Shown here: one piece after another, positions 1-38,721 of the stretch
Layout: every line of letters starts with the position of its first letter
Numbering within the stretch: position 1 is the first letter of the stretch
From: a virus
Direction: 5' to 3' (one strand)
IMG/VR virus record: IMGVR_UViG_3300049324_000014
Location: 1 to 38,721 of that record
Length of the DNA: 38,721 nt
The notes under the pieces: generated by a model
Databases searched by the model: none
What the model was told of the DNA's origin: nothing
Seen by the model: the letters and a program-made list of their open reading frames with translations, nothing else
Position numbers and translations under genes: made by a program

Positions 1-127
1 CCACCGATGTCCTCGGGGCCTACAGCCTGCAAGCGCAGCAGCAGCAGGCGCAGTACGCCGCCCAGCAGGCGCAGTACAATTCCGGGCTTAGCGGGCTGTT
101 CAGCCTCGGCTCAGCGGCCTTGACCGG
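1..127. repeat. Terminal direct repeat, copy 1 (circular-assembly overlap)
   Basis: Bases 1-127 are identical to 38595-38721. The gene starting at 37661 continues in frame through the join to its stop at 168-170. This is what a circular or circularly permuted genome looks like when a de Bruijn assembler leaves one k-mer of overlap; 127 is a commonly used largest k. A true packaged terminal repeat cannot be fully excluded, but it would sit unusually inside a gene. Confidence 0.9.
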
Positions 128-170
128 AGCCGGCAATGCGGGCGGCCTCGGCGCGCTGCTGGCGCTCTGA
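1..170 (+). CDS. Virion/ejection protein, C-terminal part (continues from 37661)
   Basis: This is the last 56 codons (first full codon at base 3) of the gene that begins at 37661; joined across the circular junction the product is 367 residues. The visible part is rich in Gln, Ala, Gly and Leu and ends in a hydrophobic Gly/Ala/Leu stretch. The stop TGA (168-170) overlaps the ATG of the next gene by one base, so the two are translationally coupled. I recognise no named domain. Position between tail and ejection-protein genes suggests an internal virion or tail-associated protein. Confidence 0.8.
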   Translation, partial: TDVLGAYSLQAQQQQAQYAAQQAQYNSGLSGLFSLGSAALTGAGNAGGLGALLAL

Positions 171-595
171 TGGGCAACCCGACCATGATCCCGGCGCAGC
201 AGCCCCTCGGCTACACGCAGGACCCGCGCAGCGCCTACCTCGCCCAGGCCATCCAGTCGATGAGCCAGAAGCCGCAAGGCTCCTATGCCGGCGTCGGTGA
301 AAGCCTGCTCGCCCAGGCCCTGATGCAACGGGGCCAGCAGGGCGGGCAAGCCGGCGGCGGGATGCCCGGCGACGGAACCCAGCCCCCCGATCTGACAGCG
401 TCGGACGCCGGCGGCGGCCAAGGCGTCTCCCCGGGCCTGATCGGGCTTGGGCAGCAGGCCCTCGCCCAAGCGACGGGCCAACCCAGCACGCCCGGCCTGC
501 TCGACCCGGCGACGCGACAGCAACAAGGCGGCAACTGGCTGCAGTCGCTCTTCGGGGGCGGCGGCCCGACGTCCATGGCCGGCTTGGGGGGCTAG
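170..595 (+). CDS. Small low-complexity virion protein, possible ejection protein
   Basis: This encodes 141 residues, Gln/Gly/Pro-rich and without a recognisable enzymatic domain. It starts on the last base of the preceding stop codon and ends 3 bp before the next gene. Residues about 22-52 (SAYLAQAIQSM through LLAQALMQ) resemble residues about 33-67 of the downstream protein (SQYLADAIRSL through LLADAILQ). The two neighbours therefore share a short helical module and may bind the same partner in the virion. Function is inferred only from position among the ejection-protein genes. Confidence 0.75.
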   Translation: MGNPTMIPAQQPLGYTQDPRSAYLAQAIQSMSQKPQGSYAGVGESLLAQALMQRGQQGGQAGGGMPGDGTQPPDLTASDAGGGQGVSPGLIGLGQQALAQATGQPSTPGLLDPATRQQQGGNWLQSLFGGGGPTSMAGLGG

Positions 596-598
596 CCC

Positions 599-2782
599 AT
601 GCCCGACACTCAAGTCCCATCCCCGCAGGGCCTGCTCGCCAACGCCGCCCTGGCCTATGGCGGGACCGGCGCCTATCCGCAGGTTCAGAAGTCGCAATAC
701 CTCGCCGACGCGATCCGCTCGCTGCAGCAGGGCTCAGCCTCGAATATCCAGACCAAAGGGGCTCTGGCCTCGAATCTGCTGGCCGACGCCATCCTGCAGT
801 TCAGCCGTGGTCGGAACAACGCCGACCTGATGAACGATATCGGCCAGGGGCAATCCACGCAGATGGCCAACGCCCAGCAGGGCGCATTCGGCTCGCCGGA
901 CGCCCAGGGGGCGGCAGGTGGGGCCTCAGGGGGCGCGCCTGTCACGGCAGCGCCCCCGAGCCAGCCCGCGCCTGCAGCGGCTCCGGGCGGCCCTCCCAGC
1001 GGCCCGCAGTTGGCCGCGGCGATCACCGGTGGCCCACCCCCAGCAGCAGCCCCGGCAGGCAACGGCCCGCAACTGGCGGCGGCCATCACGGGCGCTCCTG
1101 CTCCGGGCGCGCCGCGGCTCTCCGGCTCGGCGTTCTTCAACGACTTCTTCGTTCCCCACGAAGGGCGGCTGAACAAGTCCGACGCCAATGGCACGCCCTC
1201 GGTCTACGGCCTGAACGAGAAGGCCAACCCCGACGTCAGCGCGAACATGACCCAGGCCCAGGTCGAGCCCCTGTTCGAGCAGCGCTACTTCGACGCCTCG
1301 GGCGCCAACAACATGCAGCCGGCCCTGGCCGCGATCCACGCCGACACCTACGCGCTGAACCCGTCTTGGGCGAAGAACATCCTGCAGCAGTCGGGCGGCG
1401 ACCCGTCGAAGTACATGGCCTTGCGCACCCAGTACATGCAGAACGACCTGGCCCAGAACCCGGCCGTCCGGCCCTACGCCCACGCCTGGGCCAACCGCAA
1501 CCGCGACCTGATGGCCTACGCCGCGCAAGTAGGCGGCGGCCAGCAGCAGGCTCCCCAGGCCCAGCCCTATCAGGTGGCCTCGAACGGCCCGACACCGCCC
1601 CCGCCGATGAACAGCCTCGGCGTTCCCGCAGCGACGCCTCAGACGCAGGGCGGCCCGTTTCCACCACCGCCGCCGGCCCCAGGCCCCAGCGCGGGTGTTC
1701 CCGTGGGCGGCGCGGTCCCGAACGTGCAGCCCGCCCAGCAAGGTCAGGGCGGCCCGCCGACCGGCCCGTTCGCCTCGCCCGGCGAGCGCCAGTACATCCA
1801 GTGGGCCGCTCAGCAGCCCCGTGGCTCAGCCGCTTGGATTGCCGGCCTGCAGAAGGCCCAGGAAATCCAGCAGCGCGCCATGACGCCGATGGAGCCGCCC
1901 AAGGACATGATGTGGGGCCCGGACGGCGTGGCGCGCCCCATGCCCGGCACTCAGGTGCAGCAGATGGCCCCGACCGCCCCCGGCGAGCGCAGCCAGGTCG
2001 ATCGGTTCGGCCAGGTCACCGACAGTGCTGTTCCCAACGCCGTGCAAAACGGCCAGGTCTTCGATCAGGCGAGCGGCGGCTATAAGCCGCTGCCGGGCCT
2101 GCAGCCGCAGACCAGCGGCAACTTCACGGCCGGCACGGTCACCAGCCAGACGCCCGGGAGCGCTCCGACCGTTGTCCAGGCCCCGGTCTTCGACCCCGAG
2201 AAGGTTCGCCAAGCTTTCCTCTCAGATCCCGCCGTCACGAAGTTCAACGACGTGCGCACCTCGCTCCAAGGCTTCGCCGGAGCGGTGCAGCAGGCGGCTG
2301 GCAATAACGGCGTGTTGGACGAGGCCGGCGTCAACAGCGTGCTTCAGGCCATGATGCCCGGAGCCAACCCGCGCACCACGACCAACGAGCACATGATCAA
2401 TCACCTTGGCTTGCCCGATGCGCTGTTCGGCGGTGCGGACAATGCTTTCGGCAAGGGCTTCATCACCCCGGAGAGCCTGAAGCAACTCGCCGGCGTCGCG
2501 TGGCAGTACGGCCAGGCCCAGCAGCAGTCCGCCCAGCAACGGATGCAGAGCGACACCGCCGCCGGTGGGCCGGCCTACGCCAAGGGCGTTCCCGGCGAGA
2601 GCGTCCCGCCGCTCCCGGCCATGCCGTCGTTCCAGGCGTTGAACGGACAGCCGCAGCACGCGCCGGCCGGCAATGCGCAGCAGCTCATCCAGGATGCCCG
2701 CCAGGCCATCCTGCGGGGTGCGCCGCGCGCAGCGGTGGCCCAACGCCTGCAATCCATGGGCGTCAACCCGGCGGGGCTTTAG
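599..2782 (+). CDS. Ejection protein with GH108-like peptidoglycan hydrolase domain
   Basis: 727 residues. The N-terminal 175 residues are a Gln/Ala/Pro-rich region with the motif PQLAAAITG occurring twice. Residues about 178-310 resemble glycoside hydrolase 108 (secretion-activator/ZliS type): FFVPHEG with candidate catalytic Glu188, then a YGLNEKANPDV segment, an alpha-helical core and conserved Trp/Asn positions near WANRNRDLMAY. A long Pro/Gln-rich linker follows, then a helical C-terminal third. In podoviruses such virion-borne muralytic domains open the cell wall during DNA ejection, which fits the location after the tail genes. The family assignment comes from motif recognition, not a search. 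Stop and next start are adjacent (TAG then ATG). Confidence 0.75.
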   Translation: MPDTQVPSPQGLLANAALAYGGTGAYPQVQKSQYLADAIRSLQQGSASNIQTKGALASNLLADAILQFSRGRNNADLMNDIGQGQSTQMANAQQGAFGSPDAQGAAGGASGGAPVTAAPPSQPAPAAAPGGPPSGPQLAAAITGGPPPAAAPAGNGPQLAAAITGAPAPGAPRLSGSAFFNDFFVPHEGRLNKSDANGTPSVYGLNEKANPDVSANMTQAQVEPLFEQRYFDASGANNMQPALAAIHADTYALNPSWAKNILQQSGGDPSKYMALRTQYMQNDLAQNPAVRPYAHAWANRNRDLMAYAAQVGGGQQQAPQAQPYQVASNGPTPPPPMNSLGVPAATPQTQGGPFPPPPPAPGPSAGVPVGGAVPNVQPAQQGQGGPPTGPFASPGERQYIQWAAQQPRGSAAWIAGLQKAQEIQQRAMTPMEPPKDMMWGPDGVARPMPGTQVQQMAPTAPGERSQVDRFGQVTDSAVPNAVQNGQVFDQASGGYKPLPGLQPQTSGNFTAGTVTSQTPGSAPTVVQAPVFDPEKVRQAFLSDPAVTKFNDVRTSLQGFAGAVQQAAGNNGVLDEAGVNSVLQAMMPGANPRTTTNEHMINHLGLPDALFGGADNAFGKGFITPESLKQLAGVAWQYGQAQQQSAQQRMQSDTAAGGPAYAKGVPGESVPPLPAMPSFQALNGQPQHAPAGNAQQLIQDARQAILRGAPRAAVAQRLQSMGVNPAGL

Positions 2783-5101
2783 ATGGCCGGCGCGTTCGAC
2801 GACCTCGTTCCTCAGGGCGCGGTGAGCGGGGCGAGCCCCAACGGCGCGGTCACGGCCTACATCGCGCCGCCCGACCCAACACCGCCCCCGCCGGCTCCTA
2901 TCGGCCCAGCGCCCCCGGGAGGAGCCACGCTAGGCCCTGCCGGCGCATTCGACGACCTTGTGCCCCAGCAGAGCGCCAAGCCCGCCCAGAACCAGCCCTC
3001 GGCGTTCAAGGCTCCCAGCCTGGTTGATCAGCTATTCGGCAACGCCGGCGCGCGCCAGATGGCTGAGGGCGTGCCAATCCTCGGCCAGGCGGCCGACTAT
3101 GGCGACGCGGCCCTGAACGCCACCTTGGCCCCGGCCATCGAGCCTCTGATGGACCTGATCCCGGGCCACAACCGGGCCGATGACATCAGCGGCGGCGACT
3201 GGCAGGACCGCTACGCCAAGGGCCTGCTAATGCAGCACGCCATGGACTCGGCCGAGCACCAGGCGCACCCGGACCTGTCCCTGGCGCAGAATATCGGCGG
3301 CGGCATCCTGGGGACCATCGCCGGGGCGAAGTTCCTCTCGCCGGTCTCCGGGCTGATGACCAAGCTGGCGCCAGAAGCGGGCCTTGCTCCGAGGATGCTG
3401 GCCAACGCCATCGACGCCGGCGGGGTCGGCGGCAGCATGGGCTACCTCGGGGGGCAGGGGGGCTTTGCCGATCCATCGCGGATCAGCGGCGCGGAACTTG
3501 GCGGCGCGGCCGGTGCGGCCGGCGGTGCGGCCCTCGCGCCCGCAGCGAAGATCGGCGGCGCGATCTGGAAGAACACCGGCCAGCGCCTGGCCGACGCGAT
3601 CAAGGGGAACGTGGAGATTGGCGCCAGTGGCGTGCCGGCCGCAGCGGGAGGCGGCCAAGAACTAGCGCCGATCGTGGGGCGGCCGCCAACAGTCGCCGCG
3701 CCAGCATCGGCGGTCAACGCCGCTTACGCGAAGATTTTGCAGGCGATCCAAAGAGGCGGCGATACCACCGGGCAAGCCCTCGACCGAGTTGGTAAGCTGG
3801 GTCCGTTTGGGATGCTAGCCGACGCAAATGTTCCTCTTCAAGACTTTGCGCGGTCAGTAACTGATGCTCCAGGTCAGGGCGGGCAAATTGCACGAGACGC
3901 GCTAGATCTGCGTCAATCGGGGAGCCTTGGGAATGGGCAATATAGTGTGCGACCTGCCAGTCAGCGTATTGGCGACAAGCTAGCAGAAGCTCTTGGGGGT
4001 TCAGGCTCCCAATACGCCGATCAAGAAGCGGTCCTGGTGGCGCAACAGAAATCGGCCGCCGGCCCTGCATACGCCAAAGCCTATGCAGCACCGCCAGTCC
4101 CTGTCGAAACGCTTCAGGACTTTGCGTCATCGCCCCAATTCGCCACCGCCTACGACCGAGCCAAAGCGATCAGCCAGACCGAGTTCGTACCACAGCCGGA
4201 CGGGACCTCGAAACTGCAGCCGCTTCCGCCGCAGATGCCGCAGCAGCTCGACTGGCGCACGCTCGACCTGATGAAGCAGTCCATGGACGATCTCCACCGC
4301 GAGGCGGCCGTGCAGGGCATCGGGGCGAACGCTCAGCGCGCCACGAGCGGCTTCACCCAGAACTTCGTCGCCAAACTCGATTCGCTCAACCCTGACTATG
4401 CGACGGCGCGTGCAGCCTTCAGTGGGCCGGCGAAGTCGCTTGATGCGCTCCAGGCGGGGCGCGCCTACATGAGCGAGGACGCCCCGGCCATCGGTAGCCA
4501 GATCGCCGCCCTGGCACCCGGCGACCAACAGATGTTCCGGCTCGGCGCTCTTCAGGCGGTCCGCGATCGGTTGGGTTCCGTTCCAGACACCTACAACGCC
4601 GCGGCCCGCGCCGGGGCGAACACCCCAAGCAGCCTCGCCAAGCTCCAGCAACTCTTTCCCGACCAGCAGTCGTACGGGGACTATGCGAACATGCTGCAGG
4701 GCGAGAACACCATGTTCGGCACGCGCGCCAGAGTGCTCGGAAACTCGCAGACGGCCCGCAACCAAGTTCAAGCGGCCGACGCCGGGATCGACCCGATGGA
4801 GCATGTCGGCAATGCCATCGGCGCGCTGCATGGCGAGCCTGGCAGCATCGGCAAGATCGTCGGCGCGCTGATGAAGCTCGGCAACGGCCAGGGCATGAAC
4901 GAGCACACCACCAACGCCGCCGCCGGCATCCTGTTCAACCCGAACAAGGCGGCCTTCCCCGAGTTCGCCGCGGGCCTGTCAGCCGCCCAACGTCGCGCCC
5001 TCCTGGCCCAGGCCGTCGCCGGCACGCGCCCTGCTGCTGGGGCCTACGCCGGGCAGGCGGTCGGCAACCAGATGAAGCCGCAAAACCAAGCCCCGAACTA
5101 G
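2783..5101 (+). CDS. Large internal virion / DNA ejection protein
   Basis: 772 residues, starting directly after the stop of the previous gene. The decapeptide AGAFDDLVPQ occurs at residues 2-11 and again at about 53-62, separated by a Pro-rich linker; repeats of this GAFDDLxP type are often seen at the N-termini of phage ejection proteins. Residues about 170-280 are Gly/Ala-rich and hydrophobic and could insert in a membrane. The remainder is Gln-rich and helical. The stretch at about 3717-4040 has visibly lower GC and more relaxed third positions than its flanks, suggesting a recombined segment. It is the last gene before the holin promoter. Role is inferred from size, composition and position. 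Confidence 0.75.
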   Translation: MAGAFDDLVPQGAVSGASPNGAVTAYIAPPDPTPPPPAPIGPAPPGGATLGPAGAFDDLVPQQSAKPAQNQPSAFKAPSLVDQLFGNAGARQMAEGVPILGQAADYGDAALNATLAPAIEPLMDLIPGHNRADDISGGDWQDRYAKGLLMQHAMDSAEHQAHPDLSLAQNIGGGILGTIAGAKFLSPVSGLMTKLAPEAGLAPRMLANAIDAGGVGGSMGYLGGQGGFADPSRISGAELGGAAGAAGGAALAPAAKIGGAIWKNTGQRLADAIKGNVEIGASGVPAAAGGGQELAPIVGRPPTVAAPASAVNAAYAKILQAIQRGGDTTGQALDRVGKLGPFGMLADANVPLQDFARSVTDAPGQGGQIARDALDLRQSGSLGNGQYSVRPASQRIGDKLAEALGGSGSQYADQEAVLVAQQKSAAGPAYAKAYAAPPVPVETLQDFASSPQFATAYDRAKAISQTEFVPQPDGTSKLQPLPPQMPQQLDWRTLDLMKQSMDDLHREAAVQGIGANAQRATSGFTQNFVAKLDSLNPDYATARAAFSGPAKSLDALQAGRAYMSEDAPAIGSQIAALAPGDQQMFRLGALQAVRDRLGSVPDTYNAAARAGANTPSSLAKLQQLFPDQQSYGDYANMLQGENTMFGTRARVLGNSQTARNQVQAADAGIDPMEHVGNAIGALHGEPGSIGKIVGALMKLGNGQGMNEHTTNAAAGILFNPNKAAFPEFAAGLSAAQRRALLAQAVAGTRPAAGAYAGQAVGNQMKPQNQAPN

Positions 5102-5102
5102 G

Positions 5103-5142
5103 CCAAGCCTTTCCCTTGGACGCTCAGCCGCACCCCTATACT
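5103..5142 (+). promoter_or_regulatory. Candidate late promoter, copy 1 (before holin)
   Basis: CCAAGCCTTTCCCTTGG starts 2 bp after the preceding stop codon and recurs at 25536 and 35165. TTGGAC (5116-5121) can serve as -35 and TATACT (5137-5142) as -10, spaced 15 nt. The expected start near 5149 leaves a short leader containing GGAGAGG before the holin ATG at 5163. The invariant block upstream of the -35 could be an activator site. No promoter has been mapped; the call rests on the three-copy conservation and placement. Confidence 0.6.
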
Positions 5143-5162
5143 CGCAAGTGGAGAGGTGCCTA

Positions 5163-5441
5163 ATGAGCGACCCAACGGTCACGCCCATCATCGCCAATGC
5201 GAGTCCAGCGCCCGACCAGATCGCGGCCGGCCTCCGGCAGCTTGTGCTGGTCCTCGGCAGCATCGCCTCGGCCCTCGGCTATTCCAAGCTGGCCGGCGAG
5301 TTTTCCTCGCTCCTGGCCATTGTCGGCCCTCTGTCGGTCATCGTGGCGTTCGTGTGGGGACAGCTCCACACTCGCGCCGCAGCCCAGCAGAAGGCGACCC
5401 TCGCCGCGGCGGCCCCGAACGCTATCGGCGTGGTCCGGTGA
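5163..5441 (+). CDS. Holin-like membrane protein
   Basis: 92 residues from the ATG at 5163, which has GGAGAGG at a good distance; an in-frame GTG at 5148 lies at the expected transcription start and is less likely. Two hydrophobic segments (about 22-40 and 47-67) are joined by a short polar turn and followed by an Ala/Gln/Arg-rich cytoplasmic-type tail. This topology, and the overlapping endolysin gene directly downstream (GTGA overlap), fit a small phage holin, possibly of the Pam3-gp28-like type, that permeabilises the inner membrane at lysis. It is the first gene after late promoter copy 1. Confidence 0.75.
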   Translation: MSDPTVTPIIANASPAPDQIAAGLRQLVLVLGSIASALGYSKLAGEFSSLLAIVGPLSVIVAFVWGQLHTRAAAQQKATLAAAAPNAIGVVR

Positions 5442-5842
5442 GCCTCGACCCGCATAATCTGCTGGCCATGGTCCACCCGGACCTGGTGAAGATCATCGAG
5501 GCCGCCGCGCAGACGCCACAGCCGTTTCAGGTGGTCTACGGGCTGCGCACCGAAGCCGCCGAGGAGCAGGCGGTCGCCACCGGCCACAGCGCCACCATGC
5601 ACAGCCGCCACCTCGCCGACGCCAACTATGACGGCAAGGCGTGCGCGGCCGATGTCGCGGCCCTGACCGACGGCGAGATCGATTGGACCGTCTCCAATGC
5701 CGAGGGCGGCATCTATGGCCAGATCGCCCATCAGATCATGGCCGCCGCCAACGAACTCGACCTCCCCGTCGAGTGGGGCGGCAACTGGGTCACCTTCAAG
5801 GACTGGGGCCATTTCCAGCTGCCCTGGGCTCAATACCCATGA
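5438..5842 (+). CDS. Endolysin, M15-type L-Ala-D-Glu/D-Ala-D-Ala peptidase
   Basis: 134 residues beginning with GTG overlapping the holin stop. The sequence matches the M15 (VanY/T5-endolysin-like) peptidase pattern: a YGLRT motif at 34-38, zinc ligands His58 and Asp65 in SRHLADANYD, a WGGNW segment at 113-117, and Asp122/His125 in KDWGHFQ. It is short, the normal size for a single-domain endolysin, with no signal peptide, so export through the holin lesion is expected. It would cleave peptide cross-links of peptidoglycan. Its stop overlaps a weak ATG, but the next gene is better started at 5851. Confidence 0.88.
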   Translation: MSLDPHNLLAMVHPDLVKIIEAAAQTPQPFQVVYGLRTEAAEEQAVATGHSATMHSRHLADANYDGKACAADVAALTDGEIDWTVSNAEGGIYGQIAHQIMAAANELDLPVEWGGNWVTFKDWGHFQLPWAQYP

Positions 5843-5850
5843 GGAACACC

Positions 5851-6174
5851 ATGAAGCTCGTCGCCCTGCTGGCCGCTGGCGCGCTCACCGCTTGCGCCTC
5901 CATCATCCCGCCCACCGGGACGGTCGTGGTGGCGCAGGGCGATACCTCGCTGGACGCCGCCTACAACGTCGCCGCTCAGGCCTACCTCGCCGAGGAAGGC
6001 TCGATGCCGTCCGACCAGAAGGCGACGGTCAAGCTGCTCCTGACCAAGGCCTATCCGTATCTCGTCGCCGCCGACAAGGCCGAAGCCCTTGGCGACGCCA
6101 CGACCGTCACGGCCCAGGCCGGCGCGGCGATGGCGCTGATCAGCCAGGCCAAAGTCGCCCTCGGCACTCAATAG
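5851..6174 (+). CDS. Small lipoprotein in the lysis cassette
   Basis: 107 residues. ATG 5851 is preceded by GAGGA at good spacing; an ATG at 5839 overlaps the endolysin stop but has no ribosome site. The N-terminus is a typical lipoprotein signal, MKLVALLAAGALTAC, with lipobox LTAC and Cys15 as the predicted lipidated residue. The mature part is Ala-rich and helical. In a lysis cassette a lipoprotein could be an outer spanin (Rz1-like), although it is longer than classical Rz1 and not Pro-rich. It could also be a superinfection-exclusion or structural lipoprotein. Confidence 0.75.
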   Translation: MKLVALLAAGALTACASIIPPTGTVVVAQGDTSLDAAYNVAAQAYLAEEGSMPSDQKATVKLLLTKAYPYLVAADKAEALGDATTVTAQAGAAMALISQAKVALGTQ

Positions 6175-6184
6175 GAACCGCACC

Positions 6185-6451
6185 ATGGACCTGCCCGCTC
6201 TCGAATCCTTCGCCGAACAGGCCCTGGCCCTCGTCGCCAAGGCCGCCCCGCTCGCCACCATCGGCGGCCCCGAAGCCGGAGCCATCGGCGGCATGGTCGG
6301 CCAGGTCGCCGAGACCCTGGACTTGCTGATCACCAACGCCTCCGGTGATGCCGCCATCATCGCCGGCGGGGATCTGACCAAGATCCGCGCGCTGCAGGCC
6401 CAGCTGCAAGCAGAGAACGCCGAACTGGCCAGCCAGATCGCCGCGTCCTGA
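6185..6451 (+). CDS. Small helical protein of unknown function
   Basis: 88 residues, ATG 6185 with AGGA upstream. There is a mildly hydrophobic Gly/Ala-rich central stretch (residues about 25-45) and a C-terminal heptad-like coiled coil (about 65-86, KIRALQAQLQAENAELASQI). The stop overlaps the next ATG by one base. It lies between the lipoprotein and a fibre-like protein in the lysis region, so it may take part in lysis or be a small structural protein. I do not recognise the family. Confidence 0.7.
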   Translation: MDLPALESFAEQALALVAKAAPLATIGGPEAGAIGGMVGQVAETLDLLITNASGDAAIIAGGDLTKIRALQAQLQAENAELASQIAAS

Positions 6452-7074
6452 TGAAGTGGTGGCCCCTGACGCCGCCAACGACACCGCCCCCCTGGTGGAG
6501 CGCACGGCCACGCTCAACCGTCGAAACCCTCCTGGCCGACATTCTTCAAAGGCTCAACAACATGGACGACTCCGTAAACGACCTGACTCAAGCCGAAACT
6601 GATCTGGCGACCGCCGTCGCGGCCAGCACCGCGGCGACCAATGCGGCCACGCAAGAGATCGGCAACCTCACCGCCCAGATCACCGCCAACCCCGGCGACG
6701 CCGTTGCGGTAGAAGCTGCCGCGAAGGCCATCGAGGCCCAGGTGGCGACCATCAACCAGAACACCGCGGCGCTGGCCGGCAACGCGACCGGCAACACCAC
6801 CGGCGCCGAGATCGCTATCTCCCCGGAAAGCTTCGTCGCCACCGCCGGCTCCAACCTGAACGACGTGATCCAGGGCTCCGGCGGCGTCGGCGTGATCAGC
6901 TTCTCCGGCGTCGCGCAGAACGGCTTGACCGTCAATGACACCGGCAACTCGACTGCGGTCATCGGCGGCGTCGCCCCCTTTGCCGGCGGCAATGCGACGA
7001 TCGACGTCAGCTATGCCGACCAGGGCTCTCCACCCCAGGAAGGGACTGTCACTATCACCGTAGCCGGGGTCTGA
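6451..7074 (+). CDS. Coiled-coil plus beta-rich protein, fibre-like, unknown function
   Basis: 207 residues. It opens with an unusual Trp/Pro-rich stretch (MKWWPLTPPTTPPPWW), continues with an Ala/Thr-rich coiled coil (about 35-115) and ends in a Gly/Val/Thr-rich beta-type domain (about 125-205). This is the plan of small trimeric fibres or adhesion tips. An alternative start at ATG 6562 would remove the Trp/Pro part, but one-base overlap with the upstream stop favours 6451. A GC-rich hairpin follows the stop. Function is inferred only from architecture. Confidence 0.65.
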   Translation: MKWWPLTPPTTPPPWWSARPRSTVETLLADILQRLNNMDDSVNDLTQAETDLATAVAASTAATNAATQEIGNLTAQITANPGDAVAVEAAAKAIEAQVATINQNTAALAGNATGNTTGAEIAISPESFVATAGSNLNDVIQGSGGVGVISFSGVAQNGLTVNDTGNSTAVIGGVAPFAGGNATIDVSYADQGSPPQEGTVTITVAGV

Positions 7075-7085
7075 CACCCCAGCGG

Positions 7086-7107
7086 CCCCGGCCCGACGCG
7101 GCCGGGG
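7086..7107 (+). terminator. GC-rich hairpin, possible terminator
   Basis: Perfect 8-bp stem (CCCCGGCC / GGCCGGGG) with a 6-nt loop, 11 bp after the stop of the preceding gene. It lacks a T-run, so intrinsic termination would be inefficient; it may act as a 3' mRNA stabiliser or partial terminator. Confidence 0.45.
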
Positions 7108-7136
7108 TCCGCCCATAGAGCCGAGGGGCCATCAAA

Positions 7137-7502
7137 GTGCCGCAAGAGTGGTTGAATATTGCGGCGGTGATCATCGCGGCTGTTGCCCTGCTGACGAGCT
7201 TCATACGCACCGCACGGGTGCAGGGAGCTGATCGGCAGAGGATCGAAGCGGTGGAAGGCCGATTGACGAACCTCGCCACCATCGAGAGCGTTACGGCATT
7301 GGCCTGTCGCGTCGATGACCAGGAGCGGGACTTGAAGGAAATGAGCCAGGCCCTGAACCAAGTGGGCATCATCGCCACCAAGGTCGATGGGTTGGACCGC
7401 CTCGTCACCCGCGAGATGGACGAGATCAAGCACACCCTGCGGAAGCTGGAGGAACGAAGCTTCTCACCCGCGCCAGGACGGCCTGCGAAAGCGGTGAGCT
7501 AA
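7137..7502 (+). CDS. Membrane-anchored coiled-coil protein, possible inner spanin
   Basis: 121 residues from GTG 7137. A single N-terminal transmembrane helix (about 5-23, WLNIAAVIIAAVALLTSF) is followed by a long charged coiled coil (about 33-108) and a short Pro/Lys tail. This is the layout of Rz-type inner-membrane spanins and of Mu gp25-like (DUF2730) proteins. Being the last gene of the late operon, two genes after the lipoprotein at 5851, it could pair with that protein as a two-component spanin. Its 3' end overlaps the convergent gene 7499-7684 by 4 bp and no terminator is seen between them. Confidence 0.65.
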   Translation: MPQEWLNIAAVIIAAVALLTSFIRTARVQGADRQRIEAVEGRLTNLATIESVTALACRVDDQERDLKEMSQALNQVGIIATKVDGLDRLVTREMDEIKHTLRKLEERSFSPAPGRPAKAVS

Positions 7503-7684
7503 CGCCTAGCCGCCTGCAGCTTCCTGATCGCCACTTCCATGGCCCCCGTGTTCTTCACCAACCCGAACGCTTCGACGGCCCTTAGCCCATGTTGAGCCAC
7601 TACGATCAGAGCCGCCAGTTCAACCGGGTCGAACTCGACGGAGACGGGCTTGTCAGGGATCGACGGCTTATTCGGCACGGTCAC
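7499..7684 (-). CDS. Small protein of unknown function
   Basis: 61 residues. Asp/Glu and hydrophobic residues alternate in a helical C-terminal half (ELAALIVVAQHGL through IRKLQAARR). No domain is recognised. It is the last of five minus-strand genes lying between the lysis cassette and attP. It overlaps its upstream neighbour by 17 bp and the convergent late operon by 4 bp. The overlaps and sensible composition support it being real. Confidence 0.6.
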   Translation of the reverse strand: MTVPNKPSIPDKPVSVEFDPVELAALIVVAQHGLRAVEAFGLVKNTGAMEVAIRKLQAARR

Positions 7685-7871
7685 CCTCCGGCCTCGGCGG
7701 TTTCAGCGAGACCCACGCTTCATCAAACGCAGCCATAGCCTCAGCCGGTGTCTCTCCAAACCCCGAGCATCCGGTTTGAAGATCAGCACCGTAGAGAGCG
7801 CACCACATGTTCCCATCGGCCATCAGGGTAGGACGGTAGAGGACGCTGGGGCGATCAGCTTCGGTAGGCAT
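7668..7871 (-). CDS. Small phage protein (GFGETPAEAMAAFDEAW type)
   Basis: 67 residues. The segment DGNMWCALYGADLQTG followed by GFGETPAEAMAAFDEAW is a pattern I associate with small hypothetical proteins of many alpha- and gammaproteobacterial phages, where a compact beta-beta-alpha fold is likely. No catalytic motif is evident. It sits in the short minus-strand module next to attP, at the end of the genome that would become one prophage boundary. Confidence 0.7.
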   Translation of the reverse strand: MPTEADRPSVLYRPTLMADGNMWCALYGADLQTGCSGFGETPAEAMAAFDEAWVSLKPPRPEGDRAE

Positions 7872-7877
7872 GGCGAG

Positions 7878-8153
7878 TCAAGCGGCCTTGGGTTCCGCTG
7901 GCTCTTCGGCTAGGGCGGCGTCGATCATAGCGACGAAGATACCGGTCGGCGTGCGCCGCTCTGCGTTGAGGCCGGCGACGTCCATGGCCGGGGTTGCTTT
8001 GCGCGCGGCGGTGAGGATGGCGCGGACACCCGTGCACAGCGAGGCTCGCTCCCCCGCGCTCAACCGGTCCCAACAGCCGACCTCCGCTAGATCATACGTG
8101 AGATCGTAGTGGTCGGACCAAGCTCTCGCCAGCTTCTCAATGTATCCGGTCAT
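7878..8153 (-). CDS. Hypothetical helical protein
   Basis: 91 residues, mostly alpha-helical, with aromatic residues near the N-terminus (YIEKLARAWSDHYDLTYDL). The C-terminal half has the flavour of phage hypotheticals that count conserved Ala/Asp positions (IFVAMIDAALAEEPAE). Its ATG overlaps the stop of the upstream two-TM protein by four bases, so the two are coupled. No function recognised. Confidence 0.7.
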   Translation of the reverse strand: MTGYIEKLARAWSDHYDLTYDLAEVGCWDRLSAGERASLCTGVRAILTAARKATPAMDVAGLNAERRTPTGIFVAMIDAALAEEPAEPKAA

Positions 8154-8323
8154 GGGCGGTCAGGTCCGGTGAGCCGTTTGGTCGGCGACGTGAACTCGAC
8201 AAACGCGCCGACGAGATAAGCTATGCTCCCGAACGCCGCAGCCACGCCCCACTGCGGGCTGAACATCGGGCCGAACCAGAGCGCGGCGATCCAAATGATG
8301 GCACTGGCGATCAGGCTTTTCAT
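8150..8323 (-). CDS. Small two-helix membrane protein
   Basis: 57 residues. It starts MKSLIASAIIWIAALWFGPM and has two hydrophobic segments (about 3-19 and 25-45) followed by a polar tail. The stop overlaps the downstream ATG (ATGA). Nothing in the sequence gives a function. A lysogeny-expressed membrane protein (for example superinfection exclusion) is one possibility given the position beside attP, but that is speculation. Confidence 0.6.
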   Translation of the reverse strand: MKSLIASAIIWIAALWFGPMFSPQWGVAAAFGSIAYLVGAFVEFTSPTKRLTGPDRP

Positions 8324-8593
8324 GCCGATTATTCTATGCGGAATCGCCCGGAAATGCTAAGGTTTTCGTGCTGGTTTGGCGTTCGCGCCCGTGTTGGCCC
8401 CGGCCATCGCGCAAGACGGTTTGACCGACTTGGGCCGGCTGGCGTACCGGTACGTTCCGAGGCGCGAGAAAAGGGGTCGCCGTAGGCGGTCGGCTCGCGC
8501 CTCGGCTACCGACGTAGTTCTTTGCATAAATTGCAAAGAGCCCTTCCCCTGCGTAACCAGGAATCCTGGCGGACTGCCCTGGCCGGCAGCAAC
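8324..8593. other. Gene-free stretch with five consecutive dyad symmetries
   Basis: I see no convincing gene here. Between 8443 and 8569 lie five inverted repeats in series: CGTACCGGTACG (8443-8454, perfect palindrome); 12-bp arms CCGAGGCGCGAG/CTCGCGCCTCGG (8457-8468/8494-8505) whose loop itself contains CGCC-GTA-GGCG; CTAC-CGAC-GTAG (8506-8517); CTTTGCA-TAAAT-TGCAAAG (8520-8538); and CCAGGA-A-TCCTGG (8557-8569). This could be a structured small RNA, a regulator-binding array or a 3' structure after gene 8594-8875. Confidence 0.6.
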
Positions 8594-8875
8594 CTAGTCC
8601 GACGACCATTGCCTGATGCCAACCCCAACCACATAGGCATGAACCCGCCTCGACCGACACGCCGAGCAAACGAGCCTGTCGAAGATGTCGGCGATCGTGC
8701 GCTCCGGTCCAAACGCCAGGAGCTTGTCGCCGCTGATCGTGGCCTCATGCTCGCAGCCTGTCTCGCTCCAGCATACGACCCGGACACCGTTGCCGCGGGC
8801 GACCATGTCCCCGAACTGCCAGTCAGCGTCTCGGCTATCGTAGGGGTTGTATTGGGCGAGGGGAGAGCGGGGCAT
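8594..8875 (-). CDS. Small zinc-ribbon-like protein
   Basis: 93 residues from ATG 8875 (an in-frame GTG at 8887 is an alternative; GGAA lies before the ATG). Cys35, Cys41/His43, Cys70 and Cys73 form a plausible zinc site, and the end is basic (CRSRR). It is the first gene of the short minus-strand module and lies nearest to attP, about 95 bp from the core, so its promoter must lie in 8876-8970 or come from host DNA after integration. No family name is claimed. Confidence 0.65.
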   Translation of the reverse strand: MPRSPLAQYNPYDSRDADWQFGDMVARGNGVRVVCWSETGCEHEATISGDKLLAFGPERTIADIFDRLVCSACRSRRVHAYVVGVGIRQWSSD

Positions 8876-8918
8876 GGCGATTTCCACGGAAGTCGCAAAC
8901 CCTTACCCTACGTGGCCT

Positions 8919-8929
8919 GTTTTCCAATC
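8919..8929. repeat. GTTTTCCAATC, left copy (candidate integrase arm site)
   Basis: An 11-bp sequence found here and twice in tandem at 9054-9076, all in the same orientation and flanking the tRNA-like attP core at 41 and 36 bp. Tyrosine integrases of the lambda type bind short repeated arm sites on both sides of the core, so this is a reasonable candidate. It is small, so chance recurrence is not excluded. Confidence 0.45.
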
Positions 8930-8970
8930 GTGACAAGGCGCAGCCGTTGAATCTATAAGGCCAAGCCGGC

Positions 8971-9017
8971 GACTGAAAATCCGCGTGTCGGTGGTTCGAA
9001 TCCGCCCCCAGGCACCA
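8971..9017 (+). other. attP: attP core: 3' half of tRNA-Phe(GAA)
   Basis: From GACTGAAAATCCGCG to the terminal CCA (9015-9017), the 47 bp read as the anticodon loop (CTGAAAA, anticodon GAA), variable loop, T-arm (GGTGG-TTCGAAT-CCGCC), 3' acceptor strand CCCAGGC and ACCA of a tRNA-Phe. The 5' half is absent: the 5' anticodon arm does not pair and no GCCTGGG acceptor strand lies upstream. This is the usual form of an attP that restores the host tRNA on integration. It lies 14 bp from the integrase stop. Confidence 0.85.
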
Positions 9018-9031
9018 CTACTTTCAAGGCC

Positions 9032-10180
9032 TTAGCGTTTGGGCCTTGGAAGCGTTTTCCAATCCGTTTTCCAATCGGCGTTCGCAAAGCGTTTCTGGAT
9101 GCCCTCAAGAACCGTCAGCTGGGCACCGGCCCGATCCGATTCCCGACCATAGACGGCGGCCATTGCCGTGCTGCGGTCGCCGATCGCCGCGGCCACCCTG
9201 GACTCGCTCTCGCCGGCGTCACGCGCCCATGATGCGACAGAGTGCCTGAGGCCATGGAAGGTCAGGCCGTCGCCGAGTTTCTTTTCCGCTTTCAGGACGC
9301 CGATACGCTTGAAGAACGAGGCCCGAAACCCGGACGCGGTCCATGGCGTACCGTAGGCCGTGGTCGCGATCTGGACAGCGTCGCCCCGAACAGCCATTGC
9401 CGCATCAAGGATCAGTTTGAACTGGCCGGTGACGGGCGCCATGCAGGCCTCGCCGTTTTTGCCCGCTATCCAGCGCACCACGGCTCCGTCGTAGGCGCGC
9501 CAGGTCGCGATCAGTGCGTCGCCCTGGCGCATGCCCGCGAAGAGGCCCAACGCGAAGGGCACCAGCAGCTGACGCGGCGCGCCGGCGGCGAAGATGTCGG
9601 CCTCGGCGACGGCCCACGCGCGGTTGGCGTCGGCTTGGCTGGTGGGCTTGCGGATCAGATCCACGTCGAGCGCGGGATTGTCCCGACAGTGGTCGCGTTT
9701 CTTGCCCCAGGCCATGGTGAGGCGAAGGACCTGCACGACATAGTTGGCGAAGCGACGACCTTTGGCGGCGTCGGCTTTGTCCCTCAGCGCGAACACGTCT
9801 GCGGGCCGCATCGTGCCCAGGTTCTTCTTCGTGGCGGCGTCGCCCAGCCAATCGCGCACCGCCTGATAGTCTGAGCGCGTCCTGGGCTTCAGGTTCCGCC
9901 ACTCTGGACTCTGGATATACTTGGCCCATAGCTCGGCGTACGAGCCCGTCAGAGCGTTCCTGGCGGCTTCCAGGGCCGTGAGGCGTCTATCCAGCGCGGC
10001 GACCTCTAGAAGGCCCTCTGCGGTCTCTGGATCGTGCTGGAGAGCCCGGCCGGTGCCGCGGTGATACCAGTAGACGCGGACGCGCCCGTCAGCCAGCTTG
10101 CGGCGGACAGGTTTAAGCCCTTTTGGCACGAGGAGGGTCCGTCTCGCCGGCAAGGTCCACCCAGCTGCTTCCTGCGTCAT
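9032..10180 (-). CDS. int: Tyrosine site-specific integrase
   Basis: 382 residues. The N-terminal part is a DNA-binding/core-binding region (YWYHRGTG near 38-44; SAM-like helices about 80-165). The catalytic domain shows Arg218 (GMRQGD), Lys241 (AGKNGE), His309/Arg312 (HGLRH) and nucleophile Tyr344 (AAVYGRE). The position usually held by the second His (LGHSS in many members) reads IGDRST, with Asp335. The C-terminus contains a DWKTDWKT duplication encoded by two tandem 11-bp repeats that may be integrase arm sites. It overlaps the upstream gene by 68 bp; a GTG at 10129 would shorten it to a more typical start. It integrates at tRNA-Phe via the adjacent attP. Confidence 0.95.
   Translation of the reverse strand: MTQEAAGWTLPARRTLLVPKGLKPVRRKLADGRVRVYWYHRGTGRALQHDPETAEGLLEVAALDRRLTALEAARNALTGSYAELWAKYIQSPEWRNLKPRTRSDYQAVRDWLGDAATKKNLGTMRPADVFALRDKADAAKGRRFANYVVQVLRLTMAWGKKRDHCRDNPALDVDLIRKPTSQADANRAWAVAEADIFAAGAPRQLLVPFALGLFAGMRQGDALIATWRAYDGAVVRWIAGKNGEACMAPVTGQFKLILDAAMAVRGDAVQIATTAYGTPWTASGFRASFFKRIGVLKAEKKLGDGLTFHGLRHSVASWARDAGESESRVAAAIGDRSTAMAAVYGRESDRAGAQLTVLEGIQKRFANADWKTDWKTLPRPKR
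9054..9076. repeat. Tandem GTTTTCCAATC pair (candidate integrase arm sites)
   Basis: Two 11-bp copies at 9054-9064 and 9066-9076 with a 12-bp period, inside the 3' end of int and 36 bp from the attP core. The third copy is on the other side of the core (8919-8929). The tandem pair explains the DWKTDWKT duplication near the integrase C-terminus. Confidence 0.5.
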
Positions 10181-10322
10181 TCGACGGAAGCGCGTCGGCG
10201 GGGACCTCAGTCAATAGGGTGATCGAGCCGTCCGGCGAAAGCAGCAACCCGCGCACAGGATGTCCACAGGATTCTAAGGCGTGGACCGCTTCGACCAGTC
10301 TGGCGCGACCGACCTTGCTCAT
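10113..10322 (-). CDS. Small acidic-tailed protein, unknown function
   Basis: 69 residues from ATG 10322, which overlaps the preceding stop (ATGA). It begins MSKVGRARLVEAVHALESCG and continues with a short beta-type stretch (GLLLSPDGSITLLTE) and a polar tail. No domain is recognised. It overlaps the integrase start by up to 68 bp and could be translationally linked to it, which would place it in the integration module. Confidence 0.65.
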   Translation of the reverse strand: MSKVGRARLVEAVHALESCGHPVRGLLLSPDGSITLLTEVPADALPSNDAGSSWVDLAGETDPPRAKRA

Positions 10323-10528
10323 GGCTGGCCCCTCATCCTCCGAGGCGTCGTGCCTCCGGCGTCGTTGCCCATGTTCGCGCGGACGACACGCTCGCCGCAC
10401 TTGTTGCAGGCGCGGGCCAGATCGGCGTTGTAGGTATCGCGCAGGACGCCCGTCGCTGGCTTGCCGCAGATCGCGCAGTAGCCGAGATTGCCGAACCATT
10501 TGGCGGTAGGGAATGGGCGCTCAGCCAT
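10319..10528 (-). CDS. Small treble-clef/zinc-ribbon-like protein
   Basis: 69 residues with CAIC (Cys18, Cys21) and CNKC (Cys41, Cys44), a four-Cys zinc site spaced as in small zinc ribbons, followed by basic residues. Such proteins are common in phage early operons and may bind nucleic acid or a host protein. It overlaps both neighbours by a few bases. Function unknown. Confidence 0.7.
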   Translation of the reverse strand: MAERPFPTAKWFGNLGYCAICGKPATGVLRDTYNADLARACNKCGERVVRANMGNDAGGTTPRRMRGQP

Positions 10529-10976
10529 CGGCGTTTGCCAGTTCGAGCAAAACTTCTGCGTGGCAGGGTCCCTCGCCGCACCAGCACGCGAGGTTCTTGC
10601 CGCGAAGCTCCGCGCGAACTTCCGCCAACGTCGGCGGCCGGCCAGGATTGATATCGGGCGACAACGCTATGGGCTCGCTCTTTCCGCCGCGCTCCATGTA
10701 GAGCCCGTTCTCGACGCTGACGTAGCCCTCGGTCAGCCAGGCGCGATAGGCGCGGACGCTGGCCTCTCGCCGGCCGGCCGGATCGCCCTTGCAGCCGTAG
10801 GCGAGCGCCGACCAGCAATGCTCGGATCGCCGGAAGTCGAACGGGTTGCCCCACTTGGTCGGACGGCCGACATAGGTTGTGTTCTCAGGCATGACCCAGC
10901 CAGCGGTGCGTTTCCGCTGAACGCGGATTGGTTTGGTCAGCCCGCCCGCCTCTGCATGTTCGGCGACCCTGGTCAC
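10521..10976 (-). CDS. DUF4326 domain protein
   Basis: 151 residues starting with GTG 10976, overlapping the stop of a micro-ORF (GTGA). The family pattern is clear: an RVQRKRTAGW segment, NTTYVGRPTKWGNPF (about 32-46), and the C-terminal NLACWCGEGPCHAEVLLELAN (about 128-148) with Cys131, Cys133, Cys138 and His139, which may bind a metal. DUF4326 is widespread in phages and its biochemical role is not established to my knowledge. It sits upstream of the integrase in the early-left operon. Confidence 0.85.
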   Translation of the reverse strand: MTRVAEHAEAGGLTKPIRVQRKRTAGWVMPENTTYVGRPTKWGNPFDFRRSEHCWSALAYGCKGDPAGRREASVRAYRAWLTEGYVSVENGLYMERGGKSEPIALSPDINPGRPPTLAEVRAELRGKNLACWCGEGPCHAEVLLELANADG

Positions 10977-11029
10977 GACTTGTCGCCACCCTCGACGAGG
11001 AGTCGCAAGGACGGCTGGAGGGTGTTCAT
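10973..11029 (-). CDS. 18-residue micro-ORF coupled to both neighbours
   Basis: MNTLQPSLRLLVEGGDKS. Its ATG overlaps the stop of the upstream gene (ATGA) and its stop overlaps the GTG of the DUF4326 gene (GTGA). It fills exactly the gap that would otherwise break the coupled operon. It may be a translated peptide or serve only to carry ribosomes to the next gene. Confidence 0.4.
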   Translation of the reverse strand: MNTLQPSLRLLVEGGDKS

Positions 11030-11229
11030 CGGTAGTGCCTCGAAATGAAGACCGAGACGATATCGGGTTCGTTGCCGTCGCTGCTGCCGGTGTCGAGGCT
11101 CACGTTCAGGCCGTCAGCCTTCGCGGCTTTGATGGTGGCGTTCAGCACGCGGCGGGCATCCTTGATCCTGGCCACATGCTCTTCGTCGGACAGCCTGGCC
11201 AACTTCTCAAATGCGATGTTATCCGGCAC
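11026..11229 (-). CDS. Small helical protein, unknown function
   Basis: 67 residues. A charged amphipathic helix (FEKLARLSDEEHVARIKDAR and on to about residue 40) is followed by a short beta-type tail (DIVSVFISRHYR). It starts MPDN, as does the upstream neighbour, with which it overlaps by 11 bp. No recognised domain. Real-gene status rests on composition and tight packing. Confidence 0.65.
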   Translation of the reverse strand: MPDNIAFEKLARLSDEEHVARIKDARRVLNATIKAAKADGLNVSLDTGSSDGNEPDIVSVFISRHYR

Positions 11230-11572
11230 TGGAGGCCTCGCTGCGCTCTATGCAGCCCTCGCAAATCCAGATGTCGTCGTTTCCCGTCTCGGCGGGCATG
11301 CCGCAGAACTCACAAGCGAAGGCCATGGACGTGCGCACCAGCGCGGCCTCGGTGGGCATGGACTTCAACAGGTCCTCAATCTCGACCAGCGTCCGCACAC
11401 CGACCGGAAGGAAGCCGGTGCGACGCTTCGGCGATTTGCAGCCGAGCATGTGGAAAGCGGCCTCGGCATTGAGGCAGGCGGCAAGCAGGCGCGCCACCTT
11501 CGCCGCATCGCCCGTCAGCGCGGCTACGGCATCCTCGGCCTGGGCGACCGTCATTTGGGCGTTATCCGGCAT
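11219..11572 (-). CDS. Hypothetical protein with C-terminal zinc knuckle
   Basis: 117 residues. The N-terminal two thirds are helical (Ala/Leu-rich, residues 7-80); the C-terminal part has CEFC (Cys87, Cys90) and CEGC (Cys104, Cys107), a four-Cys zinc site. The function is not evident. It lies 30 bp after the previous gene of the operon, one of the few non-overlapping joins there. Confidence 0.7.
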   Translation of the reverse strand: MPDNAQMTVAQAEDAVAALTGDAAKVARLLAACLNAEAAFHMLGCKSPKRRTGFLPVGVRTLVEIEDLLKSMPTEAALVRTSMAFACEFCGMPAETGNDDIWICEGCIERSEASSAG

Positions 11573-11602
11573 TGGTCGGGTCCGTTTTTGGAGGGGAGGG
11601 GG

Positions 11603-11794
11603 TCAACATGCGCAGTCCTCCGGCGGGTGATAACAGTGCGGGCACACGGCTTCGTCGTAGAGCGGGCAGTGTCGGCCCGATGCACCGGGCTCTTTGTCGC
11701 GAAGCTGCGGACAATCGACCCATTCGCAGTCGCCATCCCGGTCGGCGTGGCAGCTGTTGTTGAGCACGAGGTCACCCCTGACTTCATCCGGCAT
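11603..11794 (-). CDS. Cys-rich small protein
   Basis: 63 residues with eight cysteines (15, 23, 28, 43, 51, 54, 61, 63) and several histidines, enough for two metal sites. The Cys-Pro-His-Cys-Tyr-His segment near residues 51-56 is characteristic of a zinc-binding turn. No family recognised. It overlaps the upstream gene by 11 bp. Confidence 0.65.
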   Translation of the reverse strand: MPDEVRGDLVLNNSCHADRDGDCEWVDCPQLRDKEPGASGRHCPLYDEAVCPHCYHPPEDCAC

Positions 11795-12182
11795 CTTGGG
11801 CTCCTAGGGCTTGGCGGGCTATGTCTGCGGCCCATCCGTGACCCGCCGCGATTCCGACGCTGTAGAGCGGACCGATCTCAGGATGTCCCAACGGTTGATC
11901 GTCGTTGATGATCTTCCGAAGCGCCGCCTCGTACCTCTCAGCCCTCTCCGCTGCACCGATAAGCTGTTCTGCGTTGTTGACGAGGGCGACGAACAGCTTG
12001 GCCTCGTCTTCTTCCATGCCGTTGCAAATCTCATACGCGACATGAGCCGGCTCATCGGGGAAGTCGTGAATGCGCCAGCCGTCCGGGTAGCCATCGCTGT
12101 TGGGCGCGAGGTAGTCAGCCTGAAGGCGCGTGAAGCTGGCTTTCTCCAGCAGCACCCGTAGGCCGGCGGGGGAGGTGGTCAT
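11784..12182 (-). CDS. Hypothetical protein
   Basis: 132 residues. An N-terminal mixed region is rich in aromatics (YLAPNSDGYPDGWRIHDF), and an acidic helical part follows (EEDEAKLFVALVNNAEQLIG, then AERAERYEAALRKIIND). The LFVALVNNAEQLIGAAE pattern resembles phage hypotheticals that carry an ANAxLIAAAP-like helix. No catalytic motif. Coupled to the upstream gene by ATGA. Confidence 0.7.
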   Translation of the reverse strand: MTTSPAGLRVLLEKASFTRLQADYLAPNSDGYPDGWRIHDFPDEPAHVAYEICNGMEEDEAKLFVALVNNAEQLIGAAERAERYEAALRKIINDDQPLGHPEIGPLYSVGIAAGHGWAADIARQALGAQDAG

Positions 12183-12379
12183 GAGGGCCTCCGTTGCGTG
12201 TCATCGGCGCTGTGTGCGGACGCAAGCGCGCCGTCATCGACGGCCTCTAGAGCATCGGCGAGGCGCGACAGAAGTCCGTTCAGGCGGAAGGCTGGGACCT
12301 CTACCTCCCACGGGCTTTTCCGCGCCCACGCCCGCGCCTCGGCGATGAGTGCTTGGCGATCAGAAAGGATGATATCCAT
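12179..12379 (-). CDS. Small helical protein
   Basis: 66 residues, predicted mostly alpha-helical (LIAEARAWARKSPWEV, then FRLNGLLSRLADALEAVDD). Its ATG overlaps the preceding stop by one base (TAATG) and its stop overlaps the next ATG. The layout of a short helix followed by LxxLADALE is common in small phage proteins of unknown role. Confidence 0.7.
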   Translation of the reverse strand: MDIILSDRQALIAEARAWARKSPWEVEVPAFRLNGLLSRLADALEAVDDGALASAHSADDTQRRPS

Positions 12380-12882
12380 TAGAAATCTACCTCGCCGAAT
12401 GGGTCCGGCGCCGGTGGCTCTGAGGCTCGCGCCGCGACGCGCTGTTCATCAAAAAAGGGCACAAGGGGTGCGTCCCAAGGCTCTCCTAGGACCGCGCTGA
12501 TCATAGCTCGCCAGCACATGACGGCCTGCCAAATCCGCAGAGTCGGAAAGCTGAAGGCGTCGTCGCAAAGTGGGTGCGCCCGCTCTAGACGCTCCATATT
12601 CATCTCGGCCACCATCGAGACGTTTTCGGCGCTGTCCCACATATTGAAAGAGGGCTCGCGCATCGCCGAGACTGCTGCGTGGGCAAGCGCCAGATAGGTG
12701 GGCAATACTTCGGCGGGCGGGTCGGCAAAGACCTCTCCGCCAAGCTCCAACGCAGCGTGCGCCCGCCAGATGGCCGACGCCACGCTCAGCGCCTCCATGG
12801 TGGGCTCGCTCTTTGGTGGCGCGCTTGCGTCCACACTCGGCGGCTGGGTTTCCAACGTGCGGCCCTCTGAATCTTCCTTCAC
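12379..12882 (-). CDS. Hypothetical helical protein
   Basis: 167 residues from GTG 12882, which overlaps the preceding stop (GTGA). A Pro/Ser-rich N-terminus of about 30 residues precedes a helical body with conserved-looking Trp and Met residues (AIWRAHAALELGG, FNMWDSAENVSMVAEMNM, LRIWQAVMCWRAMISAVLGE). No motif I can name. Confidence 0.7.
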   Translation of the reverse strand: MKEDSEGRTLETQPPSVDASAPPKSEPTMEALSVASAIWRAHAALELGGEVFADPPAEVLPTYLALAHAAVSAMREPSFNMWDSAENVSMVAEMNMERLERAHPLCDDAFSFPTLRIWQAVMCWRAMISAVLGEPWDAPLVPFFDEQRVAARASEPPAPDPFGEVDF

Positions 12883-13460
12883 TTTTCCATCTCCGATATC
12901 GCCCGAGCGGCAGCGCGATCTTCGTCGCCGAACAGCATGTCGATCTCGGCCCGCGCCACGCTGTAGGTTTCAAGCTGAAGCGTTCCAATCTCAGATGGCT
13001 CCAACCGCGCAAGGAACGGCGCGTGGACCGGGGCGATATGGGCAGCGATCCGGCGAGCCGCATGCTCGCGCGTGATCTCTGGAACCGCCATTCTAGCTAG
13101 CTGGGCGGATTGGGTGGCGAGGGGAGGTGCGGGTGCGGCAGCAAGCATGGCGGCGTACACGAACTCGGCCGGCGTAATGATGTGGCGTCCGTCTGGCGCT
13201 TTCTCGCAGCTGGCAAGATATTCTATCGCTCGCTCACGGCCAGCTTCGATCATTTCCTCGGTCGGCTCCTCGGGGACCAGGCGCCAGCCCTCCACTTTCA
13301 GCCCTGCGTCATGAGCCGGCCCGGTGGACAGGGCTTGCTCAAGGCGGGAGGCGAGGCGGTCGAATAGGTCCGCAACGCTGCCTGGAGTGCCGGGCATGAA
13401 GTCGGGGTGTGTCGCGGCCGCACGGGCCAATGCGATTAGTTTCTCGTCGGTGGGGGTCAT
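12879..13460 (-). CDS. Hypothetical phage protein (GWRLVPEEPTEEMIEAG type)
   Basis: 193 residues. The central block GWRLVPEEPTEEMIEAGRE followed by FVYAAMLAAAP is a recurring signature of phage early-region hypotheticals, in which a short beta hairpin precedes a helix. The C-terminal 70 residues are helical and charged. No catalytic residues evident. Coupled by overlap to both neighbours. Confidence 0.75.
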   Translation of the reverse strand: MTPTDEKLIALARAAATHPDFMPGTPGSVADLFDRLASRLEQALSTGPAHDAGLKVEGWRLVPEEPTEEMIEAGRERAIEYLASCEKAPDGRHIITPAEFVYAAMLAAAPAPPLATQSAQLARMAVPEITREHAARRIAAHIAPVHAPFLARLEPSEIGTLQLETYSVARAEIDMLFGDEDRAAARAISEMEK

Positions 13461-13627
13461 GAGGGGTCCTTTCGGGCACAGCGGCGGGGTAGTGTTTCCA
13501 AAGCCTCGCGTGCGATTTTGGCGGGCTCGGCGAACATGGACGCCTCAATGCGCTTAAGGGCGCGCTCGTAATGGAGCATCCATTCGCGGTCGGTGCGCTT
13601 CTGAACTCGGCTGACGGTCGCGCTCAT
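13457..13627 (-). CDS. Small basic helical protein
   Basis: 56 residues from ATG 13627, chosen because it forms an ATGA overlap with the upstream stop; a longer frame exists but would overlap the neighbour by 55 bp. It starts MSATVSRVQKRTDREWMLHY and has an Arg/Lys-rich C-terminus. Possibly nucleic-acid binding by charge alone; function unknown. Confidence 0.6.
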   Translation of the reverse strand: MSATVSRVQKRTDREWMLHYERALKRIEASMFAEPAKIAREALETLPRRCARKDPS

Positions 13628-13872
13628 TCCCCCTCTCCCAAAGCTGCCCGACCGGCTCGCTGATATTCGCCGCACCATTGATCGGCGCTGGCGTCAGGCC
13701 AGCCGGGGCCGAGCCAACTCGCGCACGAGCTTTTGTGCTCAACCATGATCGGCGACCGCGCCCGACACTCCATCTTCGCGTACTGACGTCCCGATTTGCG
13801 CCAGAAGCGACACGTCGAACACGTCTCCAGCAGCGCCCGCATTTCGTCCGTCAGCTCCATCTTGGGGGTCAC
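13624..13872 (-). CDS. Small Cys-rich protein
   Basis: 82 residues with Cys18/Cys21 (CSTCRFW), Cys36, Cys50 and Cys67 and a WCGEYQ motif near the end. The CxxCRFW...WCGEYQ arrangement is familiar from short hypothetical proteins in proteobacterial prophages and probably binds one zinc. No function is known to me. Confidence 0.72.
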   Translation of the reverse strand: MTPKMELTDEMRALLETCSTCRFWRKSGRQYAKMECRARSPIMVEHKSSCASWLGPGWPDASADQWCGEYQRAGRAALGEGE

Positions 13873-14288
13873 GGGCGAGCCTCCCGGGCCACGACCTTGC
13901 CGTCAAACCGGCGGGTCTTTGAGCGGTCGAAACCGCTGTTTTGTATAGCATTTCGGCGCGGTTTCGTCTCGACAATATCGTCCGAAGGCGGTAGATTATT
14001 CGCCTGTAACCGCTTCACCTTGGCGTGCTTGCCGGCGTCGGTTTTGGTCTTCGCGGCATGGCACGCGACGCAGAGGCATTCGAGGTTCCCGACCTCGGTC
14101 AGCCCGCCGAGAAAGACGGAAAGGACGTGGTCGAATTGAGTGTCGCCCCTGACGAGCTTCTTGCCGCATTTTGGATTGCAGCACCGGCCACCATTGGCGA
14201 CCAGGACCTGAAGCTTCAGCTTATCGGAGATGTAGCCCCGCACGGCAGGACCGACAGGCTCACCGGATTTGGCAACTACCCGGCTCAT
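13869..14288 (-). CDS. HNH endonuclease-like protein
   Basis: 139 residues. It carries the HNH/treble-clef pattern: Cys36-Cys37...Cys41, Asp53-His54 (QFDHVLS), Asn68 and Cys73-x-x-Cys76-His77 (CVACHAAKT), followed by a basic tail. This is the hallmark of HNH nucleases that cut double-stranded DNA. It sits in the early-left operon beside the recombination genes rather than next to the terminase. It may process DNA during recombination or be a homing-type nuclease; the neat operon overlaps argue against a recent intruder. Confidence 0.82.
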   Translation of the reverse strand: MSRVVAKSGEPVGPAVRGYISDKLKLQVLVANGGRCCNPKCGKKLVRGDTQFDHVLSVFLGGLTEVGNLECLCVACHAAKTKTDAGKHAKVKRLQANNLPPSDDIVETKPRRNAIQNSGFDRSKTRRFDGKVVAREARP

Positions 14289-14353
14289 ACCTTCTCCGCC
14301 TTTGTCAGGGCACGGTAGGCGCTGGCGAGTTGGCGTTCGGCTAGGGTCCTCAT
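14285..14353 (-). CDS. 22-residue micro-ORF coupled to both neighbours
   Basis: A helical, basic peptide beginning MRTLAERQLASAYRALTKA. Its ATG overlaps the stop of the upstream gene and its stop overlaps the ATG of the HNH gene (ATGA at both ends). The exact double overlap suggests it is translated, perhaps mainly to keep ribosomes on the message. Confidence 0.45.
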   Translation of the reverse strand: MRTLAERQLASAYRALTKAEKV

Positions 14354-14865
14354 GCCGCGGCTTTCGTCAGGCTCGCCGGATCGACGCCGATCATCTGAGC
14401 CAGGAAGCCCATCACGTCGTCCTTGGACCGCTGGAAATCCTTGGCGCCCATCGCCTTCGTGGACTGGCTCTGAGCCGTCCAAACGCGCACCACGGCCTCA
14501 GAGACGGTGACGACGGCGTATGGGTCCATCGGGCGAACGAAAGCCGCCACGCGCAACGCCTCGGCCTTGGATGCGCAGGCGATCGTCCGCTCGTCTCGGT
14601 AGCCCGTCCGTACCAAGGCGTATTTGCGCAGCGCCTCGGGCGTGGCGAAACGTTCGGTATCGGCCTCATCCAGGTTCAGCCAGGCCTCGCGGACCACGGC
14701 GAAGAAATGCCGGTGCGACGAGAACGATCGGTCCTCATGCGGAACCAGCGCCACCACCTCGCCGTCGCCGTAGTGCTTGGCCGCCAGGGCGCCGTAGTTG
14801 CCGGTCGGGCGGAAGACGCCCTCGTGGTTCAGCCAAACACAAGGGACAGGCGGGGCGCTCATCAC
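14350..14865 (-). CDS. Recombination-module protein of unknown function (DUF1367/NinB-like pattern)
   Basis: 171 residues directly downstream of the exonuclease gene and coupled to it. It has a motif SSHRHFFAVVREAWLNL (about 49-65), reminiscent of the HrkFFAll...W segment of phage DUF1367-type proteins, then a helical and basic C-terminal half (QSQSTKAMGAKDFQRSKDDV). Its place after exo and Erf suggests a DNA recombination or repair accessory. The resemblance is weak and could be tested by profile search. Confidence 0.65.
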   Translation of the reverse strand: MMSAPPVPCVWLNHEGVFRPTGNYGALAAKHYGDGEVVALVPHEDRSFSSHRHFFAVVREAWLNLDEADTERFATPEALRKYALVRTGYRDERTIACASKAEALRVAAFVRPMDPYAVVTVSEAVVRVWTAQSQSTKAMGAKDFQRSKDDVMGFLAQMIGVDPASLTKAAA

Positions 14866-15482
14866 GCAGCTCTCTTGGACAGGTTGGAGAGCGCGGCCAG
14901 TTTGGCGTCGATCTCGACCAGGAAGGCGATGACCTCGACTTCCAGCTCCTCGATCAGCGCGTCATCTCGCTCGACCCGCTTGACGAACAGGCGAAGGTCA
15001 GCCGGCAAGCGCGGATCGAACGAAACGAAGTCGCACCACTGGCGACCGGTGCAGGCCAATTGCCACTGGATCTGGGTGACGTACTTGCCGGCGACCGTCT
15101 GGCCGAGCAGCGTATCGAGGTGTGTCGCGGTGATCGGGCACTTGACCTCGACCAAGCCGACGTCGCCGCAGAGGCCGTCCGGCGATGCGCCCGACATGGC
15201 GATGCGGGGATGGTCAACGAAGCCGATCGCGGAAACCTCTTCGCCGCTTTCGAACTCGTACAGAGCTAGGGCCTCGGGCTCGCGGTCGGTTCCCCATTGC
15301 ATCGCGGCATTGGTGTAGGTTTCGGCCTGAACGCCCGTCAGACGCTCGCAGATGAGCTGCGCGGCGTAGTTGGCGCGGCTGGCGCCATAGCCGGTCTTGG
15401 TCTTGGCGATCACGTCGGCGACGCGGGAGGCGGTGACGCGGCCGAGCCGAGCGGCGAACCATTCTTCGGTGCGCTGTTCCAT
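14862..15482 (-). CDS. YqaJ-type (lambda Exo-like) recombination exonuclease
   Basis: 206 residues from ATG 15482 (one-base overlap, TAATG, with the Erf stop); longer frames upstream are not credible. The PD-(D/E)XK nuclease of the YqaJ/lambda-exonuclease family is evident: RTEEWFAARLGRVTASR (4-20), WGTDREPEA with Glu68/Glu70, Asp102 (SPDGL), Glu112-x-Lys114 (VEVKCP) and a Q-I-Q-W-Q helix at 137-141. It resects DNA 5' to 3', giving single strands for the annealing protein encoded directly upstream. Confidence 0.92.
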   Translation of the reverse strand: MEQRTEEWFAARLGRVTASRVADVIAKTKTGYGASRANYAAQLICERLTGVQAETYTNAAMQWGTDREPEALALYEFESGEEVSAIGFVDHPRIAMSGASPDGLCGDVGLVEVKCPITATHLDTLLGQTVAGKYVTQIQWQLACTGRQWCDFVSFDPRLPADLRLFVKRVERDDALIEELEVEVIAFLVEIDAKLAALSNLSKRAA

Positions 15483-16297
15483 TAGGCTGACGCCCCTTCC
15501 TTCATGGCCCGAACGCGGCGGTTGACCAGGCGAACCAGTTCCGTCCACTCGTTGGCGGACAGCAGCTTTTCGAGGCCGGCGGCGTGCTGGGCCTTCCAAG
15601 CCTTGAGGTCGGCCAGCGTCGCTAAGCCGTTGACCGTCGCCACGGCGGTCTGGAACGCGCCGCTCGCCGCGCGGGCGCCGGCGGCGTTGCCGTTGTCGTC
15701 GGTGCTGACTGCGATGTTGAACACCATCTTGAGCAGGTAGCGCTGGCCATACGTGGCGGCGGACCCGGTGGCGTGGGTGCGCGTCATCACGTCGCCGCCC
15801 TTGGCGCCCTTGCCATCGGCGGGCATGTCGAGGCGATAGGTGCGCGAGCCGCCGGCTTCGTGGGTGACGTAGCAGAGCAGCCGGATATCGTCGGCCTTCG
15901 GAGCATCGCCGGTGTCGAAGCTGAGCCCGAAGCCGTGCTTGGTGTAGATCGGCCGGATGGCCTGGTCCAAGGCGTCGTAACTGGCGTATTTGCCCTTGTC
16001 CGACTTGGCGTCCTTCCGAACGGGCTCCATTTCGGCCTGGGCGGCGCTCATGGCGGCGTTGAAGGCCTGCTCGGCCTGGCGGGCTACCTCGCGCTCCTGG
16101 AACTCCAGCAGACGAGCGAACTTGTCGATATCCATGGCGGGGTCGCTGGCCATGCGACCAATGATCGACATGACCGAGCCGATCTCGGGCTGGGCGACGA
16201 CGGCTGAGCCGCCTTCCTCGCGGTGGGCAACGGCAGTTGATGCGGGCATGTCGCCCTCCTTTGAAAATAGGGTTTGGGTTTCGTCGGGCTCGCTCAT
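15482..16297 (-). CDS. erf: Erf-family single-strand annealing protein
   Basis: 271 residues. The ERF domain spans about 73-204: AFNAAMSAAQAEM, KGKYASYDALDQAIRPI (102-118), KHGFGLSF, THEAGGSRTYRLDMPADG, then the diagnostic TGSAATYGQRYLLKMVF (177-193) and DDNGN (200-204). A disordered acidic N-terminus precedes it and a helical C-terminal domain follows. Erf proteins form rings that anneal complementary single strands and allow recombination-based circularisation of phage DNA. Paired with the YqaJ exonuclease it forms a lambda-Red-like module. Confidence 0.92.
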   Translation of the reverse strand: MSEPDETQTLFSKEGDMPASTAVAHREEGGSAVVAQPEIGSVMSIIGRMASDPAMDIDKFARLLEFQEREVARQAEQAFNAAMSAAQAEMEPVRKDAKSDKGKYASYDALDQAIRPIYTKHGFGLSFDTGDAPKADDIRLLCYVTHEAGGSRTYRLDMPADGKGAKGGDVMTRTHATGSAATYGQRYLLKMVFNIAVSTDDNGNAAGARAASGAFQTAVATVNGLATLADLKAWKAQHAAGLEKLLSANEWTELVRLVNRRVRAMKEGASA

Positions 16298-16350
16298 CGG
16301 ATCACCCGCGGCCCCTTGCTGGACTGGTAGATTGTGTCGGGGGAGGTCAT
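16294..16350 (-). CDS. 18-residue micro-ORF coupled to both neighbours
   Basis: MTSPDTIYQSSKGPRVIR. ATGA overlaps join it to the upstream membrane-protein gene and to the Erf ATG. Like the other two micro-ORFs of this operon it fills the space between genes exactly. Whether the peptide has a role is unknown. Confidence 0.42.
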   Translation of the reverse strand: MTSPDTIYQSSKGPRVIR

Positions 16351-16511
16351 CGGGTCGCCCATGCGATCAGGACAGCGCCGGCCGCGATAAGGACGGTGGC
16401 GCTGGCGACGAAATGGATCACGCGCGGCCAGATCGAGGGGCGCGGAAACTCCTGCGGGCCGTCGCTGAGGAAGCGGGTTTCGAACAGGGTCTGGCGGTGC
16501 GCGTCGTTCAC
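16347..16511 (-). CDS. Small single-TM protein
   Basis: 54 residues from GTG 16511, selected because it makes a GTGA overlap with the preceding stop. A polar N-terminus (MNDAHRQTLFETRFLSDGPQ) is followed by one transmembrane helix (about 32-51, VIHFVASATVLIAAGAVLIA) and a few residues. Early phage genes for one-TM proteins often target host membrane functions, but nothing here specifies one. Confidence 0.6.
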   Translation of the reverse strand: MNDAHRQTLFETRFLSDGPQEFPRPSIWPRVIHFVASATVLIAAGAVLIAWATR

Positions 16512-16756
16512 GCAACTCTCTCCCGTGGTTGTTGGACACAAGCCGCACGCCGCCAAAGCGACCGTTCACGGACGACGCGATTGAGGTCCCGCAGCCAAGC
16601 AAGCGCGTTCTCGGCGCATCGCCCGTCGCGGACGGCGTCGGCGATGGCGGCTGTGGCCTCGTTGGACAGTTCGTCGATCTTGGCGGGTTTCAGCCAGACG
16701 CCGAGCAGCAGGTAGTCGCCACCTGAGACGGTGAGGGCGTTGCCGGGGGCCTTCAT
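16508..16756 (-). CDS. Small hypothetical protein
   Basis: 82 residues. A short beta-type N-terminus (TVSGGDYLLLGVWLKP) is followed by helices (DELSNEATAAIADAVRDG, CAENALAWLRDLNRVV) and a basic C-terminus. No domain recognised. Coupled to both neighbours by four-base overlaps. Confidence 0.7.
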   Translation of the reverse strand: MKAPGNALTVSGGDYLLLGVWLKPAKIDELSNEATAAIADAVRDGRCAENALAWLRDLNRVVRERSLWRRAACVQQPRERVA

Positions 16757-17040
16757 GACGCGCGCTCACGGATGAACCGCACTCGGTAGGTGCAGCCGGT
16801 GGGTGTCTCAACGCGGTCGGACACTTCCTTGCGGCCGACATATCCGGTATATTCGGCGTCGAACCCGTTGTTTCCCCACGGCTCAAAATCGTGGTCCAGC
16901 AAGGGGTTTTCGTTGGAGCAGCCGCTGTCGCCCATCTTGTAGCGCAGCCACTCAAGCGCTTCTGCTTCGGTGGCCGCGACTGGAAGGCAGACCTCGACCA
17001 CGACTTTGAAGAGCGCGCCGACGGGCAATTGGTCGCTCAT
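16753..17040 (-). CDS. Small hypothetical protein
   Basis: 95 residues, beta-rich by appearance (FKVVVEVCLPVAATEAEALE with a ferredoxin-like strand-helix start), acidic in the middle and ending TYRVRFIRERAS. No recognised family. Its ATG overlaps the upstream stop (ATGA). Confidence 0.7.
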   Translation of the reverse strand: MSDQLPVGALFKVVVEVCLPVAATEAEALEWLRYKMGDSGCSNENPLLDHDFEPWGNNGFDAEYTGYVGRKEVSDRVETPTGCTYRVRFIRERAS

Positions 17041-17414
17041 GCCACCACCTCCGGGCAGGCCCGAAGCATGCGACGGACAGTGTCTCTGGCGTCGTCGTTG
17101 GCGGGATCGGCCGCAGCCAGGGCGGCTTCGGCGCGCTCGACAGTCTCGCGCCGTGCACGCTCCCCATTGATCGCAACCCTGAAACCCTCAGCAGGCCAAC
17201 CGCCCATCCGTTTCCTCTGAACCCAGCAGTCGAACCGGAAGGTATGGGTTTCCAACTTGTGCAGTTCGTCGTCGGACAGATCGGCCAGGACGGGGGGATG
17301 CCACCACGCTTGCCAGATCGCTCGGCGCGCGATGAAGTCGTTGCGGAGGTCAGCGTTGAAAATCCACCGGACACCGTGGATCATCCGTTCGCCTGGGAGC
17401 AGAGCGTCGGTCAT
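17037..17414 (-). CDS. Hypothetical protein
   Basis: 125 residues, unusually rich in Trp and Arg in its first half (RWIFNADLRNDF, AIWQAWWHPP, CWVQRKRMGGW) and helical/Ala-rich in its C-terminal third (ERARRETVERAEAALAAADP). No motif I can place. One-base overlap with the upstream stop. Confidence 0.7.
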   Translation of the reverse strand: MTDALLPGERMIHGVRWIFNADLRNDFIARRAIWQAWWHPPVLADLSDDELHKLETHTFRFDCWVQRKRMGGWPAEGFRVAINGERARRETVERAEAALAAADPANDDARDTVRRMLRACPEVVA

Positions 17415-17548
17415 CAGTCCTCAAGCTCCCGTTCCAGCTTCGCGGCGCGGGCCTGACGGTTCAGCTTGCGCTGCAGGTTGCGGACGCTGTTCACCGGCGA
17501 GCCGATGCGGGCGCAGTTGCCTTGGGTGGGCTGGGTGAAGCGGGCCAT
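17414..17548 (-). CDS. Small basic protein
   Basis: 44 residues beginning MARFTQPTQGNCARIGSPVN and ending in a basic helix rich in Arg/Lys/Leu. TGATG overlaps link it to genes on both sides, which is the main evidence that it is translated. Could bind nucleic acid through its basic helix; this is inference from charge only. Confidence 0.6.
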   Translation of the reverse strand: MARFTQPTQGNCARIGSPVNSVRNLQRKLNRQARAAKLERELED

Positions 17549-17823
17549 CAGTACGACCGCCCGTTCATGGCTTCGATGGCCGCGCTCCGGCCGCCGACGT
17601 GGTAAGCCTCGCGGACGTTCTCGGCGTAGCGCTCGGCGGACTGGACCATGCGCTCGGCGCGCTCGTTGGCGCGGCGCTCGCGGTCGGCGCTGGGATCGAC
17701 GCCGTAGGCCGCGGCCTGGGCCGCGGTGACCTTGCCGCCCTTCGCGAGGAATGCGGCGATCAGGTCAGCATCGGCCACCGCGGCCGGAGGGGATTTGTCG
17801 GGGGGAAGGATCGCGGTGGCCAT
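17548..17823 (-). CDS. Small helical protein
   Basis: 91 residues. The segment LIAAFLAKGGKVTAAQAAAYGVDPS (about 21-45) resembles the start of a short helix-turn-helix found in many phage hypotheticals (KGGKVTxxxxxxxxGV). The rest is charged and helical (RERRANERAERMVQSAERYAE). Could be a DNA-binding regulator of the early operon, but that is weakly supported. Confidence 0.68.
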   Translation of the reverse strand: MATAILPPDKSPPAAVADADLIAAFLAKGGKVTAAQAAAYGVDPSADRERRANERAERMVQSAERYAENVREAYHVGGRSAAIEAMNGRSY

Positions 17824-17828
17824 TGTGC

Positions 17829-18323
17829 TTAGACCTCCTGCTGCTGATGAATGTTGGGATTGCGAGTTGCCGGCATGGCCTGTCCGACCAACGGCGGGAG
17901 GGGCGCCAAGCCAGCGCGCCTTAGTTCCATGTGCACGCGCCTATGGTGCGGAACGCAGAGCCACCGCACCGCTAGCGGCTTGGCGTAGTCGTCATGGTGG
18001 GCCTGGACATTCTCAGCGCCGCACACCTCGCACGGGTGCCGGATCAGGAGACCTTGGCGAATTTGGCGACGAGTGTAGGAGCGGACCCGGTGTATCTCCC
18101 GCTTGATGGGATCGGCCCAATCGCGCTTGAAGCGCGCCGCGCCGGTTTCTTGTCGCCACGCGACCGACTTAGCTGACCTTTGGGTGCCCGCTGGGCGGCC
18201 GGCGTACCACGCCGCGCTATCGGCGTTCGTGCAGAGGCGGCACCGATAGTCCGACCGCGAGGCCTGCTTCGCCACGACGTCGGGCGATCCGCATTTCCTG
18301 CATGGGGTGGGCTTGGGCTGCAC
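17829..18323 (-). CDS. Double zinc-motif protein, HNH-like
   Basis: 164 residues. The N-terminal zinc ribbon is Cys8-x2-Cys11...Cys28-x2-Cys31. A basic linker follows, then Cys98-x2-Cys101, His109-His110-Asp111-Asp112 and Cys123-x2-His126-His127-x3-His131. The CEVCG...HHDDY...PL...WLC..HH...H array is seen in phage HNH-type nucleases and related DNA-binding proteins. It is the first gene of the early-left operon, just downstream of the candidate operator/promoter at 18349-18378. Confidence 0.75.
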   Translation of the reverse strand: MQPKPTPCRKCGSPDVVAKQASRSDYRCRLCTNADSAAWYAGRPAGTQRSAKSVAWRQETGAARFKRDWADPIKREIHRVRSYTRRQIRQGLLIRHPCEVCGAENVQAHHDDYAKPLAVRWLCVPHHRRVHMELRRAGLAPLPPLVGQAMPATRNPNIHQQQEV

Positions 18324-18348
18324 GTCGGGTCTCGCTGTTGCAAGACCA

Positions 18349-18378
18349 ACATTGCCACCAGCAAGGAACCGGCGTCAA
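18349..18378 (-). promoter_or_regulatory. Candidate early-left promoter with operator
   Basis: On the minus strand TTGACG (18378-18373) is a good -35 for the left operon. Directly downstream, covering the spacer and likely -10, lies the 20-bp element ACATTGCC-N4-GCAAGGAA (18349-18368, plus-strand reading), which recurs between repressor and Cro at 18854-18873. The core TTGC-N5-GCAA is an inverted repeat suited to a dimeric HTH repressor. The -10 is poorly defined. Confidence 0.6.
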
Positions 18379-18471
18379 CCGATTTCATGCAGAGCGCAAA
18401 GAATTATTCCGGGCAAGCGCCGTCTGTGATAAGAATCAATGGTCTAGCTGATTAGGGGCGGAGGGCCGTCG

Positions 18472-18786
18472 TTAGCCGCCCTTGAACGAACGCAGGATCA
18501 CAAGGACCTGTTCGCGCTTGTCTTTCGGGACGGCCAGGGCTGCGTCAACGAACATCGCGTCGATATCGTTCGGGTCGTGATCCATGATGAATCCGACCGT
18601 AGTATCAAGCGCTGTGGCGAATTTACGTAGCCATTTCTCGGAAAGCGGACGCTTGCCGCTCTCAAGTAGGCTGATCACAGCCCCCGTGGTTCCGACCTTT
18701 TCGGCGAGCTGTTCCTGGGTCAGGTCGCGTATTTCGCGCCAGGCCTTCAGGTGATTGTCGCCGCCGCCCTGCGCTGTACGTCCCAT
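18472..18786 (-). CDS. CI-like phage repressor (HTH XRE family)
   Basis: 104 residues from ATG 18786. A typical XRE helix-turn-helix runs from HLKAWREIRDLTQEQLAEKV through TTGAVISLLESGKRPLSEKWL (about 12-54), followed by a short oligomerisation tail; there is no LexA/S24 peptidase domain, so induction would not be by RecA-stimulated self-cleavage. An in-frame GTG at 18849 would add 21 residues but would run into the control region. It faces the Cro-like gene and is preceded by a 93-bp intergenic region with an operator. Likely maintains lysogeny. Confidence 0.85.
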   Translation of the reverse strand: MGRTAQGGGDNHLKAWREIRDLTQEQLAEKVGTTGAVISLLESGKRPLSEKWLRKFATALDTTVGFIMDHDPNDIDAMFVDAALAVPKDKREQVLVILRSFKGG

Positions 18787-18853
18787 CTTTGCAGGGTGCG
18801 GTAGGCCACCGGCGGCGTCTTCACGCCATGCGATAAGAAAGGGCTTCACAAAA

Positions 18854-18873
18854 ACATTGCCCTGTGCAAGGAA
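18854..18873. promoter_or_regulatory. Operator-like 20-mer in the repressor/Cro intergenic region
   Basis: ACATTGCC-CTGT-GCAAGGAA. Sixteen of sixteen non-spacer positions match the copy at 18349-18368. The core TTGC-N5-GCAA has dyad symmetry. It lies directly in front of the Cro-like start and its right end doubles as the AAGGA ribosome site for that gene. Probable binding site of the repressor and/or the Cro-like protein. Confidence 0.6.
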
Positions 18874-18879
18874 TGGGGC

Positions 18880-19107
18880 ATGAGAAAAGCAGCCCCCGAG
18901 GTCGAGGTCATCGTTACGGCCCTTCGCGACATCGGCATTAGCGCGCCATACGCCAGCCAGATCGCCCGCAACAAGCGGACGCCCTCGCCGACAATGGCTC
19001 TCCGAATCTTCCGCGAGACCGGCCTTCGGTTCGGCGTGTTCCGCGGCGCCAGCCAGGAAGAGACCGCGATCATGCGTGAGGGTCTTGGCCAGGGCGTGGC
19101 CGCCTGA
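18880..19107 (+). CDS. Cro-like/YdaS-like transcriptional regulator
   Basis: 75 residues, with AAGGA 8 bp before the ATG. Residues about 12-48 form a helix-turn-helix of the Cro/YdaS kind (ALRDIGISAPYASQIARNKR, then TPSPTMALRIF). It is transcribed divergently from the repressor and starts the early-right operon, the classical position of Cro. It probably represses the repressor gene and tunes early transcription. Its stop overlaps the next ATG by one base. Confidence 0.8.
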   Translation: MRKAAPEVEVIVTALRDIGISAPYASQIARNKRTPSPTMALRIFRETGLRFGVFRGASQEETAIMREGLGQGVAA

Positions 19108-19346
19108 TGGCTCAGGCCTCTCTCCGCATCCTCGCCAAGGCCCGGCAACGCCGCCTTACCGCCGAGGGCGTCTTCCGCGTCAGCATAGTGGCGTGCAGCC
19201 TGTTGGTCTGGGCGCTGGCATATGCGGCGGCCTTCGCGCCGGGGTGGTTCCCTTGGCTGCTGATCGGGCTTGGCCTCGCCATTTTCGCGGCCGGCGTTTC
19301 GGCGTGCTGCATCGGTTGCCCTCGTCATTCAGGGAGAGCCCGATGA
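19107..19346 (+). CDS. Small two-TM membrane protein
   Basis: 79 residues. A basic N-terminus (QASLRILAKARQRRLTAEG) precedes two hydrophobic helices (about 24-43 and 47-66) and a Cys-containing tail. Situated second in the early-right operon, where lambda-like phages encode host-interaction or exclusion proteins. No named family. Confidence 0.68.
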   Translation: MAQASLRILAKARQRRLTAEGVFRVSIVACSLLVWALAYAAAFAPGWFPWLLIGLGLAIFAAGVSACCIGCPRHSGRAR

Positions 19347-19642
19347 GCGCGGGGGCGATAGGGCCGGGCTCGGTCGTCGAGTGCGTGGCCCGCGAACCAC
19401 ACCTCCCGTCGCCCTATGGTGGGCTTGAGCGCCTCGTCGTGGGCGCGACCTATCAAGTCAAAGACGCCCTGACGGTACAGGAAGTGTTCGTGCTCGTCCT
19501 CTGGGAGGTCAAGAGCGACGCGCCAGACGGCGCGTATCAGGCGAGCCACTTTCGTCTGCGCCCCGATCGTCCCTGGATAGCCGCCCTTCTCACCATCACC
19601 ACCGACTCCAAAGTCGATCAACCAGAAACGGTGGGGGGCTGA
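19343..19642 (+). CDS. Small beta-rich phage protein
   Basis: 99 residues from ATG 19343 (ATGA overlap with the upstream stop and a good AGGGAGAG ribosome site). The sequence begins with PGSVVECVAREP and later GLERLVVGATYQVKD, a pattern seen in small phage hypotheticals with an SH3-like beta barrel (VxCVD..P....L..G..Y.V). It ends FRLRPDRPW. Function unknown; regulatory or host-binding adaptor is conceivable. Confidence 0.72.
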   Translation: MSAGAIGPGSVVECVAREPHLPSPYGGLERLVVGATYQVKDALTVQEVFVLVLWEVKSDAPDGAYQASHFRLRPDRPWIAALLTITTDSKVDQPETVGG

Positions 19643-19645
19643 TCG

Positions 19646-19984
19646 ATGGAAGGGAAGGATCATATCGCATCCCGGGACCACGATCAGACGGTCACTGGTG
19701 CCGTGCATGGCCCGGCCGCCGAGCATACGCCGGGACCTTGGGTGATCGACAGCGCGACCCTCCCCGGCGATGTCGTCCGTGACGCTGCCGGCCGAGCTGT
19801 CGCGATCCCCTTCTCGCATGGGTTCACGCCGGCGGTCCTCGCGGCAAACCTCGGCCTGATAGCCGCCGCTCCTGATCTGCTGGCCGCCCTTCGCTCCATC
19901 GCTGCCAATACCTGCTGCGACACCTGCCGAGAGGCTGCCCTGGTCGCCCGCGCCGCCCTCGCGCGCATCGGCGAGGTCACCTGA
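19646..19984 (+). CDS. Hypothetical phage protein (HTPGPW...AAAPDLLAAL type)
   Basis: 112 residues. It contains the very common phage signature HTPGPW (about 27-32), a beta-rich middle (RDAAGRAVAIPFS), then ANLGLIAAAPDLLAALRSIA (about 67-86). It is widespread in phage early regions without a known role. A CCDTC cluster near the end may bind metal. It is followed by a 356-bp stretch with hairpins. Confidence 0.78.
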   Translation: MEGKDHIASRDHDQTVTGAVHGPAAEHTPGPWVIDSATLPGDVVRDAAGRAVAIPFSHGFTPAVLAANLGLIAAAPDLLAALRSIAANTCCDTCREAALVARAALARIGEVT

Positions 19985-20340
19985 CCCATGCACCTCGGGG
20001 GCCATCATCAATTCCCATACGCGCCTCGTTTCTCGCAATCCGCGGCGTGTTGCGGGGCTACGCTGTGTTTGCCTCGCAGGCATGGCGTAGCCCTTAGCCA
20101 TCTAACGAGCCAAGGCTCGCCGAATGAAAACTACCGCCAGTCTCGCCAAAGACCGGCCCTCACGTCCTCCGAGGCGAACGGCTGCCCAGCCATTCCTCGC
20201 CGCGGCTTTCATCAACTCCGCCCTGGTGGGCGTCTGGACGGCCCGAAGGTTACGCATCGAGCCGCCCTGGATACTACCACGCTTAGTCATACTGAACGCC
20301 AACAAACCTCCGTCTCCAACTGCTTCCGTCGAGGTGAAAC
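19985..20340. other. Stretch without a clear gene; nested hairpins and weak ORFs
   Basis: A nested hairpin occupies 20055-20093: outer arms GGGCTACGC/GCGTAGCCC and inner TGCCT-CGC-AGGCA. A second, CGAGCC-AA-GGCTCG, is at 20106-20119. Neither has a T-run. Two weak reading frames cross the region: plus 20124-20462 and minus 20102-20305, the latter listed separately. The hairpins may be a terminator, attenuator or antitermination element dividing the early-right operon. Confidence 0.5.
20102..20305 (-). CDS. Possible antisense small gene, uncertain
   Basis: 67 residues on the minus strand, against the operon. It starts at TTG (20305) with GGAGG-like bases upstream, or at ATG 20290. The protein is basic with a plausible helical segment (TPTRAELMKAAARNGWAAV) and no stop-prone composition. 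Against it: isolated, opposite orientation, and GC-rich antisense frames stay open by chance. I keep it only because no gene is otherwise evident here. Confidence 0.22.
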   Translation of the reverse strand: MLAFSMTKRGSIQGGSMRNLRAVQTPTRAELMKAAARNGWAAVRLGGREGRSLARLAVVFIRRALAR

Positions 20341-20769
20341 TTGACAGAGGCTCTGGTGCAAATCTCAGAAAAATCCTGCAGAAACTCAGAAAATCGTTTC
20401 GGCATCGAAACTGCTCTTGCGCAGTACGTCCGGGGTCGCTGGCCTCAGAACACCATTGGTGAAACGGCCAATCACTTCGATCTGAGCGAAGGACAGGCGC
20501 GCGGCGCGGTCTACGCCCAGGCGAGCCGCAAGACGATCAACGACATGCTCCGCGTGGGCGGCTGGCCGCTCTGGCTGCACGTCGGCGCCCTGGTCATCGG
20601 CCATGGCATCCACACCTGGATTCACACCGAACGCGAAAGGCTCGCCGATGAACAGCGGAAGGCGTCGGAGCGTGATCGGACGCTGGCTGAGATGGGTTCT
20701 CGTCTGCCCGTTGTGCTTGGTCTGGATGATCGCCGCTCTGTTCGGGTGGCTTCTCGGGGGCGCCGGTAA
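20341..20769 (+). CDS. Early protein with HTH-like N-terminal region
   Basis: 142 residues starting with TTG 20341, preceded by GAGGTG at ideal distance. Residues about 25-62 (ALAQYVRGRWPQNTIGETAN, then HFDLSEGQARGAVY) have the shape of a helix-turn-helix. The next part, GGWPLWLHVGALVIGHGIHTW, is followed by a charged helix (ERERLADEQRKASERDRTLAEM). Similar sequences occur in alphaproteobacterial prophages; the function is unknown to me. The last 40 codons overlap a second, shifted gene. Confidence 0.7.
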   Translation: MTEALVQISEKSCRNSENRFGIETALAQYVRGRWPQNTIGETANHFDLSEGQARGAVYAQASRKTINDMLRVGGWPLWLHVGALVIGHGIHTWIHTERERLADEQRKASERDRTLAEMGSRLPVVLGLDDRRSVRVASRGRR

Positions 20770-20827
20770 CATGGCGACCGCGCTGGCGAAATCGACGCTG
20801 AACGCGATTGAGGCGCTGCTGTCATGA
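20648..20827 (+). CDS. Small single-TM protein overlapping the preceding gene
   Basis: 59 residues from ATG 20648, in a different frame from the 3' part of 20341-20769, with GAAAGG upstream of the ATG. A basic start (NSGRRRSVIGRWLR) and one transmembrane helix (about 16-36, LVCPLCLVWMIAALFGWLLG) are visible. Its stop makes an ATGA overlap with the next gene, which supports translation despite the 122-bp overlap. Confidence 0.5.
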   Translation: MNSGRRRSVIGRWLRWVLVCPLCLVWMIAALFGWLLGGAGNMATALAKSTLNAIEALLS

Positions 20828-21000
20828 GCCGCGCCCCGACGATCTTCCGTGAGCAGACCACCTACGCCCCGCCGGCCTTCCCCTGCTTCGTATGCCCGAA
20901 GGAAGGCTGCTTCGGCCTGGGCTGGCCGCTGACAGCGAACCAGCGGTGGTTCTGCCCCGACCACAAACCCTCGGACTATTGGAGCGCGAAACCGGCATGA
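20824..21000 (+). CDS. Small zinc-ribbon-like protein
   Basis: 58 residues. Cys21, Cys24 and Cys29 (CFVCPKEGC) with Cys44 and His47 (FCPDH) form a plausible zinc site; WF-CPDH near the end is a recurrent motif of tiny phage proteins. ATGA overlaps couple it to both neighbours. Function unknown. Confidence 0.7.
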   Translation: MSRAPTIFREQTTYAPPAFPCFVCPKEGCFGLGWPLTANQRWFCPDHKPSDYWSAKPA

Positions 21001-21305
21001 CCGACGATCAGCTCGCCCGCCGCAGAGAGCGGGATTTTCTCCTTTCCTTTCTCCGCAAAGGCGGCCGGTTGCTGCGTGAGGATATCGGCGGCGTGGTCGG
21101 TGTCCGGTGGGGCAGGGCGCACCGCTCGGGACCTCCGTTTGACCCGCAGACCTGTGAGCGACTGCTTGAGAAGGGCTGCGTGATCGACGGCCTTCCGCAC
21201 GTCCTGCACCCCTCGCTCGATGCGCCAGAGAACGTCTTCGAACTCTACCAGCTTCCGCCCGAGCAGGCGTCGATGAAGCCGGCGGCGTCGAGGCCATGCG
21301 CGTGA
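20997..21305 (+). CDS. Hypothetical early protein
   Basis: 102 residues from ATG 20997 (ATGA overlap). A charged N-terminal helix (DDQLARRRERDFLLSFLRKG) runs into a segment like a winged helix (GRLLREDIGGVVGVRWGRAH, then LEKGCVID). The C-terminus is Pro-rich. The helix-plus-wing appearance hints at DNA binding, but no family is identified. Confidence 0.68.
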   Translation: MTDDQLARRRERDFLLSFLRKGGRLLREDIGGVVGVRWGRAHRSGPPFDPQTCERLLEKGCVIDGLPHVLHPSLDAPENVFELYQLPPEQASMKPAASRPCA

Positions 21306-21374
21306 TGAACACTACCGACTGAACTACCGGGTCTCCGGCGCCCTGAGCCGGTGGGAGAAGTGAAGGGCGTCAAG

Positions 21375-21587
21375 ATGCACGGTGATTATTCACTACCGCT
21401 CGCAGCCGCGCTGATCGTCGTGGCGGCCTGGCTGCTGCTGAATCTTCGCCGTTCCAAACCGAGCGCGCTATCGCCGTCGCAAGCTGGGTCCGCCCTGGCG
21501 CGTCGCGGGGTTGAGAAGCGGGCCGCGGACGCCAGGCGGAAGATCGACGCGACGACGGCAAAGCTCCGCGGGGAGCTTGGGCGATGA
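21375..21587 (+). CDS. Small single-TM protein with charged tail
   Basis: 70 residues from ATG 21375, which has GAAGG upstream (a GTG at 21351 is an alternative). One transmembrane helix (about 6-24, LPLAAALIVVAAWLLLNL) is followed by a basic cytoplasmic helix (ARRGVEKRAADARRKIDATT). Similar small anchored proteins appear in phage early regions. Its stop overlaps the next ATG by four bases. Confidence 0.6.
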   Translation: MHGDYSLPLAAALIVVAAWLLLNLRRSKPSALSPSQAGSALARRGVEKRAADARRKIDATTAKLRGELGR

Positions 21588-21895
21588 CGCCCATGCAGAG
21601 CAGGGTCCTCGCGGCGATCCGCAGGCTCACTGTCGATGACGTTTCTCCGTCCTACTCAGAGATCGCCTTTGCGGTTGGGCTGGCCAGCCGTGGGCGCGTT
21701 CACGCAATTATCCACGGCCTGCACCGCGATGGCTACATCGACTTTAGCGCCCACGGCTCTCGCAACATCCGCATCCTGACCGACCGGCAAGCCTACACCG
21801 ATACCGAGCTGGCGAAGCTGGACGTCACGTCTCTCGAGACGCTGCTCTCGACGGTCGAAGCCGTTCTAGCCGCCAAGCGCGGTCGTGCAGCATGA
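21584..21895 (+). CDS. LexA-like winged-helix DNA-binding protein
   Basis: 103 residues. The N-terminal 65 residues match the LexA N-terminal DNA-binding domain: MTPMQSRVLAAIRRL, SPSYSEIAFAVGLASRGRVH (recognition helix region), IIHGLHRDGYIDF and SRNIRIL. There is no LexA protease domain, so it cannot self-cleave. It may recognise a phage or host (SOS-like) operator and regulate the replication module it begins. Coupled to the DnaA-like gene. Confidence 0.78.
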   Translation: MTPMQSRVLAAIRRLTVDDVSPSYSEIAFAVGLASRGRVHAIIHGLHRDGYIDFSAHGSRNIRILTDRQAYTDTELAKLDVTSLETLLSTVEAVLAAKRGRAA

Positions 21896-22191
21896 CCCCC
21901 AACACCGTCCTCTCCTTATGGAAAGGCGAGTGTCGCCAGCCGCGGCCGCCCAGGACCATGGCGCAGATTGCTCAGGCGGTCTCCCTGGCCCACGGAATCA
22001 CCGTGGCGGACCTGCGGGGGCCTTCGAGGCTCAAGCCCGTCAGCGAAGCCCGCCAGGAGTTCATGGCCCTGGCGATGGGGGAGGGCCGCTTCAGCTCGCC
22101 CCAGGTCGGCCGCTGGCTCAACCGAGACCACTCCACTGTCCTGCATGGCGTCAAGCGCCATTGGGCGCGCGAGGAGAAGGCGCTTGGCTGA
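21892..22191 (+). CDS. Stand-alone DnaA domain IV-like protein
   Basis: 99 residues. Residues about 34-90 match the DnaA C-terminal DNA-binding domain: HGITVADLRGPSR, then EARQEFMALAM, FSSPQVGRWLNRDHSTVLHG (67-86). The signature RDHSTVLH is the DnaA-box-recognising helix; the AAA+ domain is absent. Free domain IV proteins could bind DnaA boxes at the phage origin or compete with host DnaA. It lies directly upstream of the initiator gene with which it overlaps. Confidence 0.85.
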   Translation: MTPNTVLSLWKGECRQPRPPRTMAQIAQAVSLAHGITVADLRGPSRLKPVSEARQEFMALAMGEGRFSSPQVGRWLNRDHSTVLHGVKRHWAREEKALG

Positions 22192-22825
22192 CGTGGGCGC
22201 GCTGATCGCAGAGTTGATCACGGCCGGCGTAGAAGCCGCGCTCGTCGGCCGCGTTGCGGCGGCTCTTTCCGAGCGTGAAGCCGTCATCGTGCGCGACGAG
22301 AGCGCAGATCGGCGTCGGGAGCGTGATCGTGAGCGCAAGCGTCTGCGGAATCCGCGGAATTCCGCAGAATCTGCGGAACAAAGCGTTTCCCCTGAAAAAG
22401 GTCCCCAGACCCCTAAAAAACTAACCCCTTCTCAAAGACCTCCTTCGCCCCCTACGGGGGCTCATGGTTCAAAAACCATTCGTCTCGTCAAGCCGAGCGA
22501 CTTCGATCGTTGGTACGACGCCTATCCGCTGCACCTCAGCCGAGGCGCTGCCGAGAAAGCTTTCCCGAAGGCCCTGGCCGAGGCCGATCTCGAAACGCTG
22601 ATCGCTGGGGCCGAGAGCTACGCCGAGCGCAAACGCGGCGTCGAGCGCCAGTTCGTGGCCTATCCGGCAACCTGGCTGCGGGCCAAGGGCTGGCTCGATG
22701 AGCCTGAGAAGCCTCCGACCGACGACGCCTCGCGGTTTCAGCCGCAGGGGATACCCGAGGACCCCGCCGAGCGGGAGCAGCGCATGGCCCGCATCAGGGC
22801 CGAACTCCACGAGCAGCACGCATGA
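22184..22825 (+). CDS. Replication initiator, lambda-O-like organisation
   Basis: 213 residues from TTG 22184, preceded by AGGAGAAGG. An N-terminal helical region (about 1-45) is followed by a basic, disordered middle (RRRERDRERKRLRNPRNSAE, then a Pro/Lys/Ser-rich linker). The C-terminal domain has FDRWYDAYPLHLSRGAAEKA, then FPKALAEADLETLIAGAESYA and YPATWLRAKGWLDEP (about 107-167). This last pattern is typical of phage replication/replisome organiser proteins. The DNA coding for the middle contains iteron-like repeats and an A-rich tract, as lambda O contains ori. Likely binds the origin and recruits the host helicase. Confidence 0.75.
   Translation: MADVGALIAELITAGVEAALVGRVAAALSEREAVIVRDESADRRRERDRERKRLRNPRNSAESAEQSVSPEKGPQTPKKLTPSQRPPSPPTGAHGSKTIRLVKPSDFDRWYDAYPLHLSRGAAEKAFPKALAEADLETLIAGAESYAERKRGVERQFVAYPATWLRAKGWLDEPEKPPTDDASRFQPQGIPEDPAEREQRMARIRAELHEQHA
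22343..22479. other. ori: Candidate replication origin inside the initiator gene
   Basis: Four adjacent related units form 22343-22378: CTGCGGAAT, CCGCGGAAT, TTCCGCAG (inverted) and TCTGCGGAA. They contain a perfect dyad TTCCGCAGAATCTGCGGAA (22360-22378). They are followed by A-rich blocks (22394-22437), a GCCCCC-TAC-GGGGGC hairpin (22447-22461; outer C pairs G) and ATGGTT-CAAA-AACCAT (22464-22479). Iterons followed by an easily melted tract within the initiator gene is the lambda plan. Confidence 0.6.
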
Positions 22826-23259
22826 CCGACCAGCCCAAGCTACCGCTGACCGTCCCACTGGCCCTTTGGGAAACCATGGCCCGCGAAACCTATGCCGCGT
22901 TTGCGGACAGCTACCTGTCGGGCGCAGAGCTGAGCGGCGCGACGCTGCGGACCAAGACGTTCATGGCCTACAGCCGCATCGCCGGAAACGGCGCGGCTCT
23001 GCGCGTCCTGCGGGATCTGAACATTCGCCTGGTCAAGCCAGACGGCACGTTCGATGAGCATCATCGTCGCGAGACGATGAGCGAGCAGCGGCAGGCGGTG
23101 TTCAGGCATCGTCTGGCCGAGACTCTGGCGAGCCTGACCAAAGCGTCCGCAGCGCAGCGTAGCGCCAAAGGCCTTCCCCCGCCGCCTGTTCAGGCCAGGA
23201 CCGACGACACCGGCATATCGCCGGCTATGCGAGCGCTGCTCGCCAAGCCCACCCCATGA
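22822..23259 (+). CDS. Hypothetical protein of the replication module
   Basis: 145 residues. Helical overall, with LALWETMARETYAAFADSYL near the start and a basic C-terminal half (TMSEQRQAVFRHRLAETLAS) ending in a Pro-rich, probably flexible tail. Its ATG overlaps the initiator stop. Position after the initiator, where lambda has the helicase loader P, is suggestive, but I see no loader motif. Confidence 0.65.
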   Translation: MTDQPKLPLTVPLALWETMARETYAAFADSYLSGAELSGATLRTKTFMAYSRIAGNGAALRVLRDLNIRLVKPDGTFDEHHRRETMSEQRQAVFRHRLAETLASLTKASAAQRSAKGLPPPPVQARTDDTGISPAMRALLAKPTP

Positions 23260-23288
23260 CATTCCCCCGCGCAACACAGGAGAACCCC

Positions 23289-23621
23289 ATGCGCAAGTTC
23301 CTAGCCCTCACCACCGCTCTCGCCGCCATCGCAACAGCAGCCCATGCCGGCGGTCCCGCTCCGATGCACAGCATGCCCTCGCCACCGAGCGGCCCGGACC
23401 ACACCTTCACGACGACCAGCTCGCATGAGATCGGCCCAGCAATGGGCGGCCCCGCAACGGTGCAGAAGACCGTAACCACGACCGTGGGTTCGCACGGTCA
23501 GAAGATCAGTCAGGACACGACGACCACCCGCACCATGCCTACCAAGAACGGAACGATCACAGCCACGCACACGCGCGACTGCACCTACACGACCGGCTCG
23601 CGCATTCCGGTCTGCGAGTAA
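23289..23621 (+). CDS. Small exported protein
   Basis: 110 residues from ATG 23289, with AGGAG 8 bp upstream. A clear Sec signal peptide (MRKFLALTTALAAIATAAHA, cleavage after AHA) precedes a Thr/Ser/Gly-rich, probably beta-stranded mature part (TFTTTSSHEIG, KTVTTTVG, TTTTRTMPTKNGTITATHTR) with two Cys near the end. It is a secreted or periplasmic protein encoded between replication and packaging genes. Could be a moron-like gene acting on the host envelope. One-base overlap (TAATG) with the next gene. Confidence 0.72.
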   Translation: MRKFLALTTALAAIATAAHAGGPAPMHSMPSPPSGPDHTFTTTSSHEIGPAMGGPATVQKTVTTTVGSHGQKISQDTTTTRTMPTKNGTITATHTRDCTYTTGSRIPVCE

Positions 23622-23950
23622 TGTTCACCGGCCATCACTACATCCCGATCGACACCTGCGGCCGGGTCGCGTTCAGCCACTGGTTCGGTCTTGAGCGCGC
23701 ATCCAGCTTCGTCCTGATGGAGCTGTACAACAAGGCCCCGGCCCCCCAGCTGGCGTCTGACATCGCCAGGGCCACCGGATCAACGGCCAGCACGGTCATC
23801 AACCACCACCTGGTCAAGCTCCGCCAAGCCCTGAACAGCGAGGCCATCGACTTCGAACCCGGCCAAGGCTACCGCCTTACGGACGAAGGCATGGACGAAT
23901 GTCGAGCGGTATTGTGGGGGATGGCCGAGGAACTGAGGAGGGCGAGTTGA
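23621..23950 (+). CDS. Winged-helix regulator, candidate late activator
   Basis: 109 residues. Residues about 29-90 look like an OmpR/PhoB-type winged helix: SSFVLMELYNKAPAPQLASD, then IARATGSTASTVINHHLVKLRQAL, and the wing FEPGQGYRLTDEG. No receiver domain. It lies immediately before the terminase genes, the position of late-gene regulators in many phages, and could act at the three conserved late promoter elements. That link is inference. Its stop overlaps the TTG of the terminase small subunit. Confidence 0.7.
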   Translation: MFTGHHYIPIDTCGRVAFSHWFGLERASSFVLMELYNKAPAPQLASDIARATGSTASTVINHHLVKLRQALNSEAIDFEPGQGYRLTDEGMDECRAVLWGMAEELRRAS

Positions 23951-24234
23951 GCCTGCAAACATCAGGCCGGAAGCAGGGCAAGTTTGCCAAGGGCCAGTCG
24001 GGCAATCCGAAGGGGCGCGCGGCCGGAAAGGCGAACAAAGGCACCGTAGCCGCCCGCGAAGCCTTCCAGATGGCCTTCGATCAGCTTGGTGGGCCTAAGC
24101 ACTTGGCAAAGTGGGCCGGCGACAACGAGACCGAGTTCTACAAGCTATTCGCCCGCCTCATCCCAGTTGACGTCAACGCCAAGGGCGACTTCACCGGCAA
24201 GTTTGTGATCGAATGGAAACCCGACGCATCGTAA
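23947..24234 (+). CDS. terS: Small terminase-like protein (DUF5681 N-terminus)
   Basis: 95 residues from TTG 23947, which has GGAGG 5 bp upstream and overlaps the preceding stop (TTGA). The KFAKGQSGNPKGRAAGK motif (about 11-27) is the DUF5681 signature found in phage proteins next to the large terminase; the rest is helical (TVAAREAFQMAFDQLGGPKH). Position and motif indicate the small terminase subunit that recognises the packaging site. It overlaps terL by 22 bp. Confidence 0.72.
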   Translation: MSLQTSGRKQGKFAKGQSGNPKGRAAGKANKGTVAAREAFQMAFDQLGGPKHLAKWAGDNETEFYKLFARLIPVDVNAKGDFTGKFVIEWKPDAS

Positions 24235-25532
24235 TCGACTACGCGCCGCGCCGGGTGTTCATGCCGTTTCACAACCGCACCCAGCGCTTCGCCATTGGCG
24301 TGGCCCACCGGCGGGCCGGCAAGACCGTGGGCACGATCAACGACCTGATCAAGCGCACGATCACCAACCCGAGGGACAATCCGCGGGCGGCCTACATCGC
24401 GCCGCTGTTCAACCAGGCCAAGGACGTGGCGTGGGCCTATCTCAAGCGCTACGCCGATCCGCTTCTGGCCAAGGCCCCAAACGAGAGCGAGCTGTACGTC
24501 GAGCTGCTGAATGGCGGTCGCATCCGCCTCTATGGCGCCGACAACCCCGACCGGCTCCGCGGCATCTACCTCGATGATGTGGTGCTGGACGAGTACGCCG
24601 ACATGCACCCAGCGGTGTGGGGCGGTGTGATCCGGCCGCTGCTCTCGGACAGGCAGGGCGGCGCGTCGTTCATCGGTACGCCAAAGGGCAGGAACGCTTT
24701 CTACGACCTGTTCGCCAGGGCGGAGGGTGATCCCGACTGGTTCCAATTCATGCTCAGGGCCTCAGAGACCGGGATCATCCAGCAATCCGAGTTGGACGCC
24801 GCCCGCAAGGACATGACGCCGGAGCAGTACGAGCAGGAGTTCGAGTGCAGCTTCGACGCGGCGATCATGGGCGCGTACTTCGGCAAGGAGGTTGCCGAGG
24901 CCGAGCGGGAAGGGCGCATCACCGACGTGCCCTATGAGCCTGATCTGCCGCTCTACACCGCATGGGACCTGGGCGTTGGGGACTCGACCGCCATCTGGTT
25001 CTGGCAGGCCGTCCGCGGCGAGATCAGGGTCATCGACTACTACGAGAACAACGGCCAGCAGGTCAGCCATTACATTCAGGAGCTGAACTCCAGGCCCTAC
25101 GTCTACGAGGCCGACTACGTCCCCCATGACGCCAGGGTGCGCGAGTTCACCGGCGACGACCGGACCAGGATAGAGAGCATGGTGGCCAAGGGCCGAAACC
25201 CAAGGCTGGTCCCCAACCACAAGATCATGGACGGCATCAACGCCGCTCGGGTGCTGTTCGGCCGGATGGTGTTCGACGCAGCGAAGTGCAGGGACGGGCT
25301 GGAGGCGCTGCGCCAGTACCGCGCCGACTACGACGACAAGACCCGCGCCTTCCGAGACGCGCCCAAGCACGACTGGACAAGCCATGCGGCCGATGCGTTC
25401 CGCTACCTGGCCATGGCCTGGCGGGAATTGGCCCCGGAACCGCCGCCGAAGCCGGAAATGCGCGGGCTGGCCGAGATGACCTTCGACGAGATCAACAAGC
25501 TGCACGACCGCCGGCGCGAGGATGCCTGGTAG
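24213..25532 (+). CDS. terL: Large terminase (ATPase/nuclease)
   Basis: 439 residues. The ATPase part has Walker A HRRAGKTV (32-39), Walker B VVLDEY (123-128) and the coupling motif GTPKG (155-159). The RNase H-like nuclease shows Asp252 (AWDLG), Asp306 (YVPHDA) and Asp394 (SHAADAFRY). It powers DNA packaging into the prohead and cuts the concatemer. The length is normal for short-form phage terminases. It overlaps the small subunit gene and ends 3 bp before late promoter copy 2. Confidence 0.96.
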   Translation: METRRIVIDYAPRRVFMPFHNRTQRFAIGVAHRRAGKTVGTINDLIKRTITNPRDNPRAAYIAPLFNQAKDVAWAYLKRYADPLLAKAPNESELYVELLNGGRIRLYGADNPDRLRGIYLDDVVLDEYADMHPAVWGGVIRPLLSDRQGGASFIGTPKGRNAFYDLFARAEGDPDWFQFMLRASETGIIQQSELDAARKDMTPEQYEQEFECSFDAAIMGAYFGKEVAEAEREGRITDVPYEPDLPLYTAWDLGVGDSTAIWFWQAVRGEIRVIDYYENNGQQVSHYIQELNSRPYVYEADYVPHDARVREFTGDDRTRIESMVAKGRNPRLVPNHKIMDGINAARVLFGRMVFDAAKCRDGLEALRQYRADYDDKTRAFRDAPKHDWTSHAADAFRYLAMAWRELAPEPPPKPEMRGLAEMTFDEINKLHDRRREDAW

Positions 25533-25535
25533 CAT

Positions 25536-25575
25536 CCAAGCCTTTCCCTTGGCGCGACCATAGCGACCGCATCAT
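25536..25575 (+). promoter_or_regulatory. Candidate late promoter, copy 2 (before portal)
   Basis: CCAAGCCTTTCCCTTGG at 25536-25552, TTGGCG as -35 and CATCAT (25570-25575) as -10. The A of the portal ATG (25582) lies 7 nt past the -10, exactly at the expected transcription start, so the mRNA may be leaderless. CATCATGCGGG is shared with copy 3. Confidence 0.6.
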
Positions 25576-25581
25576 GCGGGG

Positions 25582-27816
25582 ATGGACCCAGCCGCTCAGG
25601 TCGATGAGCCCGCCGACTTCGGGACCGATGACGCCGCGACCGTCTCGCGGTGGATCAGCGAACTTGACCTGTCCGAGAAGGACCAGCGGCCCTGGGTCGA
25701 TCGCTGCCGCAACATCGTCAAGCGCTACAAGGGCAGCCGCCAGTCCGGTGGTGAGGACACCAAGCGACGCAGCTTCGAACTGCTCTGGGCCAACACCCAG
25801 ACCCTGGCGCCGGCGGTCTATGCCAGGACCCCGACCGCCGTCGTCTCCCGCCGCTGGAAGGATGCCGACCAGACCGCCAGGACGGCTTCGGAGGTCATAG
25901 AGCGGGGCCTGAACTTCCAGCTCGACGCCTGCGACTTCGCCGACGCGATGGTCAACCTCCGCGACGACTTTCTGCTGGTCGGGAGGGGTCAGGCCTGGGT
26001 CCGCTACGTCCCCCACATGGCCAAGGTCAAGGGCAAGCCCGCGGAACCACCAGACGGTGAGATCGGCGAGCAGACCGACGACTATGACGAGGTCATCTGG
26101 GAGGAGTGCATCCCCGACCACGTCCACTGGGAGGACTTCTTCACCAACCCGGCTAGGACCTGGGCTGAGGTCCGCTGGGTCGCCCGCCGTTCGTTCCTGA
26201 CCAGGGATGAGCTGAAGGACCGCTTCGGCGAGGAGAAGGGCAAGGAATGCCCGCTCGACTGGAAGGCCAATTCGGAGACCGGCGACAAGGACAAGGACAC
26301 CCAGTTCGCCAAGGCCGCGGTCTATGAGATCTGGGACAAGACCAGCCAGAAAGTGTTCTGGGTCTGCAAGGCCTACACCGAATGCTGCCTCGACAAGCGC
26401 GACGACCCGCTGGAACTGAAGGACTTCTTCCCATGTCCCCGGCCGCTGCTGGGCTCGACGGGGCCGGACAGCATCATCCCCACGCCGGATTACGTCTACT
26501 ACGAGAGCCAGGCGCGCGAGATTGATGAACTGACCCGCCGGATCGGGCTGCTGACCGATGCGCTGAAGGTCAGAGGCTTCTACGCGGCCAAGGACGGTCA
26601 GAAGATGACCGACCTGCTGGCGTCGGAGAGCGGAACCCTCATTCCCCTGGATAGCTGGGCGGCGTTTGCCGATGCCGGGGGCGTCAAGGGCCTGATCGAG
26701 TGGTTCCCGGTGGATATGGTCGCCGAGGTGCTGAAGGGCTGCATCGAGACGCGCCAGCAGATGCTGCAGGACGTGTTCCAGATCACCGGCATCGCCGACA
26801 TCATGCGTGGCGACACCGACCCGGACGAAACCGCCGCCGCCCAGAAGATCAAGGCGACTTGGGGCTCGAGCCGGGTCCGCGACAAGCAGAAGGAGCTGGC
26901 CCGCTTTGTCCGCGATCTGCTGCGGATCATGGGCGAGGTGATCGCCACCAAGTTCAGCCCCGACACGCTGGCGAAGATGACCGGCGTCAAGCTGTTCCAG
27001 AACCCAGAGGAAAAGCAGCAGGTTCAGCAGGAACTACAGATGCAGGCTCAGGCCGCTCAGCATCAGGCGCAGATGGCCCAGCAGCCCCCGCAGCCAGGGA
27101 TGGGCGCGCCGGCCCCACAGCCGGCCCCTAAGCCGTTCCAGCCGCCCCCGCAGACGGTGCGCATGCTGGGCGACCCGACCTGGGCCGAGGTCGAGGCGAT
27201 GCTGCGCGACAACGCCATGCGGACCTTCCGCATCGAGATCGAAACCGATTCCACCATCGAGCCGAACGACGCCGAGGAAAAACAGTCCCGCGTCGAGTTC
27301 GTGGAAGCGGTGGCAACGTACCTGGAGAAGACCGGGCCGATCATCCAACTGGCCCCCGAAATGCTCCCGGTAATGGTCGAGGGGCTGAAGTTCCTGGTCA
27401 GGGGATTCCGCGTCGGCCGCGAGATGGAGGACGTCATCGAGCAGGCTCTGGATGCGCTGCAGGCCCGCGCCTCGGCGGCTCAGGGCCAGCCCCAGCCGCA
27501 CGATCCAGCCGCGATGATGAAGGCCCAGGCCGACCAGACGAACGCTCAGGCCAACACGCTGAAGGCCCACGCCGATCTGCAAGACGCTCAGACCGAAGCC
27601 TTCCGCGCCAAGGCCGAGGCGCAGCTTGGAACCCAGCAAATCCACGTCGAGGACCAGCGCGCCGCCAACGACACCCAAGCCGAGGTCGGGATGCATGGCG
27701 CCGACATCAAGGCCGATCTGCTCAAGGCCCAGATGTCCAGCGTCGAGAAAATGTACGGCCACGACATCAGGCAACAACACCTCATTCCACCAGCACCAGG
27801 GGCTCAAGGCCAATGA
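25582..27816 (+). CDS. Portal protein, P22-like type
   Basis: 744 residues, the size of P22-type portals. An N-terminal helical wing (LSEKDQRPWVDRCRNIVKRY; FELLWANTQTLAPAVYARTP; a WVRYVPHM segment) precedes a stem/crown region with QQMLQDVFQITGIADIMRG (about 392-410). A Gln/Pro-rich linker (about 475-530) and a long C-terminal coiled coil (about 640-735) follow, which would form the barrel. It makes the dodecameric ring through which DNA is packaged and ejected. Position directly after terL supports it. No ribosome site precedes the ATG, consistent with leaderless translation from promoter copy 2. Confidence 0.88.
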   Translation: MDPAAQVDEPADFGTDDAATVSRWISELDLSEKDQRPWVDRCRNIVKRYKGSRQSGGEDTKRRSFELLWANTQTLAPAVYARTPTAVVSRRWKDADQTARTASEVIERGLNFQLDACDFADAMVNLRDDFLLVGRGQAWVRYVPHMAKVKGKPAEPPDGEIGEQTDDYDEVIWEECIPDHVHWEDFFTNPARTWAEVRWVARRSFLTRDELKDRFGEEKGKECPLDWKANSETGDKDKDTQFAKAAVYEIWDKTSQKVFWVCKAYTECCLDKRDDPLELKDFFPCPRPLLGSTGPDSIIPTPDYVYYESQAREIDELTRRIGLLTDALKVRGFYAAKDGQKMTDLLASESGTLIPLDSWAAFADAGGVKGLIEWFPVDMVAEVLKGCIETRQQMLQDVFQITGIADIMRGDTDPDETAAAQKIKATWGSSRVRDKQKELARFVRDLLRIMGEVIATKFSPDTLAKMTGVKLFQNPEEKQQVQQELQMQAQAAQHQAQMAQQPPQPGMGAPAPQPAPKPFQPPPQTVRMLGDPTWAEVEAMLRDNAMRTFRIEIETDSTIEPNDAEEKQSRVEFVEAVATYLEKTGPIIQLAPEMLPVMVEGLKFLVRGFRVGREMEDVIEQALDALQARASAAQGQPQPHDPAAMMKAQADQTNAQANTLKAHADLQDAQTEAFRAKAEAQLGTQQIHVEDQRAANDTQAEVGMHGADIKADLLKAQMSSVEKMYGHDIRQQHLIPPAPGAQGQ

Positions 27817-28253
27817 AGCGCTTCTTCCTCCTCCTCGCCGCGTTCCTGGCTCTTGGCAGCCCTGCCATGGCCGACCCGTCCGCCGTCTTCCCCGCGTTGC
27901 CCGCCGGCGCGGTTCAGGAGACTGCCCAGGCCACGGCGGCCGCCTCGGTCAATACCGCGACCCTCGCCGCCGCGGTTGGCCACAACACCTACCTGGTCGG
28001 CTTCCAGATCACCGGCGGGGGCGCATCGTCCGCCGCGGTCGTGGCCTGCACCATCACCGGCCTGCAGGGTGGAACCATCACCATCGACGTGGCTATTCCC
28101 GGGACCGCGACCAGCCAGGTCGGCCCGGTCAATCCGCCGCTGAGCCTGCCGCTGATCTCCAACGGCCAGAACCAAGCCGTCGCCGTGTCCTGCCCGTCGT
28201 TCGGAACCGGCAACACCACGGCCGCGGTTTCCGCTGAAGGCTACACCTTCTGA
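27813..28253 (+). CDS. Exported protein with Sec signal peptide (1 of 3 in the head operon)
   Basis: 146 residues. The N-terminus MKRFFLLLAAFLALGSPAMA is a textbook signal peptide with AMA cleavage. The mature part is Ala/Gly/Val/Thr-rich, probably an all-beta immunoglobulin-like domain (YLVGFQITGGGASSAAVVAC, ITGLQGGTITIDV), with two cysteines that could pair in the periplasm. It is coupled to the portal gene by an ATGA overlap and to the next gene by one base. A signal peptide in a head-gene operon is unusual; possibilities are a surface-displayed or envelope protein, or a virion protein with an N-terminal hydrophobic anchor. Confidence 0.75.
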   Translation: MKRFFLLLAAFLALGSPAMADPSAVFPALPAGAVQETAQATAAASVNTATLAAAVGHNTYLVGFQITGGGASSAAVVACTITGLQGGTITIDVAIPGTATSQVGPVNPPLSLPLISNGQNQAVAVSCPSFGTGNTTAAVSAEGYTF

Positions 28254-29173
28254 TGCGCCGGATTCTCGCCCCCATCCTGGCGCTGGCGCTCGCTTGGGCG
28301 CCGATCGCTCAGGCCGCCAATCTGACGCCGGATCAGCTGACCCAGGCGATCACGGCGAACAACACCGACCTGATGGTCATCTACCCGACCGGCGGCCCGC
28401 TGAAGTCGATCCAGTGGACCGTGCTCAAGACCCTGATGGTGGCGGCGGTTGGCGGGGTCTATCTGCAGATCAACAACAACCTGAACGACCTGCAGTCCCC
28501 GTCATCGGCCAGGACCAACCTGGGCCTGGGAACAGCAGCCCTTGCGAACACCGGAACGTCGGGCGGGACCGTCCCGCTGCTCAGTGGCGTCAACACCTGG
28601 AGCGGTGCGCAGTCCTGGGTCGCCGGCTCAACGACCGTTGCGCCCTTCCTGTTCCAGTCCGGCTCGCTGCTCACGGCTCCAGCGGCTGGTGCGGTCGAAT
28701 GGGATGGCTCGAACGAGTACGTCACCAAGACCTCAGGCCCGACCCGCGAGACGCTGGGCTATGCCGACGGGTCGAACTTCAGCGTCAGCGCGGTCTCGAC
28801 GGCGCTCTCCGGCCAGACGTCCGGCACACTGGCCGCCGGCAACGATAGCCGCTTCGTCGGCCCGACGCAGAACGGCCAATGCTCCTATGTCCCCGTGCTC
28901 TCGGACGGCGGCAAGCAGCTCTATTGCAACACCGCCGGCACGCACACGCTGACGCTGCCGGCCAATTCGTCGGTGGCCTTTCAGGTCGGGACCAAGATCG
29001 ACGTGGTCAACGACTGCTCGGCCGGCGTCATGACCATCGCGATCACCACCGACACGCTGGTGTTTTTCACCGCCGGCACGACAGGTTCTCGCACCCTGGT
29101 CCCATGCGGCGAGGCGACGCTGACCAAGGTCAACACGACCCGCTGGATCATCGTCGGGGTTGGCGTCAACTGA
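28253..29173 (+). CDS. Exported tail-fibre-like protein (2 of 3)
   Basis: 306 residues. Signal peptide MRRILAPILALALAWAPIAQ with cleavage after AQA. The middle carries the motif NLNDLQSPSSARTNLGLGTA (about 78-97), the classic repeat of phage tail fibres and spikes. Beta-rich segments follow, and the C-terminus resembles a fibre tip domain (TLTLPANSSVAFQVGTKIDV, then FFTAGTTGSRTLVPCGEATL). The combination of a Sec signal with fibre-type repeats is odd. It may be an adhesin or receptor-masking protein placed on the cell surface, or a virion fibre. Confidence 0.72.
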   Translation: MRRILAPILALALAWAPIAQAANLTPDQLTQAITANNTDLMVIYPTGGPLKSIQWTVLKTLMVAAVGGVYLQINNNLNDLQSPSSARTNLGLGTAALANTGTSGGTVPLLSGVNTWSGAQSWVAGSTTVAPFLFQSGSLLTAPAAGAVEWDGSNEYVTKTSGPTRETLGYADGSNFSVSAVSTALSGQTSGTLAAGNDSRFVGPTQNGQCSYVPVLSDGGKQLYCNTAGTHTLTLPANSSVAFQVGTKIDVVNDCSAGVMTIAITTDTLVFFTAGTTGSRTLVPCGEATLTKVNTTRWIIVGVGVN

Positions 29174-29886
29174 TGCGCCGCTTCCTCGCCTTCCTATGCG
29201 CCGCGCTCCTGCTGGCCTCGCCCGCCGGCGCGGTTCCCAGCGCCTGGACGGTCTACAGCTCCGGCCCGCTCATCACGCAGCTCGGGACCGCCACCACCAG
29301 CGGCATCGCAACGACGGCGGTGCTGACAACGATCGCCGACGCGCCGGCGCACTCGACGATCATCGTCTTTGCCGCCTCCGAACCGAACGCCTTCGCTACG
29401 ACCTGGATGACGGACTCCAACGGCGACACGTTCACCCTGAAGAAATTCACGGTCTTGTCGTCAGCTAACGGGGGGGCTGCCTACGTCGTCAACACGGCCT
29501 CCGACCTTCCGGCAGGCTCGACGATCACGCTGACGCTTGGGTCATCGACCCACGGCTCCCTGGTCGCCATTGACGCCAAGAGCCTCAACGGCGGCGCTGA
29601 TGTGACCGGCGCGCAAACGACGGGCACGGCCTCCTCGACGTCGGTGCCAACCGGGGCGCTCGCCCAGCCCGTCGAGCTTGTTTGCGGCGCAACCTTCTTC
29701 CTGGGCACCAATCCGGGGACGTGGACCGAGGCGGTGGGCTTTACCTCCGAAACCCAACAGACGGGCGGCCCCGACATCTTCCCGGCCTGCCAGGCGGTGT
29801 TTTCGACGGCGGGCTCAACATACGCGCCAAGCTGGGCGAATAGCGTGCTCTTCGGGGCCAACGTCTGGTCGTGGAAGTCGCCATGA
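29173..29886 (+). CDS. Exported beta-rich protein (3 of 3)
   Basis: 237 residues. Signal peptide MRRFLAFLCAALLLASPAGA. The mature region is Thr/Ser/Ala/Gly-rich and predicted beta-stranded (TTAVLTTIADAPAHSTIIVF; DTFTLKKFTV; TASDLPAGSTITLTLGSS), with the look of a jelly-roll or IPT/TIG-like domain. Its start overlaps the previous stop by one base and its stop overlaps the next start, so all three exported proteins are made as a block. No named family. Confidence 0.72.
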   Translation: MRRFLAFLCAALLLASPAGAVPSAWTVYSSGPLITQLGTATTSGIATTAVLTTIADAPAHSTIIVFAASEPNAFATTWMTDSNGDTFTLKKFTVLSSANGGAAYVVNTASDLPAGSTITLTLGSSTHGSLVAIDAKSLNGGADVTGAQTTGTASSTSVPTGALAQPVELVCGATFFLGTNPGTWTEAVGFTSETQQTGGPDIFPACQAVFSTAGSTYAPSWANSVLFGANVWSWKSP

Positions 29887-30215
29887 CCGACGTCGCCCCC
29901 GTTCAGGCCCAATCGGCGCAGCTGGCTCCTTCTCAGCAGCTGGCCCAAGCCGTCACCACCGCCGGCGCGGCCCTGGTCGCCAGCGACCTCACCGCCCTGC
30001 AGGCCGCTCAACAGGTCCTGGCCAACGCCAACAGCACGGCCGACGACGTCACCGCCGCCCTGGGTACCCTCCCCGGAGCCGTAGGCGGGGCGGCCCGCGC
30101 CACGCGCGCCCAGGCGCTGCTCAGTGCTTGGCAGGCCGGACAGCAACGCCTCCTGGCCATCGCGCTCGCCGAGATGAACGGCATGATCGCGGCCATGGAC
30201 GGAGCGACCAGCTGA
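29883..30215 (+). CDS. Small Ala/Gln-rich helical protein
   Basis: 110 residues from ATG 29883 (ATGA overlap; GGAAG upstream). Almost entirely Ala/Gln/Leu-rich helix with no aromatic core, resembling assembly chaperones or virion minor proteins. It lies two genes before the scaffold. No family recognised. Confidence 0.68.
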   Translation: MTDVAPVQAQSAQLAPSQQLAQAVTTAGAALVASDLTALQAAQQVLANANSTADDVTAALGTLPGAVGGAARATRAQALLSAWQAGQQRLLAIALAEMNGMIAAMDGATS

Positions 30216-30556
30216 TGACCCAGCTTCGCTATTGCCGCGTCTGTCACGACCTGCACCCGCTGGAGCAGCCTTGGCCCTTGGCCTGCGTCGCCCATTGGGG
30301 AACGGCCTACGTCGCGCGTTCGGATCTTCCATGCCCGTCGATCCGCGCCGATGGCATGGACGCGATCCAGTCGATGGCGGACGGCCAGATGTATGACGGC
30401 CGCTCAGCCTATTACGACAGCGTCCGTCGCGCCGGATGCGAGATCGTCGGCGACGACCGGGCCGGCTTCGGCAAGGCCCCGACGATCGACAGTGTCATCC
30501 CCGGCAACATCGAAGCCGACATCAAGCGGACTATTCAGGAGCTAAGCAATGGCTGA
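30215..30556 (+). CDS. Small zinc-binding phage head-region protein
   Basis: 113 residues from ATG 30215 (TGATG overlap). Cys7, Cys10, Cys24 and His27 form a zinc ribbon at the N-terminus. The segment PSIRADGMDAIQSMADGQMYDG, then SAYYDSVRRAGCEIVGDDRA is a conserved motif of proteins encoded just before the scaffold in many alphaproteobacterial podophages. It overlaps the scaffold start by 8 bp. A role in capsid assembly is plausible from position only. Confidence 0.72.
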   Translation: MTQLRYCRVCHDLHPLEQPWPLACVAHWGTAYVARSDLPCPSIRADGMDAIQSMADGQMYDGRSAYYDSVRRAGCEIVGDDRAGFGKAPTIDSVIPGNIEADIKRTIQELSNG

Positions 30557-31622
30557 CGATTTCGAAGCCGAACAGCCTGAACCAGAAGTCTCCATCGGCG
30601 ATGACCTGCGCGATGCGTTCGCCGCTGACGGCGACGCTCAGGCGGGCATTGTCCCCGCCGCACCCGCTATCCCATCCGAGCCCGCCAAGGCGGCTGAGCC
30701 CGGCGCTGACGGCCGTGTGCGCGCCCCTGACGGAAAGTTTGCCAAGGCCCCCGAACAGGGGCAAAGCAAAGCAGAGCCTGTTTCGCCTCAGGCCAGCGGA
30801 ATCGAACCTCCCAAAGAGGCCATCGCCCCGCCGGCCGCCTGGAGCGCCGCAGCCAAGGCCGACTTCGCCTCTCTCCCCCCGCACATCCAACAGGAAGTGA
30901 TGCGGCGAGAGAAGGACGTAACGGACGGCCTGGCCCAGCGGCAACAGAAGGACGAAAGGTTCAACCGCCTGGACTCGCTCCTGGCTCCTCGTCGCGAACG
31001 CTTTCAGCTCGCGGGCCTCGATGAATTTCAAGCGGTCCAGGCGCTCTTCGCCGCCCAGGACCTCTTGGATCGCGACGCCCCCAGCGGTCTTCGCTACCTG
31101 GCCAAGCAGTACGGCGTGAACCTCGCCAGTCTGGCTCAAGGAGCCCCAGCGCAAGCGCAACAAGCGCCCATGCCGCCGGTGGTCCAACAGCTGATGAACG
31201 AAGTTCAATCCCTGAAAAGCGCTCACAACCAGCAACAGCAGTCCGCCGACCGAGCCGCCCAAGACCAAGCTTCCCAAATGGTCCAAGCTTTTAGTGCCGA
31301 CCCGAAGAATCTCTACTTCGAGAACGTGCGGAAAGATATGGCCGATCTGGTCAATTCAGGTCAGGCCAAGACCATTCAGGAAGCTTACGACAGAGCGGTT
31401 TGGGCCAATCCAGAGACCCGCCCCCTGATGCTTCGGCAGCAGGAGGAGCAACGGGAGACGGAGCGGAGGGCCGCCGCCACCGCCAGGTCGAACGCCGCGC
31501 GTCATGCGTCAGGGTCAATCACCGGCTCGCCCACCCCCGGCTCGTCGCCGGCGAGGGTGAACAGCCCCACCGCAACCGTGGCCGACGATCTCCGAGACAC
31601 CATCCGAGAACTCGCCGGCTGA
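30549..31622 (+). CDS. Scaffolding protein
   Basis: 357 residues. An acidic, disordered N-terminus contains RAPDGKFAKAPEQ. The core begins PPAAWSAAAKADFASLPPHI and continues QQEVMRREKDVTDG, then LDEFQAVQALFAAQDLLDRD and LRYLAKQYGVNL, a pattern I know from scaffolds preceding P22-like coat genes. Gln-rich coiled coil and a C-terminal VADDLRDTIRELAG follow. It would template procapsid assembly and then exit. The interval 31020-31420 is less GC-rich than its surroundings. Placement directly before the capsid gene supports the call. Confidence 0.82.
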   Translation: MADDFEAEQPEPEVSIGDDLRDAFAADGDAQAGIVPAAPAIPSEPAKAAEPGADGRVRAPDGKFAKAPEQGQSKAEPVSPQASGIEPPKEAIAPPAAWSAAAKADFASLPPHIQQEVMRREKDVTDGLAQRQQKDERFNRLDSLLAPRRERFQLAGLDEFQAVQALFAAQDLLDRDAPSGLRYLAKQYGVNLASLAQGAPAQAQQAPMPPVVQQLMNEVQSLKSAHNQQQQSADRAAQDQASQMVQAFSADPKNLYFENVRKDMADLVNSGQAKTIQEAYDRAVWANPETRPLMLRQQEEQRETERRAAATARSNAARHASGSITGSPTPGSSPARVNSPTATVADDLRDTIRELAG

Positions 31623-31641
31623 CATCTAAGGAACCCAGGCG

Positions 31642-32613
31642 ATGGCTTCGCCCAACCTGAACGAAATCGTCACCACCACGCTGCGCAAGCGTAGTGGAAA
31701 GCTGGCGGACAACGTGACCAACAACAACGCCCTTCTCGCGCGCATGAAGAAGAAGGGCTCCATCGAAACCGTCTCCGGCGGTCGCACCATCGTGCAAGAG
31801 CTGGAGTACGCCCAGAACGGGACCTACCAGCGCTACGCCGGCTATCAGGTCCTCAACATCCAGCCCTCGGACGTGTTCACCGCGGCCGAGTTCGACTGGA
31901 AGCAGATCGCCGTCGCGGTGACTTGGAACGGCCTGGAGATCGACGTCCAGAACACCGGCGAGGAACAGCTCATCGACCTGCTCTCGGCGCGGATCAAGAA
32001 CGCCGAGAAGACCCTCGCCAACAACATGTCCTACGACATGTATTCCAACGGTACGGCGGACGGCGGCCTGCAGATCGGCGGCCTTCAACTGCTCGTCGCG
32101 GACGCTCCCACTACGGGCGTGGTCGGCGGCATCGACCGGGCGCAATGGCAGTTCTGGCGCAACCAGTCGTTCTCCGCCGTGACCAACGGCGGCGGCGCGG
32201 CCTCGGCGCTGAATATCCAGGGCTACATGAACCAGCTCTGGCTCAACACCAAGCGCCAGAACGACGTCATCGACCTGATCATCGCCGACAACGCCTACTT
32301 CAACTTCTACTGGTCTTCGCTGCAGTCGATTCAGCGCATCACCAAGGAAGACGAAGGCGAAGCCGGCTATCAGCGCCTCAAATACATGGGCGCCGACGTG
32401 GTGGCGGACGGTGCGATCGGCGCGGCTTGCCCCGCCAATCACATGTACTTCCTGAACACCGACTACATCAAATACCGGCCGTCCTCGAAGCGGAACATGG
32501 TTCCGCTGGAAACGGTCTCTTCCATCAACCAAGACGCCTCCGTGCGGCTGATCGTCTGGGCGGGCAACGTGACCCTGTCCAACGCTGAGCTGCAGGGCGT
32601 GCTGATCGCCTAA
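31642..32613 (+). CDS. Major capsid protein
   Basis: 323 residues with AAGGA before the ATG. The N-terminal region LNEIVTTTLRKRSGKLADNV, then NNALLARMKKKGSIETVSGG and NGTYQRYAGYQVL is characteristic of a phage coat family with an HK97-type fold, as are LTW-type and LINLLSARIKNAEKTLAN-like segments and the C-terminal block MYFLNTDYIKYRPSSKRNMV. It forms the icosahedral shell. Codon usage is the most strongly biased of the window, as expected for the most expressed gene. Confidence 0.92.
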   Translation: MASPNLNEIVTTTLRKRSGKLADNVTNNNALLARMKKKGSIETVSGGRTIVQELEYAQNGTYQRYAGYQVLNIQPSDVFTAAEFDWKQIAVAVTWNGLEIDVQNTGEEQLIDLLSARIKNAEKTLANNMSYDMYSNGTADGGLQIGGLQLLVADAPTTGVVGGIDRAQWQFWRNQSFSAVTNGGGAASALNIQGYMNQLWLNTKRQNDVIDLIIADNAYFNFYWSSLQSIQRITKEDEGEAGYQRLKYMGADVVADGAIGAACPANHMYFLNTDYIKYRPSSKRNMVPLETVSSINQDASVRLIVWAGNVTLSNAELQGVLIA

Positions 32614-32623
32614 GGAGGGCATC

Positions 32624-33562
32624 ATGAAAAAGCTTCGTTACCTCTCCGAGGCCGCCCGCTTCTCGGGCATCGAACTGACCGGAGCCGACCCGTTTCTCGA
32701 TCAGCTGGTGATGAACCTCTGCTGGCAGGGGGACTTCGGCAAGGGCATCGACACCGGCTCTGGCATCTGGTCCGACCCGGGCGCCAACCCGTGCCTGCTC
32801 TATGGCCCGGCGACCGCGGCCGGCGTGTCCAACCAGGGCGTCCCGCTTCCCAACTGGAAACCGGGCATGACGGTCAACGGCGACGGCGGGTCGGAGTTCA
32901 TCTACTGCAAGCTGGTCATCGCCTCGGCGAACACCGACTTGCTCCCAGGCCAAGGCTATTTCTGGGACAAGGACTTCACCGCGACGCTGATGAGCGGGAC
33001 CAACGCCTCCAACATCCTGAACGCTGAAGTCGGCGTTCTGAATGTCTGGTCGCCGCTCACCGCAGCCGGGACCTATTACATCTGGCTGCAGCGGGCGGGT
33101 CACTGCTCGGTGCAGGCGGCGGGGTCCTCGGCGGCCACCGGCTCGGCGGAGACCACCGGCACGGCGGGGCAGTTCAAGTTCCCGACGTCGCCCACGGCCT
33201 CGCAGAAGAACGCCTTGCCGTTCACCGCCTACAACGCCTCCTCGAGCATCACGTTCACCGGCAACACGGTCAACGGCTCGCCCTACATCACCAACGTGGT
33301 GTCGGTGTCAGGCGGCGCGGCCAACCCGCTGGACGATATCCAGCTGGGCCAGGTCATCACCGGGACCAACCTGCCGTCGAACGCGATCATCGCGGCCATT
33401 GACCGGCAGGGCAGCGGCTGGCGCATCACCATCGGCACGAACACCGCCGGCTCGTATGCGACCATCCAGAACTGCACCGGCACGGCCAACGGAACCACCT
33501 TCACCGTGACCTCGCACGTCACGGCGAACGTGTTCTGGCCGACCTTCGTCAAGCAGAACTAA
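32624..33562 (+). CDS. Head decoration or minor capsid protein, probable
   Basis: 312 residues, with a strong AAGGAGG site 6 bp before the ATG, the best ribosome site in the late operon. The N-terminal 160 residues are mixed (SEAARFSGIELTGADPFLDQ; GQGYFWDKDFTATLMSGT). The C-terminal half is Thr/Ser/Asn-rich beta structure like an Ig or fibre domain. High predicted expression and position between the capsid gene and a strong hairpin suggest an abundant virion component. The family is not identified. Confidence 0.68.
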   Translation: MKKLRYLSEAARFSGIELTGADPFLDQLVMNLCWQGDFGKGIDTGSGIWSDPGANPCLLYGPATAAGVSNQGVPLPNWKPGMTVNGDGGSEFIYCKLVIASANTDLLPGQGYFWDKDFTATLMSGTNASNILNAEVGVLNVWSPLTAAGTYYIWLQRAGHCSVQAAGSSAATGSAETTGTAGQFKFPTSPTASQKNALPFTAYNASSSITFTGNTVNGSPYITNVVSVSGGAANPLDDIQLGQVITGTNLPSNAIIAAIDRQGSGWRITIGTNTAGSYATIQNCTGTANGTTFTVTSHVTANVFWPTFVKQN

Positions 33563-33572
33563 CCCTGAGGGA

Positions 33573-33595
33573 GGGGGCGACTTAAAGTCGCCCCC
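33573..33595 (+). terminator. Strong hairpin after capsid genes
   Basis: Perfect inverted repeat: GGGGGCGACTT, one A, AAGTCGCCCCC, followed by TTGCCTT. It begins 11 bp after the stop. The stem is very stable though the T-tract is short. It probably limits read-through from the highly expressed head genes to the connector genes, which have no evident promoter of their own until 35165. Confidence 0.7.
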
Positions 33596-33617
33596 TTGCC
33601 TTCGATAGCGAGGACCG

Positions 33618-34190
33618 ATGAGCGAGACAGACTTCAAGGATCCGAACGCGCCCAAGTCGCCGCTGGTCCCCGTGTTCTTCGAGGACAAGGTGCACCTGAC
33701 CTTCCGCTCCGAGCAGGAGGGTCATCCGATCTACGAGATGCGCGAGTTCGTCCGCGTCTTCATTCCAGGCAACCGCGGCTCGGTCGCGGTCGAGCCGGCC
33801 GGACCTGAGCAGATCGCCCGCTGGCCGAAGGAGTATGAAGCCTTCAAGTCCGGCAAGGAAGCGCCGCTGCTCGGCACGCCGCTGACCGAATGGCCCAACT
33901 CGATGATGACCGCGGCCAAGGCCGAGGAGTTGGCCTATTTCCATATCAAGACCGTCGAGCAGCTGGCCGAGGTCAACGACGCCCAGCTGCAGAACCTCGG
34001 CATGGGCGCCCGCCAACTGCGCGAGACGGCCATCAAGTTCCTGGAGGTCGCCAGGACCGGCACGGCTCCGCTGGAGCGCCTGGTAGCCCAGACCCTTCGC
34101 CAGCAAGACGAGATCGAACGCCTGAAGCGCGACTTGGCCGACGCCAACGCGCGGGCCAATGTCAGGGAGCAGGCCGATGCCCGCGCTTGA
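33618..34190 (+). CDS. Head-tail region protein with helix-hairpin-helix-like segment
   Basis: 190 residues, GAGGA before the ATG. The N-terminal half (PVFFEDKVHLTFRSEQEGHP; EFVRVFIPGNRGSVAVEP) is beta-rich. The middle (ELAYFHIKTVEQLAEVNDAQ, LQNLGMGARQLRETAIKFLE) resembles a helix-hairpin-helix fold. The C-terminus is a coiled coil. Proteins of this layout commonly follow the coat gene in P22-like podophages; the exact role (head completion or connector assembly) is not known to me. Confidence 0.72.
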   Translation: MSETDFKDPNAPKSPLVPVFFEDKVHLTFRSEQEGHPIYEMREFVRVFIPGNRGSVAVEPAGPEQIARWPKEYEAFKSGKEAPLLGTPLTEWPNSMMTAAKAEELAYFHIKTVEQLAEVNDAQLQNLGMGARQLRETAIKFLEVARTGTAPLERLVAQTLRQQDEIERLKRDLADANARANVREQADARA

Positions 34191-34467
34191 ACGACGCATC
34201 AGCCTGCGAGGCCCCCGCTTCTGGCAGGAGGGCGAGACGCTGATGTTCTGCAACCAGATCGACGGCTCGACCCGCGACGGACCCAGGGAGGCCACGGACG
34301 CCGACGCCGAGGCCCACCCCGAGGCGTTCGCCGCCATGGGCGACGACACCAGCAGCCCCGGCAAGCCGATGATCACGGTGAAGAACCCGCCCGTCATCCC
34401 GCCGCCTGAGCCTAAGCCCTTCGCGGCCAGGCGCGACAAGACCCGCGAGCAGTTCGAACGGTCATGA
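34177..34467 (+). CDS. Small virion-region protein
   Basis: 96 residues from ATG 34177, in a shifted frame overlapping the previous gene by 14 bp; GGGAG upstream supports this start over ATG 34159. It begins MPALERRISLRGPRFWQEGE and ends in a Pro/Lys-rich, likely disordered tail. It overlaps the next gene by four bases. Role unknown; position suggests a connector or assembly factor. Confidence 0.65.
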   Translation: MPALERRISLRGPRFWQEGETLMFCNQIDGSTRDGPREATDADAEAHPEAFAAMGDDTSSPGKPMITVKNPPVIPPPEPKPFAARRDKTREQFERS

Positions 34468-35162
34468 GCCTGCTGACCATCATCCAGGCCGTCACGGGCA
34501 GGCTCTCGCTGCCGACGCCAACGGTGGTGGTCGGATCGACCGACCGGCAGGTGCAGCAGCTCTACGCCCTCGCCAACGAGCAGGGGCTATCGCTTGCCCG
34601 GGCGCACGAATGGCAGGCCCTGACCGAGGAGCAGAACTTCGCCTCGACCAATGGGCCGGAGCAGATCGCCGCCATTCCGGCCGACTTCGATCGCTTCGTG
34701 CCGAACAGCTTCTTCAACCGCACCACCCGCCGGCCGATGACCGGGCCTATCACGCCCAGGCAATGGCAGTGGATACAGGCCCAGCCGGTCTATTCGACGG
34801 TCTATCTAGCCTTCCGCGAGCGGGGAGGGCGGTTCCTTACCGCGCCCAGTCCTCCAGCGGGCCAGGAGTGCTATTACGAGTACGTCTCGAAGAACTGGGC
34901 CGCGAGCAACCTTGGCGTGGCGCAGTCGAGCTTCCTGGCCGACACCGACGTTTCGGTGCTGGACGAGGAGCTGCAAATCCTGGGCCTCCGCTGGCGCTTC
35001 CTGAAGGCCAAGGGGCTCGACTACGCCGAGGACATGCAGACCTATGGCATCGAGGTCGAACAGGCCATGGCGCGGGACGGGGGCTCGTCCATGCTGAGCC
35101 TCGCGCCGCAGCCGGTGGACCTCAACCGCGTCAACCTGCCTGACGGCAACTTCGGATTATAG
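34464..35162 (+). CDS. Head-tail adaptor / tail tubular A-like protein
   Basis: 232 residues. The N-terminal part (LTIIQAVTGRLSLPTPTVVV, then QVQQLYALANEQGLSLAR) and the pattern FDRFVPNSFFNRTTRRPMTG, YEYVSKNWA, LDEELQILGLRWRFLKAKGL are typical of short-tail adaptor proteins (P22 gp4 / T7 gp11 type) that sit under the portal and provide the tube. The length is in the expected range. It ends 2 bp before late promoter copy 3. Confidence 0.72.
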   Translation: MSLLTIIQAVTGRLSLPTPTVVVGSTDRQVQQLYALANEQGLSLARAHEWQALTEEQNFASTNGPEQIAAIPADFDRFVPNSFFNRTTRRPMTGPITPRQWQWIQAQPVYSTVYLAFRERGGRFLTAPSPPAGQECYYEYVSKNWAASNLGVAQSSFLADTDVSVLDEELQILGLRWRFLKAKGLDYAEDMQTYGIEVEQAMARDGGSSMLSLAPQPVDLNRVNLPDGNFGL

Positions 35163-35164
35163 CG

Positions 35165-35204
35165 CCAAGCCTTTCCCTTGGACGCCTGACCGAAGCCCCA
35201 TCAT
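35165..35204 (+). promoter_or_regulatory. Candidate late promoter, copy 3 (before large tail protein)
   Basis: CCAAGCCTTTCCCTTGG at 35165-35181, TTGGAC as -35 and CATCAT (35199-35204) as -10. The ATG at 35211 begins 7 nt after the -10, the same geometry as at the portal gene, again implying a leaderless message. Confidence 0.6.
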
Positions 35205-35210
35205 GCGGGC

Positions 35211-36872
35211 ATGGTCAGAAGGGCGCTAAGGCCGAACCCGCAGAAAAAGCAGGTCTCGATGGCGCGGACCATCCCGGCCCCGATCGGCGGCTGGGATGCG
35301 CAAAGCCCGCTGGCCGCGATGCCTCCACAGAACGCCGTGATCCTCGACAACTGGATACCTCGCTCCGGCTATGTCGAGGTGCGGCGCGGCTTTGTCCAGC
35401 AGCAGACCGGCATGCCCGGCCCCGTCGAGAGCCTGATGGCCTATCGCGGCGGTCCCACAGGCGACAACCTGTTCGCGGCCTCGTCGGGCAACCTCTACGA
35501 CGTGACGACCGTGGGCGCGCCGCTCGGGGCTCCGGTCTATAGCGGCGCGGCCTCGAACCGCTGGAACACCACTTCGTTCTCCAATCCGGCTGGGACTTGG
35601 CTGATCGCGGTCAATGGCGTCGATACGCCGATCGGCTACAACGCCGGGGCCTGGGCGACCCTGCCGCCAATCAGCGGCTCTTCCGGCGCGATCACGCTCG
35701 ACCCGACGAAGCTATTCTGCGTCGCGCCCCACCAGGGGCGGCTGCTGTTCGGCGAGATCGACACCCTGCATGTGTGGTTCCCCGCGGCCGCGGCGGTCGG
35801 TGGCGTCATGCAGCTGCTCGACCTGGGCTCGGTGTTCTCGAAGGGCGGTAGGCTGGTCGGCATCGCCACATGGTCGTGGCAGTTCGGCGTGACGGCGGAC
35901 GAGTACGCCGTGTTCATGACCGACCAAGGCCAGATCGCGCTCTTTTCCGGCATCGACCCGTCGAACGCCGCCGACTGGACGCTGACCGGCGTCTATGACT
36001 TCGGCAAGCCCGTTGGACCGAAAGCCCTGATCCGCTACGGCGCGGACCTGGTCATCATCACCACCGATGGCATCATCCCGCTCAGCCAGGCGCTGAAGCT
36101 CGACCGGACCCAGGACAACACCGTCGCCCTGACCGCGATGATCAAGGACGCCTTCTCCGGCGCGGTGCGGGCCTACAAGGATAACTACGGCTGGCAGGGC
36201 CTGCTCTACGCCGGCGACACCACCTCGAACGACCCCGACGCTGACGGCGGATCGCTCGGCATCTTCAACATTCCGATCACCACCTTGGGGACCTCGGAGC
36301 AGTACGTCATCAACCTCTCGACCGGGGCTTGGTGCAGGTTCCTCGGCCTGAACGCCTTCTGCTGGGAGGTGGCGAACGACGCGGTCTATTTCGGATCGAC
36401 CGCGGGCGTCTATCAATGGGACGTCGGCGCCAGCGACAACGGTCAGACGATCACCGCCGAGGTCCTGGGGGCCTTCTCCAGCTATGGCGCGGTGACGACC
36501 AAGCAGTTCACCATGGCCCGGCCGCTGCTCAGGACCTCCGGGCTTGTCCAGCCGGCCATCGACATCAATACCGACTTCGACCAGACGCCGCCGGCGGCCA
36601 TGCCGAGCGTGGTGGATGCCGGATCGGTGGTCAGCGAGATCCGCTACGATTGGACCGGCGTCTCGGGCGTCGGCTACATGGGCGCGCCGCACATGGTCGT
36701 CTCGTTGAGGAGCGACCCCACCCAAGCCGATCTAGCCGTGGATAGCGGGCTGATCGACGTCCTGGGCGTGGACTCGACCGACAGCCTCGCCGTCCAATCT
36801 GGCCTGCCCTACGACGTGCCATGCCAGCTGATCAGCTTCGATGTGATGTGGCAGCCAGGTGGTCCCCTATGA
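35211..36872 (+). CDS. Large tail hub/nozzle protein
   Basis: 553 residues. After a basic leader (MVRRALRPNPQKKQVS) the sequence IPAPIGGWDAQSPLAAMPPQ, then NAVILDNWIPRSGYVEVRRG is a conserved N-terminus of large tail proteins in this podophage group. The body is beta-propeller-like with repeated GD/W segments (FAASSGNLYDVTT; WSWQFGVTADEYAVFMTDQG; FETDG-like turns). It probably forms the hub or nozzle below the adaptor (role comparable to P22 gp10 or T7 gp12). An internal ATG at 35259 with AGG upstream is an alternative start; the leaderless ATG is favoured by the promoter geometry. Confidence 0.75.
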   Translation: MVRRALRPNPQKKQVSMARTIPAPIGGWDAQSPLAAMPPQNAVILDNWIPRSGYVEVRRGFVQQQTGMPGPVESLMAYRGGPTGDNLFAASSGNLYDVTTVGAPLGAPVYSGAASNRWNTTSFSNPAGTWLIAVNGVDTPIGYNAGAWATLPPISGSSGAITLDPTKLFCVAPHQGRLLFGEIDTLHVWFPAAAAVGGVMQLLDLGSVFSKGGRLVGIATWSWQFGVTADEYAVFMTDQGQIALFSGIDPSNAADWTLTGVYDFGKPVGPKALIRYGADLVIITTDGIIPLSQALKLDRTQDNTVALTAMIKDAFSGAVRAYKDNYGWQGLLYAGDTTSNDPDADGGSLGIFNIPITTLGTSEQYVINLSTGAWCRFLGLNAFCWEVANDAVYFGSTAGVYQWDVGASDNGQTITAEVLGAFSSYGAVTTKQFTMARPLLRTSGLVQPAIDINTDFDQTPPAAMPSVVDAGSVVSEIRYDWTGVSGVGYMGAPHMVVSLRSDPTQADLAVDSGLIDVLGVDSTDSLAVQSGLPYDVPCQLISFDVMWQPGGPL

Positions 36873-37132
36873 ACCAGAACGACATTCGCAACATGGCCGA
36901 TCACGTCGCCCAGGCGGTCCACCGGGCCTCGATAGGCGACGACCCGGAGCTGTGGAGCGACCTCACCGACGAGGAGCAGGACGACTTCCGCCTGATCGCG
37001 CTCGCGGCGATGGCGGCCCACGACGCTTGGCTGACGGTCGCCGGCTACGCCATCGTGCAGATCCCGAAGAAAAAGGCAGTGGCGACCCCTCGCCGCGCGC
37101 TGCTCGGGCCAGACGGAAAGCCGCTGCAATGA
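36869..37132 (+). CDS. Small tail-region protein
   Basis: 87 residues from ATG 36869 (ATGA overlap). Helical and acidic N-terminal half (NDIRNMADHVAQAVHRAS; DLTDEEQDDFRLIALAAMAA), then a basic end (IPKKKAVATPRRALLG). No domain recognised. It bridges the hub gene and the GNAT-like gene by overlaps on both sides and may be an assembly chaperone. Confidence 0.68.
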   Translation: MNQNDIRNMADHVAQAVHRASIGDDPELWSDLTDEEQDDFRLIALAAMAAHDAWLTVAGYAIVQIPKKKAVATPRRALLGPDGKPLQ

Positions 37133-37632
37133 GGCTGATCTGGGACAGGCCAAGCGACGTGGCGGCCTGGGTCGCCAGCCAAATCCCGCAGATGTCGGGC
37201 GGCCATGACTTCGGCGCCTGCCAGGCGGTCGGCGTGATCGGCGAGGATGGCCGGCTCCTGGGGGGCATCGTGTTTCACAACTGGCAGGCCGGGTTCCGCA
37301 ACATCGAGGTCAGCTTCGCGTCGAGCACGTCGCGCTGGCTGACCCGCAACCTGCTCCGGCAAATCCTGGCCTATCCGTTCGACCAGCTCCAGTGTCAGCG
37401 GATCACCGCCCTGACCCCGAAGAAGAACGCCCAGGCCCGCAAGTTCCTCGACGGCTTCGGTTTCAAGCGCGAGGGCGTCGTGCGTCGGGGATTCGGCAAC
37501 GATGACATGATCGTCTCCGGGCTGCTCGCCCGAGAGTGGCGCGCCTCGAAGTGGATGGCCACAAGGCGATCCCTTGGCGAGCCTGAGCCGGCTTTACAGT
37601 GCGAGCCTAGGACGGTCAGCCTCAACGCCTAA
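37129..37632 (+). CDS. GNAT-family acetyltransferase-like virion-region protein
   Basis: 167 residues from ATG 37129 (ATGA overlap). It follows the GNAT fold: beta strands GACQAVGVIGEDGRLLGGIV, FRNIEVSFASSTSRW, the helix TRNLLRQILAYPFDQLQ, then RITALTPKKNAQARKFLDGF and GFKREGVVRRGF, as in RimJ/RimL-type N-acetyltransferases. A canonical acetyl-CoA P-loop (Q/RxxGxG/A) is not obvious. Genes of this type recur between tail and ejection-protein genes in podophages. It could modify a virion or host protein, or be a structural derivative. Confidence 0.78.
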   Translation: MRLIWDRPSDVAAWVASQIPQMSGGHDFGACQAVGVIGEDGRLLGGIVFHNWQAGFRNIEVSFASSTSRWLTRNLLRQILAYPFDQLQCQRITALTPKKNAQARKFLDGFGFKREGVVRRGFGNDDMIVSGLLAREWRASKWMATRRSLGEPEPALQCEPRTVSLNA

Positions 37633-37660
37633 GGCGTCCAGTGTGCGGCGGTCCCCTGCG

Positions 37661-38721
37661 ATGAAGGGGAACCCCTTGGGGAAGCCAGCGCCGACGCCGC
37701 CAACGCCAGTCGATCCTACCGCGGTCGCGGGCGCTCAGACCACATCGAACCTCGCCACGGCCCAAGCCCAGGCGGCGCTGAACAACACCAACCAGTCCAC
37801 GCCCTACGGCTCGGTGGCCTACACCCAGCCCGGCGGCCCAGACACGGCGTTCACCGAAACCACCACGCTCAGCCCGCAGGAGCAGGCGATCTTCAACGCC
37901 AGCACCGCCAACCAGGCCGGGGCGCTGAACCTCGCCACCGGCGACCTGGGCAACGTCGCCAGCGCCCTTGCCACGCCCGTCAACGCGCCGGGGCTGCAGG
38001 GCAGCTATAGCGCCGGCGGCCCGGTCGCCACGGGCTATGGGACCGGAGGCGCGATCCAAGGACAGATCGGGACGCAGGACGTCAACCAGAGCGTCCAGAG
38101 CGCCGAGCAGGCCAACTTCGCCCAGCAGATGCAGCTTATGCAGCCGCAGATGCAGCAGGCCCAGGAGAGCAACCAGGCCCAACTGGTCGCCCAGGGCCTG
38201 AACCCGAACGACGCCGCCTACGGCAACGAGATGACCCAGTTCAACAACGGTCAGGCGGTCCAGTACGACCAGGCGGCCGACAACGCCGTTGCGGCCGGGA
38301 ACGCCGAGCAGAACACCTTGTTCGGCCAGCAGGCGACGCAGGGCCAGTTCGCCAACGCGGCGCAGTCGCAGGCGAACACCCAAAACCAGGCCCAGGCGGG
38401 TTTCCAGAACACCGCTCAAGCCCAGACCAACAGCGAGAACGCCGCGGCGATGGCGGCTGCCAACCAGGCGGCCAACCAGAGCTTTCAAAACCAGGTCACG
38501 GCCCAGCAACTGCCGATCAACGAGTTCACGGCGCTGGAGTCGAACAGCCAGGTTCAGGCGCCATCCAGCACGCCGGCTCAGACCGCCGTCGCGCCCACCG
38601 ATGTCCTCGGGGCCTACAGCCTGCAAGCGCAGCAGCAGCAGGCGCAGTACGCCGCCCAGCAGGCGCAGTACAATTCCGGGCTTAGCGGGCTGTTCAGCCT
38701 CGGCTCAGCGGCCTTGACCGG
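37661..38721 (+). CDS. Virion/ejection protein, N-terminal part (continues at 1-170)
   Basis: The gene begins at ATG 37661 and stays open to the window end; joined to bases 1-170 after removing the 127-bp overlap it encodes 367 residues. A Pro/Thr-rich start (MKGNPLGKPAPTPPTPVDPT) is followed by a long Ala/Gln/Asn-rich helical region with heptad-like repeats (FAQQMQLMQPQMQQAQESNQ; QGQFANAAQSQANTQNQAQA). No enzymatic motif. The composition resembles podophage internal core or ejection proteins that form the trans-envelope channel. No clear ribosome site precedes the ATG. Confidence 0.8.
   Translation, partial: MKGNPLGKPAPTPPTPVDPTAVAGAQTTSNLATAQAQAALNNTNQSTPYGSVAYTQPGGPDTAFTETTTLSPQEQAIFNASTANQAGALNLATGDLGNVASALATPVNAPGLQGSYSAGGPVATGYGTGGAIQGQIGTQDVNQSVQSAEQANFAQQMQLMQPQMQQAQESNQAQLVAQGLNPNDAAYGNEMTQFNNGQAVQYDQAADNAVAAGNAEQNTLFGQQATQGQFANAAQSQANTQNQAQAGFQNTAQAQTNSENAAAMAAANQAANQSFQNQVTAQQLPINEFTALESNSQVQAPSSTPAQTAVAPTDVLGAYSLQAQQQQAQYAAQQAQYNSGLSGLFSLGSAALT
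38595..38721. repeat. Terminal direct repeat, copy 2
   Basis: Identical to bases 1-127. It should be collapsed to one copy to obtain the circular genome of about 38,594 bp. Confidence 0.9.

Follow-up and report, generated by a model that had tools for sequence, protein, structure and literature searches.

The window considered here is the whole stretch of viral DNA that was analysed (38,721 nucleotides, the full IMG/VR record IMGVR_UViG_3300049324_000014). Its two ends carry an exact 127-bp direct terminal repeat (1-127 and 38595-38721), from which it follows that the record is probably a complete genome; the record entry itself does not class the ends as repeated. As both an integrase and an Erf-like recombinase are encoded, the genome is assigned to a temperate tailed phage. 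The late operon is arranged in the order TerL, portal, P1, P2, P3, a 110-aa gene, a small CxxC protein, a scaffold-like gene and the major head protein (Table 1). An earlier sequence-only reading had placed three consecutive, overlapping, signal-bearing genes between portal and scaffold in the head gene operon. This was borne out: the three reading frames lie at the stated positions, overlap and have N-termini with signal scores of 5.15-5.65, with TerL and portal upstream and the scaffold-like gene and major head protein downstream. The overlaps amount to 4 bases for portal/P1 (ATGA), 1 for P1/P2, 1 for P2/P3 and 4 for P3/110-aa gene, so that the start codons of P1-P3 are hardly in doubt. P2 sits between portal and major head protein in this run of overlapping genes and is thereby a member of the virion gene operon. 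A sigma-70-like promoter of the block's own was not found in the region, the consensus used being unsuited to alphaproteobacteria, whose promoters differ.

Table 1. Positions of the late-operon features and of the integrase gene in the window
Feature	Position	Strand	Remarks
Integrase	9032-10180	minus	PHROG match, E 7e-23
TerL (terminase large subunit)	24213-25532		flank of the block
Portal gene	25582..27816	+	upstream neighbour; phrog_12082, E 3.9e-212
P1, 146 aa	27813..28253	+	predicted signal peptide, beta-sandwich; Cys79, Cys127
P1 signal peptide MKRFFLLLAAFLALGSPAMA	27813..27872	+	predicted; heuristic score 5.65
P1 mature part	27873-28250	+	
P2, 306 aa	28253..29173	+	predicted signal peptide, tail-fibre-like; Cys210, 225, 255, 285
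P2 signal peptide MRRILAPILALALAWAPIAQA	28253..28315	+	predicted; heuristic score 5.15
P2 C-terminal connector-like domain, about residues 203-306	28859..29170	+	pLDDT above 90, fold matches
P3, 237 aa	29173..29886	+	predicted signal peptide, beta-rich, two mature cysteines, no recognised homologue
P3 signal peptide MRRFLAFLCAALLLASPAGA	29173..29232	+	predicted; heuristic score 5.61
110-aa gene without signal	29883..30215	+	closes the block downstream; overlaps P3 by 4 bases
Scaffold-like gene	30549-31622		no family match; assigned from position and composition
Major head protein	31642..32613	+	phrog_9953, E 2e-113

Three other genes of the window were recorded along the way. A second small signal-bearing protein of 110 aa with 2 Cys (MRKFLALTTALAAIATAAHA/GGPAPM) is encoded at 23289-23621 (+), two genes upstream of the terminase, and gave a weak peptidase-family match only. 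Directly 3' of the endolysin gene, at 5839-6174 (+), lies a small lipoprotein-like protein with an LTAC lipobox, possibly an outer spanin. Downstream of a tail gene, at 36859-37632 (+), an acyl-CoA N-acyltransferase (phrog_4470) is found; the relatives OP596615, MN988542 and MW202489 have acetyltransferases at the matching place.

The export signals were scored with a self-written heuristic that rewards a positive n-region, an 8-residue hydrophobic core and small residues at -3 and -1. The null was formed by the internal in-frame Met of phage genes: 1/3,012 scored at least 4.6 and 0/3,012 at least 5.1, a level that P1, P2 and P3 all reach. The signals look real, as the earlier reading had held. 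Cleavage is predicted at MKRFFLLLAAFLALGSPAMA/D in P1 (AMA/D), at MRRILAPILALALAWAPIAQA/A in P2 (AQA/A) and at MRRFLAFLCAALLLASPAGA/V in P3 (AGA/V). Overall, P1-P3 bear strong Sec/SPase-I-type signals and their export is well supported by the sequence, while their destination we infer. A superinfection-exclusion lipoprotein of the Llp/Cor type was rejected as an identity, since none of the three sites has a lipobox cysteine at +1. P3 scored 10.6 bits against the Pfam family LPAM_1 (cut-off 20).

In the closest relative (L010, portal 66% identical), the slot is occupied by a single signal-bearing homologue of P2, which starts inside the portal stop codon. Of the block, this relative thus keeps P2, whereas the trio as such was not retained. 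The signal of the L010 homologue has diverged from that of P2 (score 4.49), but the mature part opens with the same ANLTPD, and 67/101 positions are identical over mature residues 1-101 (66%). The predicted cleavage boundary of P2 coincides with the start of this conserved region. A diverged signal followed by a conserved mature start is the pattern expected for the evolution of cleaved signals. In the portal-related isolates L002-L005 and L009, the heuristic detected no called gene with such an N-terminus.

Outside the portal relatives, a podophage-like contig that did not emerge as related in the portal search (L018) encodes a signal-bearing fibre with 75% identity to P2 over the fibre's last 100 residues. 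After this fibre comes a glycine-rich protein, also signal-bearing, which opens with VPSAWT, like P3, and resembles a signal-free protein 3' of the fibre in ctNMl277 (with a z of 6.6 relative to shuffles). A search with the L010 homologue returned 24 loci, most of which carry fibre-like genes with a signal, often two to five in a row. Such genes follow the terminase in L090, the major head protein in L100, L101 and L109 (from the P1-family scan) and virion structural genes in L072, L083 and L084; they lie beside baseplate and tail genes in L082 and L091 and precede a tape-measure gene in L069. A scan of genome contigs gave one match, unrelated, from Streptomyces. The signal-bearing fibre-like protein encoded by L083 (5926-7941) has 15 cysteines and a pectate-lyase-like domain; it may be a tailspike-like enzyme that is exported. 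That of L077 (4336-8163) is 1,275 aa long and includes a peptidase S74 chaperone domain close to the C-terminus.

In L019 and L033 the signal directly precedes a complete fibre, with a mature start at .../GTPTANYALSKPTVSADADTWGTQIN, and the signal-free counterparts in two other phages begin within about 3 residues of the start codon. It therefore appears that signals have been placed before ordinary fibres more than once.

Cultured phages also possess a signal-bearing fibre-like protein, namely BcepC6B (gp19, 'tail fiber protein') and Xanthomonas phage PBR31 (orf35, 'putative structural protein'). Both proteins resemble the P1-P3 system in bearing a signal; they have a cysteine pair in the N-terminal half, and their C-terminal module is shared with the L010 homologue. 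They differ from P1-P3 in that a single gene is present, lying between tailspike and holin and outside the head operon. The annotations and the available passages of the literature make no remark on the export of either protein. That the block is an isolated curiosity is accordingly not supported, as signal-bearing fibre-like genes turn up again in unrelated phages, and also in two that have been cultured; such proteins appear to be widespread among tailed phages.

A further sign came from the cysteines. Paired cysteines offer little gain to cytoplasmic proteins but are of benefit in the periplasm. Among the fibre-like genes in viral loci, at least two cysteines were counted in 33/35 signal-bearing genes (94%) and in 25% of the 152 signal-free ones (p ~1e-12); genes are non-independent in these statistics, the gene caller is crude and the fibre-like class is set by composition. 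When the loci retrieved by Cys-containing patterns of the L010 query were left out, the values became 10/11 (91%) and 18% of 127 (p 2e-7); one of the six P2-scan patterns also contained a cysteine. The cysteine count of the signal-bearing genes is even in 26/34 cases and odd in 8. In the last module of P2, the two signal-bearing proteins have 4 Cys each, the signal-free ones 0-2 throughout. In the P1 family, at least two cysteines occur in 4/5 signal-bearing and 1/11 signal-free members (p 0.013), at positions that differ between members and with the status of the mutually alike L101 and L109 less clear. Some members deviate: PBR31 and L119 are signal-bearing without extra cysteines in the given module, and one contig (L103) has two P1-type copies (6477-6983 and 12856-13236), one with two cysteines and no signal, which is a counterexample to the rule. 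The enrichment in signal-bearing versions indicates periplasmic folding, and as such it supports export independently of the signal scores.

These results also bear on the reading in which the N-terminal hydrophobic stretches are no export signals and P1-P3 are cytoplasmic virion components. An internal ATG at residue 19 of P1 could yield a signal-free form, and all homologues are found in virion loci. However, only P1 has an ATG this near the end of the signal, no internal Met of the null attains the scores of P1-P3, and the signal-free counterparts of the L019 and L033 fibres start at about the point where the mature part does. As the paired cysteines are, moreover, found mainly in signal-bearing versions, this reading is very improbable. 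P2 in particular, with its Sec-type N-terminus and paired cysteines, does not answer to the description of a cytoplasmic protein lacking an export signal.

The mature part of P1 belongs to a family of small beta-sandwich proteins with a PSFGAGN motif. The family was found via a motif scan only, tblastn and the PHROGs giving no match for P1, and was also sought by an iterative HMM search over local ORFs. Its alignment comprises 15 sequences with 32-46% identity, which share the conserved core motif and the predicted beta-sandwich fold. Signal-free members exist, such as the L104 copy adjoining the terminase. The AlphaFold model of P1 (pLDDT 85) superposes on the capsid cement proteins of Pam1 and KHP40 (Z 6.7 and 6.5, rmsd 3.2 and 2.9, over ~100 residues); these Z values are below 8 and of a size that common jelly rolls also give, so that the match is not decisive. 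P1 differs from these cement proteins by its signal peptide and its pair of cysteines.

P2 holds the tail-fibre repeat NLNDLQSPSSARTNLGLG, and its residues 84-130 match a PHROG tail fibre family (E 1.9e-6), in agreement with the earlier description of fibre-like, beta-rich mature parts. The structure prediction that had been proposed for these parts succeeded for the beta-sandwich of P1 and for the C-terminal module of P2, a connector fold modelled with pLDDT above 90; it failed for the middle of P2, which as a monomer remained at pLDDT 30-50. The C-terminal fold (residues 181-283 of the mature model) is that of virion fibre connectors: its matches span Z 8.9-11.6, a T4 baseplate chain included, with the Pa223 capsid spike at 11.6, the KP1 baseplate at 10.9, CBA120 TSP4 at 9.6 and T4 gp9 at 9.1. 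The last module is present in about 50 signal-free phage proteins, and where the P1 and P2 modules have homologues without a signal, these belong to ordinary virion fibres or to small structural proteins. P2 thus resembles connectors of the T4 gp9/gp10 type in having the gp9/gp10/TSP4/capsid-spike fold, and the fibres of KP34-like podophages (KpV74, PPWS1, PhiM1) share a C-terminal module with its L010 homologue. These fibres and connectors have no signal and few cysteines, whereas P2 has a Sec-type signal and four cysteines. A relationship of the P2 N-terminus to the signal-free L118 fibre was dropped, as the comparison was not significant.

For P3, no relatives were found in viral contigs, cultured phages or local ORFs. 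A kinship with the beta-rich signal-bearing proteins of L082, L084 and L090 was discarded because the pairwise likeness did not rise above shuffles. P3 is a possible beta-rich adhesin.

From the late, coupled expression with the head genes and the virion-type modules, P1-P3 are tentatively read as a decoration kit: proteins folded in the periplasm that would reach the virions, or receptors on debris, at lysis. In this kit, P1 would be a small jelly roll of cement-like type, P2 a fibre with a connector domain at its end, and P3 a beta-rich protein that is possibly an adhesin. These proteins would be made late alongside the head proteins and exported by Sec. We infer that the signals are then cleaved and that the proteins fold, form disulfides and wait in the periplasm; at lysis, they would come together with the released virions and bind to these as accessory fibres or decoration, with P3 perhaps serving as adhesin. 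They may also coat receptors on debris. The P22 tailspikes can join finished heads in vitro, which makes attachment after lysis plausible. P1-P3 that are envelope-bound or freely released would agree with the same data.

Alternatively, the exported fibres may act on the host envelope, in the periplasm or at the outer membrane, either in lysogens or at a late stage of infection. There they could block or mask receptors, causing superinfection exclusion or preventing progeny from adsorbing to the dying cell and its debris. The strong predicted signals, the fibre and possible adhesin modules and the integrase of a temperate phage are all compatible with such a role. So are BcepC6B and PBR31: each encodes a separate ordinary tailspike directly before the exported-fibre gene, so that the exported fibre is not needed there as the sole fibre. 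Receptor masking on the dying cell or debris agrees with the export evidence nearly as well as decoration at lysis does. Against an envelope role, the genes are translationally coupled to portal inside the head operon, no lipobox or barrel for placement on the outer surface was noticed, and the connector and cement-like folds suggest that the proteins bind other components of the virion. The missing sigma-70-like promoter points the same way, but weakly given the differing alphaproteobacterial promoters. Action on the envelope is accordingly considered somewhat unlikely.

P1-P3 could also be adhesins of lysogenic conversion, i.e. prophage-encoded fibres on the cell surface that aid attachment of the host, comparable to the MAT fibres of Bdellovibrio. 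The MAT fibres (Bd2133, Bd3182) are secreted, trimeric cellular proteins with a signal peptide followed by phage-fibre-like, beta-rich parts (PMC10769870). In these features, and in their export by the cell, they resemble P1-P3, and the MAT family appears to be the nearest known thing that works alike. The phage is temperate, and the P1 model, the only one compared, matches Bd2133 weakly (Z 5.4), a value that lies in the background range. The MAT fibres are, however, encoded by bacterial chromosomal genes and serve predation, whereas P1-P3 lie in the virion operon of a complete phage genome. Since a late virion operon position is seen both here and in unrelated phages, and no known surface anchor is present, conversion adhesins are improbable.

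The earlier statement that no described system of this kind is known was supported within the literature searched: in open-access papers, with few subscription journals covered, no account was found of tailed phages whose fibre-like proteins are exported by Sec. The papers on phiCbK, a rumen phage, JC1 and Circe mention signal peptides for other proteins or in general only.

The usual assumption is that both the making and the mounting of tail fibres take place in the cytoplasm. The recurrence of exported fibre-like proteins in unrelated and cultured phages suggests an undescribed way of making adhesive proteins outside it. Returning to the decoration kit, it is conceivable, though doubtful, that certain tailed phages complete their virions outside the cytoplasm: Sec-exported, periplasm-oxidised fibre, connector and cement-like proteins would be added to assembled particles at lysis, giving disulfide-stabilised accessory adhesins and an assembly in two compartments. 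The exported class predicts which of the annotated 'tail fibre' genes of cultured phages are exported, and BcepC6B or PBR31 allow a direct test of it. It would also affect how receptor-binding proteins are predicted and which compartment is chosen for their expression. If true, phages would use the periplasm to fold adhesins, which finish the virions after lysis or act on receptors.
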